DNA of 50,232 nucleotides from Bacteroidota bacterium (GTDB taxonomy: Bacteria > Bacteroidota > Bacteroidia > CAILMK01 > JACPUW01), in NCBI GenBank assembly GCA_016192035.1, contig JACPUW010000025.1, positions 1-50,232 on the forward strand. Reading direction: 5' to 3'. A model generated the notes under the pieces. That model did no database searches. It saw nothing but the letters and a program-made list of their open reading frames with translations, and was not told the DNA's origin. This document shows positions 1 through 50,232 of this stretch, one piece after another. Both the position numbers and the translations under genes were made by a program. The first letter of the stretch is position 1; every line of letters starts with the position of its first letter.

Positions 1-114
1 ACGGCCACTGATGGTTGCCCAGGGGTAAGGCCATCCACAACCACACAAGGCGGAGTCATTTGGATGGTTTGCATGTTGCAGCAGCAACTGCGAATGACGA
101 TCTCAAACCATGTA

Positions 115-138
115 CATAGTCAATATATACGCAATAGC
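115..138 (+). repeat. 24-bp repeat, left copy (inverted partner at 49949-49972)
   Basis: This 24-bp stretch, containing AATATATACGCAATAGC, is found as an exact reverse complement at 49949-49972. Each copy lies upstream of an accessory gene and has the same orientation relative to it: RhuM here, the restriction-modification operon at the other end. The exact match and G-rich sequence that follows both copies suggest a repeat family tied to accessory cassettes. Its function is unknown. Confidence 0.75.
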
Positions 139-163
139 TCAAGTGGAGGGGGGGAAATTCAGA

Positions 164-183
164 TTTTAGCATTCATGCTAAAA
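164..183. repeat. Perfect 9-bp hairpin upstream of the RhuM gene
   Basis: TTTTAGCAT and ATGCTAAAA are perfect inverted repeats around a 2-nt loop, 57 nt before the RhuM start codon. No T-run follows on the plus strand, so it is not an ordinary plus-strand terminator. An operator or the end of an inserted element is possible. A -7-like TATTTTTG at 219-226 lies between it and the gene. Confidence 0.45.
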
Positions 184-239
184 CGCCTTACTATCAATTA
201 TTTACGATTTAATAAGATTATTTTTGAAGAAAAAAAGGA

Positions 240-1229
240 ATGGTAAGAGAATCTGAAATAATATTTTACCAAGGCGATGATGGAATAGTAAAAATTGAGG
301 TTCTCTACCAAGGTGATACTTTTTGGATGACCCAAAAGAAGATTAGTGAACTCTTTGGTGTTCAGAGACCTGCAATAACAAAACATCTTGCCAATATTTT
401 TGAGAGTGGTGAATTAAGTGAAGAGTCAGTAAGTTCCATTTTGGAACATACTGCCGACGATAGAAAAAAATATAAAACTACTTTCTATAATCTTGATGCA
501 ATTATTGCAGTTGGATATCGTGTAAACTCTAATAAGGCTACGAAATTTAGGATTTGGGCCACAAAGGTTTTAAATGAGTTTATTACCAAAGGATTCGTGT
601 TGGATGATGAACGATTAAAGCAAGGAAAACATTTTGGTAAAGATTATTTTGATGAATTACTTGAACGGATACGTGAAATTAGAGCAAGTGAGAGAAGGTT
701 TTATCAAAAAATCACTGACATTTATGCGCTTTCAATTGATTATGACAACTCAGATTTATTAACCAAAGATTTTTTTGCAACTGTTCAAAATAAGCTTCAT
801 TGGGCAATTACAGGAAAAACAGCAGCAGAAATTATTTATTCCTCAGCTGATGCATCGAAAATATACATGGGATTGACAAATTGGAAACATGCACCAGATG
901 GGAAAATCCTAAAATCAGATGTTTCAATTGCTAAGAACTATTTGAATGAACAACATATCAAAGAGCTCAATAGGATAGTATCGGCATATCTTGATTTAGC
1001 AGAGAGCAGAGCGGTAAGACAGATTCCTACAACTATGCAAGATTGGATTAGTTTTTTACATCAATTTTTGGATTTATCAAGTTTTCCAATACTAAAAGAC
1101 AAAGGAATGGTTTCTGCATTAGAAGCAAAATTAAAGGCTGAGCAGGAGTATCATAAATATAGAATGATTCAAGATAAAAATTATGAATCTGATTTTGATA
1201 AAGAAATAAAACGGATAAAAGGAGAATAA
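240..1229 (+). CDS. RhuM family protein
   Basis: A 329-residue protein of the virulence RhuM family. The N-terminal ~100 residues carry the typical segments FYQGDDGIVKIEV, WMTQKKISELFGVQRPAI and YNLDAIIAVGYRVNS, a fold related to the KilA-N/BRO DNA-binding modules of phage and defence islands. The C-terminal part, about residues 140-325, is helical and keeps the family pattern RASERRFYQKITDIYALS. The start follows an A-rich, AAGGA-containing leader with no better alternative. The gene stands alone, is AT-rich compared with the genes from 1.3 kb on, and sits behind the 24-bp repeat shared with the restriction-modification island. RhuM genes often occur inside or beside restriction-modification operons in Bacteroidota, but the molecular role is not established. 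The family assignment is firm; the function is not. Confidence 0.88.
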   Translation: MVRESEIIFYQGDDGIVKIEVLYQGDTFWMTQKKISELFGVQRPAITKHLANIFESGELSEESVSSILEHTADDRKKYKTTFYNLDAIIAVGYRVNSNKATKFRIWATKVLNEFITKGFVLDDERLKQGKHFGKDYFDELLERIREIRASERRFYQKITDIYALSIDYDNSDLLTKDFFATVQNKLHWAITGKTAAEIIYSSADASKIYMGLTNWKHAPDGKILKSDVSIAKNYLNEQHIKELNRIVSAYLDLAESRAVRQIPTTMQDWISFLHQFLDLSSFPILKDKGMVSALEAKLKAEQEYHKYRMIQDKNYESDFDKEIKRIKGE

Positions 1230-1295
1230 AAAGCACGAAATGCCAAACGATTCATATACGCCAACCCTTACCCACTGAATCCAAACCCATTACAC

Positions 1296-1874
1296 CTACC
1301 CTTCCGCCCTGCCTTCATATTCCCTTGCTATTTCTACCAGTCCTTGGTACCACTCCTGTCCAAACCGCCTTGTCAGGGCTTCGGCCAAGAAGGCATGAAC
1401 CGGCACCGATAGCGATTTGCCCAGCTTACAAGCGGGCTGGCAAATATGCCATTTGTGGTAGTTCAGCGCCACATACTCACCCATGGGGACTTCCCTTATG
1501 GGATACAAGTGGCACGATATGGGTTTGCGAAAGGACATGGCGCCCGCTTTGTGGGCCAGCTCTATGGCGCACTGATACATACCCCCTACTTTGGTGGCAA
1601 AAACACAAGCGCCGCCCGGTAGGCATTTGGTAGAAAGTTCGCCCTCCCCATCCCATTCGCTAAAGCCTTCCCGGTCCAGTACTGCCAGGGCCGCCGGCTC
1701 CATGTACGGGCGCACCTGTTCCAGTACACTTTTCAGCCTGTCCACTTCATCCTGCCGCAATGGGGCTCCATACTCACCTTCCACACAGCATGCCCCCTTA
1801 CAGGCTTGAAGGTTGCAAACAAACTCTTTTTCAAGTACATCAAGGCTTATCAATACCTCTTGGTGAAGGAGCAT
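1296..1874 (-). CDS. DUF3109 family cysteine-rich protein
   Basis: A 192-residue cytoplasmic protein of the DUF3109 family, common in Bacteroidota. The N-terminal motif FVCNLQACKGACC, with later cysteines in CLPGGACVF, YQCAIE, SCHLYP and CQPAC, gives the spaced Cys set of YkgJ-like metal-cluster proteins, so binding of zinc or an Fe-S cluster is likely. I place the start at the ATG beginning MLLHQEVLISLDVL because the longer open frame reads into the 3' end of recF and its extra 35 residues look non-coding. The gene lies 49 nt downstream of recF on the same strand and may share its transcript. No function is known. Confidence 0.85.
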   Translation of the reverse strand: MLLHQEVLISLDVLEKEFVCNLQACKGACCVEGEYGAPLRQDEVDRLKSVLEQVRPYMEPAALAVLDREGFSEWDGEGELSTKCLPGGACVFATKVGGMYQCAIELAHKAGAMSFRKPISCHLYPIREVPMGEYVALNYHKWHICQPACKLGKSLSVPVHAFLAEALTRRFGQEWYQGLVEIAREYEGRAEG

Positions 1875-1923
1875 GAACGGGAAATTTAATGGGCTGCAAA
1901 AGTGGGCCCTGCCGTGCAATTGT

Positions 1924-3024
1924 TTAGTCCTTTGACACGGCTCCAAGGTCCACCGAGAAGTATTGCACCGAATCGGCATGCCCTTTTAGCGCACGTTCCA
2001 CGGCACTTTTCTGGGTATTGGTTACGCACAATTGTTCAAACATAGTCATAGACAGCCCCAATACGCGCTCCACGCGCCCAGGGTCCAATCGGTCAAACAG
2101 GTCATCAAGCAGAAGCATGGACTTTTTACCGGTAATCACCTCCACCACAGCGGCTTGTGACAGTTTGAGCGCTATCACATGGCTTTTTTGTTGGCCCTGT
2201 GATCCGTACTTGGTGAGCGGCATGCCACCAATCATCAGTTGCAGCTTGTCTTTGTGCAGGCCGTACTCCGTGCGCCCCATGACCAGTTCCCTGTCGCGAA
2301 ACCGGTCGAAAAGTTCGGTCAAGGGCGCTTGGTGCAATTGGGAATCATAGCTGATTTCCAGTGTCTCACGGTCGCCGGTGATGTTGTTTGCCAAGCGGTT
2401 GAAATGTGGCAAGAGCTGGTCAACAAATGCCTTGCGTGCAGGAAAAAGGTACCGGCTGGTACTTGACAAGTGCTGTTCATAGGCCATTAATAAATCCAGG
2501 TCTATCTTCTTGTCGTCCTTAGCCGCCTTGAGAAGGCTATTGCGCTGGCCCAAGGCCTGGTTGTAGCGCGCCAGGTTTGACAGATAAATGGGGTCGTACA
2601 GGGAAATGGTGCTGTCCATAAACCTGCGGCGTTCTTCATGGCCCTCGGTGGCCAGGGCCATGTCTTGCGGCGAAACCATGACCACCGGAAACCGTCCGTA
2701 GTGGCCAGATAGGCGCTCATACTCGGCCCCGTTCACTTTCAGCACTTTCTTTCGTCCGTTGGCTACGGCACATCGCACTTGGTACTGCTCACCTCCCCAA
2801 ATAAAGGTGCCCTGTATGCCAAAAAACTGTTCCCCAAAGGTGATATGCTGGTTGTCGCCAGGCGAAAAAGCTCCCTTGCCGGTAGATAGGTAGTGAATGG
2901 CATCGAGCAAATTGGTCTTTCCCACCCCATTGAGGCCATAAAAACAAATCACCTTGCGGTCAAAATCCAACTCTGCCGCCCGGTGGTTCTTAAACTGTGT
3001 AATGGAAAGTTGCCGTAGGTACAC
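1924..3024 (-). CDS. recF: DNA replication and repair protein RecF
   Basis: RecF is an ABC/SMC-type ATPase that helps load RecA at gapped DNA through RecFOR. The 366-residue protein shows Walker A GLNGVGKT at about residues 30-37, the signature segment YGSQGQQKSHVIALKLSQA and Walker B MLLLDDLFDRLD near the C-terminus. The RecF core begins YLRQLSITQFKNH, so I place the start at a GTG codon directly before it. The in-frame ATG 120 nt upstream would overlap the 3' end of the enoyl-CoA hydratase gene and add a non-homologous tail. The gene follows the hydratase by 29 nt and precedes the DUF3109 gene. Length and motifs are normal. Confidence 0.95.
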   Translation of the reverse strand: MYLRQLSITQFKNHRAAELDFDRKVICFYGLNGVGKTNLLDAIHYLSTGKGAFSPGDNQHITFGEQFFGIQGTFIWGGEQYQVRCAVANGRKKVLKVNGAEYERLSGHYGRFPVVMVSPQDMALATEGHEERRRFMDSTISLYDPIYLSNLARYNQALGQRNSLLKAAKDDKKIDLDLLMAYEQHLSSTSRYLFPARKAFVDQLLPHFNRLANNITGDRETLEISYDSQLHQAPLTELFDRFRDRELVMGRTEYGLHKDKLQLMIGGMPLTKYGSQGQQKSHVIALKLSQAAVVEVITGKKSMLLLDDLFDRLDPGRVERVLGLSMTMFEQLCVTNTQKSAVERALKGHADSVQYFSVDLGAVSKD

Positions 3025-3053
3025 CGGCCCAAATTTAGGCCCTGGCCACAGGG

Positions 3054-3830
3054 CTACCGCCCGCCAAACCGGGGCTTCCGCTTCTCGGTGAAGGCTTGGA
3101 CCCCCTCGGCGTAGTCTTGGGAATAACCCGCTATTTCTTGACAATAAGCCTCGTATTGCAACATACTCTCTAGGTTGCTTTCCATGGAGCGGTTGAGCAT
3201 GGATTTCATTAACCCTATAGCCTTGGTAGGGGCCAACCTATAATAGTCAACTACCATGGCCAATTCATTGTCAAGCTCTTCGGCTGCAACTACCCGGTTT
3301 ATCATTCCCCAGTCAAAGGCCTGCTGGGCACTTACCTTGCCGCCCATGGTGGCCAGTTCAAAAGCCCGGTTGCTGCCCACCAGCCTGGGCAAAAAGAAAG
3401 AAGAACCGCTATCGAGTACCAGACCCACGTTCACAAACACCTCTATTAATGTAGCTTCATGGCTGGCAACAACAAAATCACAGGCCAGGGCCAAGGAACA
3501 ACCAGCTCCGGCAGCCACTCCGTGCAGTCGGCATACTATGGGCTTGGCCAATCCGCGCATGGCCCTAATGATGGGATTGTACCGCTGGTAAAGAGAATCG
3601 CTCAGGGAACGCTTCGTCCCGGCTATGTCTTTGAGATCCTGACCAGAACAGAATGCCTTACCCTCTCCCCCCAAAACCACTACCCGGATGCTGCCGTCCT
3701 TGTGTACCTGCTTTAGGGCATCTTGGAGCTCATAGCTCATGTCGTTGTTAAAGGCGTTGAACCTATCAGGACGGTTAAGCCAAATTCGGGCTACCCCTTC
3801 ATGGCTTTCATAGCGCAGGCAATTGTACAT
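3054..3830 (-). CDS. Enoyl-CoA hydratase/isomerase family protein (PaaG-like)
   Basis: A 258-residue crotonase-superfamily protein acting on acyl-CoA thioesters. The oxyanion-hole segments are FCSGQDLKDIAG (about residues 60-71) and the helix HGVAAGAGCSLALACDFVVAS (about 104-124). The downstream segment VGLVLDSGSSFFLPRLVG has Asp in the position typical of PaaG-type isomerases (ring-opened phenylacetate pathway), rather than the Glu of classical hydratases. No other paa genes are in the window, so the substrate is open and a general beta-oxidation role is possible. The start at MYNCLRYESHEG matches the family N-terminus. It is the first gene of a minus-strand group with recF. Confidence 0.9.
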   Translation of the reverse strand: MYNCLRYESHEGVARIWLNRPDRFNAFNNDMSYELQDALKQVHKDGSIRVVVLGGEGKAFCSGQDLKDIAGTKRSLSDSLYQRYNPIIRAMRGLAKPIVCRLHGVAAGAGCSLALACDFVVASHEATLIEVFVNVGLVLDSGSSFFLPRLVGSNRAFELATMGGKVSAQQAFDWGMINRVVAAEELDNELAMVVDYYRLAPTKAIGLMKSMLNRSMESNLESMLQYEAYCQEIAGYSQDYAEGVQAFTEKRKPRFGGR

Positions 3831-3913
3831 ATTGACTTTATTTAGTGAGACCCAAGTAAGAACTTCATCCCAAACAATCTATGTAGTTACTGTATATCAG
3901 TATATTAGACCAA

Positions 3914-4525
3914 TCAGAGCTTCATGAACCTGGCTTTTTTACTATCCCAGGCATAGCGGGCCAGCAGCACGGGCATGGTCGTTTCCACCAGTTGTATGTG
4001 TCCGCTTTGTTCATCCAGTTGCCACATGAGGTGCGACTGGAGCACGGCATCGTCATCATACCCCATCTCTTCATACATATCGTGGTTGCCGTAGGCCTCT
4101 TTCATGGCTTGCTTCACCATTCCGCGCCAAGCCTTGGTGTCCAGTGGGTAATCAGGCAGCAGCTCAGCCGTAACTTCCTGATAACCTATTTTTTGCTCCC
4201 TGCGGGCCAGGCTTAGGTAGTTTTCGCAATTGCCCGATTGACAATAGGTATGCTCAACGGCAACCACCTTTGTGTCAGTGGATTGGTATAGTTTCAGTTT
4301 TCCCAGCAATGGGCTTCCCTCATGCTTTAGGCGGATAAAATCCCTTTCCTCATTGTGATAGACCAGAATTTTATCCCTGTTCTCTTTTGTATCTGCCTTG
4401 TCAAACAAGTATGATTTGGTAGTGGGCAGTAGATCAAGCGGCAATTCACTGTATGCCTCACGAATGGTATAGGCTTGTGGCGGATAGCCTGAGATAAGTG
4501 CCAAAAACAAAAAAACCGGCTTCAT
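3914..4525 (-). CDS. Hypothetical exported protein, DUF3256-like length
   Basis: A 203-residue protein with a short hydrophobic N-terminus (KPVFLFLALISGYPPQA), probably a signal peptide, then a soluble acidic domain without recognisable motifs. Two cysteines in TYCQSGNCENY could form a disulfide in the periplasm. The overall layout (signal peptide, early P-x-x-L-P-T/L stretch, about 200 residues) recalls Bacteroidota DUF3256 proteins, but I cannot confirm that from the sequence. It is transcribed divergently from murQ, with 111 nt between the start codons. Function unknown. Confidence 0.7.
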   Translation of the reverse strand: MKPVFLFLALISGYPPQAYTIREAYSELPLDLLPTTKSYLFDKADTKENRDKILVYHNEERDFIRLKHEGSPLLGKLKLYQSTDTKVVAVEHTYCQSGNCENYLSLARREQKIGYQEVTAELLPDYPLDTKAWRGMVKQAMKEAYGNHDMYEEMGYDDDAVLQSHLMWQLDEQSGHIQLVETTMPVLLARYAWDSKKARFMKL

Positions 4526-4636
4526 GCCAACGAAAGTAAAAATTCCCCATCACTCCCTCCCCTTCATTTGCTAAGGCAAAACATGGATGGACAGGTAGTG
4601 GGTAGGCAAAACCTATGTCATTCCTTTGCACCCATC

Positions 4637-5443
4637 ATGGAAAAGATAACTGAGAAACCGTCGGCGCACAGGCATTTGGAGAAAAAAAGCATTGGCCAAT
4701 TGATAAGTGCCATGAACACCGAAGACCAGTTGGTAGCACTATCGGTGAAACAATCTCTGCCCCAAATAGAACAGCTTACCCAAATGGCGTATGGGCAGCT
4801 ACAGGCCGGTGGGAGGTTGATTTATCTGGGCGCGGGCACCAGCGGGAGGTTGGGTATCGTGGATGCATCGGAGTGTCCGCCCACTTTTGGTGTGGGGCAT
4901 GATAGGGTGCTGGCCATTATAGCCGGGGGCGATGCCGCAATACGCAGGGCCCAAGAGTTTGCCGAAGACGACCCAAGACAGGGATGGTTGGACTTGGAAG
5001 CACTAAGGGTAAGCCCTAGCGACGCCGTGGTAGGGCTGTCGGCCTCAGGCACCACGCCTTACGTGCTCGGTGCGCTCAAAGAATGCCGTGCCCACCGCAT
5101 ACCCACGGGCAGTATTTGCTGCAACCCCAATTCCCCTATTTCGGCCTATGCCGATTATCCCGTTGAGGTAGTGGTAGGGCCAGAGTTGCTCACAGGCTCC
5201 ACCAGGCTCAAGAGTGGCACCGCCCAAAAAATGGTGCTCAATATGATAAGCACGGCAAGCATGATCAAACTGGGACACGTAAGGGACAACAAAATGGTAG
5301 ATATGGCACTGAACAACAACAAGCTAATAGAGCGTGGGGTACAAATGTTGGTGGGGCTGTATGCCTTGTCGCCCGATGAGGCCAGGACCAAATTGCGGGA
5401 ACATGGCAGCGTCAGGGCTGTTATAGCCATCCTTGAACCCTAA
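4637..5443 (+). CDS. murQ: N-acetylmuramic acid 6-phosphate etherase
   Basis: MurQ cleaves the lactyl ether of MurNAc-6-phosphate to GlcNAc-6-phosphate and D-lactate in peptidoglycan amino-sugar recycling. The 268-residue protein contains the SIS-domain signature LIYLGAGTSGRLGIVDASE with the catalytic-site segment DASECPPTFG, then IAGGDAAIRRAQEFAEDD, GLSASGTTPYVLGAL and the C-terminal RLKSGTAQKMVLNMIS. All are diagnostic. The start is the ATG of MEKITEKPSAHRHLEK, which aligns with the family; 23 further codons upstream are open but look non-coding. It is followed after 3 nt by a small conserved gene. A NagZ-signature GH3 enzyme is encoded at 22.7 kb and could supply upstream substrate. Confidence 0.95.
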   Translation: MEKITEKPSAHRHLEKKSIGQLISAMNTEDQLVALSVKQSLPQIEQLTQMAYGQLQAGGRLIYLGAGTSGRLGIVDASECPPTFGVGHDRVLAIIAGGDAAIRRAQEFAEDDPRQGWLDLEALRVSPSDAVVGLSASGTTPYVLGALKECRAHRIPTGSICCNPNSPISAYADYPVEVVVGPELLTGSTRLKSGTAQKMVLNMISTASMIKLGHVRDNKMVDMALNNNKLIERGVQMLVGLYALSPDEARTKLREHGSVRAVIAILEP

Positions 5444-5446
5444 ACC

Positions 5447-6013
5447 ATGCACCACTTAGAGCCATATTACAATTGGCGGGCGCTGTATCGCGCCGAAGAC
5501 GACGAACAGTCGCCATTTTACCAGCGCCAGTACAGCGAAACCCAATTTCAACATGCCATTTACAACTATGTGATTCATCCCCAGTGGGACAGCATAGGCT
5601 CGCCTACCCTATATGTCAAATTGCTTTACACCGATTACGACCTAAACTTTGCCATTTTGGAATTGCTGGGCGAGTGGAATGACTGCATCCACAATGACGT
5701 GATGTACCTCAAACGCCAAGTGGCCGAGCCACTTATGGATGAAGGAATCGATAAGTTCATCCTCATTGGCGAGAATATCTTGCAGTTTCATGCCGATGCC
5801 GATGACTACTACGAAGAGTGGTTTGAAGAGGTGGGCGATGGATGGATCGTTGCACTCAATTTTAGGCCCCACGTATTGGAGCAAATGGGCCAATACAGGC
5901 TGGATTTCTACATGAACTACGGTGGCGAATTAGATGACCTGGCCTGGCGCCGGATGAACCCTTTGCAATTATTCAGGAAAGTTGAGCATCATTTGCACCG
6001 TAGGTTGCCTTAG
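5447..6013 (+). CDS. Hypothetical acidic protein coupled to murQ
   Basis: A 188-residue, strongly acidic, aromatic-rich protein with no signal peptide and no membrane segment. Notable segments are YTDYDLNFAILELLGEWND, an acidic run DADDYYEEWFEEVGDGW and LDDLAWRRMNPLQLFRKV near the end. I do not recognise a named domain, although the even composition and intact frame fit a conserved cytoplasmic protein of the Cytophagales type. It begins 3 nt after the murQ stop codon, so it is almost certainly co-translated with murQ. Function unknown. Confidence 0.8.
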   Translation: MHHLEPYYNWRALYRAEDDEQSPFYQRQYSETQFQHAIYNYVIHPQWDSIGSPTLYVKLLYTDYDLNFAILELLGEWNDCIHNDVMYLKRQVAEPLMDEGIDKFILIGENILQFHADADDYYEEWFEEVGDGWIVALNFRPHVLEQMGQYRLDFYMNYGGELDDLAWRRMNPLQLFRKVEHHLHRRLP

Positions 6014-6040
6014 TTTGCAGCACCAATAAAACCTAAATAC

Positions 6041-6892
6041 ATGAAAATCAAATCAACTTTGTTTGCCATGCTTGTTGCCCTGGCGGCACATGCCCAGCCT
6101 ACCCTGCCCATGCCCAGTCCGGCTTGTACCCTTAGCCAAACCATTGGCCTCACCCAAGTCACTGTGGCATACAGCCGACCCGGGGCCAAAGACCGCGTGG
6201 TTTTTGGTGACCTGGTTCCCTTTGACGAGATGTGGCGTACAGGCGCCAACAAGGCTACCCAACTCACCTTTGGCACAGAGGTAAAAATCAACAGCCAAAC
6301 CATTCCCGCCGGTTCATACAGCCTGTTTACCATACCCGGCAAAACCGAGTGGACCATAGTAATCAACAAGGACACCGAACTATGGGGTACTGGTGGCTAT
6401 AAGCAAGAGAACGATGTGCTGAGGTTTAAGGTGAAAAGCGAAAAACTGCCCTACTTGGCAGAAACTTTTACCATTGATTTTCAGCAAATAGAGGCCACCA
6501 AGGCCATACTTTACCTGCAGTGGGAAAACACCAGGGTGTCATTTGACATAGAAGTGGATAGCGAGGCAGCAGCCTGGGCCAACATAGAAAAAGAAATCAA
6601 AGCCGTGGAGGGGTCATGGAGGGTATATGTACGTGCAGCCGACTATGTGGCCGGTACCGGCAAAAACCTGGACAAGGCCCTGGAGTGGACGGAAAAGGCC
6701 CTGGAAATGGAAGAGTACTGGTGGACATACAGCGTTCAGGCCGAGATATATGCCGCTATGGGCGACCATAAACAGGCACAGAAATCACTGCAAAAGGCCA
6801 TAGACCTGGGCAGCGAAATACCCAACTGGAGCTACGGCGAAACACTGGCCAAGCAAATGCAAGAATACCAAGCTGCCGCAGCCAAAAAATAA
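6041..6892 (+). CDS. Exported DUF2911 domain protein with C-terminal TPR-like region
   Basis: A 283-residue exported protein. A signal peptide (about residues 1-18, ending AAHA) is followed by a DUF2911 beta-sandwich of about 140 residues with the hallmark segments VAYSRPGAKDRVVFG, LVPFDEMWRTGANKAT and IPAGSYSLFTIPG. The C-terminal third (from about residue 195) is helical and holds TPR-like units, for example ALEWTEKALEMEEYWWTYS and DHKQAQKSLQKAIDLGSE. DUF2911 proteins are abundant in Bacteroidota and have no defined activity. The gene is 27 nt downstream of the previous one and ends at a strong terminator. Confidence 0.9.
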   Translation: MKIKSTLFAMLVALAAHAQPTLPMPSPACTLSQTIGLTQVTVAYSRPGAKDRVVFGDLVPFDEMWRTGANKATQLTFGTEVKINSQTIPAGSYSLFTIPGKTEWTIVINKDTELWGTGGYKQENDVLRFKVKSEKLPYLAETFTIDFQQIEATKAILYLQWENTRVSFDIEVDSEAAAWANIEKEIKAVEGSWRVYVRAADYVAGTGKNLDKALEWTEKALEMEEYWWTYSVQAEIYAAMGDHKQAQKSLQKAIDLGSEIPNWSYGETLAKQMQEYQAAAAKK

Positions 6893-6950
6893 ACTGGCCG
6901 CCCTATCTGACACCCCTACCGCCAAAAACGGCAGCGTGCAAACAAATTCC

Positions 6951-6986
6951 AAGCCTTGGGAAATCGTTTCCCAGGGCTTTTTTTTT
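6951..6986 (+). terminator. Rho-independent terminator after the DUF2911 gene
   Basis: AAGCCTTGGGAAA pairs with TTTCCCAGGGCTT around a TCG loop, with one mismatch, and runs directly into a tract of nine Ts. It lies 58 nt after the stop codon of the DUF2911 gene and ends the murQ transcription group. Confidence 0.9.
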
Positions 6987-6992
6987 GATGGG

Positions 6993-8000
6993 CTATTGTT
7001 GGTCCTGTGGGTAAAAATTGAGTGAGCGGGGCTTAAAGTCGGCCACCGCAAGGGCCAAAAAGGGCAGTGCCCACACAAAGTACTGGCGAAAGAGCACCGA
7101 GTTGAAGTCTATGAACAGGATAAAGACAAAGGCCGTGGCCAACATGGGGCCCAATTTCTTGGTATATGCCAGCACAAATACCAAACCCATCATGCCCAGC
7201 ATGGGGAGCTTGGCCGCAAGGCCGGCCATATGCATCACCACGTCCATAGAATCAGCCCCTATGTGCGTCGATGGGTTGCGGGTAGCCGAGAAAAATACCG
7301 AATAGATAAACCCCTTGAGGTTCCATATCATAAAAGGCAAGGAAACCAATAAAGGAATGGCCGCCGCATACACCAGACCGCGCAGTGCCCATAGGCGCTG
7401 CCCATAAACCTGCCAGGCCCATACCATGTACAGTGGGGTCAAGAATATGGCTATCTGTTTCACCGCCAATGACAATCCAAACAACATGAGCGCAATAACA
7501 AAGTTTTTTCTAAGCCAAAGCAAGCTGAGCAACAGCGGGAGCATGGCAATAAAGTCTATCTGCGCCACGCCCGACACATACAGGGTCCAACGGTTGAACA
7601 ACACAAAGGCCACCGCAAAAAAACCCAGGAGATAGTAGCCCAAGGAAGCCAGGGTATGATAGACCAAAAAACCTATGGCCAACAAGCAAAGGACCGATAT
7701 AACCTGCCAGACCTGCTGGTAGGCCACGAAGCTCTCAGCGCCCAATACAATAATTCCCGAACCCAGGGTATAGAGCAATGGGAAGTAAGTAGCGTACTTG
7801 TCATTGTCGCGCATGTTGCCGGCCAAGACCCGCTCATATGGATTTTCACCTTCAGCTATGCGTTTGCTTTCCAAATAGATATAGTAAATGTCTTCCCAGT
7901 CGCCCACCTTGCCAAACTTTTTGGTATTGAGTGAAACGGCAGCAATGAGCATGGCTAGGGCCAAGCCTATAAACCACGGGGAAGCATAATGCTTGTACAT
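6993..8000 (-). CDS. Multi-pass membrane protein, GT87/DUF2029-like
   Basis: A 335-residue integral inner-membrane protein with eight or more hydrophobic segments. After the first segment comes a loop with GDWEDIYYIYLESKRIAEG and ENPYERVL. Acidic residues in this first external loop are typical of GT-C-fold glycosyltransferases such as the GT87/DUF2029 mannosyltransferase-like group, and the later pattern LAVKQIAIFLTPLYMVWAW also fits. That makes a polyprenyl-phosphate-sugar-dependent transferase plausible, but the donor and acceptor are unknown. The start is set at MYKHYASPWFIG; the upstream extension is not hydrophobic or conserved-looking. It is convergent with the DUF2911 gene and has no close partner. 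Confidence 0.75.
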   Translation of the reverse strand: MYKHYASPWFIGLALAMLIAAVSLNTKKFGKVGDWEDIYYIYLESKRIAEGENPYERVLAGNMRDNDKYATYFPLLYTLGSGIIVLGAESFVAYQQVWQVISVLCLLAIGFLVYHTLASLGYYLLGFFAVAFVLFNRWTLYVSGVAQIDFIAMLPLLLSLLWLRKNFVIALMLFGLSLAVKQIAIFLTPLYMVWAWQVYGQRLWALRGLVYAAAIPLLVSLPFMIWNLKGFIYSVFFSATRNPSTHIGADSMDVVMHMAGLAAKLPMLGMMGLVFVLAYTKKLGPMLATAFVFILFIDFNSVLFRQYFVWALPFLALAVADFKPRSLNFYPQDQQ

Positions 8001-8205
8001 AATATAGGTTTTGGGCCAAAAATAGGCCTGGAGGCAATGACCCGCCCACCTAGGACCCACCCCGTTAATGTGTAAAACACATGCTCCTGTTTATCTATGG
8101 GTTACAAATCATTATCGGCACCAACAACCCGCACGTCCTATGTACAATACCTTATTTTACCATAAATTGATTTGCTAAAGGATGTAAATACACTTTTTCA
8201 TTCCA

Positions 8206-8213
8206 TACTTTTG
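8206..8213 (+). promoter_or_regulatory. Possible -7 element of the motor/kinase operon
   Basis: TACTTTTG matches the Bacteroidota -7 consensus TAnnTTTG and lies 87 nt upstream of the first gene of the eight-gene operon. I see no clear -33 element at the usual spacing, so the call is weak. Confidence 0.25.
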
Positions 8214-8299
8214 GCCACAATGTAGAATACAGTCTTCTTGCAATTGGTTTTAATTGCCCCATAAGGGCACAGGTAATAAAGTAAAGCATTAAACACAGC

Positions 8300-9070
8300 A
8301 TGGACAATCGTGTCAATCGCATTTTGGTGGCCTTGGGCATTTCTATCGCCCTCCAACTCCTTATAGTGGCCGCATTTAGTTTTACCTCACCTGAAAAAGG
8401 GGCCATTATCCATCGCTTCGCTGTATTGCTCGGCGGCGACATAGTGGCAGGTGGCTACATCCAGTTCGCCACATTTATCGTGTTTTTCTGGGGCATTTTT
8501 GAAATCAAGTTCTTTAACAAATGGCTTGGCTATGAGCGCAAATACCTCAATACGGACATTCTGCCTAAAGAGGAGCATAGCGTGCTGGGCCCCAAAGAGG
8601 TAAACAGTATAAGGGTAAAGGTGCTAGAGTACCTCAACAACAAAAAAATGAGCGGCGTGGAAGCTGAACACTTCTTGCTTAACCTCATAAAGAAAGCGGC
8701 CACCAAATTCAGGGCAAACCACAGTGCCGATGGGGCATTTAGCATTGTGGAAGCCCAGAGTCGCATCAACAAGGAGAAATCCGATAGCAGCCAGTCTCAC
8801 CTTCGCTATATCCTGTGGGCCATTCCGTCCATTGGTTTTGTGGGCACGGTGCTCGGTATTTCACAGGCCCTTAGCTTGGCCAATACCAATGACATCAACC
8901 TCATCACCTCCACACTCGGCGTTGCCTTTGATACCACCCTACTGGCACTTGTGCTCAGTGTCTGGCTTATGTACAGTTTCCACATTCTCCAAGAAAAGAC
9001 CGAAAACCTACACCAGGACATAGAAGAGTTTGTGGTGGATAACCTCATTAACCGCATAGACGTAGGATAA
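8300..9070 (+). CDS. MotA/TolQ/ExbB proton channel family protein
   Basis: A 256-residue inner-membrane protein and first gene of an eight-gene operon. Four hydrophobic segments lie at about residues 8-28, 51-72, 168-190 and 205-226. The last two hold the family core: AIPSIGFVGTVLGISQAL with the Pro/Gly pattern of TolQ/ExbB helix 3, and LGVAFDTTLLALVLSVWLM for helix 4, where Asp211 and Thr212-213 fall at the ion-path position. A cytoplasmic domain of about 95 residues separates the two helix pairs, as in ExbB/MotA. Known relatives form pentamers around a dimer of MotB/ExbD-like proteins and convert ion flow into rotation. Its stop codon overlaps the start of the next gene by 1 nt, and that gene encodes a fitting partner. 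Confidence 0.85.
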   Translation: MDNRVNRILVALGISIALQLLIVAAFSFTSPEKGAIIHRFAVLLGGDIVAGGYIQFATFIVFFWGIFEIKFFNKWLGYERKYLNTDILPKEEHSVLGPKEVNSIRVKVLEYLNNKKMSGVEAEHFLLNLIKKAATKFRANHSADGAFSIVEAQSRINKEKSDSSQSHLRYILWAIPSIGFVGTVLGISQALSLANTNDINLITSTLGVAFDTTLLALVLSVWLMYSFHILQEKTENLHQDIEEFVVDNLINRIDVG

Positions 9071-10113
9071 TGGCGCGCAAGGAAATAAACATCTTTAGCG
9101 CATCTTTCCTCGACCTTCTTTCAGGTGCGCTGGGTGCCGTGATCATTCTCTACATCCTGGTGCCCAAGCTCACCATACCCATCACAGCGTTTGAAGAACA
9201 GAAGAAACTGAGCGAAGAAGTGGGCAAATTGGGGGTGGCAATTGATGACATAGCCAACCTCATACCGAAAGAACAACTGGACGCCATAAAGTCTCAGATG
9301 CAGGAGGTTATATCGGCCAAAGTAGCCTTAGAATCCAAGATTGCCAGCCTAGAGCAAGCCTTGGAAGAGTGCAGGAAAAGCAATGAGGAAAACCTTAAAA
9401 AGATTGTAGAACTGCAGGAAGAACTCAAGGAAACTAAAGATGCCCTGGCAGCAGCCATGGCCCAAATAGAAGATCTCACCCCGTATAAGGTATGGATGGA
9501 CAAGTGCGGGTTCAAACCCACCGATCCTTGCCCAGAAGTGGCCGCCCTCAATGTGGATGTAGGTTTTAAATTCAAAGGACGCAATTTGCTCTTTATCATA
9601 GATATATCTGGAAGCATGGACCTTGACGGACGCATGGGGCAAGTACAGGCCGGGCTCAAGATGCTCATCACCACCATGGGGCCTGACTTTAACTGCGATG
9701 TGATGTGGTTTGGTGAACCCGAAACCGGCAAGTATCTCGATTCCAAGTTTGGCCGCCTCATGGCCATGGACGACCGTAACAAATCACAAATCATTGAATA
9801 CGTAAATGATTTGGTCACCGGCGGGGGCACTCCTACCGGTGTGGCCCTCGAGCATGCACTGCAACATGGCGGGTACAGTGGCCTTACCGATATCATCCTC
9901 CTTTCCGATGGCATACCCAGTATTCCCGAGGGGGTTACCACCGCTTCCATTTTGAGTATGGTGCAATCGCTCAACAGCGGAATTGCTATTAGCGCCATAG
10001 GTGTGGGCAAGCCCATGACCAAACCCGACCCAAGCGTGCCCGAAGAGGTGGGCGCGCGCAAGTTTATGGAAGACCTGGCCAAGCAAAACAATGGATTTTT
10101 CTACGGATTCTAA
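9070..10113 (+). CDS. MotB/ExbD-like membrane-anchored VWA domain protein
   Basis: A 347-residue protein with one N-terminal membrane helix, a long coiled coil and a C-terminal von Willebrand A domain. The helix region ASFLDLLSGALGAVIILYIL (about residues 11-30) starts with Asp15, the position of the ion-binding Asp in MotB and ExbD. Residues 41-137 are heptad-rich and charged. The VWA domain (about 168-347) has a complete MIDAS: DISGS (Asp178, Ser180, Ser182), Thr254 in GGGTPTG and Asp280 in SDG. I infer a stator-like partner of the channel protein in which a metal-dependent ligand-binding VWA domain replaces the usual peptidoglycan-binding domain. With the short N-terminus inside, the coiled coil and VWA should be periplasmic. 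Two cysteines (about 146 and 154) precede the VWA. Confidence 0.85.
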   Translation: MARKEINIFSASFLDLLSGALGAVIILYILVPKLTIPITAFEEQKKLSEEVGKLGVAIDDIANLIPKEQLDAIKSQMQEVISAKVALESKIASLEQALEECRKSNEENLKKIVELQEELKETKDALAAAMAQIEDLTPYKVWMDKCGFKPTDPCPEVAALNVDVGFKFKGRNLLFIIDISGSMDLDGRMGQVQAGLKMLITTMGPDFNCDVMWFGEPETGKYLDSKFGRLMAMDDRNKSQIIEYVNDLVTGGGTPTGVALEHALQHGGYSGLTDIILLSDGIPSIPEGVTTASILSMVQSLNSGIAISAIGVGKPMTKPDPSVPEEVGARKFMEDLAKQNNGFFYGF

Positions 10114-10128
10114 CTAAATATCAAATAC

Positions 10129-11670
10129 ATGGCAAACAGAGCGACACAATCACTCACGGCAGGGATGAAAATTTTAGGGGGCGCCAACATCCCTACATAT
10201 ACCCTAGAATACCTCACCCCCACGGCCAAACACCGACAAGGCAGCTATGAAACCATAGTGGTGCCCTATGTGGAACTAGGAAGGGACAAACGCTGTGGCG
10301 TAGAGTTTGGCGACGACACCCCCACCGTGAGCCGAAGACACTGCGCCATAGAGCGAAAAGGAAATGAAACATCCATCATAAACCTTTCATCGTCCAACCC
10401 CACCCTAGTAAATGGCCGCCCAGTACAAGAGCGCTATTTCCTAAACAATGGCGACGAAATACAGCTTTCGGTGGAAGGGCCCAGGCTTAGGTTTAACACC
10501 ACCAAGACAGGAACGGCCAAAATGGGCTTTACCAATAAGATGAACCTGGTGATGATGCAGGCTATAAAGCCGTATAAAACAGCGGCCATTGCAGCTTTGG
10601 CAGTCATTATCTTACTGGCCGGCGGGGGTGCCTTTGCCATAGTCAAGCTCAACGAAGAAACCGTGCACCTGGCAAGCGATCTGGAAGGCCAAAAAGAACT
10701 TACCAAGGCACAAGCCGACTCGCTGGCCGCCGTGAAAAAACAAAACGAAGCCCTGGCCGCCGAACTGGTGAAGAACAAGGCCGACCTAGAGCGCACCCTG
10801 GCTTCTGAAAGGGCACGCATCATCAAGGAAAACGAAAAACTAACACGCTCACTATCTGAACTAAAGGCCAAAAATGACAGCTTGCTCAGCAGCAACAAAT
10901 CCTATGTGGAACTCATTGAACCGCTTAAGAAATATACCCTAGCCATATTCTATAACAAGATAGTGGTGGAGTATGGCGGCAGCATTATAGCTGAAGAGAC
11001 CTACGAGCCCGACTGTATGTGTACCGGTTTCTTGCTTGAAGACGGCACTTTTGTCACCGCCAGGCACTGCATTGATGCCATTCTCACCGACATAGACGCC
11101 GCCAATTTTTACGATGCCAGTGGTGGTTCTTCTACCTTGTACTATACCGCCCAGTCATATGATGGCAGCGTGAAGATTGATTTCACCAACAAGCAAATGA
11201 AAGCCGACTACTCACAGGACACCTACACCGACGTGACCTTCCAGGGCATGTCGGGCAAACTGAGGAGCCCCAATTACTTTGAGGGTGCCGACTGGGCTTA
11301 CCTAAAGACCAGCTATACCGAGGGGGTACCTTTTGACAAAGACCTGAGCCGAAACGTAAAGTCAGGAACGGAGCTCTTGGTGCTGGGCTATTCATATGGC
11401 ATGCAATACCGCGCATCAGGCACCCTGGAGCCCTACTTCTCCACCGCCAAAGTAACACTTACCGGCCTGCAAAACAACACCATAAACGTTACCGAGGCTG
11501 GCTGGGACGGTGGCAACTCCGGCGGGCCCATTTTCACTGAGGTTAATGGTAAGGCCGTATGCGTAGGTTTGGTTACCGGTACCTTTAGGAAGAGTGAATA
11601 CAGCTCTAGCGGCGAAGCGGTGGGGGTAAACGCCAGCATAAAGATTGTGACCCCTCTATGCAATTTCTAG
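10129..11670 (+). CDS. FHA - transmembrane - coiled coil - trypsin-like serine protease fusion
   Basis: A 513-residue signalling protease. The N-terminal FHA domain (about residues 40-125) keeps VELGRDKRCG, VSRRHCAIE and the NG of LVNGRPV, the phosphothreonine-binding set. A membrane helix at about 151-173 follows, then a heptad-rich coiled coil (about 175-262). The C-terminal chymotrypsin-fold domain (about 265-513) has a full triad: His313 in FVTARHCID, a good Asp candidate at 388 in GADWAYLK, and Ser464 in GGNSGGPIF. Placing FHA in the cytoplasm puts the protease in the periplasm, so phosphorylation inside could control proteolysis outside. That is inference. The gene starts 15 nt after the VWA gene and its 3' end overlaps the next gene by 13 nt. 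Confidence 0.9.
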   Translation: MANRATQSLTAGMKILGGANIPTYTLEYLTPTAKHRQGSYETIVVPYVELGRDKRCGVEFGDDTPTVSRRHCAIERKGNETSIINLSSSNPTLVNGRPVQERYFLNNGDEIQLSVEGPRLRFNTTKTGTAKMGFTNKMNLVMMQAIKPYKTAAIAALAVIILLAGGGAFAIVKLNEETVHLASDLEGQKELTKAQADSLAAVKKQNEALAAELVKNKADLERTLASERARIIKENEKLTRSLSELKAKNDSLLSSNKSYVELIEPLKKYTLAIFYNKIVVEYGGSIIAEETYEPDCMCTGFLLEDGTFVTARHCIDAILTDIDAANFYDASGGSSTLYYTAQSYDGSVKIDFTNKQMKADYSQDTYTDVTFQGMSGKLRSPNYFEGADWAYLKTSYTEGVPFDKDLSRNVKSGTELLVLGYSYGMQYRASGTLEPYFSTAKVTLTGLQNNTINVTEAGWDGGNSGGPIFTEVNGKAVCVGLVTGTFRKSEYSSSGEAVGVNASIKIVTPLCNF

Positions 11671-12437
11671 CCCAAATAGTTTCATTTTTCCTTGTGCTGG
11701 GCAGCCTTTGCCTGCCACTTTTGGGCAGTGCACAACTTCTTGGTGCAGGCGACAACTGCAACCCCCTGGTGCAATCGGTAGCCGATGTGGTGATGGTGCT
11801 GCGCCAGGAATTTGTGCTCACCGATAAGGATGACAATGAGTTTGGTAAGGATGGGGAGGCATATTTTGGTGCTGGATACGCCCCGGGCATAGTGGTGAAT
11901 GGTCAACTTTACCTAAGCAAATTGGCACGGAAACCATTCCTACATGATTCCAGCTACTTGAGCTACGGCCCTGGATATACCCCAAATCCTTCCAATCTTT
12001 ACTACAAAGGAATTAAAGAAAAGGCGTTCAACCAATTGACATCTGAATTGGCAGAAAACAAGACCTACTGTGAAGCCAGTGTGGCACCCATGGTAGGCAT
12101 TCCCAGCGCCAACAATACCCTGGCCGATACCATGGATTGCCTGGTAATCACCTACATGCCTGATTCCGACCCGGTTTCTGATGCTACCACCTATTCCCTT
12201 AGTTATGTCTATAACAAAGTGGTTTGGAAGGCCGATAAAGGCCAGTTAACCAATGAAAAACTAGGGTCGCGCACCACTTTCGGCCTCCTTTTCTACCAAT
12301 CGGTAGGGCTTGGCGAGGCCCATTTGGAGTTTGGCGGATTCGTGGAAAAGCTGGGCAGCCGCTGGGTCTGCACTCCTATAACTAAACTCTCGGCCATAAC
12401 ACCGGTAGATAAGCCCAAAAACAAAAAGAAACCCTAA
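11658..12437 (+). CDS. Exported protein of unknown function in the motor/kinase operon
   Basis: A 259-residue protein with a clear signal peptide (hydrophobic stretch through residue ~24, then AQLLGAG). The mature part has five cysteines, including NCNPL, TYCEA, MDCLV and WVCTP, which suggests disulfides and a periplasmic location, and it ends in a lysine-rich tail. I recognise no domain. It overlaps the protease gene by 13 nt, so it is translationally coupled to it. A substrate, inhibitor or ligand of the protease or VWA protein is a reasonable guess, but nothing in the sequence proves it. Confidence 0.8.
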   Translation: MQFLAQIVSFFLVLGSLCLPLLGSAQLLGAGDNCNPLVQSVADVVMVLRQEFVLTDKDDNEFGKDGEAYFGAGYAPGIVVNGQLYLSKLARKPFLHDSSYLSYGPGYTPNPSNLYYKGIKEKAFNQLTSELAENKTYCEASVAPMVGIPSANNTLADTMDCLVITYMPDSDPVSDATTYSLSYVYNKVVWKADKGQLTNEKLGSRTTFGLLFYQSVGLGEAHLEFGGFVEKLGSRWVCTPITKLSAITPVDKPKNKKKP

Positions 12438-12449
12438 AAACCATAGCCC

Positions 12450-14054
12450 ATGATACAGAAAATAGAATTGTTTGGCAGCACCGACGTGGGCATGGTGCGC
12501 GACCACAACGAAGACAACTTTGTGATATGCAAAGACCTGAAAACCAAAGAATGGTCTTTTAAGCGGGATGAAATCCTGCCCTTGTCGGCACACGGGGCCC
12601 TGCTGGTGGTGGCCGATGGCATGGGCGGCACCAATGCCGGGGAGGTAGCATCTCACCTGGCCCAGGAATCCATCAAGTCCCAGTTTTCTGATCTGTCCTC
12701 TGTTCCCCCTGAGGCCGCCGAGCGCGAAAAACTGCTCAAGGGATTTATTGTTAAGGCACATGAAGCCATAGTGGCACACCAACACAAAAACCTGGATACC
12801 GCCGGCATGGGTACCACCCTGGTATTGGCTTGGGTCATTGACCAAGAAGTGCATGTGGCTTGGTCAGGTGATAGCCGCACCTATATCTATCAGGGGCAGG
12901 AAAACTTAGTCCCCTTTACCGACGACCACTCCCTGGTGTGGCAACTCGTCCAGGCCGGGCAAATGACCGCCGAAGAAGCCCGGAACCATCCAGAAAGCAA
13001 CATCATAACCCAAAGCTTGGGCGATGAGCGCTCCACACCAAAACCATCGTCAAAAAGCCAAAAACTCTATGAGGGCGACCGCGTACTGGTGTGCTCCGAT
13101 GGCCTGAGCGGCATGATGAGCGATGCACACATGATGCAGATACTTAAGGCGGAAGGTAGCCTTGCCGACCTCTGCCGCGACCTAATAGCCGCAGCCAACC
13201 AAGGCGGTGGTACCGACAATATAACCGCACTGCTCCTAGAGGTGAAGGAAGGCGACAAACGCCCTGCACATATAAGCCAACCAAGTAACCCTGGTGCGGG
13301 CACCGGCCCATCCAAGCCTACCGCCACACAGGTCTTGCGAAAGAAAAACTCGTCTAAAAATGTGGTCATTGCCTTGCTCTTGTTGATAATGGCAGGATTG
13401 ACCGGGTACTTTTTATTGCTGAAACCCAAAGCACCTACCATAGAGCGCATTACTGGCAAAACCATTGATTTCAAGCCAGGCAAAGACAAAAGCATCAATG
13501 TTTTGGAGCTATTGTTTGGCAATTTGGACCACACGGTCGAAAATGCCACGGTCACCTATCAGGGCAAGGAAATCCACAATGGCAAATCGCCCAGTTTCAC
13601 TTTTACGCCTGATACACCCGGGAATACCACCCTGCACATAACCCTGCGACTAGCCAATAGCGACACCTACTACGAAGCTGAGGTAAAGGTGGCCCCCAAA
13701 GAAAAACAGGCTCCACTTGATGGCAATATTCCTGGCGGGGCACTACAGGAAGGCGGGCCAAACCCAGGGGAAACCCCGGCATCAGGCCCTGAAACACCTA
13801 CCACCGGGGGCAATGACCCAAGCGGCACAGCCACCCCACCTGCCAACGGCGCCACCGAACCGCTCATAGAAGAGCCCCTGCCACCGCCCACCGATACCAA
13901 AAAAGAAGGCGAAGGCGAGGATGAAAAAGGTACAACGCCTGGGGTACTAACCCCCCTGCCCAAGGAGAAGGCCACCCCTAAAGAAGAGGAGAAAAAAGAG
14001 GAGGAAGTAAAAGAAGGTGAAGAAGGAGGCGGACTTATATTGTACAACCATTAA
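12450..14054 (+). CDS. PP2C-family protein phosphatase with membrane anchor and Pro-rich tail
   Basis: A 534-residue protein. Residues 1-265 are a PP2C (PPM) Ser/Thr phosphatase with the canonical motifs: VRDHNEDNF, VVADGMGG (metal ligand Asp56), GMGTTL, WSGDSRTY, VLVCSDGLSGMM (Asp217) and GGTDNITALLL (Asp256). All metal ligands are present, so it should be active. A linker with SKPTATQVLRKK leads to a membrane helix at about 304-324. The exported part starts with an Ig-like beta domain (about 330-430) and ends in a long Pro/Glu/Lys-rich low-complexity tail. It presumably reverses phosphorylation by the two kinases encoded downstream. It starts 12 nt after the previous gene. Confidence 0.93.
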   Translation: MIQKIELFGSTDVGMVRDHNEDNFVICKDLKTKEWSFKRDEILPLSAHGALLVVADGMGGTNAGEVASHLAQESIKSQFSDLSSVPPEAAEREKLLKGFIVKAHEAIVAHQHKNLDTAGMGTTLVLAWVIDQEVHVAWSGDSRTYIYQGQENLVPFTDDHSLVWQLVQAGQMTAEEARNHPESNIITQSLGDERSTPKPSSKSQKLYEGDRVLVCSDGLSGMMSDAHMMQILKAEGSLADLCRDLIAAANQGGGTDNITALLLEVKEGDKRPAHISQPSNPGAGTGPSKPTATQVLRKKNSSKNVVIALLLLIMAGLTGYFLLLKPKAPTIERITGKTIDFKPGKDKSINVLELLFGNLDHTVENATVTYQGKEIHNGKSPSFTFTPDTPGNTTLHITLRLANSDTYYEAEVKVAPKEKQAPLDGNIPGGALQEGGPNPGETPASGPETPTTGGNDPSGTATPPANGATEPLIEEPLPPPTDTKKEGEGEDEKGTTPGVLTPLPKEKATPKEEEKKEEEVKEGEEGGGLILYNH

Positions 14055-14069
14055 TAAAAGAGCAGCCAA

Positions 14070-14765
14070 ATGAGATGTTATGAATGCGGTTATCAAAACG
14101 ATGAAACACAGAAGATTTGCGTAAAATGCGGGACCAAGCTAGAGGCCGGTACCAGCCCTACGCCGCCGCCACCGGCAGCCAAGCCGGCAGCTACCGACCC
14201 CACTCCTGCCCACGGTGGGGCCAAAACCATGCGCGGACAAGCAGCACAAATGCCATCTTGGGATGCGCCCAGCCACAACCCGCCTGCCACTCCGCAGCCG
14301 CCCAAACCCGCGCATGCCACCACCTCCATCAAATGCCCCAATTGTCAGTTCTATCCATTGCAGGCCATGCCCAGCACGGGTTCACCCTGCCCCAATTGCG
14401 GCTTTTCAGGCGCACAGGGACAGCCACAAGGGGGGGCTTCAAAAACCATGAAAGTAGGTGAGATTCAATTAGACCCAAGTACTTCCGATGGGCCATCATT
14501 TGCGCTGGTTGATGAGTCAACAGGAAGGGAAATGATTTTTTCTGGGCTTCAGGTATCGCTCAACCGTGAAAACCTTGACCCCGGCAACAACTCCATCTCA
14601 TCGGGCACTCATGCCCTTTTTAGTTTTGACCGAGGCCAGCTTATGGTAGAGGACAAAAGCAGCAACGGGGCCACCTTTGTGCGCGCCAATGGGCAAATGC
14701 CCGTAGCCAACGGCAATAAGGTTGTGCTGGGAAACAAGGTCTTCACCGTGAAAATCAAGTCGTAA
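14070..14765 (+). CDS. Zinc-ribbon and FHA domain adaptor protein
   Basis: A 231-residue soluble protein. Residues 1-22 form a zinc ribbon (Cys3, Cys6, Cys17, Cys20), followed by a Pro/Ala-rich linker and a second CPNC...CPNC ribbon (about 89-110). The C-terminal FHA domain (about 143-230) has the shortened set SLNRENL, ISSGTH and SSNGATFV. Two T-M motifs in the linkers, AKTMRG and SKTMKVG, look like phosphothreonine sites that an FHA domain could bind. With no membrane segment it is probably the cytoplasmic adaptor of the kinase-phosphatase set, similar in idea to GarA or T6SS Fha proteins. The gaps to its neighbours are 15 and 13 nt. Confidence 0.88.
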   Translation: MRCYECGYQNDETQKICVKCGTKLEAGTSPTPPPPAAKPAATDPTPAHGGAKTMRGQAAQMPSWDAPSHNPPATPQPPKPAHATTSIKCPNCQFYPLQAMPSTGSPCPNCGFSGAQGQPQGGASKTMKVGEIQLDPSTSDGPSFALVDESTGREMIFSGLQVSLNRENLDPGNNSISSGTHALFSFDRGQLMVEDKSSNGATFVRANGQMPVANGNKVVLGNKVFTVKIKS

Positions 14766-14778
14766 TTACCCAAGATAC

Positions 14779-16080
14779 ATGTCTTCCCCCACGGTAGTCA
14801 ACATACATTCCGGAAGCCACATCACCTCAAAGAACACCACCTACCAAGTGGAAAAGGAATTGGGTGAAGGCGGTTTTGGCAATGTGTATTTGGTGAACAC
14901 ACAGGGCACTAAGTACGCCCTGAAACTCACCAAAATGTGGACTTTCATGCCCAATGAACGCCTAGAGTACGCAAAGCGGTTCAAACAGGAATATGAGTAT
15001 GGCTCCAAACTCAATAGCCCCTTTTTGGTGCGCAGCTATGACTATGACCTACTGGATGGCAACCCATACATAGTCATGGACTTGTGTAGCGGAGGAAGCC
15101 TTAGGGACTGGGTGGGGGAACAAAAACCCTATGAAGAGCTCATGAGGGTAGCCCACGGGGTAGTTACCGGATTGGCACACCTGCACACCGAAGGCATAGT
15201 GCACCGCGACATAAAACCTGAAAACGTGCTGTTTGACAGCGCCACAACCCCCAAGTTGGCCGATTTCGGCATATCTGCATCCATACGCAAGCGGCACACC
15301 ATGGCCAATTTTATGGGCCATGCCAAGGAAGTCTTTGCCACCGGCACCTACTCCCCACCTGAGCAAATAGACCCCAAAAAAGCCATGAAGGTGATGGGGC
15401 CCACCAATGACGTGTATGCCTTTGGTGCCATGATGTATGAAATCTTGACCTTGGGCGAACTGCCTTTTGGCTCGTTTGAAGATTTCATGAACGACATGGC
15501 AGCCTATGAAAAGAAAAAGAAGGAGGAAAACTGGGACAGGGCCACCCTGCGCAAACATGCCAACGCGCAATGGGAGAAGGTGATAGAAAAGTGTATCAGG
15601 GCAGAACCCGAAGACCGGTACCAGAGCATGGACGACATACTGACCGACCTGGGATATACCCCCCAGCGGGCGGGCCAGTTTCAGGTTACCGCCCAGTCCA
15701 AGTGGAGCCTAAGGGTGCAAAACGGTGAAGAAATTGGCCGCACCTATTTCCTCACCAACCTGGCAAGGTTTAAAAACAAAAAACACCTTACCATAGGCTG
15801 GTTTAATGAAGATGACCCTTTTACAAACGACGTGGGGATAACAGAAGAATTTACCCAATATATATCCAACTATCACGCCACCCTAAGCTTTGATGAACAG
15901 AGCTTTAGATGGATGATACGCGATGGGCAGCAGCGCGAAAAAGACGGCGTGTATGGCTGGTATCCATCCACCAACGGGGTATTGGTGAATGGCAAAAAAG
16001 TAAGCCCACAGGGCATGCCGCTCGATGCAAATGACATAGTCTCCATAGGTGACACTACCCTTAAAGTAATTATAGAATAA
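14779..16080 (+). CDS. Serine/threonine protein kinase with C-terminal FHA domain
   Basis: A 433-residue soluble Hanks-type kinase. The kinase domain (about residues 22-292) has the glycine loop LGEGGFGNVYLV, the lysine of YALKL (Lys49), catalytic HRDIKPEN (Asp144) and DFG (Asp162), followed by ATGTYSPPEQ in place of the usual GT-x-x-Y-x-x-PE. All key residues are intact, so it should be active. The FHA domain (about 310-432) carries HLTIGW, the S-x-x-H motif ISNYHATLS and the NG motifs in STNGVLVNG, with an insert between them. The order kinase then FHA suggests self-recruitment to its own phosphorylated partners. It is followed after 22 nt by a second kinase gene. Confidence 0.93.
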   Translation: MSSPTVVNIHSGSHITSKNTTYQVEKELGEGGFGNVYLVNTQGTKYALKLTKMWTFMPNERLEYAKRFKQEYEYGSKLNSPFLVRSYDYDLLDGNPYIVMDLCSGGSLRDWVGEQKPYEELMRVAHGVVTGLAHLHTEGIVHRDIKPENVLFDSATTPKLADFGISASIRKRHTMANFMGHAKEVFATGTYSPPEQIDPKKAMKVMGPTNDVYAFGAMMYEILTLGELPFGSFEDFMNDMAAYEKKKKEENWDRATLRKHANAQWEKVIEKCIRAEPEDRYQSMDDILTDLGYTPQRAGQFQVTAQSKWSLRVQNGEEIGRTYFLTNLARFKNKKHLTIGWFNEDDPFTNDVGITEEFTQYISNYHATLSFDEQSFRWMIRDGQQREKDGVYGWYPSTNGVLVNGKKVSPQGMPLDANDIVSIGDTTLKVIIE

Positions 16081-16102
16081 CCAAACAAATACCACATATA
16101 AC

Positions 16103-18778
16103 ATGGCATATCAAGAAAACGAAGTATTTGCGGGCCGATACAAGCTGCTAAAAAAACTGGGCGTAGGCGGATTTTCAGAGGTTTGGCTGGCCGACGACTC
16201 TTTTACCGAAGACAACCAAGTGGCCATAAAAATCTATGCCCCCAACGGTGGCCTTGACAACCAAGGCCTTAAAGTGTTTAGCAAGGAATACGCGCTGCTG
16301 CAGGACATAAACAACCAGTACCTGCTCAAGGCCATGCACTTTGATGTGTACAACGATATGCCTTATTTGGTGCTCCCCTATTGCCCCAATGGCTCACTAC
16401 TCAGCCAGTTGCATGAAAAAGGTGCATTTACCGAAGAAGAATTGGCCAAGGTGATCTATGAGGTGTGCACTGGTTTGGCCTATTTGCATGACAACGGCAT
16501 CATTCACCAAGATATAAAACCCGCCAATATCCTTATCAACCGCAGGAACGAATGTGTAATTAGTGATTTTGGCATAAGCAACAATGTGCGCCGTACCCTG
16601 CGCAAAAGCATGGGGGTCACTTCAAGCAGCATGTCGCCCGAATATGCCCCACCAGAACGCTTTTCATCCAACCCCAAAACCCTGCCCCAGGGCGATGTAT
16701 TTTCTTTTGGGGTGTTGCTCTATGAGTTAGCTACAGGCGATGTGCCCTGGATGGGCATGGGCGGCATGAGCCTTTCCAGGGGTGCCGAAATCCCCACCAT
16801 GCCCGATGGGTTTTCCAATAACTTTAAAAAATGGACGGTGGCTTGCCTCTCCGTCAATCCGCTGGACCGGCCCAACGCCGATGAATTTGCCCGCGCTGCG
16901 CACACATTTCTCACCGAGGGCTACTGGCCTCCTCGGGCGGTGAAGGCCACTACGCCCCCCAACACAGACGAACAAACATCCAAGTCGCAGGGACGCAAGA
17001 CGGTAGCAAAGGTTGACATAGACGAAATGGCGGCCAAGATTGATGCCAATCTGGCCAGCTCCGCAAAGGCCGAGGCGCCCAAAGCGGGCAAGTCAAATGC
17101 CACCATGCGCGACGGGGAAGCACGCAGCCAGGCACCCAAGAAACATAAGAAAACCCCATTGGTGGCCGTGATAGTAGGTGTGGTGGTTGTGGCTGCCGCA
17201 GCCGCCGGTTTTATGTTTTACTCTAAGGCCCAGAAAGAAAAACAATACCAAGAAGCCATTGCCAATGCTGATAAGCTACTGGCCGACAGTAATTTGGTAG
17301 ATGCCCATGCAGCCTATGGCCAAGCCATGGAATTGATGCCCACCGATACACTGGCCGGCAAGGGCCAGCGCACCACCATGAAACTCATGAAAGCGCTAGT
17401 TAAAAAATCCATGAAGCGTGCGCAGGCCCAGTTTGACAAAGCGGAGTATGACCCCGCACTGGCTACTTTGGGCTCCTTGAGTGCCTTTGAACCCCAGTTT
17501 TCAGAAATTGCTGAATTAAAGGGCAAATGTCAAACAAAAAAGGATGAACTTATTGAAAAAGAGTTTACTGGATACCTTGCCAAGGGCGATGAATTCTTGG
17601 GAAAACTTACCTACGCCAAGGCAGCTGAATACTATGGCAAAGCCGACAGCCTAAAACCAGGCGATACACGGGTGCAGGACAAGCTCAACTCCATAGGCAC
17701 CAAGCTCAAAGGCTTATTTGCCGAAGAAGTGGCCAAGGGCGACGCATTTATGGCCAGCAAGAACCACTCATCGGCGGCGGGGGCCTACGCCAGGGCGGTA
17801 CTTTATGACAAAAACAATGCAGATGGCAAGGCCAAATTAGCCAAAGCACAGGCGGCGATAGAAACCGATAAAAAGCTGCTTATGGCCGCCAATGACAACG
17901 ATCTGAACGATGTGAAAAACCTCTTGGCCGCAGGGGCCAACCCCAATTACCTGTCGGCCAACCAATGCCCCATGGGCTGGGCGGTGTATAGGGGCAACCT
18001 TGACGCAGTGAAGGCCTTAAAAGATGCCGGCGCCGACTGCAACCCCAAGATTAGCTACTACTACAACGGCAGTACCCATTCTTCGCTCATTTCACTGGCC
18101 GCTGCGGTGAACGATGCCGACGTGTTTAAGTACCTGCATTCCACCTGCAAGGCCAATGTGGCTTCGGTGGCGTCCATGGCACAGGATGGCGGCATAAAAG
18201 ACTACCTGCGCGGCCTGGGATTTGGCGGCGTGGAGTTTAAGGAATACTTTACCAACTCCACATCCAGCAAGTTCCCGGCACTGATAGACGAAGACCGCGA
18301 GTGGTCATTTAGGGATGGCAAGTACTACCTGCGATGCATTTCTGAAGACTATGCCGGGTGGAAAGGAGCAGAGTTTGACATAGACATTTACAAGGATTTT
18401 GAAGTTACCCTTGAAGTACACCACTTGAGCGGCAATACTTCAAACGGGGGTATTGGTATGCTCTATGCCAGCGATGAAGACTATGATTATGTCAACGTAT
18501 TTGCGGTGTCGCCAAACGGAAAGTATCACACGGGCTACTACCTAGACGGCTGGCAGGATGTGGTTTATACCGAGTCATCGGCGGTAAACAAAGGAGAAGC
18601 CACCAACAAACTAAAGATAGTGAAGAAAGGGACTACGGTGTATTTCTATATCAATGACAAGTACATAACCTCCGACAACGACGTGCGCATGGCAGGAAAC
18701 CTGTTCGGGGTAATCTATGGATCGCCCGATGGTTATACCACTGTTTGGTACGACAACCTAATTATCAGGAACTTGTAG
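16103..18778 (+). CDS. Transmembrane Ser/Thr kinase with helical-repeat, ankyrin-like and lectin-like domains
   Basis: An 891-residue last gene of the operon. The kinase domain (about residues 13-270) has LGVGGFSEVWLA, Lys43 in AIKIY, and DFG at 155-157, but the catalytic loop reads HQDIKPANI, with Gln instead of Arg before Asp137. This makes it a non-RD kinase with the other catalytic residues intact. A cytoplasmic linker holds SNATMRDG, then comes a membrane helix at about 352-373. The exported portion has TPR-like helical repeats (about 380-590), one or two ankyrin-like repeats (about 592-650, DVKNLLAAGANPN and AVKALKDAGADCNP), and a beta-rich C-terminal domain (about 710-891) resembling DUF1080/concanavalin-like sandwiches (GGIGMLYAS, WYDNLIIRN). 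It looks like a sensor of an envelope ligand. Confidence 0.9.
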   Translation: MAYQENEVFAGRYKLLKKLGVGGFSEVWLADDSFTEDNQVAIKIYAPNGGLDNQGLKVFSKEYALLQDINNQYLLKAMHFDVYNDMPYLVLPYCPNGSLLSQLHEKGAFTEEELAKVIYEVCTGLAYLHDNGIIHQDIKPANILINRRNECVISDFGISNNVRRTLRKSMGVTSSSMSPEYAPPERFSSNPKTLPQGDVFSFGVLLYELATGDVPWMGMGGMSLSRGAEIPTMPDGFSNNFKKWTVACLSVNPLDRPNADEFARAAHTFLTEGYWPPRAVKATTPPNTDEQTSKSQGRKTVAKVDIDEMAAKIDANLASSAKAEAPKAGKSNATMRDGEARSQAPKKHKKTPLVAVIVGVVVVAAAAAGFMFYSKAQKEKQYQEAIANADKLLADSNLVDAHAAYGQAMELMPTDTLAGKGQRTTMKLMKALVKKSMKRAQAQFDKAEYDPALATLGSLSAFEPQFSEIAELKGKCQTKKDELIEKEFTGYLAKGDEFLGKLTYAKAAEYYGKADSLKPGDTRVQDKLNSIGTKLKGLFAEEVAKGDAFMASKNHSSAAGAYARAVLYDKNNADGKAKLAKAQAAIETDKKLLMAANDNDLNDVKNLLAAGANPNYLSANQCPMGWAVYRGNLDAVKALKDAGADCNPKISYYYNGSTHSSLISLAAAVNDADVFKYLHSTCKANVASVASMAQDGGIKDYLRGLGFGGVEFKEYFTNSTSSKFPALIDEDREWSFRDGKYYLRCISEDYAGWKGAEFDIDIYKDFEVTLEVHHLSGNTSNGGIGMLYASDEDYDYVNVFAVSPNGKYHTGYYLDGWQDVVYTESSAVNKGEATNKLKIVKKGTTVYFYINDKYITSDNDVRMAGNLFGVIYGSPDGYTTVWYDNLIIRNL

Positions 18779-18783
18779 GGGGC

Positions 18784-19242
18784 CTACTTGCCCTTTCCCT
18801 TACCTTTTGGCGCACTGCCGTTTCCTCCCTTGTGCGGGGTATCCTCGTCTATTTTGTCCTCCTCTTCTTTATGTGGGGCATGTTTGTCCTTGCCCTTTGA
18901 AATGCCAAGTTCTTCACATTTGTCTTTGCTCTGGCAGCAGGCATCCAGGTTCTTAAAGGCAGTTTCATTGGCTTTTACCCCATCGGCATCATAGCCCAAG
19001 GCTGATATGCGTGCCCTTATGTCATCGGGGCCAATTTGCTTGGGGTTGTACTTTATGTATATCTCATTCTTATCCAAGTCAAAAGTCACCCTTTTAATGC
19101 CTTTTTCATAGACCAATCCATTGCGTATGGTCTCCTCACACATGCCACACACCATGGAGCTTTTTATGGTGATATTGGCGGTTTTGGCCCAGGACTGGCC
19201 CGTGGCGCCCAGTAGCATCAAGCTTAAGATTAATGTTCTCAT
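18784..19242 (-). CDS. Exported heavy-metal-associated (HMA) domain protein
   Basis: A 152-residue protein with a signal peptide (RTLILSLMLLGATGQSWA) and an HMA-type ferredoxin-like domain. The metal-binding motif MVCGMC (Cys32, Cys35) is followed by the MerP-like strand pattern GIKRVTFDLDKNEIYIKYNP and ISALGYDADG. A further ACCQSKDKC could also bind metal. The C-terminal ~40 residues are low-complexity Lys/Asp/Gly/His. A periplasmic Cu(I) or other soft-metal carrier is likely. The start is placed at the ATG opening the signal peptide. Its stop is 5 nt from the end of the convergent kinase operon. No transporter gene is adjacent. Confidence 0.85.
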   Translation of the reverse strand: MRTLILSLMLLGATGQSWAKTANITIKSSMVCGMCEETIRNGLVYEKGIKRVTFDLDKNEIYIKYNPKQIGPDDIRARISALGYDADGVKANETAFKNLDACCQSKDKCEELGISKGKDKHAPHKEEEDKIDEDTPHKGGNGSAPKGKGKGK

Positions 19243-19503
19243 GTGGGTATTAATGAAATTGATGTTCGTTTGTTCAAAGATGCGCGTATTCCACAAAACA
19301 CCGAATCCTTATGCACGTAAAAGCCTAGGCATGTACGCACTGTTTATCAAATTAAATGCCTGCCTCACATGGCCTCCACCCAGTGCGGGACCAACCCAAT
19401 GCCCAATTTCTTTCTTTGACATTGGCAAGTAAATGAAATACGTTACCGGGCTGCTCCCTCCGGAATACGCTGCCGAACAGGTAGGGAGTAGGTGCGCAAG
19501 ACC

Positions 19504-19632
19504 ATGATTGAGATCAGTGGCCTGCCGCCTGAAAGGTTGCCGAAAACCCACTTCATAAGGGAAATGAAAAACATACTTAAATCCCAATGCAGGCGCATTG
19601 AGCAATTGGATAGCCGCATGAAAAATGGGTGA
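19504..19632 (+). CDS. Possible small ORF (42 codons)
   Basis: The 566-bp gap between the HMA gene and the TonB receptor has one attractive short frame. It starts MIEISGLPPERLPKTHFIRE and ends QLDSRMKNG, is amphipathic and basic, and has a GTG alternative 12 nt upstream right after a stop codon. Its composition resembles neighbouring genes and a short regulator or toxin-like peptide is possible. There is no clear ribosome site and I do not recognise the sequence, so this may be chance. Apart from the direct repeat just downstream, I see nothing else in the gap. Confidence 0.3.
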   Translation: MIEISGLPPERLPKTHFIREMKNILKSQCRRIEQLDSRMKNG

Positions 19633-19638
19633 TAACGT

Positions 19639-19676
19639 GTACTATCCAATGTCCTTGCCTGTCAAGTACTATCCAA
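19639..19676 (+). repeat. Direct repeat GTACTATCCAA, two copies 27 bp apart
   Basis: GTACTATCCAA occurs at 19639-19649 and again at 19666-19676, about 130-170 nt upstream of the TonB receptor gene. Two identical 11-mers 27 bp apart in a promoter region could be a regulator binding site. There is no independent support. Confidence 0.35.
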
Positions 19677-19808
19677 GTCAATTTTAGCCCGTTTTACCCG
19701 ATTGTTGTCATCAAATAAATTTTCTGTTTTTATTTCATTATCAATTCTTTAAGAAACCATCGGGCAGTATTGCCTTTACATTGGCCAAATAGCTTCGCAC
19801 CCTAATTA

Positions 19809-22529
19809 ATGAAGCAATCGATGAAAGGTTTCTACAACAAACTCATTTTTATGTCTTGGGCCATGGCCATGACTGTTTCTGCCTTTTCACAATCTACCGT
19901 TAAAGGCAAATTAACCGATGCCCTCACCGGCGGTGCCCTTATTGGGGCCAACGTGGTAGTGCTGGGCACCACCATTGGTACCTTTACCGACGCGCAGGGC
20001 AACTACGTGCTAGCCAATGTAGATGCCACCAGTGCGGTAATTAGGGCAAGCATGTTGGGCTATGCCACCGAGGAGGTAGCCCTAAGTGGCCGTATAGTGC
20101 TCGACATAGCCCTTATCCCGGCAGACAATGAACTGTCGGCCTTGGAGGTATTTGCCTCGCGCTCTACCAAGGAAACCCCGTTCACATTTAGCAATGTGGA
20201 CAAAAAACAACTACAAACCAGCCTGGGTAGCCGCGACGTGCCCCTGGCCCTGGGCACTACCCCATCGGTATATGCCGTGAATGGGGGTGGTGGCGCCGGC
20301 GATGCCCGCATCAATGTGCGCGGTTTTGACCAAAGAAACATAGCCATTATGATTAACGGTGTGCCCGTGAACGACATGGAAAACGGTTGGGTATATTGGA
20401 GCAACTGGGACGGAATGGGCGATGCCGCCTCATCTATACAAATGCAGCGGGGATTGAGCGGGGTAAACCTGGCCGTGCCTTCCATTGGTGGCACCATGAA
20501 CATCATCACCGACCCTGCTGCCCAGGCAAAGGGCACTTTTGTAAAGTCGGAATACGGAAGCTGGAATTTTAGGAAAACCACGCTTTCCACAAGCACAGGG
20601 CTTATTGATGACAAGTTTGCCTTTAACGGCACCATGGTGCGCAAGACCGGCGATGGCTTCTTTCAGGGAACCTATACCGATGCCTGGGCTTACTACATGG
20701 GCGCCACCTATATAGCTAGCCAAAAAGACCGTTTTGAGTTATACCTGATAGGCGCGCCGCAGCAACACGGACACAACCTGTACCGGCAAAACATAGCCCG
20801 CTACAACAGGGAGTATGCCCTGGGCCTGGAAGGATATGATTCGGCGGCGGCAGACAACTACACCGAAGCCGGCTGGAATTTCAACCAGAACTACGGAAGG
20901 GTCAACCCTGGGTACAATGCCAACCAGTACTGGGGCATGTACACCGACAGGGCCACCGAGCGCACCGACCCCAACTACATCATGGAGCGCGAAAATTTTT
21001 TCCATAAGCCCCAGGTAAACCTGAACTACTATCGCACCTTTAGCGACAAACTCAACTGGGCCACCACGGCCTACTGGTCGGGAGGCATGGGCGGCGGCTC
21101 AGGCACATTGGGTAGTGTGAAGGCATTCTACGGCCCAGGCAATTTTGGAACCCCCGCCTGGGATGTGGAGATAGCTGAAAACGCAGCCAACGTGGACACC
21201 ACGATAAGCAAAACCCTGTCGAAATCGACTGGAGTACTAAGGAACAGCCACAACAACCAATACACCATAGGGGCCATTTCAAAGTTGTATTACAAAGTAT
21301 CAAAGGAACTTAACCTCACCTTGGGCATTGACTGGCGAACAGCAGAAATAGACCACTTCCGCACGGTGCGCGACCTACTTGGCGGCGACTACTGGTACAG
21401 CACCTCCAATGACTTTGATGAAACCACCAATGATCGGATGAAAGGCCTGGGCGACAAGGTGGACTACTACAACACCAACACGGTGGACTGGCTAGGCGCC
21501 TATACGGCAGCCAACTATACCCGTAACAAGTTCTCTGCATTTGCCATGGCCGGTTACACCACGGTGAGCTACAGTTACATCAACCACTTTAAAAAAGACG
21601 CCGATAGCAACAAGATCAGCTCAGAAAACAAAGGCCTGGGAGGCGGCCAGGTGAAAGGTGGCCTGCTCTACAGCATGAATAAAAACATAGCGGCCTTTGC
21701 CAACGGCGGGTATGTGTCAAAAAACCCCATTTTTGACTTTGCCATAAATGATGGTAGCGGGATAGTAAATGAAAATCCGGTAAATGAAAAGTTTACCAGT
21801 TTTGAAGGAGGTATTGATGCCCGTTATATGGATGGCCGCATGAACCTAAAGGCCAACTACTACAATACCACCTGGACTGACCGTACCCGCACCGTGGCGC
21901 TTACCAATGCACAAACCGGCGAGGAATCATACGCCTTTGTAAGGGGCATCAATGCCAACCACTCAGGGTTTGAGTTTGAATTGGCCGCCTCGCCTGTTGA
22001 CGCCATTAGGATTGACTTGGGCGCCAGCCTGGGCAACTGGGTGCATACGGGCGATGCCACGGGTACTTTTGAAAAACCGGGCACCACCTCAGATACTTCT
22101 GTCACTTTCTATGTTGACGGGCTTTTGGTGGGCGATGCCCCTCAAAACCAGGTAATGGCCACCCTGACCCTAAAGCCACTCAAAGGGCTAAGCACCAGCA
22201 TAGAATATAGGCACTACAGCAAGCACTATGCTCAGTGGGCCCCTACCAGCCGCACCAGCCTGGAAAACAATGGCCGCCCACAATCATGGCAAGTGCCAAA
22301 CTACAGCATAGTGGACCTACATGGCAGCTATGTGCTCCCCACCAAGTCTGATGCGTTTAGCGTAGAGGTATTTGCCCATGTGTTCAACCTTTTCAATTCG
22401 TTCTATATTATTGAAGCCCTGGATAACAGCGCCTATAATGCCTTTGACAAGAACCACTCGGCCGACGACGCCGAAGTGTTTGTAGGCCTTCCGCGCAACT
22501 ACAACATGGGCGTGATTATTAGGCTTTAG
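19809..22529 (+). CDS. TonB-dependent outer-membrane receptor (CarboxypepD_reg-like N-domain)
   Basis: A 906-residue outer-membrane transporter. It has a signal peptide (about 1-28, ending SAFSQ), a carboxypeptidase-regulatory-like domain (about 30-110, KGKLTDALTGGALIGANVVV), a plug domain (about 125-245, with RINVRGFDQRNIAIMINGVP and IGGTMNIIT) and a 22-strand-type barrel ending in aromatic strands and terminal RNYNMGVIIRL. The ATG at 19824 is an alternative start. Such receptors take up siderophores, vitamins or oligosaccharides by TonB-ExbBD energy. No SusD-like lipoprotein gene is adjacent, which argues against a classic glycan SusCD pair, so the ligand is unknown. A strong terminator follows. 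Confidence 0.92.
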   Translation: MKQSMKGFYNKLIFMSWAMAMTVSAFSQSTVKGKLTDALTGGALIGANVVVLGTTIGTFTDAQGNYVLANVDATSAVIRASMLGYATEEVALSGRIVLDIALIPADNELSALEVFASRSTKETPFTFSNVDKKQLQTSLGSRDVPLALGTTPSVYAVNGGGGAGDARINVRGFDQRNIAIMINGVPVNDMENGWVYWSNWDGMGDAASSIQMQRGLSGVNLAVPSIGGTMNIITDPAAQAKGTFVKSEYGSWNFRKTTLSTSTGLIDDKFAFNGTMVRKTGDGFFQGTYTDAWAYYMGATYIASQKDRFELYLIGAPQQHGHNLYRQNIARYNREYALGLEGYDSAAADNYTEAGWNFNQNYGRVNPGYNANQYWGMYTDRATERTDPNYIMERENFFHKPQVNLNYYRTFSDKLNWATTAYWSGGMGGGSGTLGSVKAFYGPGNFGTPAWDVEIAENAANVDTTISKTLSKSTGVLRNSHNNQYTIGAISKLYYKVSKELNLTLGIDWRTAEIDHFRTVRDLLGGDYWYSTSNDFDETTNDRMKGLGDKVDYYNTNTVDWLGAYTAANYTRNKFSAFAMAGYTTVSYSYINHFKKDADSNKISSENKGLGGGQVKGGLLYSMNKNIAAFANGGYVSKNPIFDFAINDGSGIVNENPVNEKFTSFEGGIDARYMDGRMNLKANYYNTTWTDRTRTVALTNAQTGEESYAFVRGINANHSGFEFELAASPVDAIRIDLGASLGNWVHTGDATGTFEKPGTTSDTSVTFYVDGLLVGDAPQNQVMATLTLKPLKGLSTSIEYRHYSKHYAQWAPTSRTSLENNGRPQSWQVPNYSIVDLHGSYVLPTKSDAFSVEVFAHVFNLFNSFYIIEALDNSAYNAFDKNHSADDAEVFVGLPRNYNMGVIIRL

Positions 22530-22558
22530 TACATATACCAATCCTTTCAGTTCAGTAT

Positions 22559-22592
22559 AAGCCCGGGCCTTTGGTCTGGGTTTATTTTTTTT
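22559..22592 (+). terminator. Rho-independent terminator after the TonB receptor
   Basis: AAGCCCGGGCC pairs with GGTCTGGGTTT around TTT, with three G-T pairs, and is followed by ATTTTTTTT. It lies 30 nt after the receptor stop codon. Confidence 0.8.
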
Positions 22593-22656
22593 GGAATGCC
22601 GGGAATGGAGGCAAATAAGCTGGGCGTGTCCAACTTTGCCCCTCATGTACTTGACC

Positions 22657-23739
22657 ATGCCACTCCCAAAACCAAGTGCCCTCCTCTTGTTTCTATGCCT
22701 TATTAAGCCCCTGCACGGGCAGTTGCCCAAAGACCTGTTTAGCGACCCCGCCCCCAGGGCAGCCCATTTTGTCGATTCGGTGTATAACTCGCTCACCACC
22801 AAGGAACGCGTTGGGCAGATGGTATTTGTGGCGGCAGGGTCCTTCGGCATTCCTTACAGCGAAGTACAAAGGCTTGCCGGTTCGCGGCAAATAGGGGGCA
22901 TCATATTTCTGGGCGGTACTGCCAGTGGTTTTGCGCAAATGAAAAAAGAACTGGATTCACTGACACAGCCAGGAGTGCCTCTCACGTATTCCATTGATGC
23001 CGAGCCTTCACTTATACCCTACAAGCTCAAGAACATAACTGAGTTTGCCAAGACCAATTCCCTGGACTCAAAACAAGCGGTTGATTCTGTGGTCTATATC
23101 ATAGATTCTATGTTGCTTGAAATAGGGATAGGCATAAACTACGCACCGGTGTGCGACCTGAGCCCTAAGAATGAAGTGATCAAGCACCGAAGTTTTGGTG
23201 CCAATACCGATTCGGTAACCATGTTGGCCAAAGAATTTGTGCAGAGCAGCCTGCGCGATGGGGTATTGCCCGTCATCAAGCATTTTCCAGGTCATGGCCT
23301 GGTTCAAGGCGACTCACACAAGCAGTTGGTGTATATAGATGGCCCCATGAAAGAATTGCCGATATTTAGGCATTTGATTTCTTGGGGGGCACCCTGCGTG
23401 ATGGTAGGCCATATAGCATTGCGCAACAATACATTGGCTACGGAATTGCCTGCCACTTGTTCTAGGGAAATAGTTACCAAACTGCTGCGCGACTCCCTGG
23501 GTTTCCAAGGGCTCATAGTAACCGATGCATTTAATATGGGCGCGGTGGCCAACATACCGAATGCCCCTTTTCTGGCCATGCAGGCTGGATGCGATATAGT
23601 ATTGATGCCCAACAATGTGGACCAGTTGCTCAATCAGGCCCTTATCAAAGCAAAGGAGGACGAACACTTCGCCCTCCAACTGGAAACTTCTGCCAAAAAA
23701 GTACTACTGCTCAAGTACTACCAGGGCTTATTCGATTAG
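22657..23739 (+). CDS. Glycoside hydrolase family 3 protein, NagZ-like beta-N-acetylhexosaminidase
   Basis: A 360-residue exported GH3 enzyme. The N-terminus is a signal peptide (ALLLFLCLIKPLHGQ). The TIM-barrel domain starts at NSLTTKERVGQMVFVA and carries the complete NagZ-type signature KHFPGHGLVQGDSH (about residues 208-221), whose Asp-His pair serves in acid/base catalysis, and the nucleophile Asp in LIVTDAFNMGA (about residue 290). Such enzymes remove terminal GlcNAc from muropeptides or chitin oligomers. It lacks the C-terminal beta-lactamase-like domain that many Bacteroidota GH3 proteins carry. The start is one of two close ATGs (22645 is the other). Its 3' end overlaps the convergent beta-helix gene by 12 nt. 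MurQ at 4.6 kb could act on downstream products. Confidence 0.9.
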   Translation: MPLPKPSALLLFLCLIKPLHGQLPKDLFSDPAPRAAHFVDSVYNSLTTKERVGQMVFVAAGSFGIPYSEVQRLAGSRQIGGIIFLGGTASGFAQMKKELDSLTQPGVPLTYSIDAEPSLIPYKLKNITEFAKTNSLDSKQAVDSVVYIIDSMLLEIGIGINYAPVCDLSPKNEVIKHRSFGANTDSVTMLAKEFVQSSLRDGVLPVIKHFPGHGLVQGDSHKQLVYIDGPMKELPIFRHLISWGAPCVMVGHIALRNNTLATELPATCSREIVTKLLRDSLGFQGLIVTDAFNMGAVANIPNAPFLAMQAGCDIVLMPNNVDQLLNQALIKAKEDEHFALQLETSAKKVLLLKYYQGLFD

Positions 23740-25473
23740 GACCCGGTCATGAGCCGTGAGGCCCTGGCCATACAGGGTGCTTAGCACATATAGGCCAGGG
23801 GCCAGGTGCACCAGGTTTAGGGTGCTTTCATGTGTTTGAAAAAGTTCTGTTCCATTGAGCGCGAGCACCTTCACTACCTGTACCTGTGGGTAAGCTATGG
23901 TTACCGTGCCGCTGCTGGGGTTGGGATACACGCCATGTAGGTCGGTGGGCATATCGGTGCGTCCCAGTGCCATCCCCTCGGTTTCCACGCGGTATTCCAA
24001 TTCTTCCTGTGGTTGACAAGCCGCCTCATATCCTTCAAGAAAGCGTTCCTGGGCTGCATTGACGTATTTCAGATTGGTGGGCACTATTCCTTCTACTTTA
24101 TGGCCAAATGGCAAATAAAGGGTTTCAAAGGGCAGGTTGTTGGTCTTTTCGCTGTACATGCGCCCTTTTACCTTGTTTGATATTTCTATATGCCCGCTGC
24201 CAAACACGAAATAGTTGCCCATTTGGGCCTTTTCGTTGGTTATGGCATTGCCTATTATGGTCATGGAGTCGGCCGCCCCTGGGTTGACAAATAGTCCGTA
24301 TAGCTCCACCGTGTTGTTAAAGAAAGCGTTGTGTGGGCCATTGTATCCATGTGAGGCGTCCACCACCATGTTCTGCACCACATTGCCTTCAAAAAGGTTG
24401 GCAAAGGGGTAGTTGCCGTGTAGGACTATGTCGCCTGCTGCATCTTGGGGCAGGTTGGTGCCTTCCCAATACGGTTGGGTGGAGTAGTTGTAGCCCACCA
24501 CATTGCCATTGGCCCCGGCTTGCAGCAGTATGGCGTGGCGTAGATGCTGAAATATATTGTTCTGCACCAAGCAGCTACCAGTAGAAAACTGCAATACCAC
24601 ACCGTAGCCTTCACCGCCGCCGCCATATTTGTGTGATAGGCTAAAGTGGCAATTCTCCACGGATATGTGGCAGGAATTGCGCAGGTCCACATGGGCAAAA
24701 TTGGTGTAGCTGCCGGTTACATTGCGCACAAAACAATTCATGGCATAGTTGAGGAAGATATTGCTTGTCTGAGCGTCCGACGTATCCCGCCTAAGCACTT
24801 TTACACACTGAATGCCAGCGTACTCCACCGGATCTATTACGGCAATTTCCACCCCTTGGGCGGGATCCAGGTCTAGGCGCAGGGGTTCTGTTAGGGTCAG
24901 GGTATTGCCATCTATCTGCGCTATGCCCACTATTTGGCCTATACTGCCCTTAGCCCAATCAGATGTGGTCAAGTCGCTACTGGTGAGCGACAACCGAATC
25001 ACATCCCCTTTCACTAGACCATTGGTGCTGGGCAATACCACCTGCAACTCACCGCGCTGGGCAGGCTGTAGGAGCGCGTAGCGCTGGCCTTGGCGAAGGG
25101 TGCCCGTCATATTGATGGCATTGCCCAAGCCCCCCAGGTCAAATGCCATAATAGAACTGCTGCCCTCCCCTGCCAGCACCACCCTGCTGGGAAGGTTTAC
25201 AGGGCGAGTGAAAAGATAAACACCACGCCTGAATAACACAGTACCCCCCTGGCTGCCCAGTGATTCAATGGCAGCGGCCAGGCCATTGTCGGCGGCCTCC
25301 CGGCCAAAAGGATCTACTTCAAAATCACAAACATCCACAATTTTTGGGCTTATCACCTTGGCTATTACACCGCTGTTTTCCCAGTGGTACTTGCGCTGTC
25401 CTATGGGCCCACCGGCATAGGCCATATGGGCGGCGAGTAAACCAATCAAGAGTAGGGTTGATGTACGTTGCAT
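23728..25473 (-). CDS. T9SS-exported right-handed beta-helix protein
   Basis: A 581-residue secreted protein. A signal peptide (STLLLIGLLAAHMAYA) leads to a parallel beta-helix of the pectate-lyase type: the opening DNGLAAAIESLGSQGGTVLF is typical of pectate-lyase-3-like N-termini, and repeated coils follow (NIFLNYAMNCFVRN, HISVENCHFSLSH, SCLVQNNIFQHLRHAI). The last ~85 residues are a type A C-terminal sorting domain, with GVYPNPSSGTVTI and a final strand APGLYVLSTLYGQG, for export by the type IX secretion system. The first ATG of the open frame lies 51 nt further upstream, but only the chosen ATG opens a signal peptide. Activity on a polysaccharide is likely but the substrate is unknown. Confidence 0.9.
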   Translation of the reverse strand: MQRTSTLLLIGLLAAHMAYAGGPIGQRKYHWENSGVIAKVISPKIVDVCDFEVDPFGREAADNGLAAAIESLGSQGGTVLFRRGVYLFTRPVNLPSRVVLAGEGSSSIMAFDLGGLGNAINMTGTLRQGQRYALLQPAQRGELQVVLPSTNGLVKGDVIRLSLTSSDLTTSDWAKGSIGQIVGIAQIDGNTLTLTEPLRLDLDPAQGVEIAVIDPVEYAGIQCVKVLRRDTSDAQTSNIFLNYAMNCFVRNVTGSYTNFAHVDLRNSCHISVENCHFSLSHKYGGGGEGYGVVLQFSTGSCLVQNNIFQHLRHAILLQAGANGNVVGYNYSTQPYWEGTNLPQDAAGDIVLHGNYPFANLFEGNVVQNMVVDASHGYNGPHNAFFNNTVELYGLFVNPGAADSMTIIGNAITNEKAQMGNYFVFGSGHIEISNKVKGRMYSEKTNNLPFETLYLPFGHKVEGIVPTNLKYVNAAQERFLEGYEAACQPQEELEYRVETEGMALGRTDMPTDLHGVYPNPSSGTVTIAYPQVQVVKVLALNGTELFQTHESTLNLVHLAPGLYVLSTLYGQGLTAHDRVLIE

Positions 25474-25865
25474 ATCATTTGTTGTTTGAGTGTGGGAACA
25501 AATATTAATTTCTTGTCTATACAATATAGTGTTTTGTCGATGCTTTTTTACTCTTTATCGATTGATTTATTAAATTGGCCCCTGACCGCCCCATTGGCAT
25601 GTGCTGGACAATAGTTTCGATAAATTTTCGAGTTTGCCTTCACAGCCCCTGGGCCAGGGGCATATTAACAGGCGTTAAGCAGCCCAAGTAAGTGTGAAAA
25701 CCGAGAAATTCCCCAATTGGTCGATTCAATTCCCATTTGGCAAACACCAAGGCTAGTTTTGACCCCGCTTTCAGAGACAACCCTTCTTTTTAGCCAAAAA
25801 AATCACATTGATTTGTCGTGGAATTAAAATTGAGAAGGCACCTTTGAAACCGAAAAGCGCAAGTA
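25474..25865. other. 392-bp intergenic region
   Basis: This separates the divergent beta-helix gene and a small membrane-protein gene. It is AT-rich near the beta-helix start, so promoters for both are expected here. I see no RNA gene, terminator or convincing small ORF. Confidence 0.6.
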
Positions 25866-26060
25866 ATGTTAGAAAGGTTTAAAGGATTCAAGTTTCAGGG
25901 ACTGGCAATGGAGCTTACCCTTGTGCTCGTCAACGTGCTATTGGTATTGGCCCTTATCTTTTTGTGGACCAACCACAATCAAAACCAACAGGCCAAAGAC
26001 CAAAAGGAGTTTGAGTACAAATATGTAAGGGTGGGCGAAGAATCGCAAGGTTCTAAGTAA
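25866..26060 (+). CDS. Small single-pass membrane protein
   Basis: A 64-residue protein with a short basic N-terminus (MLERFKGFKFQG), one strong membrane helix (LTLVLVNVLLVLALIFLW) and a charged tail rich in Gln, Lys and Glu. Length, start context and the clean helix argue for a real gene. It is convergent with the M1 peptidase gene, 9 nt apart. No function can be assigned. Confidence 0.6.
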   Translation: MLERFKGFKFQGLAMELTLVLVNVLLVLALIFLWTNHNQNQQAKDQKEFEYKYVRVGEESQGSK

Positions 26061-26069
26061 ATCTACTCC

Positions 26070-27701
26070 CTAGGGACGGGCACTTGCGTTTTCAAACAAT
26101 AGATGTACATCAGGATCCACCTCAAGCCCCACTATAGGCGCCCCTGCCTGTAGCACCGCCACGGTTTTACGCTGGCCTATATGAACTGGGACAATGGCGG
26201 CATTTGAAGGCCCCAAAGCCCTAAGTTCCAACTCAAAATCAAACAGTTCCTTTTGGGTTTGCCGCACGGTCACTTCCATTTCGCCCTTTTTATTCGCTTT
26301 CCATGTTACCTTGAGCACAGGGTGCCCGGGCCGCTCCAACCATTGCCTAAAAAAGGGCCCGTAGTCGCTGCCGCTTAGATTGTTTACCACCCCTAGCAAA
26401 TCCCAGGTAGATGCATTGGCGTGCATGTATAGGCTATGGTAGGTGCGCATACAGTTCCAGAACATGGAATCACCCAGCCTATGGCGGAGCATGTGCAGAA
26501 ACCAACTGCCTTTTTCATACGAGTTCGGATTGAGCAGTTGGGTGAGTTCCGTTTGACGGGAGTCAATAACCGGTGCCTGGTACCTGTGGTGGAAACGGGC
26601 CACTTTGTCCCTATCGAGCCGCATTCTATTCATCAAGGTATCCCGGCCATAGGTTTCGGCCAAGTAGAGATGGGTAAAATAGGTGGCAAAGCCCTCACTG
26701 AGCCATATGTGGGGCCAGTGGCTCTCTGTGGCTGAATTGCCGAACCACTGGTGGGCTATCTCGTGGGCAATAAGGGCCTCCAGTCCTCCGTGGCCACTCA
26801 CCGAACCCTCATGGTAAAATATGCATGAAGCATTCTCCATACCACCGTAAAGCGTGGTGCTCTGCACATTGGCCAGTTTTTCATAGGGATATGGCCCTAG
26901 TTGGCCCACATACCACTCCAGGATTTGGCAGGCCGGCGCATAGTCAGCAAAACCCTGGAGGCTGAGCGCGTCATACACCCAGCTGGTAACCTCCACCTGC
27001 CCCACCATGCAGGGTGGTGATATGGCAAAATGGGCCAGTCCAATCACCATTACCTTGGTAGGCAGGGGTGTCAGGGTGGCGTACTCGGCATAGCGCAACC
27101 CCTCGTTCAAAAGGCTATCTACCAGGAGCTGTCCATTGGCTATGAGCGAATACCCAGAGGGATAGGTGACCTTATAGGTAACCGTAGCCTTGTCGCTGGG
27201 GTGGTCGGCGCAAGGAAACCAAAGGTGCGCGCGGTTTGGCCAATTGTCGGCAAATAGGGTAGGTTCACCAAATGCGTTTTCTGATAAAATAAGGCCATCT
27301 CTTGGCTTTCCGGAGTAGGCCACCTCCACTTCATACTCCTGGCCTTCCATGAGTGGGTTATCCAGGCGAATTTCCAAGCGGTCGTCTAGGGCAGCCCATT
27401 GCGCCATGCCTGGCATGTGCAGGTAATGTACCCGCATGGAGCCTTGGTTATTGGGCGCACAGCCAAAATCAAGGTAAAAGACCGAAACACAGGCTTTGGC
27501 ATAAAACCGGATGCGCGCCTTGCCCGCTATTTCTTGTGAAAAACGGCCTAGGTGAAATCCCAGCTCATAGTGTGACACGTCTATGTAAGATAGGTGGTTA
27601 GGCTGCCCAGCGGCCAGGCCCGACCACAGGGCCAATAGCCCGGCCGAAATAAGGCGCCTAGCCCTGTTGGTATGGCCCAATGGCATCTTTGGTAAATTCA
27701 T
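26070..27701 (-). CDS. M1 family metallopeptidase (aminopeptidase N-like)
   Basis: A 543-residue exported zinc aminopeptidase. After a signal peptide (ISAGLLALWSGLAAG) comes a beta-sandwich N-domain, the exopeptidase motif YGGMENASC (GGMEN, about residues 286-290), the zinc motif HEIAHQWFG (about 313-321) and the third ligand Glu in WLSEGFATYF (about 336). The ERAP-type C-terminal domain is absent, as in short Bacteroidota M1 proteins. The start is the ATG preceded by ACAGGAAAC; a second ATG lies five codons later. Either start lies inside the 3' end of the cupin gene (44 or 29 nt overlap), so the two are coupled. It should trim peptides in the periplasm. Confidence 0.92.
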   Translation of the reverse strand: MNLPKMPLGHTNRARRLISAGLLALWSGLAAGQPNHLSYIDVSHYELGFHLGRFSQEIAGKARIRFYAKACVSVFYLDFGCAPNNQGSMRVHYLHMPGMAQWAALDDRLEIRLDNPLMEGQEYEVEVAYSGKPRDGLILSENAFGEPTLFADNWPNRAHLWFPCADHPSDKATVTYKVTYPSGYSLIANGQLLVDSLLNEGLRYAEYATLTPLPTKVMVIGLAHFAISPPCMVGQVEVTSWVYDALSLQGFADYAPACQILEWYVGQLGPYPYEKLANVQSTTLYGGMENASCIFYHEGSVSGHGGLEALIAHEIAHQWFGNSATESHWPHIWLSEGFATYFTHLYLAETYGRDTLMNRMRLDRDKVARFHHRYQAPVIDSRQTELTQLLNPNSYEKGSWFLHMLRHRLGDSMFWNCMRTYHSLYMHANASTWDLLGVVNNLSGSDYGPFFRQWLERPGHPVLKVTWKANKKGEMEVTVRQTQKELFDFELELRALGPSNAAIVPVHIGQRKTVAVLQAGAPIVGLEVDPDVHLLFENASARP

Positions 27702-28032
27702 TGGTAATGTTTCCTGTGTTGCGGGTGCCCACGGGTTCAAAAAGAAGGATAACCGCCCCGTGCGTGGACTCGGGGCAGTGGTCCATGCCACGCGGCACCA
27801 CCAGCATATCCCCGGTGGCCAGCTGCCGGTCAAATCCTGAAAAATGGATGGTCAAGTCTCCTTGCAATACCATAAACATCTCATCCTGATCGTCGTGCCT
27901 ATGCCAAGTAAACTGGCCTTTAACCCTGGCGAGTTTTACCTCTTGGCCGTTTAATGAAGCCAGTATTTGTGGGCTCCACAGGTCAGTTATGCCATTGGCC
28001 CTATGCAGAGGGTGAATCACTTGCGGTTCCAT
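27658..28032 (-). CDS. Small cupin domain protein
   Basis: A 124-residue single-domain cupin. Motif 1 is the HxH-containing segment WHRHDDQDEMFMVLQGDLTI, motif 2 is GDMLVVPRGMDHCPES. The two His, Glu and last His supply a metal site. Small cupins of this kind are often sugar isomerases, dioxygenases or sensors; nothing here decides which. The 3' end overlaps the M1 peptidase start by 44 nt, and a small membrane-protein gene lies 10 nt upstream, so these belong to one minus-strand operon beginning with the SpoU methyltransferase. Confidence 0.9.
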   Translation of the reverse strand: MEPQVIHPLHRANGITDLWSPQILASLNGQEVKLARVKGQFTWHRHDDQDEMFMVLQGDLTIHFSGFDRQLATGDMLVVPRGMDHCPESTHGAVILLFEPVGTRNTGNITNEFTKDAIGPYQQG

Positions 28033-28042
28033 AGGAGGGCAT

Positions 28043-28372
28043 TTATTTATATGCGTCGTGGTACAGTTTTAATATCCCCATAATTCCCAGCCAGTTGCAG
28101 CTCACTATAAGGGCAATGATCCTTTGGCCTTCAGGTGTAACCAATCCCCATTTGGCAATTGGAGGAAAGTGCACATTGATAAGCACCAACAGAAACACAA
28201 ATCCGAGTGAAACAAGCCAATAAGAAAGTCTTCCAAGTGCGGCCATGGCGGTAATCAAGGCCACCAGGACAAAAATGCCCGCCCAATATGCCCCTTCATC
28301 CCCAGATGACTGCCACAAAGCCAAGCCCATAAAGGCCAAGGCTGGAAGGAAGTATATGTGCCGCGTTTTCAA
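28043..28372 (-). CDS. Small multi-pass membrane protein
   Basis: A 109-residue protein with about four hydrophobic helices (IYFLPALAFMGLALW, YWAGIFVLVALITAMAAL, YWLVSLGFVFLLVLIN and IIALIVSCNWLGIMGIL). I recognise no family. Its start codon overlaps the stop of the RNA methyltransferase gene in an ATGA overlap, which indicates coupled translation. Confidence 0.75.
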   Translation of the reverse strand: MKTRHIYFLPALAFMGLALWQSSGDEGAYWAGIFVLVALITAMAALGRLSYWLVSLGFVFLLVLINVHFPPIAKWGLVTPEGQRIIALIVSCNWLGIMGILKLYHDAYK

Positions 28373-29130
28373 ATTGGCCCAAAAGTATTCAAACCCTCGT
28401 GCAATGGCACAAGCCTATCGAGTATGATGCCGGTGGCCACGGCGGCATTTAGGGATTCGGCGCTTCCCCTGCGGGGAATGGTTATCTTATGGTGGCAGTG
28501 CGCTGCCACCTCAGTGCCAATGCCATTGTGTTCCCCTCCAATGACCAAGCTATATCCTTGGGCCATAGGCAGTGGTTCATAGATGCTTGTACCATTTAGA
28601 AACGCGCCCACTACCAGGGGGTTCCAGGGAACGGTATGTGCCTGGGCGTGGTGCACCACCGCCACCCTAAACACGCTGCCCATACTGGCCTGCACCACCT
28701 TGGGGTTGTAGGTATCCACGCAATTGTTGATGCAGTCTATGCGGTTAAGCCCATACCAGTCGGCCAAGCGGATGATGGAACCCAAGTTGCCAGGGTCTGA
28801 AATGCCGTCGAGCACCAGGTGCATGGGCCCCGGCAGGGGTGGGGGTTCTTGTGGCATATGGACCACGGCCAGGCCGTAGTGGGGCTGCCTAAGCAATGAA
28901 ATCCTTTCCAGTGCTTTCTGGTCCACCAGCACCGCTTGCATAGGGGCATTGTCAACCAGGGATAGCAAGTAGCACTGGGCAATTTTGAAGTCTGAAGCGA
29001 ACAATTCAGCTAGTACCTTGCGCCCTTCGGCAATAAACAGTTTGTGGCTGTCGCGGAATTTTTTTAAGCCGAGCGACTTGATGTGTTTGATTTGATTTTT
29101 AGACAATCCTTGAAGCGGTTCCAATTCCAT
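28369..29130 (-). CDS. TrmH/SpoU family RNA 2'-O-methyltransferase
   Basis: A 253-residue SPOUT enzyme that methylates ribose 2'-OH of tRNA or rRNA with SAM. An L30e-like N-terminal substrate domain (LSKNQIKHIKSLGLKKFRD) is followed by the knotted catalytic domain with motif 1 DPGNLGSIIRLADWYG, motif 2 LVIGGEHNGI and motif 3 IPRRGSAESLNAAVATGI. The arrangement fits the TsnR/RlmB-like group; the exact target is not readable from sequence. The N-terminus is conserved, so the 48-nt overlap with the 5' end of the divergent Omp85 gene seems real. It heads the operon with the small membrane protein, cupin and M1 peptidase. Confidence 0.93.
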   Translation of the reverse strand: MELEPLQGLSKNQIKHIKSLGLKKFRDSHKLFIAEGRKVLAELFASDFKIAQCYLLSLVDNAPMQAVLVDQKALERISLLRQPHYGLAVVHMPQEPPPLPGPMHLVLDGISDPGNLGSIIRLADWYGLNRIDCINNCVDTYNPKVVQASMGSVFRVAVVHHAQAHTVPWNPLVVGAFLNGTSIYEPLPMAQGYSLVIGGEHNGIGTEVAAHCHHKITIPRRGSAESLNAAVATGIILDRLVPLHEGLNTFGPI

Positions 29131-31350
29131 ATTTGGCTTCTTCTACTATGCTTGGTGAGCCTGGCGGGCTGCACGGTATTTACCCATGTGCCCAAGGGCC
29201 AGCATCTGGTAACGAAAGTACGGATAAAGGGTGCGCCCAATGCCCACCGGGAAGGCCTAATGGGCATAGTGGAGGAAAAACCCAATACAAGGATATTGGG
29301 CGTATGGCGTTTGCGCACGCGCAATTGGTATGTTCAACAAACGATTAGAAAAAACGATGACAAGCCCACCATATGGGAACCCCCTACATACCACACCGAT
29401 GAAGGGACCCTGAGGACTAGCCAAAAAATGGAACAATACCTCAAAAACAATGGCTACTTCAATGCAGGGGTGGAATACAGTGTGGCTTTTGGCGGTTTGA
29501 GGGACAAAAAGGCCAGGATAACCTATGAGGTGAGCCGCCACAAGCCCTATACCATAGCTGAGGTGCTGCGGAGCGTAGAAGACAAAGACCTATATGAAAT
29601 AGTAGAGCGGGATAAGGCCAACAGCTTGATAAAGAGCCGTAAGGTATTTAACACTGACCAATTGGTGGCAGAGCGTGAGCGGCTCCTCTTTTTGCTGCGC
29701 AATGCCGGATACTACCGTTTTAGCCGCGAATACATCTATTTTGACCTGGACTCAAGCAAGGGCAACCACCAAATAGATATACGGATAGGGATAAAAAACC
29801 CCGAAGTGTATCAAAGGCACCAACCCTATAGGGTTGGCAAGATGTATTTTGTGGAGAAGGATGCACCCGACAGCCACACGGTGGAGATAGCACCCGGGCT
29901 ATATAGGGCCGGGGCCAACAACCGGTTTGTGGACGAACTGCTCATGCAGGCGCTGGCCATACACCCCGGCGATACCTATAACCAGGATGAGGTGCAGGCC
30001 ACCCTGCGCAACCTCCGAAACATACAACTGTATGAGTATGTGGATGTGGCATTTGAATTAAAAGACCACGAAGGGGACACGGGACTTGTGGACTTGCGTT
30101 TCCTCCTGTCGCCTTATATGCGAAGGAGCATACAGGCACAGGCCGAGACCATTACATCAGAGCAAAACCGCGCAGCAGGCTCGCCGGGCAGGCTTTATGG
30201 TCTAGCGGGCTCACTGGTGTACCGCGACGTAAATTTTGCGAACAGGGGCATACAAATGGAGACCCGGCTGCGAATGGCTTGGGAAGCAAGCGGGGACGAT
30301 AACAAAGGGCTATCCAATTACGAGGCCAACATAGCCAATACCTATTACTTTGCTAGGCCTTTTCTGGGCAAAGTGATACCCACGGGCCTATTGTCCCACA
30401 TCGCCCGTTCGTCGGTCAACCTATCGGGGATCTATGAATCCAATCCCGATTTTAGCCGCACCACCGCCACGGTGGGCCTGGCTTACCAGCTGCTGCATGG
30501 CAGGTTTAAGCACTACGTGCTGCCCATAGACTTTAACATGGTCAGTAGCCTCCCTGTTGGTGCATTTGCTACAACAGTGGAAGAAAACCCAGCATTGAAA
30601 AACCTGTTTGACAACCACATCATTTGCGGTGCACGGTGGGGCATGTACTACAGCAATAACGTGATAGGCTCCAAGAGAAACCATGTGGAGTTGTCGGCCA
30701 ACATACTGGAGGTGGCCGGAAACCTGTTTTACCTGGTGGAGAATGTCACCAATACGGTGGTGGATGATCTGAAATATTTTCAGTACTTGAAGTTTGACTA
30801 TGACTTGCGCTACCACCTACACACCTTTTGGGACAATGAGGTGGTCTATAGGGTCTATGTGGGCATGATACACCCATATGGCAACACTCCCAACGAGGTG
30901 CCATATGAAAAACGGTACTATACCGGCGGGGCCAACAGTGTAAGGGGGTGGCGACTGCGCCAATTGGGGCCAGGAAAATATGACGGTAGTGAAGAATGGG
31001 TGTTTTACCACTCAGGCAACATCCGCTTGGAAGCCAATATGGAGTATAGGTTTTCCATATCAAACCTGCTAAAAATGGCGGCGTTTGTAGATGCCGGCAA
31101 TGTGTGGAACAGTGATGTGTCACATTTTGATGAAATCCTCCTTGTTGAAAAAGGCGCCTGGCCCAAATGGGGCTTTTACAAGGAGCTGGCAGTAGCCGGT
31201 GGCCTGGGGTTCCGGTTTGACTTTACCTATTTTGTGTTTAGGACCGATGTTGGGTTGCCCCTGTATAAACCCTACAAGGAAGCTTGGTTTAAGTATGGTG
31301 TGGTTATGAATGATGTTCAACTAAATGTGGGCATTGGGTATCCTTTCTAA
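29083..31350 (+). CDS. BamA/TamA-family (Omp85) outer-membrane protein
   Basis: A 755-residue outer-membrane protein. The N-terminus has a hydrophobic segment and a lipobox-like LAGC (Cys30), so it may be a lipoprotein. Two or three POTRA-like domains follow (about 40-330; for example RTSQKMEQYLKNNGYFNAGV and TYNQDEVQATLRNLRNIQLY). The C-terminal D15 barrel (about 340-755) contains the strand YTGGANSVRGWRLRQLGPG, the conserved lid-loop RGW motif, and ends VQLNVGIGYPF. Related proteins insert or export outer-membrane proteins. The only in-frame ATG lies inside the divergent SpoU gene; a TTG at 29110 is an alternative that shortens the overlap. Confidence 0.92.
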   Translation: MFDLIFRQSLKRFQFHIWLLLLCLVSLAGCTVFTHVPKGQHLVTKVRIKGAPNAHREGLMGIVEEKPNTRILGVWRLRTRNWYVQQTIRKNDDKPTIWEPPTYHTDEGTLRTSQKMEQYLKNNGYFNAGVEYSVAFGGLRDKKARITYEVSRHKPYTIAEVLRSVEDKDLYEIVERDKANSLIKSRKVFNTDQLVAERERLLFLLRNAGYYRFSREYIYFDLDSSKGNHQIDIRIGIKNPEVYQRHQPYRVGKMYFVEKDAPDSHTVEIAPGLYRAGANNRFVDELLMQALAIHPGDTYNQDEVQATLRNLRNIQLYEYVDVAFELKDHEGDTGLVDLRFLLSPYMRRSIQAQAETITSEQNRAAGSPGRLYGLAGSLVYRDVNFANRGIQMETRLRMAWEASGDDNKGLSNYEANIANTYYFARPFLGKVIPTGLLSHIARSSVNLSGIYESNPDFSRTTATVGLAYQLLHGRFKHYVLPIDFNMVSSLPVGAFATTVEENPALKNLFDNHIICGARWGMYYSNNVIGSKRNHVELSANILEVAGNLFYLVENVTNTVVDDLKYFQYLKFDYDLRYHLHTFWDNEVVYRVYVGMIHPYGNTPNEVPYEKRYYTGGANSVRGWRLRQLGPGKYDGSEEWVFYHSGNIRLEANMEYRFSISNLLKMAAFVDAGNVWNSDVSHFDEILLVEKGAWPKWGFYKELAVAGGLGFRFDFTYFVFRTDVGLPLYKPYKEAWFKYGVVMNDVQLNVGIGYPF

Positions 31351-31394
31351 ATGCCTGGTTTGGGCAGGGTACTGGGCCTATGTCAAGCATTGGT

Positions 31395-31570
31395 AAAAGG
31401 TAGAAGGTAGAAGGTGGAAGGTGGAAATTAGAAGGTAGAAGGTAGAAGGTAGAAATTAGAAGGTGGAAGGTGGAAGGTAGAAGGTAGAAGGTAGAAGGTA
31501 GAAGGTAGAAGGTAGAAGGTGGAAGGTGGAAGGTGGAAGGTAGAAGGTAGAAGGTGGAAGGTGGAAATTT
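31395..31570 (+). repeat. Heptamer tandem repeat GAAGGT(A/G), about 25 units
   Basis: About 176 bp of 7-bp units, GAAGGTA and GAAGGTG, with GAAATTA variants at intervals. The array directly precedes the four-helix-bundle gene, and related sequence in inverted orientation follows that gene. No coding frame is open across it in a meaningful way. Confidence 0.95.
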
Positions 31571-31593
31571 GACAATAAATTAGAAGTTAAAAA

Positions 31594-31944
31594 ATGAGTA
31601 AGGAATTACAGGATAGAACTAAAAAGTTTTCATTATCAATAATTGATTTGGTAGAACGGATGGATTATTCGATTACCAAAAAAGTGGTGATGAATCAGTT
31701 GGTTAGAAGTGCCACTTCGGTTGGTGCAAATTATAGAGCAGCTAATAGAGCTAGAAGTGATAGGGAGTTTATATCTAAAATGAATATAGTTCTAGAAGAA
31801 ATAGACGAATGCTGCTTTTGGCTGGAAATCATACAAGAACGGCAATGGATGAATGATGATCTTGAAATAAAAGAAGCAAATGAACTTACAGCTATATGTG
31901 TTACTATTATTAAAAAAATGAACACCAAACTTTCTCACAAATAA
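31594..31944 (+). CDS. Four helix bundle protein (23S rRNA IVS / bAvd-like)
   Basis: A 116-residue protein of the family found in 23S rRNA intervening sequences and related to the Avd accessory protein of diversity-generating retroelements. Hallmarks are the opening LQDRTKKFSLSIIDLVERM, the core QLVRSATSVGANYRAANRA and the helix ISKMNIVLEEIDECCFWLE. It is AT-rich compared with its neighbours and is bordered by AGAAGG-type repeats in opposite orientations, consistent with a mobile unit inserted in the chromosome. No rRNA or reverse transcriptase is nearby. RNA or nucleoprotein binding is suspected for the family, but the role is unknown. Confidence 0.93.
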   Translation: MSKELQDRTKKFSLSIIDLVERMDYSITKKVVMNQLVRSATSVGANYRAANRARSDREFISKMNIVLEEIDECCFWLEIIQERQWMNDDLEIKEANELTAICVTIIKKMNTKLSHK

Positions 31945-31988
31945 CTCCTTCCTTCATACTTCTGTCTTCTAACTTCTACCTTTCTATG
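31945..31988 (-). repeat. Inverted GAAGG-type repeat after the four-helix-bundle gene
   Basis: Read on the minus strand, this segment gives GAAAGGTAGAAGTTAGAAGA and a GAAGG-rich remainder, matching the heptamer array and the TAGAAGTTA next to the start codon on the other side. The gene therefore lies between inverted repeats. Confidence 0.6.
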
Positions 31989-32029
31989 GCCTAATACCGC
32001 TCCAGCTTCTGCCATTTTATCTTCGCCCC

Positions 32030-32338
32030 ATGTTCACTCACCTATTTACACCGTGTTGCAAGGCATTTATCCCCATTTTCTTAGCCTTGGGCCCTTTTTC
32101 ATTTCAGGCTATTGCGCAACAAGGCAGCTTGGGCAGCCACCAGGCCGACACCAGTTCCGTTCAGCCAGATACATCGTTGGCACAAGCCATTGAAAATGAC
32201 CTACCCATAGCTGCCAAACCTTCCATAGCGCCGTACGTGATGAACAATCGCCTTCCGGTACCCATTGGGGTAATCGTTTTTGCCCTGGTTTTCGTGGGAT
32301 TGGTGGTTTTCCTGCTATACAAATACAAGGTGCTATAA
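32030..32338 (+). CDS. Small exported or membrane protein
   Basis: A 102-residue protein with a signal-like N-terminus (FIPIFLALGPFSFQAIAQ), a polar middle part (about residues 30-70) and a C-terminal membrane helix (VPIGVIVFALVFVGLVVFLLY) followed by a short basic tail. The composition looks coding. Its function is unknown. It is convergent with the YkgJ-like gene, 11 nt apart. Confidence 0.6.
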   Translation: MFTHLFTPCCKAFIPIFLALGPFSFQAIAQQGSLGSHQADTSSVQPDTSLAQAIENDLPIAAKPSIAPYVMNNRLPVPIGVIVFALVFVGLVVFLLYKYKVL

Positions 32339-32349
32339 ACCAAAATAGG

Positions 32350-32832
32350 TTATGCGCCCACTTGGTAGTGTATAGCCAGCCGCTCCAGCACCATGCCCAC
32401 TGCCGGGCATATGGGCAGGTTGCGCAGGGCCAGGTCGAGTTTATTGTGCATTTTCCGGTGATTGGTATGCGGGTATTCCCTACAGGCCTTAGGCCTGTGT
32501 TCATATACGCTGCACCTATTGTCAGGCCCCAAAAAAGCACAAGGGGTAGATTTAAGGGCATAAATGCCATCGGTGTCTAAGTGCAGGTACCGGTCTATAA
32601 AATTCCTGGTTTTCATGCGCAATGCGCTGGCCAGTAGCTCAATATCAGGCTGGAAAAACATGGGGCTGGTTGTTTTGCAACAATTGGCACATGCCAGGCA
32701 ATCTACTTGGCCAAAAACCGTCCCGTGCGCCAAGGCAAATTGGTGGTCCAAGTCTCTGGGTTTGCGTTTTTTAATGACCTGTACCGTTCTCACGGGCCAA
32801 TTCCCTTGGGATTCCTGCCGTTTCGATTTCAC
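32350..32832 (-). CDS. YkgJ family cysteine cluster protein
   Basis: A 160-residue metal-cluster protein. It has CLACANCC (the first Cys group), then CAFLGPDNRCSVYEHRPKAC and CREYP, and a last Cys in LPICPAV. This is the CxxCxxCC plus CxxYxxRPxxC layout of the YkgJ/DUF3109 superfamily, predicted to bind Zn or Fe-S. The start is a GTG that overlaps the stop of the preceding gene by 4 nt (GTGA); the longer frame from an ATG would run 108 nt into that gene. It is the last gene of a three-gene redox operon. Confidence 0.88.
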   Translation of the reverse strand: MKSKRQESQGNWPVRTVQVIKKRKPRDLDHQFALAHGTVFGQVDCLACANCCKTTSPMFFQPDIELLASALRMKTRNFIDRYLHLDTDGIYALKSTPCAFLGPDNRCSVYEHRPKACREYPHTNHRKMHNKLDLALRNLPICPAVGMVLERLAIHYQVGA

Positions 32833-33620
32833 AAGTCCTCGGCTTGGGCTATCAGTTCGGCCACATCCATCACCTTTACTTGTGCTTCTTTTTCGCGGTG
32901 CTTTATGCCATCGGTAATCATGAGGGTGCAAAATGGGCACGAAGCGGCAATGATGTGGGCACCGGTACCCAGGGCCTCGTCAGCCCGCTTGTGGTGTACC
33001 TCCATATCCCCTTTTTCCGATTCCTTGAATATTTGCGCCCCGCCTGCCCCGCAGCACATGCCGCGCTGGCGGCTATTTTCCATTTCTATCAGCTCTGCAT
33101 CAAGCCGTTCGAGCAGTGCCCTGGGCGCTTGGTATTCCCCGTTGGCCCTGGCCAGATAGCACGGGTCGTGAAACGTAATCTTCTTGCCCTTAAACACCCC
33201 GCCCTCCCGCAGTTGTATCCGCCCGGTATCAATCATTTGTTGTAGAAACTGGGTGTGGTGCAGCACTTCATACACCCCTCCCAGGTCAGGGTATTCATTC
33301 TTCAGCGTGTTAAAACAGTGCGGACAGGCGGTGACTATTTTCTTTACCCCATACCCGTTGAGCGTGGCTATATTTTGCTGGGCCATCATTTGAAAAACCA
33401 TCTCGTTTCCTGCCCTACGGGCCGGGTCGCCGGTACACATTTCCTCCCCGCCCAGCACGGCATATGAAATGCCAAAATGGTGTAGGATTTTCACAAAAGC
33501 CTTGGTAATCTTCTGTGCCCTTTGGTCAAAACTGCCTGCACAGCCCACCCAAAACAACACATCGGGGGTTTGTCCGTTGGCGGCCATTTGGGCCATGGTG
33601 GGTACTTGTATGCTGCTCAT
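32829..33620 (-). CDS. (Fe-S)-binding CCG-domain protein, HdrB-like
   Basis: A 263-residue protein of the heterodisulfide-reductase B / GlpC / LutA type. It has two CCG-like domains: GEEMCTGDPARR with ACPHCFNTL in the first half, and DPCYLAR, MCCGAGGA and ASCPFCTLMI in the second. CCG domains bind noncubane Fe-S clusters or zinc. It follows the membrane Fe-S protein gene with no spacer. The pair resembles HdrC/HdrD-like respiratory modules, which pass electrons between quinones and soluble partners; the donor and acceptor are not evident. Confidence 0.9.
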   Translation of the reverse strand: MSSIQVPTMAQMAANGQTPDVLFWVGCAGSFDQRAQKITKAFVKILHHFGISYAVLGGEEMCTGDPARRAGNEMVFQMMAQQNIATLNGYGVKKIVTACPHCFNTLKNEYPDLGGVYEVLHHTQFLQQMIDTGRIQLREGGVFKGKKITFHDPCYLARANGEYQAPRALLERLDAELIEMENSRQRGMCCGAGGAQIFKESEKGDMEVHHKRADEALGTGAHIIAASCPFCTLMITDGIKHREKEAQVKVMDVAELIAQAEDL

Positions 33621-34970
33621 CTACGCGTTTTTATTTTGGTTGGCAGTGGGAATATTGTTGGCCCAGGCAAAGCGGTCGCTGGCAGGGAATGCCCAGGGCG
33701 CCATGTTGTTTTCCACGTTTGAAAACATGGAGTTCCACTCTGCCGGAGCCTGTGCCTGGTCCATTACCAGGTGTCGCCGCATTTGCAGTATGATGTCCAG
33801 CGGGTTTATGTTCACCGGGCACTCTTCCACGCAGGCATTGCAAGTGGTGCATGCCAGAAGCTCCTCCTGGCTTATATAGTTGCCCAGCAGGTGTTTGCCG
33901 TCATGGTGCCCAGGGCCGTGCCGGTCATGGGCCCTGCCAAGCACTTCTGCCCGGTCGCGCGTATCCATCATGATTTTTCTGGGCGACAGGAGTTTTCCGG
34001 TTTTATTGGCCGGGCAAACAGCGGTACACCGCCCACATTCGGTGCAGCTATAGGCATCCAGGATATTCTTCCACGACAGGTCACCCACATCTTGTGCCCC
34101 AAATCGTTCGGGTGGAGGGGCGGCATTGGCAGAAAAAGCCCCTTCAGGATCCATCATCAAGGCTACTTCGGCCTGTACTTCGGGCATGTTCTTCATCTTG
34201 CCGGCTGCCGTGTCCAGGTCACCATAAAAAGTGTTGGGGAAAGCCATCATGATGTGTAGGTGCTTGGAGTAGGTTACATAATTGAGAAAGAATAATATAC
34301 CAAGAATATGAAACCACCAAAGGCCGCGCTCTATGGCCACTAGGGTAGAATCAGAAACCCCTGAAAACAAGGGCGATACAAGGCTGCTCACCACAAAAGG
34401 GCCGGTGGGCACATAGCCCTCTTTGCCTGCCGACTGCAGCTGTAGGTCGGCGGCATTCATGAGCAGGAACGAACCCACCAAGGCTATTTCAATAACAAGG
34501 ATAAGATTGGCATCCAAGCTGGGCCATCCTTTCATTTCGCGCTTGTGGAACCGGTTTACCTTCACCACGTTTCGCCTCCATAAAAATGAAACACAGGAGA
34601 GTATGACCCCTAGGGCCAAAATCTCAAAAAAACCAATGAAGTACGCATAGGCCGGGCCCAAAAGTGGCGCCAATACACGGTGCTTGCCCAGTAAGCCATC
34701 GGCCACTATTTCAATTAGTTCAATATTAATTAAGATAAACCCCACATAGATAAGCAAGTGGAGCAGGGCGGGTACGGGCCTTTTGAACAACTTTTTTTGC
34801 CCCAGGGCAAAAAGTGCCATCTGCTTAAACCGACGCATGGGCCTATCGGTACGGGCCCCATCATCTTTGCCCAGCAGCACGTTTCGCCTTATGGCCCTCA
34901 CCCGCTTGGAAAATAGGTAAACGCCTGCCGAAAAGAACAATGCAAACAACAACTGCGATACAAGGTGCAT
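33621..34970 (-). CDS. Membrane-bound (Fe-S) protein, HdrC/DsrK-like
   Basis: A 449-residue protein. The N-terminal half has about five membrane helices, with the histidine-bearing helices typical of NarI-like cytochrome b parts (LLHLLIYVGFILIN and WWFHILGILFFLNYV). The C-terminal half (about 300-400) carries two 4Fe-4S motifs, CTECGRCTAVCP and CTTCNACVEECP. The arrangement suggests a quinone-interacting heme b domain fused to a ferredoxin-like domain that would feed the adjacent HdrB-like protein. It is the first gene of the operon. Similar pairs occur widely in Bacteroidota; the physiological reaction is unknown. Confidence 0.9.
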   Translation of the reverse strand: MHLVSQLLFALFFSAGVYLFSKRVRAIRRNVLLGKDDGARTDRPMRRFKQMALFALGQKKLFKRPVPALLHLLIYVGFILINIELIEIVADGLLGKHRVLAPLLGPAYAYFIGFFEILALGVILSCVSFLWRRNVVKVNRFHKREMKGWPSLDANLILVIEIALVGSFLLMNAADLQLQSAGKEGYVPTGPFVVSSLVSPLFSGVSDSTLVAIERGLWWFHILGILFFLNYVTYSKHLHIMMAFPNTFYGDLDTAAGKMKNMPEVQAEVALMMDPEGAFSANAAPPPERFGAQDVGDLSWKNILDAYSCTECGRCTAVCPANKTGKLLSPRKIMMDTRDRAEVLGRAHDRHGPGHHDGKHLLGNYISQEELLACTTCNACVEECPVNINPLDIILQMRRHLVMDQAQAPAEWNSMFSNVENNMAPWAFPASDRFAWANNIPTANQNKNA

Positions 34971-35091
34971 AATGGCTCAATTAGGAAATGACAAAAATGG
35001 ACAATTGACCGTACAAGGGCAGGGAAATCTTTGCCCAGGCGCATTTTTTTTGGCCACCCCGAAAAAAAATACCCGTACCACAAAAGCCCAA

Positions 35092-35099
35092 TATATTTG
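35092..35099 (+). promoter_or_regulatory. -7 element of the tRNA-Phe gene
   Basis: TATATTTG matches the Bacteroidota -7 consensus TAnnTTTG exactly and ends 21 nt before the mature tRNA 5' end. No good -33 box is visible at the usual spacing. Confidence 0.4.
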
Positions 35100-35120
35100 C
35101 AGCCCCTAAAGCGAAAGCGC

Positions 35121-35196
35121 GGCGATGTAGCTCAGATGGTAGAGCGGAGGACTGAAAATCCTTGTGTCGGCGGTTCGATTCCGTCCATCGCCACCA
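35121..35196 (+). tRNA. tRNA-Phe (anticodon GAA), CCA encoded
   Basis: A complete cloverleaf. Acceptor GGCGATG pairs with CATCGCC, the D-stem is GCTC/GAGC, the anticodon stem GAGGA/TCCTT carries the loop CTGAAAA with anticodon GAA, and the T-arm is GGCGG-TTCGATT-CCGTC. The discriminator is A and the CCA end is encoded. It reads toward the MDR reductase gene and is not interrupted by an insertion. Confidence 0.97.
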
Positions 35197-35391
35197 AAGG
35201 CCACTGAAAATACCGGGAACCAAGCAAAGACGTGTATTTGCCGGATTGAGTTTGGATCTCCCATCACCCGTTCGCCCGCCCGCCCTGCCATTCAAACGGC
35301 TATTTTGGCAGTGGTGTAATAGGTGTTTTTTCAAACAGTTTGGTGCCCAATAGCCTGTCATATAGGGCTATTTTTGTGGTGAACCTTCACC

Positions 35392-36357
35392 ATGAAAGCA
35401 GCACTCCGCCTAGACTATGGCAGCCCTGATACGGTACATGTGGCCACGTATGCCCGCCCCAAACCAGGCCCCAAACAGGTATTGGTACGGGTAATGGCCA
35501 GCACCGTAAACCGCACCGATATGGGGGTGCTAAGCGGTAAGCCGCTAATTTTTAGGCTTTTTACTGGATTGCCAAGGCCCCGAAACCCGGTGTTGGGCAC
35601 CGATTTTGCCGGGCAGGTGCTAGAGGTAGGCCGTGAGGTACAGGAGTATGGCCCGGGTGATAGGGTATGGGGGTTTTATGATGCCGGCCTGGGCAGCCAT
35701 GCCGAGTACCTGTGCCTGGATGTACGCAGGCCCATGGCACTCATACCCAGTGGTATAAGCTATGAACATGCCGCCGCAAGCGCCGAAGGCGCGCATTACG
35801 CCTATAATTTTATTAAACGGGCCCGGGTGGGCCCAGGTGCCAGGGTGATGGTGCATGGGGGAACGGGTGCCATAGGCTCTGCGGCCATTCAACTGCTGGT
35901 GCACTATGGAGCTACGGTGGTGGCCACTGCCAGGGCAGCCCATATGGGCATGGTGAAGACTCTGGGTGCAAGCCAAGTGATAGACTATGAAAAAGAAGAC
36001 TTTACACAGATAGATACCACCTTTGAGATGGTGTTTGATGCGGTGGGAAAGAGCCGGTATGCGCACTGCAAAAAGCTGCTCGGCCCAGGGGGCAAGTACT
36101 TGTCGTCAGAGCTTGGGCCACACGGCGAAAACCTCTTTTTGCCCATGGCCACCTGCCTGGCAAGAAAACCCAGGGCAGTGTTTCCTTTTCCCAGTGATAT
36201 ACCGGCAAGCCTACACCTGATGTCGGAACTGCTGGCCTCAGGGAAATTTAATCCCCTGGTGGACAAAGTATATTCACTTGACCAGGCACAAGAAGCCTAC
36301 CTGTATGTAGCCACCGGACAAAAGGTGGGCAACGTGGTGCTGCGCATGTCCACATAA
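35392..36357 (+). CDS. Zinc-independent MDR family NAD(P)-dependent reductase
   Basis: A 321-residue medium-chain dehydrogenase/reductase of the quinone oxidoreductase type. The GroES-like domain has VNRTDMGVLSG and VLGTDFAGQVLEVG, the Rossmann domain has the dinucleotide loop VMVHGGTGAIGSAAIQLL and ASQVIDYEKEDF. The Cys and His residues of zinc alcohol dehydrogenases are missing, so it should reduce quinones or enals with NAD(P)H without zinc. The start matches the family (MKAALRLDYGSPDTV). It stands alone on the plus strand after tRNA-Phe. Confidence 0.9.
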   Translation: MKAALRLDYGSPDTVHVATYARPKPGPKQVLVRVMASTVNRTDMGVLSGKPLIFRLFTGLPRPRNPVLGTDFAGQVLEVGREVQEYGPGDRVWGFYDAGLGSHAEYLCLDVRRPMALIPSGISYEHAAASAEGAHYAYNFIKRARVGPGARVMVHGGTGAIGSAAIQLLVHYGATVVATARAAHMGMVKTLGASQVIDYEKEDFTQIDTTFEMVFDAVGKSRYAHCKKLLGPGGKYLSSELGPHGENLFLPMATCLARKPRAVFPFPSDIPASLHLMSELLASGKFNPLVDKVYSLDQAQEAYLYVATGQKVGNVVLRMST

Positions 36358-36433
36358 TGGCAGCCCAGTGGTACCCATGCTGAATGCAAATAGAAAGACC
36401 ATACCCAGTAAAAATACCTTAAACAAACACATA

Positions 36434-36733
36434 ATGAACTCATTACTACCCAAAAACAAACACAAGGCCTGGGGTTTTGCCGCCCTAGCCCTGCTCGCTA
36501 CCTCCTGCATAAACAATGGCCTGGCCGATGGCTGCCTTACCGGGGAGACCTATGGTTTCTGGTGGGGATTGTGGCATGGCATCATAGCGCCCATTGATAT
36601 GGTGGTGATGCTTTTTAGGGACGATATCACCGTATATGCACCCAACAACAACGGGGCTTGGTATGCCTTTGGGTTCCTGTGCGGCTCGGGCGGATGGGGT
36701 TTCATGGCCTCAAAGGGCAAGCGCAAACATTGA
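36434..36733 (+). CDS. Small lipoprotein with FWWGLWHG motif
   Basis: A 99-residue protein. A hydrophobic N-terminus ends in the lipobox-like ALLATSC (Cys25). The mature part holds GFWWGLWHGIIAPIDMVVML, DDITVYAPNNNGAWYAFGF and GSGGWGF, a short family I have seen broadly in bacteria without an assigned function. The start at the ATG of MNSLLPKNKHKAWG is preferred over the upstream ATG because it gives a normal signal sequence. It is probably anchored in the envelope. Confidence 0.7.
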   Translation: MNSLLPKNKHKAWGFAALALLATSCINNGLADGCLTGETYGFWWGLWHGIIAPIDMVVMLFRDDITVYAPNNNGAWYAFGFLCGSGGWGFMASKGKRKH

Positions 36734-36802
36734 TTGCGGGTTTTTCCCCATGCCCTGGGTTTAACCTGTGCAGGTAGGGCAGTGTTGCCAGGCGTATAAT
36801 TG

Positions 36803-37786
36803 ATGCCCGTAACCTATTACTACATGACTCAAGACAGCCACCTGCCCCAGCGCATAGGGGTATTTTATGATGGGAACTACTTTCTGCACGTGAGCAACTA
36901 CTACGCCTATTTCCACCCGCGCAAGTCAAGGCTGAGCATATGGGGCCTGCACCAGTTTGTGCGCCGGGAGGTAGCCAAGCGCATGAACAGCACCCTGAAC
37001 CTGTGCCAAATAGTTGACGCCCACTATTTCAGGGGCCGTTTGAGCGCGTCGGAGGCCGCCAACCAGGGCAATGCCTTGTACTATGACCGGGTGTTTGACG
37101 ACATTCTTAGCTCACAGGGGGTGACCACCCACTACCTGCCGGTAAAAACTAACCAAGCTGGGCAGCGGCACGAAAAAGGCATAGATGTGTGGCTTGCCTT
37201 AGAAGCCTTTGAATTGGCGTTTTACAAAAAGTTTGACGTACTGGTGCTTATAGCTGCCGATGGCGACTATGTGCCCCTGGTGAGGAAACTCAACACCCTG
37301 GGTACCCGGGTGATGGTGATGCAGTGGGATTTTGAATACACCAACGATAACGGCAAGCTGATGACCACGCGCACCTCCCAGGATTTGCTCGATGAGTCGG
37401 CCTATCCGCTGGCCATGCATGAGGTGATAGGGAAAACAGCCAACGGCGGCCCATCTGCCATAGAGTCGCTGTTTGTGGTGCGGCATGGGGCCAAGGTATT
37501 TACCAAGCTGGCACTGGGCCAGCGGCAGCGCGAACAGAAGGAACTGGTGGAGCAAATTGGTGAATCACAGGAAAATGGCACCTGGAAGGTGAGCACCATC
37601 AAGGCGCTCAAAGAAGGATTCGGTTTTATAGTGGGCAAACCCAAGGACGTGTTTTTTTTCCACGCCAACCTGGTGGACTATGATTTTAATGACCTGGAGG
37701 TGGGCGACACGGTAGAATTTCTGGAAGAAACCCTGGATGACGGTAGGCTAATAGCCCGTGAAATCACGGTGATAGAGGGCGAGTGA
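36803..37786 (+). CDS. NYN domain (LabA-like RNase) fused to a cold-shock domain
   Basis: A 327-residue fusion. The N-terminal NYN/PIN-like domain (about residues 17-200) has the acidic catalytic positions in GVFYDGNYF (Asp23), EKGIDVWLALEAF (Asp128) and IAADGDYVPLVRKL (Asp153, Asp155), the pattern of a Mg-dependent RNase. The C-terminal cold-shock domain (about 263-326) has GFGFIVG and VFFFHAN, matching RNP1 and RNP2, so it should bind single-stranded RNA. An RNA-targeted nuclease is the natural reading. An ATG 21 nt downstream (MTQDSHLPQ) is a possible start. A terminator follows. Confidence 0.9.
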   Translation: MPVTYYYMTQDSHLPQRIGVFYDGNYFLHVSNYYAYFHPRKSRLSIWGLHQFVRREVAKRMNSTLNLCQIVDAHYFRGRLSASEAANQGNALYYDRVFDDILSSQGVTTHYLPVKTNQAGQRHEKGIDVWLALEAFELAFYKKFDVLVLIAADGDYVPLVRKLNTLGTRVMVMQWDFEYTNDNGKLMTTRTSQDLLDESAYPLAMHEVIGKTANGGPSAIESLFVVRHGAKVFTKLALGQRQREQKELVEQIGESQENGTWKVSTIKALKEGFGFIVGKPKDVFFFHANLVDYDFNDLEVGDTVEFLEETLDDGRLIAREITVIEGE

Positions 37787-37812
37787 GCTGGCCTGCCCAA
37801 AAACCGCCCCAT

Positions 37813-37841
37813 AAAAAAAGCGCCCCGAAGGCGCTTTTTTT
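37813..37841. terminator. Bidirectional terminator between the NYN gene and nrdJ
   Basis: AAAAAAAGCGCC and GGCGCTTTTTTT form a near-perfect stem with a CCGA loop. The A and T runs serve both strands, ending the NYN gene (27 nt before) and nrdJ (27 nt away on the minus strand). Confidence 0.95.
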
Positions 37842-37868
37842 GTTTGTCAAAGTAAAATGGGGCTATTA

Positions 37869-40800
37869 CTAGCTGCAGCCCAAGCTATTGCCGCAGTTTA
37901 GGCACTTGTAGCAGGTGCCGTTTCGAATGGTGATGTGTCCGCACACATCGCAGCTTGGGGCATCGCCCATCATTTCGCTTAGGGAGTTGTCAATGCTGCT
38001 GAGAGGTGCGCCCACCTGCACCGATGTTTGCCTAACGGCAGTGGTAAGTGGTGCTTTAGGATTTTGGGTGGCCTGTGGGCCCTGGTAATCTTCTTGGTTT
38101 GGCTCTTCTACTATCATGGTGCCGTTGGCATTTTCGGGCTCCACCTCTTCAAAGGGTATCTGCTGCGGCTTTATCTGCACCAGGTCTTCGCGGCCCAGGT
38201 ACTCAAAACCCAGCAACCTGAAAATAAAGTCGATAATGGAAGTGGCACTCTTTATGTTGTCGTGTCCTTCTACCATTCCCGATGGTTCAAACCGGGTGAA
38301 GGTGAATTTATTGACATACTCTTCGAGTGGCACGCCATACTGCATGCCTATGGAAACGGCTATGGCGAAGCAGTTCATGAGCGAACGGAAAGAAGCACCT
38401 TCCTTGTGAATGTCTATGAACACTTCGCCCAATGTGCCATCGTTGTACTCCCCGGTCCTAATGAACAGGGTTTGACCACCAACACGGGCTTTTTGGGTAA
38501 ACCCGCGCCGTTTGTTCGGCAGTTTCTTTCGCTCCACAATGCGTGACAACTGGCGTTTGAACTTGGTGTCGGTGGACTTGTTCATGATTCGAATGGCGGC
38601 ATCGAGCACTTCTTGGGGGGTGAGCTCTTCTATTTTTTTGTCGGCCTTGTTGCCCAGGACCTCCCCTATCAGGTCGGCTTCCTTTTCGTCCTTGGTATCG
38701 CTCTTGTTGCTCAGCGGCTGTGAGAGTTTGCTGCCGTCGCGGTACAGGGCGTTGGCTTTGAGCCCCAATTCCCAACTCATTTGATAACAATGCTTTATCT
38801 CATCTACTGATGCCTCGTGTGGCAGGTTGATGGTTTTGGATATGGCCCCGGAAATAAAGGGTTGAGATGCCGACATCATTTTGATATGCCCTGATGGGGC
38901 AATGAAACGGGTACCCTTCTGACCACAACGGTTGGCACAGTCAAAAACCGGGTAGTGTTCCGGTTTCAAGTAGGGAGCGCCTTCTATGGTCATGGTTCCG
39001 CACACGTATTCATTTGCTTCGGCAATTTCCTCTTTGGTAAATGCCAGTCGCCTGAGCAGGTTGAAATTGGAATCGTTATACTCCTCTGATTTGAAACCCA
39101 TGCGTTGCAGGGCTTTCTCACCCAGGGTCCAAATGTTGAACACAAATGAAATGTCGAAAGCGCCGGGTAGTTGTGCCTCAACTTTTTCCAAATCACTTTC
39201 AGAAAAACCTTTTGCACGCAAGACATGGTGGTTGATATGGGGCGCACCATCAAGGGTAGCCTTCCCCTTGGCATAATCTACTATGGCTTGGGTTTCCTCA
39301 TCACTGTATCCCAGTGTTTTGAGTGCCTTTGGCACCGATTGGTTCACTATTTTGAAATAGCCTCCTCCTGATAGTTTCTTGAATTTGACCAGGGCAAAAT
39401 CAGGTTCAATACCGGTGGTGTCACAGTCCATAACCAAGCCAATGGTGCCGGTGGGGGCAATAACGGTGGTCTGTGCGTTTCGGTAGCCGAACTTTTCGCC
39501 TAGTCGCAGGGCATCGTCCCAGGCATTGCAGGCTGCGGTAAGGAGGTAGTCGGGGCAGTCTTCGGGTTTAATTCCCTGGGGGATCACCTCCAGTTGTTCA
39601 TAGGTGTCTTTTGATGCGTTGTAGGCGGCAAATCGGTGGTTTCTGATGACCCGGAGCATGTGGGCCTTATTGGCTTCATAGCCCTTGAATGGCCCCAAGT
39701 GGGCGGCCATTTGGGCTGATGTGGCGTAGGAAGTACCTGTGAGTATGGCGCTTACGGCTCCGCATATGGCGCGGGCCTTTGCGCTGTCATAGGGTATGCC
39801 AGAGGTCATGAGCACGGTGCCCATATTGGCAAAACCAAGGCCCAGTGTGCGGTATTCATAGGATAGCTGGGCCACTTCCTTGGAAGGGAATTGGGCCATG
39901 AGGACCGAAATTTCAAGTACGGTGGTCCATAGTTTTATGGCGTGCCTGAGCCCCTCCACGTCAAACACCAACTTTTCTTGGTCAAAGAATTTGATGAGGT
40001 TGATAGAGGCCAGGTTACAGGCGGTGTTGTCCAGGAACATGTATTCCGAACAGGGGTTTGATGCATTGATCCGGCCTGATTCGGGGCAGGTATGCCATTG
40101 GTTGATGGTGGTATCAAACTGCACCCCTGGGTCGGCGCAAGCCCAAGCGGCAAAGGCTATTTGGTCCCAAATTTTGGCAGCGGGCACCTTGGCCATGGTC
40201 TTGCCGGTGGTGCGGGCCTTGAGTTCCCAGTCGGTGCCCTTTTCCAGTGCCTGGAAGAACGTGTTGGGTATCCGCACAGAGTTGTTGGAGTTTTGGCCTG
40301 ACACGGTTCTGTATGCATCACCTTCATAGTCAGACGAGTAGCCAGCCGCAATGAGTGCAGCCACTTTTTTCTCTTCTTCCACCTTCCAATTTATAAAGTC
40401 CAAGATTTCAGGGTGGTCCAGGTCTATGCACACCATTTTGGCCGCACGGCGGGTAGTGCCACCCGATTTGATGGCCCCAGCGGCGCGGTCGCCAATCTTG
40501 AGGAAGGACATGAGGCCCGAAGAGGAGCCGCCGCCCGAAAGGTTTTCATTGGACGAGCGGATATTGGAAAAATTGGTGCCCACGCCCGAACCGTATTTGA
40601 AAATCCTGGCCTCGCGCACCCAAAGGTCCATGATGCCTCCTTCGCCCACCAGGTCGTCTTCTACCGACAAGATAAAACAGGCATGTGGCTGTGGCCGCTC
40701 ATAGGCCGAGGTGGATTTTTGGACTTTTTCGGTTTCGGGATCCACATAGTAGTGGCCCTGTGGCTTACCCTTGATGCCGTATGAGCTGTACAGGCCTGTA

Positions 40801-41228
40801 TTGAACCACTGTGGCGAGTTGGGTGCGGCGTACTGGCCGGTAATCATGTAGGCCATTTCATCATAAAACACCTGTGCGTCATGGTCGGTGGCGAAGTAGT
40901 TGTGGCGCTTGCCCCAATCCATCCAGCAGTGGGCCATGCGGTGTGCGGTCTGTTTGATGGATGTTTCGCGAGAGGTGGTACCATCGGCCTGTGGCACACC
41001 GGTTTTTCTAAAATATTTCTGTGCCAGTATGTCGGTGGCCACTTGGCTCCACGACTTGGGCACTTCTACATTGTTCATTTCAAACACCACGTCGCCTCCG
41101 GGGTTTCTTATTATGGAGGTGCGCAGCTCATACTCAAACAGGTGGAAGGGGCTCTTGCCTTCTTTGGTGAAATACCGCTGAAACTGGAGGCCACCCTGCC
41201 TGGGCGAGGGGGTAGTTTTCTTTACCAT
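37869..41228 (-). CDS. nrdJ: Adenosylcobalamin-dependent ribonucleoside-diphosphate reductase (class II)
   Basis: A 1119-residue class II ribonucleotide reductase, making deoxyribonucleotides with coenzyme B12 and no oxygen requirement. Visible are the redox Cys in PHACFIL (Cys184), the active-site motif NPCSE (Asn391, Cys393, Glu395), its partner Cys404 in [21 protein letters not shown] (about 213-221) and the loop [20 protein letters not shown]. The C-terminus ends in a zinc-ribbon-like CDVCGH...CYKCLNCG followed by GCS, typical of long NrdJ proteins. It stands alone. I looked for a cobalamin riboswitch in the 198-bp upstream gap and found none that convinces me. Confidence 0.97.
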
Positions 41229-41426
41229 ACAGATGCTTTAATTTGCCTGAATAAAAGGAATGACTGAAAAGTGGCCTTCGAAAGTATCAGAACGCAGCGC
41301 AGGCAGGTGGCTTACTTACCCACCCCATGGGAGTGGTTTGTGGAAAATGAATGCAAAAAAGGCCCACACGGCACAGGATGGGCAGTGGGGATATTGAAAA
41401 ATTTTAACTCGCTATAATCCAAATCA

Positions 41427-42134
41427 TTGAAACATAATACACTGATTACCAAGCTAAAAACTGCCAAGGAGGGAGGGCAGAAACTCTACGCCATACTGGT
41501 GGACCCCGACAAGCTTTCGGTTGATGCCACCATAGAAAAAGGAAGGATGGCCCGTGGCGAAGGAGCCGACCTGGTGCTGATAGGGGGCAGCTTGGTGCTG
41601 GGGCATGACATAGACCGCCAAGTGGATGGGCTCAGGGATGGTTTTGGGGGCGCGGTGTACCTGTTTCCCGGTAGCCCGGTGCAATACTCTGCCGCCGCCG
41701 ATGGCCTTTTGTTCCTGTCATTAATATCGGGGCGCAATGCTGACCTACTCATAGGCAGGCACATAGAGATAGCACCCAGGCTTATGCGCAGCCCACAAGA
41801 GGTGGTGGCCACGGGCTATATGCTCATGGGCACGGGTAGCCCCACATCGGTGCAGTACATGTCACACACGCAACCCATACCTGCGCACAAGGGCGACATA
41901 GCCCTGGCCACTGCGCAGGCGGCCCAACTGCTGGGTATGGGCTGTATCTATATGGATGCGGGCAGCGGGGCCGATGCCTCCATACCTGTGGCCACGGTGG
42001 GCCAAGTGGCCACCGGCATAGACATACCGCTTATAGTGGGCGGGGGGGTGCGCACGGCCGCCCAGCGCGAGGCACTCTGGCAGGCAGGGGCTGACATGGT
42101 GGTGATGGGAACCGTGTTTGAGCGGGCGGGCTAG
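41427..42134 (+). CDS. Geranylgeranylglyceryl/heptaprenylglyceryl phosphate synthase family protein
   Basis: A 235-residue TIM-barrel prenyltransferase of the PcrB/GGGPS family, which joins a polyprenyl diphosphate to sn-glycerol-1-phosphate. Conserved parts are LYAILVDPDKL at the start, DLVLIGGSLV, VYLFPGSPVQYS, YMLMGTGSPTSVQYM with the Bacteroidota-type variation, IYMDAGSGA and PLIVGGGVRT with GADMVVMGTVFE. The long Bacteroidota form is related to the archaeal enzymes (group II), so a C20 substrate is plausible. The start must be a TTG (41427): the frame is closed by a stop 12 nt upstream and no ATG precedes the conserved region. No G1P dehydrogenase gene is in the window. Confidence 0.93.
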   Translation: MKHNTLITKLKTAKEGGQKLYAILVDPDKLSVDATIEKGRMARGEGADLVLIGGSLVLGHDIDRQVDGLRDGFGGAVYLFPGSPVQYSAAADGLLFLSLISGRNADLLIGRHIEIAPRLMRSPQEVVATGYMLMGTGSPTSVQYMSHTQPIPAHKGDIALATAQAAQLLGMGCIYMDAGSGADASIPVATVGQVATGIDIPLIVGGGVRTAAQREALWQAGADMVVMGTVFERAG

Positions 42135-42569
42135 GGAGCTTGTAGGCGGTGGCGGCCCAGGTGCCCGGCTGGGGATAATAACCTACAAATGAGATAGATT
42201 GAACTCACAGATTACCTGTTCAGCATTGGCAGGACAGGGTGGTCTTGTAAGCCTGTGCGCTTTTATTGATCTGGTAGGTATGATGGGTCTATCCTCAGGC
42301 ATTGCCTTATGGTGTGGCCGGTCATTATGGTTTAGACCTTGGGCCCTCGGCCCGGCCAAGTAAGGTATTACAGGCAAAAACTTTCAATTCACTACCCAAC
42401 CGCCAATGAGCTAATGGCCCGTTGCCGGTTGGGTGTTCTTTTTCGTCCGTTGGTTTGTCTGTCGTTTCTTTTAAGCGTTGGGAAAGACAGATTCTTTGAC
42501 AAGATTTGGATGGTGCGGTAGGCTTGAGCGGCTTGGCAATGTGTGTGGCTGTGTGGCGTTGTCATTTGT
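42135..42569. other. 435-bp boundary region without genes
   Basis: No convincing gene. The first half has the base composition of the core genome and includes a GC-rich imperfect hairpin around CTTGGGCCCTCGGCCCGGCC (42344 on). Past about 42380 the sequence becomes AT-richer and T-rich, matching the restriction-modification island. This marks the edge of the acquired region. I see no integrase, tRNA fragment or direct repeat. Confidence 0.5.
42394..42442 (+). terminator. Long-loop hairpin, possible terminator at the island edge
   Basis: ACCCAACCG and CGGTTGGGT form a perfect 9-bp stem around a 23-nt loop, followed by GTTCTTTTT. It could end plus-strand transcripts from the GGGP synthase gene 260 nt away, or be a structured recombination site. 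The long loop is unusual for a terminator. Confidence 0.4.
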
Positions 42570-45188
42570 CTATCCTGGTTCATTTACAAAACTTGCTTCA
42601 TAATCTTGTCGGCTTAAAACTGTGTCAAATAGACCAACATCTTCGCCTTCGTGTCTGTTGATTCCGATATACTCCAAACTTGCATCTTCATAGCGTTTGA
42701 ATTTATAAACGGCATCATTCATTAAAGCAGAGTTGAACACCCCAAGGCTTACCAATAATTCAAAGTCTTTAACTGATAGACCTGTTACCTTTTTGAAAAG
42801 CCCTGGCTCTAGTTGGGTGATTACATCTTTCAGACTTCTTTCTCGATAGTCTGTCAGGTACATAAACACAGGAATACGGGTAGCAAACTTGATTAGCTTT
42901 TCTTGGATTTGTTTTCTCAGGCTCTTGTATTCCTTTTCTTCGTCTGAAAGTTCTTTTTTCTCTTTCTTGGTAAGTTCTCTGTCGTTGGCTTCTTTCTTTG
43001 CTTTTTTAACGGATTCTGATTTATTGATGATTGTTTCAATGTCCTGGTTCAAATTCCTAAAGCCTTCAATGCTCATTAGAGCTTTCATGGCTTCTTCGTT
43101 TGCCATTAGTCGGGCAAGTGTGTTGTTGTCCACATTTACGAGCAAAGCACTTTCCCAACGTCTTGCCAAAAGCGTTGCGGTTGTGCCACTCATTGCCATA
43201 TCCAAAATGCCCGCTGCGTCCACTTGCTTCATTGAACTGCCGTCATAAGCTAAGACTGGCAGGAAGTTGATAAACTCGGCAACTTTTGCTTCGGGGTTCG
43301 ATTCGTTTACATTCAGTCGGCAACTGTAATCGGCTATTTGCCTTAATGCACGGTCGGGGGCAAAGTCAAAAACGTAACATTCTTCTTTTAGAATTTCTTC
43401 TTTGTTTGGCGATTTGCTGTCGGGGTTTTTGATAACCCAAGGCGTTTGCACACGGAAAGCTGCTTGAAAGTAGGTTTCAGGACTGGAAGAATTGCGCAGC
43501 ATAAAAATTCCTGTCCACGGTTTTACCGAAACGCCTGTGGTGAGTTTCCCGCACGAAAGCGTAATGGTTTTTGACTCCAATGGATTGTCTGTCATTGCAT
43601 CTAAAACCGGGGGCAATGCTTCAATTCCAATTCCTGCTTGTGTGCCTGCGGCTACCACTACTTTGTAATCGTGGTAAAATGTGTTTTGTCGTCTTTCAAG
43701 CAACAATGCCATTGCGTTACAAGCTGCAACGGTGGGCAAAAACCAAAAGGTGTGATTCAGCACTTTGAGCAATGGAGCGTGTGAAAAAGGTAAAGGCGGC
43801 TTTTTAGCTCCCATTTTCAAAAGGTCAACGGTGGTTTCGCTAAACGAGCCCCGAATTAAATCCAACCATTTTTGTACTTCATCTTCGTATTTGAAACGGG
43901 CTTTTCGCCCTTCACCTTCGGCAGAAAAGAATATGTTTAAATCAAAGCCGTCAAACTCACCTAGCATTGCTATTTGGCGAATGGAATCAGGCAATTGATA
44001 TGTGAGCATTACCATTCTTGGCAGGGCTGCATAAGGATTTGCCCCTAAGGAATCGTCCCAATCTTCTTTTTCCCTTTGCTCGTCAGAATACGTCCAATTG
44101 AAGATTTGCTCTTCGATAAATTCGCCTGAACTGATAGCCCGAAACGGAGTGCCTGACAAGTACAAATAGTGATTGGTGCTGATAGGGATAATCTTCTCTA
44201 AGTGTTCGGCTTTGTCTTCTTCGGCAATCCCTTCTTTTTCAATCCTTTTGTATTCTTCAATTTCTTTTTCGGCTTCTAAATCTTTGCCGAATAGGTCTTT
44301 GGCGTTTTCTCGCCAAGCCCCAAAATGGTATTCGTCAAAAATGATACAGTCCCAAACAGTGGCGTGTACCCATTCGTTTTTGGTTTTGATACCGCCTGTG
44401 TTGGTGTTCTTGCCTAAAAAATCCTGAAACGAGCCGAAGCAAATTAAGGTTTGATTTTCACGCAAAGTTCGCAAAGGATTTTCTTCACGCAAAGCACGCA
44501 AAGACTCAGCGTTCTCTGCGTCTTCCTGGCGATTTTTGCGTGATATATCTATTTCATTTTTTGAGTAAAATTGCCAACCTCTAAAGTCAACGTGAGAAAG
44601 TAAATCTTCTTTCCAAGCATCTTCTACGGCTGGTTTGAAGGTGAGCACCAACACTTTTTTCCACCCCATTTTTTTGGCCAATTGATAACTGGCAAAGGTC
44701 TTTCCGAAACGCATTTTGGCGTTCCAAAGGAAGTGGGGCGTTCTGTCCTTGTTTTCTTTCTTGAAACTTTTGAAATAGGCGATTGATTTATTTACGGCTT
44801 CTTCCTGTTCGGGTCGCATATTGAATGTTAGCACTCTGTTTTCTTCTGTTTTTTCGCCTGTTTTGATTTGGTGAATGGCTCTGCGCAAGTCGTTTAAGGT
44901 GCATTTAAACCATTCCCCGCTTTCGTTTACTACTTTCCATTCTCTCAACAATCGGTGTACATCGTGGTCGGTAAAAGAACTGCCGTCACGTTTCATAGCC
45001 GATTCTTCAAATACAATTTTGTATGGAATGGCTGCCGTGCCTAACTGTTCTTTGATACGTGTTTGTGCGTTGCGGTCGGTATAGCCGATTTTGAGCAAAC
45101 CCTTGTGCGTAGCCACACCTACCAACTCATAAGCATAAATGGTTGGGTTGGTGGACGGTCGGGGCGGGAAAAATTCTTTTTTACTCAT
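42570..45188 (-). CDS. Restriction enzyme subunit: GIY-YIG/T5orf172-like nuclease fused to a DEAD/DEAH helicase
   Basis: An 872-residue protein, last gene of the restriction-modification operon. The N-terminus (about residues 12-110) is a GIY-YIG-type domain: TIYAYELV, LLKIGYTDRNAQTRIKEQ, and then DHDVH (74-78) where the family usually has a Glu before the His-containing helix. The SF2 helicase part has FLWNAKMRFGKT (Walker A, Lys163), IIFDEYHFG (Walker B, Asp285-Glu286), YLSGTPFRAIS and, late, QAAFRVQTPW (motif VI-like). It should translocate on DNA and cut unmodified sites. Residues 216-245 derive from an in-frame repeat insertion. The gene starts in a 4-nt overlap with the KilA-N gene. Its first ~100 nt are duplicated at two places upstream. 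Confidence 0.88.
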   Translation of the reverse strand: MSKKEFFPPRPSTNPTIYAYELVGVATHKGLLKIGYTDRNAQTRIKEQLGTAAIPYKIVFEESAMKRDGSSFTDHDVHRLLREWKVVNESGEWFKCTLNDLRRAIHQIKTGEKTEENRVLTFNMRPEQEEAVNKSIAYFKSFKKENKDRTPHFLWNAKMRFGKTFASYQLAKKMGWKKVLVLTFKPAVEDAWKEDLLSHVDFRGWQFYSKNEIDISRKNRQEDAENAESLRALREENPLRTLRENQTLICFGSFQDFLGKNTNTGGIKTKNEWVHATVWDCIIFDEYHFGAWRENAKDLFGKDLEAEKEIEEYKRIEKEGIAEEDKAEHLEKIIPISTNHYLYLSGTPFRAISSGEFIEEQIFNWTYSDEQREKEDWDDSLGANPYAALPRMVMLTYQLPDSIRQIAMLGEFDGFDLNIFFSAEGEGRKARFKYEDEVQKWLDLIRGSFSETTVDLLKMGAKKPPLPFSHAPLLKVLNHTFWFLPTVAACNAMALLLERRQNTFYHDYKVVVAAGTQAGIGIEALPPVLDAMTDNPLESKTITLSCGKLTTGVSVKPWTGIFMLRNSSSPETYFQAAFRVQTPWVIKNPDSKSPNKEEILKEECYVFDFAPDRALRQIADYSCRLNVNESNPEAKVAEFINFLPVLAYDGSSMKQVDAAGILDMAMSGTTATLLARRWESALLVNVDNNTLARLMANEEAMKALMSIEGFRNLNQDIETIINKSESVKKAKKEANDRELTKKEKKELSDEEKEYKSLRKQIQEKLIKFATRIPVFMYLTDYRERSLKDVITQLEPGLFKKVTGLSVKDFELLVSLGVFNSALMNDAVYKFKRYEDASLEYIGINRHEGEDVGLFDTVLSRQDYEASFVNEPG
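44456..44543. repeat. Palindromic CGCAAAG-type repeat inserted in frame in the helicase gene
   Basis: The 88-bp block starts TTTTCACGCAAAG and ends TTTTTGCGTGA, with inner CGCAAAG units, and is read through in frame as residues 216-245 (low-complexity RKNRQEDAENAESLRALREE and beyond). The same family, with the same ends, lies between genes at 48627-48736. The insertion falls between Walker A and Walker B, in a variable loop region. Confidence 0.8.
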
Positions 45189-45991
45189 TTCAATAGTTTT
45201 CTGTTTTCCACTTCCTGTAAAATTTGCATTTGCTGAATGGCAATTTTGTTCAACCTAACAAGACGGTCGGGTTGTGGCATTTTCTCAATGATAAAAACCG
45301 CATTCAGGTTTTCCATATTTGCAAGGCAAATCAGTTCATTGATAGATGCATAATCTCGAATATTTCCTTTCAAATCGGGATTGGCTTCCCGCCATTGTTT
45401 GGCTGTGATTCCAAACATAGCCACATTCAACACATCGGCTTCATCGGCATAGATGATGGCAGTTTGAGCTTGAGTAAGTTCTTTGGGGATAAGATTTTGC
45501 TTAATGGCATCGGTATGTATGCGAAAGTTTATTTTAGTGAGTTCCCGTTTGGCTGACCAGCCTATTTGCTTTTGCTCTTCATCTTTAAGGCGCTGGAACT
45601 CTTTGATAAAGTAAAGTTCAAACTCTATAGAAATCCAAGCGGCAAATTTGAATGCAATGTCTTTATGTGCAAAAGTGCCACCGTAACGCCCTGATTTTGA
45701 TATAATTCCTTTTGCATCGGTAGCATCAATCCATTTCTGGGGAGAAAGTGTAAAAGCATTCAATCCAGCTTCGGTTCTAAACCCCTCGAATTCGAGGGGT
45801 TTAAAATGCGGATTGTATAATATTTCCCAAAGACCAAGATATTCAATCGTGTTGCGATTTCGCATCCAATTGGCAATCACAGCACCCGGGTCACCACTTC
45901 TAAATTTGGCAATATCTGTTAGCGATATAAAATCGTCCTCACTGATTTTTAAGATGGTAACATCCTTTTGTAATACATTAATTTTTGCCAT
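45185..45991 (-). CDS. KilA-N domain protein in the restriction-modification operon
   Basis: A 268-residue protein with an N-terminal KilA-N DNA-binding domain (about residues 15-135): FISLTDIAKFRSGDPGAVIA, NTIEYLGLWEILYNPHFKP, SPQKWIDATDAKGIISKSGR and GTFAHKDIAFKFAAWISIEF. The C-terminal ~120 residues are helical. Family members act as phage or island regulators, and they often sit within restriction-modification operons. It lies between the degraded copy of the helicase 5' end and the true helicase gene, and its stop overlaps the helicase start by 4 nt. The role in the system is unknown. Confidence 0.92.
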   Translation of the reverse strand: MAKINVLQKDVTILKISEDDFISLTDIAKFRSGDPGAVIANWMRNRNTIEYLGLWEILYNPHFKPLEFEGFRTEAGLNAFTLSPQKWIDATDAKGIISKSGRYGGTFAHKDIAFKFAAWISIEFELYFIKEFQRLKDEEQKQIGWSAKRELTKINFRIHTDAIKQNLIPKELTQAQTAIIYADEADVLNVAMFGITAKQWREANPDLKGNIRDYASINELICLANMENLNAVFIIEKMPQPDRLVRLNKIAIQQMQILQEVENRKLLK

Positions 45992-46004
45992 AAATGTTCA
46001 TTCA

Positions 46005-46145
46005 TTAACGATTAATTGTAGTGAATTTCCAAGTCTTAAAATGGTCAAATTCTAAACCCTTGTGCGAGGCCACAGCTACCAACATATAAGCATAAATGGT
46101 TGGTTTGGTGGACGGTAGTGGTAGGAGAAATTCTTTTTTACTCAT
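46005..46145 (-). pseudogene. Truncated duplicate of the helicase gene 5' end (degraded copy)
   Basis: The minus strand reads MSKKEFLLPLPSTKPTIYAY, which is clearly the N-terminus of the helicase (MSKKEFFPPRPSTNPTIYAY). Similarity ends after codon 30 (SHKG), and the frame stops after 46 codons. Its ATG overlaps the end of the BRO-type gene by 8 nt (GATGAGTAA). It looks like the more diverged remnant of a segmental duplication. Confidence 0.9.
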
Positions 46146-46983
46146 CCTTTTCCTTTTTGGGATTATCAATGCTTAAAACTGCTTTGGCATTTAACGGACT
46201 TACAACCTTTTTACCGGTTTTAGACTCCAACTCCTTCAATGCTACTTTAGCTACATTACCACCTTGTTGGGCTACTTTTTTGCTCGCATCAAAGTCTTTT
46301 GGGTTAGTTGCCTGTGAAATATCTTTGGTGGAAGCTTCGGCAAGCATATTCAAAATCAATTCTGTATTGGTCATGTTATCCCGAAGGTTTTCCTTTTTCA
46401 AACCCTTGAAAACTTTATACTCTTTGGTGGTTTTGCCTGCCCAAGCTTTGGTAATTATATCTGTAAGGGTGGCAAATTGTTGCCCTTCTTTTAACCCTCG
46501 GTTTTTCCATTCATCCGTAAGCTCTTTGCGAATTTCTATACTTTTAAGGCGTTTGTTAATCCAATTTTCGGAATAGCCCAATTTGAGATATTGCTCCAAT
46601 GCCCTGTCAATGCTCAATTCAGGGTCTTGCATTTCGTCCAATCGCTCACTGCCAACTTGTGCTAACCAGAGTTTAAATGGTTCCGCCTTAGGCGAAGGAA
46701 TAGATTGTATAAGCCTGAATAATTGCTCAGTATCTGCTACATCTGTCTTGTAGTATTTTCCATCAGGCGACTTCAATTTCAGTTGTCCGATTTTTTCGGA
46801 CAACTCACTTCCTTCCTTTTTGAGTTTAGCCTTTAGGTCACTCCAATATTTTCGGGGTCTGTCTGAACCAGTTAAGATTTCAATAACATCGATTACAGAT
46901 ACATACCACTTCTCTTGTTCAGCATCCCAAACGGTGCGGACTTGTTTTTCTTCAAAGATTTGTATGGCTTCTTTTTTACTCAT
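46138..46983 (-). CDS. BRO-N family (phage antirepressor-like) protein in the restriction-modification operon
   Basis: A 281-residue protein with a BRO-N domain at about residues 8-110 (IQIFEEKQVRTVWDAEQEKW, YVSVIDVIEILTGSDRPRKY, WSDLKAKLKKEGSE and the segment VADTEQLFRLIQSIPSPKAE) followed by DinD/antirepressor-like helices (DPELSIDRALEQYLKLGYSE). Such proteins are widespread in phages and restriction-modification loci. It lies between two short copies of the helicase 5' end, overlapping the first by 4 nt and the second by 8 nt. No function in the system is proven. Confidence 0.9.
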   Translation of the reverse strand: MSKKEAIQIFEEKQVRTVWDAEQEKWYVSVIDVIEILTGSDRPRKYWSDLKAKLKKEGSELSEKIGQLKLKSPDGKYYKTDVADTEQLFRLIQSIPSPKAEPFKLWLAQVGSERLDEMQDPELSIDRALEQYLKLGYSENWINKRLKSIEIRKELTDEWKNRGLKEGQQFATLTDIITKAWAGKTTKEYKVFKGLKKENLRDNMTNTELILNMLAEASTKDISQATNPKDFDASKKVAQQGGNVAKVALKELESKTGKKVVSPLNAKAVLSIDNPKKEKDE

Positions 46984-47105
46984 AATGCTTTTGATTGTTT
47001 TACGATTTTGAGCAAACCTTTGTGCGTTGCCACATTTACCAACTCATAAGCATAAATGGTGGGATTGGTGGACGGTCGAGGTGGAAAAAATTCTTTTTTG
47101 CCCAT
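46980..47105 (-). pseudogene. Truncated duplicate of the helicase gene 5' end (well-preserved copy)
   Basis: An open frame of 41 codons starts MGKKEFFPPRPSTNPTIYAY and continues to GLLKI, matching helicase codons 1-34 with only two amino-acid differences. By eye there are about 11 base differences in 102, mostly silent. It then diverges and stops. It starts 1 nt after the methyltransferase stop codon, exactly where the helicase would be expected to start, and its stop overlaps the BRO gene start by 4 nt. It could be translated as a short peptide. Confidence 0.92.
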
Positions 47106-47106
47106 A

Positions 47107-48612
47107 TTAATCCATTGGTCTTATTAAAGTATCAATGAACTCTACTTCACTTTCGGTGATACCATATTTTGCAAATAATTTTTCATCTGTCCATTCTTCG
47201 TAGAAATCTTGGACTGGCACAAAAGCAAATACACCCCTAGAAATATTTTGAGTGTTTTTTATTAGCGACATCATAAATCGGAAAAAACGGGTGTGCATAT
47301 ATTTTGCCACGTTTTCTGCAATTTTTTTGTTTTTGTAAATGCCTACAACTAGATATGTCTCAGTACTACAAGACATTTTATCAGCAATAATTGGTTTGCT
47401 AATAATTTGGTGAGGATATGAGTCTCCACCTGGACTGGCTTTGGAAACCAAGACTTTTATTTCTTTAACCCAATGCTTATTTTTTAGAACTTGTTCTTCG
47501 CACACATAACCATTATCTCCAAATCTATATAGTAAGATATTATGCTTGTCAGTTTTACTCTTTTTGAAACCTGAAAAATTGGAATCAAGGCCAAAGGGTT
47601 TTCTTGCACTCACTGTTTCATCAAAAGTTTTTTCATTGAATTTCTTAACCTTTCTAAGTATGTCAATCGCTTCATTGTATCTTACAAAAACATCTGAATT
47701 AGGTTCTAAAAGTGGTCTTTTTGAAGTGCTCAGAACTGTACCGTTTTTATAATTTGTTATTGTACAATCCCCTTTATGTTCTCTGTCCCAAAGAAAATAG
47801 CAAACACCACCACGAATATTTAGACCGGGAAAGCAATCAGATGTTTCCGGAAAATCGTGAATTTGAGCAATTCTTTTATCTTTCAGCATTTCATCTCTAA
47901 ATTCATCAAGTCCTTTCCCACCTGAATACCATCTTGCAGGAACAATCATTGAAAGGTATCTTGGATTTAAATTCTTTGCTTGTTCAATAAATTTGTGATA
48001 AAGTGAAATTGCTCCTGAGTCACGACCACCACCATCACTCATTTGATATGGCGGATTTCCAACGATAACGTCAAATTTCATATTGAATATGTTGTAGGGT
48101 TTGTCTGTGTGAATAAAATTATAAGCGTAAGTTTCCAAGGCATCTTCTCGGTCGTACACTTCTTGACTTGCACCGCAATAGGTACATTTACCGTTTTGCC
48201 AAGTGTGCTTCATTCGATTGTGGTGAATGTTTCCTTGCTCATTATCAAAGGTTTCGCAAATGGAGTATTTACCATTGGCAGTTTTAGAGCAATACACACT
48301 TCTTCGAGAAAGCAAAGCCGTTAAATCTGTTATGGCAATGCCATACAATTGTTGGCTAAAAATGTGGTTAATGCGTTCCTGCTTGTCGGGTATTTGGGTT
48401 TCCAAACCGCGCATTAGTCGCTTTGCCATTTCACGCAAAAACACACCACTTTTAGAAACAGGGTCTAAAAATTTGGCGTTAGGGTTGCTCCACAATTCGA
48501 CTGGGAGCAAGTCCAAAATATCATTCACCAAACTCGGTGGCGTAAACACTTCGTCATTGCTCAAATTGGCAAGGCAAGTAAGTACATCGGGGTTATAATT
48601 AGTTTGCATCAT
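47107..48612 (-). CDS. Eco57I-type adenine-specific DNA methyltransferase
   Basis: A 501-residue DNA methyltransferase with an N6-adenine signature. It opens with a VFTPPSLVNDILDLLP segment typical of Mod/Eco57I methylases, then a motif I region FLDPVSKSGVFLREMA and the catalytic motif IV NPPY (IVGNPPYQMSDGGG). A CTYCG knuckle with one other CxxxC-like cysteine may hold zinc. The C-terminal half is likely the target-recognition region. It follows the smaller methylase gene and the GxxExxY gene, and is followed by the duplicated helicase fragments. The start could be either of two adjacent ATG codons. Confidence 0.92.
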   Translation of the reverse strand: MMQTNYNPDVLTCLANLSNDEVFTPPSLVNDILDLLPVELWSNPNAKFLDPVSKSGVFLREMAKRLMRGLETQIPDKQERINHIFSQQLYGIAITDLTALLSRRSVYCSKTANGKYSICETFDNEQGNIHHNRMKHTWQNGKCTYCGASQEVYDREDALETYAYNFIHTDKPYNIFNMKFDVIVGNPPYQMSDGGGRDSGAISLYHKFIEQAKNLNPRYLSMIVPARWYSGGKGLDEFRDEMLKDKRIAQIHDFPETSDCFPGLNIRGGVCYFLWDREHKGDCTITNYKNGTVLSTSKRPLLEPNSDVFVRYNEAIDILRKVKKFNEKTFDETVSARKPFGLDSNFSGFKKSKTDKHNILLYRFGDNGYVCEEQVLKNKHWVKEIKVLVSKASPGGDSYPHQIISKPIIADKMSCSTETYLVVGIYKNKKIAENVAKYMHTRFFRFMMSLIKNTQNISRGVFAFVPVQDFYEEWTDEKLFAKYGITESEVEFIDTLIRPMD

Positions 48613-48626
48613 CTTCTAAGTATTTA

Positions 48627-48736
48627 TTTCACGCAAAGGGCGCAGAGATATTTCACGCAAAGGGCGCAAAATAGCCGCTAAGCACGCTGAGCCTTTGCGA
48701 TTCTTTGCGTTGAGACTTTGTGTCCTTTGCGTGAAA
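48627..48736. repeat. Palindromic CGCAAAG-type repeat between operon genes
   Basis: A 110-bp block starts TTTCACGCAAAGG and ends CCTTTGCGTGAAA, with inner CGCAAAGGGCGCA units and their inverse. It fills the spacer between the GxxExxY gene and the larger methyltransferase gene. It belongs to the same family as the insertion inside the helicase gene. Confidence 0.9.
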
Positions 48737-48739
48737 TCT

Positions 48740-49117
48740 TTATAAATTATTGACAATTCTGTGTATCCCATCTTTTAAAAGTTTCGTGTTAAAGTTGATT
48801 AGTAAAGCCAACCTTTTATCTGAGAGTTTTAGATAAGTAAGTGTCTGAGCAAAATGGACCGAAGCTAAGTTTTCTACAGATTTGACTTCGATAATTACTT
48901 TATCCTCAACCAATAAATCAATTCTATAACCAACATCTTGTTTTACTTCTTTATATACCAATGGCATTGGCACTTGTGTTTTCACTTCAAAACCCAATTC
49001 TCGTAAGTCATACGCTAAAGCATTTTCATAAACAGACTCGAGCAATCCTGGACCTAATGCTTTGTGCAACTCCATTGCAGCCCCTATAATTTTATATGAA
49101 ATTTCATTTTCACTCAT
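48740..49117 (-). CDS. GxxExxY family protein (PD-(D/E)XK nuclease-like)
   Basis: A 125-residue GxxExxY protein. The family signature is in LHKALGPGLLESVYENALAY, followed by KTQVPMPLVYKEVKQDVGYRIDLLVEDKVIIEVKSVENL, where Asp (of IDLLV) and Glu-x-Lys (of IEVKS) form the PD-(D/E)XK active-site pattern. These genes are common near repeats and defence loci in Bacteroidota. The ATG overlaps the end of the methylase gene upstream (GATGAGTGA). A GTG two codons earlier is an alternative start. Its insertion between two methyltransferase genes suggests an added gene rather than a core part. Confidence 0.92.
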   Translation of the reverse strand: MSENEISYKIIGAAMELHKALGPGLLESVYENALAYDLRELGFEVKTQVPMPLVYKEVKQDVGYRIDLLVEDKVIIEVKSVENLASVHFAQTLTYLKLSDKRLALLINFNTKLLKDGIHRIVNNL

Positions 49118-49778
49118 CTTCACCCAATTTTAAGAAATGGATAAGCGGAAAATCTTTTACAGGTTCGTCAATGGCAGCTGCATTGCCTTCGTCATTAAAC
49201 AATGATAACTGGTGTGTTTTCTCCACTAAAAATTTGAACATATAATCCCTGCGCTTGAGCATTGAGCCGTTTACGGCACTCCATTCAGAAAACACAATGG
49301 GTCGTTTGGTCACTGGATTTGTAAAGTCCAAGGCGTCACCCCAAAGTACGTTTCTACCAAGCAGAAACTTTATGCTTCTTCTGCTCTCTTCTTTGCATTT
49401 GTCTTTGAACAGTGCAGTGTATCGCTCATCAAAAATCTCAAATAATCGTTCTCTACATTCCTGTGCGTTGTCTTCCAAAATGTCCACTCCGTAAATACTC
49501 GAAACGGCAATGACGGCATAGCGTTCCCATTCAATTTGGCTTTTGCCGTATCGCTGGTCAACTACATGTAACTTTCGGCGGAGTACTTCCGCCAAAAAGT
49601 TGCCGTTGCCACAAGCGGGTTCTAAAAATCGGGAGTCTATGCGTTCGGTTTCGTGTTTCACCAAATCGAGCATAGCGTTTACTTCACGCTGGTTTGTAAA
49701 GACTTCACCGTGATCAGAAACCCGCTTTTTGGATTTTACTTGGTTGTCTGGATGTTTATTTTCTGTCAATTCTGTCAC
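49110..49778 (-). CDS. Small N-6 DNA methyltransferase-like protein
   Basis: A 222-residue protein, first gene of the operon. It has an N-terminal GEVFTNQREVNAMLDLVKHE, motif I FLEPACGNGNFLAEVL and the following acidic GVDILEDNAQECRERL, so it can bind SAM. It has no NPPY motif IV: the region after NPVTKRPIVFSEWSAVNG ends the methylase similarity. It is therefore either a shortened methyltransferase or a cofactor-binding partner of the 501-residue enzyme. The start is a GTG (MTELTENKHPDN). Its stop overlaps the next gene. Confidence 0.85.
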   Translation of the reverse strand: MTELTENKHPDNQVKSKKRVSDHGEVFTNQREVNAMLDLVKHETERIDSRFLEPACGNGNFLAEVLRRKLHVVDQRYGKSQIEWERYAVIAVSSIYGVDILEDNAQECRERLFEIFDERYTALFKDKCKEESRRSIKFLLGRNVLWGDALDFTNPVTKRPIVFSEWSAVNGSMLKRRDYMFKFLVEKTHQLSLFNDEGNAAAIDEPVKDFPLIHFLKLGEDE

Positions 49779-50232
49779 TTTTTATATTTAGCCTATACAG
49801 TTGTACAGCTTGCTTTTCTCTGTCCGGGCGTTGGCAAAAAAACCAGGCCCTTATGGTTTATTGCGTTTTGCTTATGCGTTGGGCCCTTTGTTTCTTGTTT
49901 GGCCGCTTTCTTTTTGCCTTGCACACCACCCCCCACATATCTCCCTGTGCTATTGCGTATATATTGACTATGAGCTGGTTTTGAGCTTGTCATATTCAAA
50001 GGTAGCTGTACCAAACAATTTGCCCAATGGGCTACGCAAAATCTTGATGTAGATAGCCTTATCCCTGAGTATATTTCAGTGGCCCTAGTGCTCATATGCG
50101 CCACGGTCAATTGGATGAAGCCTACAGCAGTGCCAGATTCGAGCCGTGGTGCGTCATACGCCCGTGGAAGCCCGCACTTATTTTCGAGATTTGCCCTACC
50201 CGCCTTGGCCAGCCCATATGCCGGCGCTTGGC
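49779..50232. other. 454-bp upstream region of the restriction-modification operon
   Basis: No gene is supported. The minus strand reads openly for 106 codons across 49793-50110, but the reading is low in complexity and includes the repeat, so I do not call it. The region must hold the operon promoter. A G-rich run on the minus strand follows the repeat at 49949-49972, as it does at the left end. Confidence 0.5.
49949..49972 (-). repeat. 24-bp repeat, right copy (inverted partner at 115-138)
   Basis: Exact reverse complement of 115-138. It lies 170 nt upstream of the first gene of the restriction-modification operon and points into it, just as the left copy points into the RhuM gene. Confidence 0.75.

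Follow-up and report, generated by a model that had tools for sequence, protein, structure and literature searches.

The eight genes between positions 8300 and 18778 of the window, as we call the whole analysed stretch of 50,232 nucleotides from a member of the Bacteroidota, form a real and conserved operon, which is unnamed as far as we have searched. It combines a MotA/TolQ/ExbB-type channel and its partner with two Ser/Thr kinases, a PP2C phosphatase, FHA proteins, and a protease, and would bring together, in a single conserved unit, the ion-driven 5:2 motors and the kinase/phosphatase/FHA circuits of eukaryotic type. The mechanism proposed below is plausible and mostly inferred; if it is true, the operon encodes a rotary motor that is gated by protein phosphorylation.

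All eight open reading frames are co-directional on the + strand and lie at the coordinates given in a preliminary description of this DNA (Table 1). The junctions from gene 1 to gene 8 measure -1, +15, -13, +12, +15, +13, and +22 nt, in agreement with the single unit with overlaps or spacings of at most 22 nt proposed there. GC and GC3 values of the operon are like those of the neighbouring genes, and scans of the operon for promoters and terminators gave signals not clearly above those of shuffled sequences. The family assignments are backed by Pfam and NCBIfam for all genes but gene 4, and the motifs of the kinases, the phosphatase, the protease, and the VWA MIDAS are all intact. The four membrane-spanning products with signalling domains inside that had initially been counted have to be reduced to three, namely those of genes 3, 5, and 8; the cytoplasmic portion of the gene 2 product amounts to next to nothing, and this protein is presumed to be the rotor or partner subunit. 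Elsewhere, the window contains genes for PDC-S05 (240-1229) and an AAA ATPase (1927-3144) as well as a type IIG restriction-modification set (42.5-48.6 kb).

Table 1. Features of the operon, with positions in the window and the evidence for each assignment.
Feature	Position	Strand	Evidence
Gene 1, MotA/TolQ/ExbB-type channel, 256 aa	8300..9070	+	Pfam MotA_ExbB 1.7e-11, above cut-off
Gene 2, presumed partner/rotor subunit, 347 aa	9070..10113	+	Pfam VWA 1.2e-5; TPH alignment A7; co-occurrence
Gene 2, transpore helix	9106..9162	+	Alignment A7
Gene 3, FHA-TM-coil-serine protease	10129..11670	+	Pfam FHA 1.8e-15, Trypsin 6.6e-8
Gene 4, exported protein	11658..12437	+	Signal peptide; conserved Cys34/161/238 (alignment A6)
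Gene 5, cytoplasmic PP2C phosphatase	12450..14054	+	Pfam PP2C_2 4.7e-15
Gene 6, double zinc ribbon (four CxxC) with FHA-like domain at the C-terminus	14070..14765	+	Zinc ribbon Pfam 1.2e-4, sub-cutoff
Gene 7, soluble Ser/Thr kinase with C-terminal FHA	14779..16080	+	Pfam Pkinase 4.9e-44, FHA 1.5e-8
Gene 8, Ser/Thr kinase-TM-sensor	16103..18778	+	Pfam Pkinase 1.1e-45, Ank_2 2.3e-6

The channel protein contains four transmembrane helices as predicted from hydropathy (residues 8-26, 48-66, 170-188, and 206-224), and Thr183 and Thr213 on the third and fourth of these are invariant among ten homologues (alignment A4). Its profile gives weak matches to MotA, TolQ, and PomA chains in the PDB, and its AF2 monomer model is poor (pLDDT 47). 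The gene 2 product starts with a transpore helix (TPH, residues 13-31), which is followed by a coiled coil and a periplasmic VWA domain (residues 172-338) with the MIDAS motif DxSGS. Asp15 of this helix (codon 9112-9114) is invariant among 11 homologues from Bacteroidota and Rhizobium, and the TPH profile has one match in the source genome. Two marks of the MotA/TolQ/ExbB superfamily are present in the pair, i.e., a channel domain with the pore-lining threonines of TM3 and TM4 and a partner with a single transmembrane helix carrying an aspartate.

The gene 3 product consists of a cytoplasmic FHA domain (residues 49-113), a transmembrane helix (154-172), a coiled coil, and a periplasmic trypsin-like protease domain (about 295-492), whose catalytic His313, Asp388, and Ser464 are invariant. 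Gene 4 matches no known family in Pfam or NCBIfam, yields a poor AF2 model (pLDDT 39), and is confined to the VWA-type operons of the source genus, being missing from loci L012, L023, and L028. The phosphatase encoded by gene 5, which scores slightly below the cut-off against the NCBIfam model Stp1 (6.6e-66), continues beyond the PP2C domain with a transmembrane helix (305-323), an extracytoplasmic domain, and a Pro/Glu-rich tail. The FHA domain of gene 6 is the weakest family assignment of the operon: Pfam gives no call for it in the window protein and only a value below the cut-off in a homologue (0.0038), while R166, S178, H181, and N199 are invariant among five homologues and a comparison with clear FHA proteins by hhalign returns an E value of 9.4e-5 at 59% probability. 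This domain is FHA-like and probably degenerate. The kinases carry the motifs HRDIKPEN and DFG (gene 7) or HQDIKPAN and DFG (gene 8), and the transmembrane helix of the latter (353-371) is followed by TPR-like and ankyrin repeats and a C-terminal domain resembling 3-keto-disaccharide hydrolases (PF06439, 2e-4, sub-cutoff).

A chance array of genes is ruled out because the synteny recurs in independent genomes. A congener (G001, equivalent to L011/L026) possesses all eight genes in the same order with 46-84% identity, and three genomes of another class (G277, equivalent to HLUCCA01/L012; G319/L023; G749/L028) keep the order without gene 4, with the contig of G749 stopping within the last kinase gene. 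The search for the same gene order in relatives, which had been suggested as a check, therefore reveals synteny across two classes of the phylum; operon copies of the window's type are referred to as type A in the following. Among 395 genomes of the phylum, the FHA-protease profile matched three and the channel profile (A4) six, or about 1.5%. The matches of the 37-residue TPH profile (A7) fall into the identical six genomes, three of which contain a diverged and rearranged set. The chance of identical six-genome sets is 1/C(395,6), or about 2e-13, and the co-occurrence looked for in the preliminary description is thus perfect for channel and partner across the 395 genomes; as these profiles include members (rows) from the matched genomes, it indicates that the two are never apart at this sensitivity and does not represent a blind discovery. 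The operon is absent from the other genera sampled in the source family and order. No type-A copies were found on phages or plasmids, the respective searches including a tblastn search of plasmids with the VWA protein and a search of phages for the FHA-protease, both without matches, and occurrence outside the Bacteroidota is known from plasmid records alone. Two cyanobacterial plasmid loci (L030 and L031) were considered and rejected as members, as only the channel core matches there, beside other defence genes.

The diverged sets of G323 and G445 comprise a kinase, a channel, an FHA protein, a PP2C, a protein composed of signal peptide, trypsin-like domain, coil, transmembrane helix, and FHA domain, and a TPH-VWA protein in rearranged order; the set of G269 is the same, but with no kinase visible on its short contig. 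The FHA/protease protein of these sets is inverted, with the protease at the N-terminus and the FHA domain at the C-terminus, and its membrane sidedness is unchanged. As read from the sequence, its protease domain has lost the catalytic His and Ser, which rules the protease out as a universal output. An analogous set on the Rhizobium leguminosarum megaplasmid pRlBT01d consists of PP2C, channel, TPH protein, VWA-FHA protein, and a kinase-PDZ-PAN protein, and is accompanied by divergent kinase-PDZ, FHA, and PP2C genes. In G778 and G779, the set is split into two loci, one with the channel and the zinc-ribbon/FHA protein, the other with TPH-VWA and PP2C-TM proteins, the TPH-VWA gene lying upstream of rpsO-pnp according to our reading of the ORFs. 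Finally, G672 and G718 contain TPH, channel, and zinc-ribbon proteins with kinases elsewhere in the genome and none nearby, suggesting that phosphorylation control may be dispensable. As judged from these split and kinase-free loci, the core of the system appears to be channel, TPH, and zinc-ribbon/FHA protein, with the kinases and PP2C as usual partners.

A comparison of the type-A proteins reveals a conserved inside and a variable outside. In genes 2 and 3, the cytoplasmic and transmembrane parts share 74-87% identity with those of G277 and G319, compared to 21-46% for the periplasmic parts, and the corresponding values for genes 5 and 8 are 41-58% inside and 22-25% outside. Elsewhere, gene 2 carries in place of the VWA head a domain unrelated to it, which contains the motif V-D-[LF]-x-V and is not named by Pfam; tblastn connects it to VIT-domain proteins, and in the single one of these that was inspected the match lies close to the C-terminus. 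A provisional call of this head as DUF2135-like was dropped, as no Pfam match stood behind it. Likewise, CarboxypepD_reg and other repeats replace the ankyrin and 3-keto-disaccharide-hydrolase-like domains of gene 8 elsewhere. Such a pattern would be expected from a fixed machine with changing sensors. RpoB of the source genome is 60% identical to those of G277 and G319, and the latter two share 78%, whereas the kinase-FHA protein shows 62-65% identity in all those pairs and 64% between G319 and G749, which belong to one genus. This independence of divergence from taxonomy indicates transfer between lineages. The operon had been regarded as possibly long resident, which fits its GC3 value and the copy in the congener and is compatible with the data within the source genus; beyond that, the taxonomy-blind divergence speaks for an operon moving between lineages.

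We consider it somewhat more probable than the contrary that the operon encodes a PMF-driven trans-envelope motor, which is gated by Ser/Thr phosphorylation, equipped with variable envelope-sensing heads, and coupled via FHA domains to a periplasmic protease. A pentamer of the gene 1 product would surround a dimer of the gene 2 product, with the aspartate of the transpore helix as the putative proton carrier and the coil and VWA head working in the periplasm. The phosphorylation state of the motor or its FHA partners would be set by the two kinases acting against the PP2C, and the FHA proteins of genes 3, 6, and 7 would bind the phosphothreonines and link the motor to the gene 3 protease, which faces the periplasm and, tethered and active in type A, may represent the output. 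Variable sensors surveying the envelope for disturbance would then be provided by the extracytoplasmic domains of the products of genes 2, 5, and 8, and a role in conflict or defence seems slightly more likely than one in housekeeping. The phosphorylation-gated 5:2 motor is inferred from the conserved Asp15 and Thr183/Thr213, the published logic of TPH-vWA proteins, and the precedent of the T6SS, where a kinase phosphorylates a membrane subunit and an Fha protein reads this mark (PMC3953482). The interpretation given in the preliminary description is supported in part, including its energised device in the envelope and the accompanying circuit of Ser/Thr phosphorylation.

Surveillance or defence can be put forward as the purpose of this motor only tentatively. 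A defence against phages or conjugation, in which the motor head would perceive a breach as in Zorya and, as in KKP, a disturbed phosphatase balance would render the kinases toxic or set off the protease, is a doubtful yet serious candidate. The diverged copy of G323 is flanked by Ppl (6.5e-161) together with a Schlafen/pAgo-like gene on one side and by two Gabija genes (1.1e-187 and 7.3e-211) on the other, in a defence island that also holds PDC-S01 and PDC-S15, and the Rhizobium copy lies next to GajA/GajB (1.8e-238 and 8.3e-157). The rarity of the system, its class-independent divergence, and the fast change of its outside domains point in the same direction, as does the ability of the kinase/kinase/PP2C sets of KKP to defend (PMC11341870). 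However, PADLOC matches neither any of the 36 proteins encoded within about 10 kb on either side of three type-A operons nor the four tested proteins encoded closest to the operon in the window, and the defence-like genes of the window (PDC-S05, type IIG R-M) are 5-25 kb away with core genes between. Moreover, the operon lacks a nuclease, NADase, or pore effector, and the absence of type-A copies from the mobile elements searched also counts against defence. It may at best be surmised that the operon stands for a new, horizontally spread class of rotary proton motors switched by kinase, PP2C, and FHA proteins, whose interchangeable heads would sense breaches in anti-phage or inter-bacterial conflict. 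A kinase-tuned housekeeping or stress device exerting force across the envelope, similar to Tol-Pal or Ton and serving the upkeep of wall or outer membrane, appears slightly less likely: the type-A operons are placed among core genes of similar GC3, TPH-VWA neighbours rpsO-pnp in G778 and G779, and force transduction has been inferred for TPH-vWA proteins (PMC12204202), but the operon is missing in the other sampled genera of family and order, and swapped heads are unusual for housekeeping parts. A focal machine for adhesion or gliding, analogous to Agl-Glt of Myxococcus with a GltG-like FHA-TM protein and a VWA adhesin, is very improbable, as the weak similarity of the N-terminal half of gene 3 to GltG (7.3e-5, far below cut-off) and the coupling of AglRQS to the FHA-TM protein GltG (PMC3169522) are opposed by a gene 3 product devoid of TonB, an operon devoid of Glt-like outer-membrane or large TPR proteins, and kinases and a PP2C that are no part of Agl-Glt.

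A description of the whole set was not found in the open-access literature, a scope which most subscription papers fall outside, and the earlier statement that no named system contains all of these parts stands, as none was found to match. The likeness to Zorya, TerY-P, and T6SS regulation noted in the preliminary description applies to single parts, TerY-P being akin to the kinase/PP2C/vWA triads of conflict systems, whereas tested defining features of Zorya and T6SS control are lacking. By the tests run, the operon does not appear to be Zorya, T6SS control, KKP, or Agl-Glt. With Zorya, it shares a MotA/TolQ-type channel with a partner, the concept of an envelope-sensing motor, and a weak match to the ZorA2 profile (2e-6), which is limited to residues 32-126 of 461-505; however, ZorA has a long cytoplasmic tail and the protein described here only 256 residues, the peptidoglycan-binding OmpA-like head of ZorB is replaced by a VWA domain without a ZorB match, and PADLOC detects no ZorC, ZorD, or ZorE among the eight proteins. 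The PpkA-PppA-Fha system of the T6SS likewise places a Ser/Thr kinase, a PP2C, and an FHA protein over an inner-membrane machine, but the canonical sheath protein VipB/TssC (PF05943) was detected in none of nine system-bearing genomes, with a model that may miss the T6SSiii of Bacteroidota. KKP also combines a PP2C, an FHA-kinase, and a second kinase in one operon (PMC11341870), but its second kinase carries a cold-shock domain that is absent here, where gene 6 lies between the PP2C and the FHA-kinase, no sign of a prophage surrounds the operon, and the set is linked with a motor and with membrane anchors. Agl-Glt has a TolQR-type motor with an FHA-TM partner in common, but depends on Glt outer-membrane/TPR components and TonB, none of which occurs in this operon with its kinases and PP2C.

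Two further groups resemble parts of the operon. The survey of conflict systems (eLife 2020, PMC7159879) describes triads only, with neighbouring genes for a kinase (sometimes with zinc ribbon or transmembrane helix), a PP2C, and a vWA protein, but the latter is stand-alone, and neither an ion channel nor a periplasmic protease is mentioned. The pair of TolQ and TPH-vWA proteins alone was predicted in 2025 in other phyla, with AF3 models and with no known function (PMC12204202, MBE). These TPH-vWA motors, the second family of that study, share with our operon the TolQ-like channel beside a VWA protein with an Asp-carrying transpore helix and the lack of TolR/ExbD. They differ in mostly having two heterologous vWA genes instead of one and in their distribution, which is chiefly in Proteobacteria and Verrucomicrobia instead of Bacteroidota. 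No kinase/PP2C/FHA set has been described for them, whereas the VWA protein reported here is part of a phospho-signalling operon and its head is exchangeable. If our reading is true, the operon provides the first regulatory context for the predicted TPH-vWA motors. The 37-residue TPH and channel profiles can be used to find further members and make their function testable.

The window's own genome encodes a third Ser/Thr kinase (contig C12), 45% identical to gene 8 over the kinase domain, which is solitary, close to the contig start and adjacent to a repetitive ORF, and which is possibly an orphan partner. A tandem pair of kinases common to G778 and G779, the genomes with the split system, could be the kinases absent from that system; in G779 the pair lies near a 1122-aa protein with GGLGSQ at its N-terminus, which may be tubulin-like. 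The loci L024 and L025, which stem from two genera of family f5, lack kinases and possibly represent a minimal motor, consisting of a transpore helix (TPH) protein, the channel, a double zinc-ribbon protein and an outer-membrane-like protein. The pseudo-protease-coil-TM-FHA proteins of the loci L037-L039 are mirror images of gene 3 in domain layout, with the same membrane sidedness.

Coordinates of the features discussed
Feature	Location
Candidate defence gene, RhuM/PDC-S05 (E 3e-148)	window 240-1229
AAA ATPase, mad3/PtuA-like	window 1927-3144
Enoyl-CoA hydratase ORF	window 3054-3830
Probable type IIG restriction-modification genes	window 42570-48612
Third Ser/Thr kinase	L071:503-2590
Tandem kinases	L072:6290-8853
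Tandem kinases	L073:6069-8642
Kinase-free locus	L024:8167-10171
Kinase-free locus	L025:10015-11979
Pseudo-protease-coil-TM-FHA protein	L037:6633-8057
Pseudo-protease-coil-TM-FHA protein	L038:5675-7171
Pseudo-protease-coil-TM-FHA protein	L039:3204-4670
Cyanobacterial plasmid locus	L030:9542-12121
Cyanobacterial plasmid locus	L031:9542-12142

Close to the window start lie the defence gene candidate and the AAA ATPase, whose ORF overlaps that of the enoyl-CoA hydratase. The probable restriction-modification genes comprise a helicase with T5orf172 and an Eco57I-type methylase, spread across several ORFs. On the two cyanobacterial plasmids, a MotA/ExbB gene is followed by two small hypothetical genes; one copy adjoins a type III-B CRISPR system and viperin, the other an N-6 methylase and a helicase, and the arrangement looks like an unannotated Zorya-like unit.
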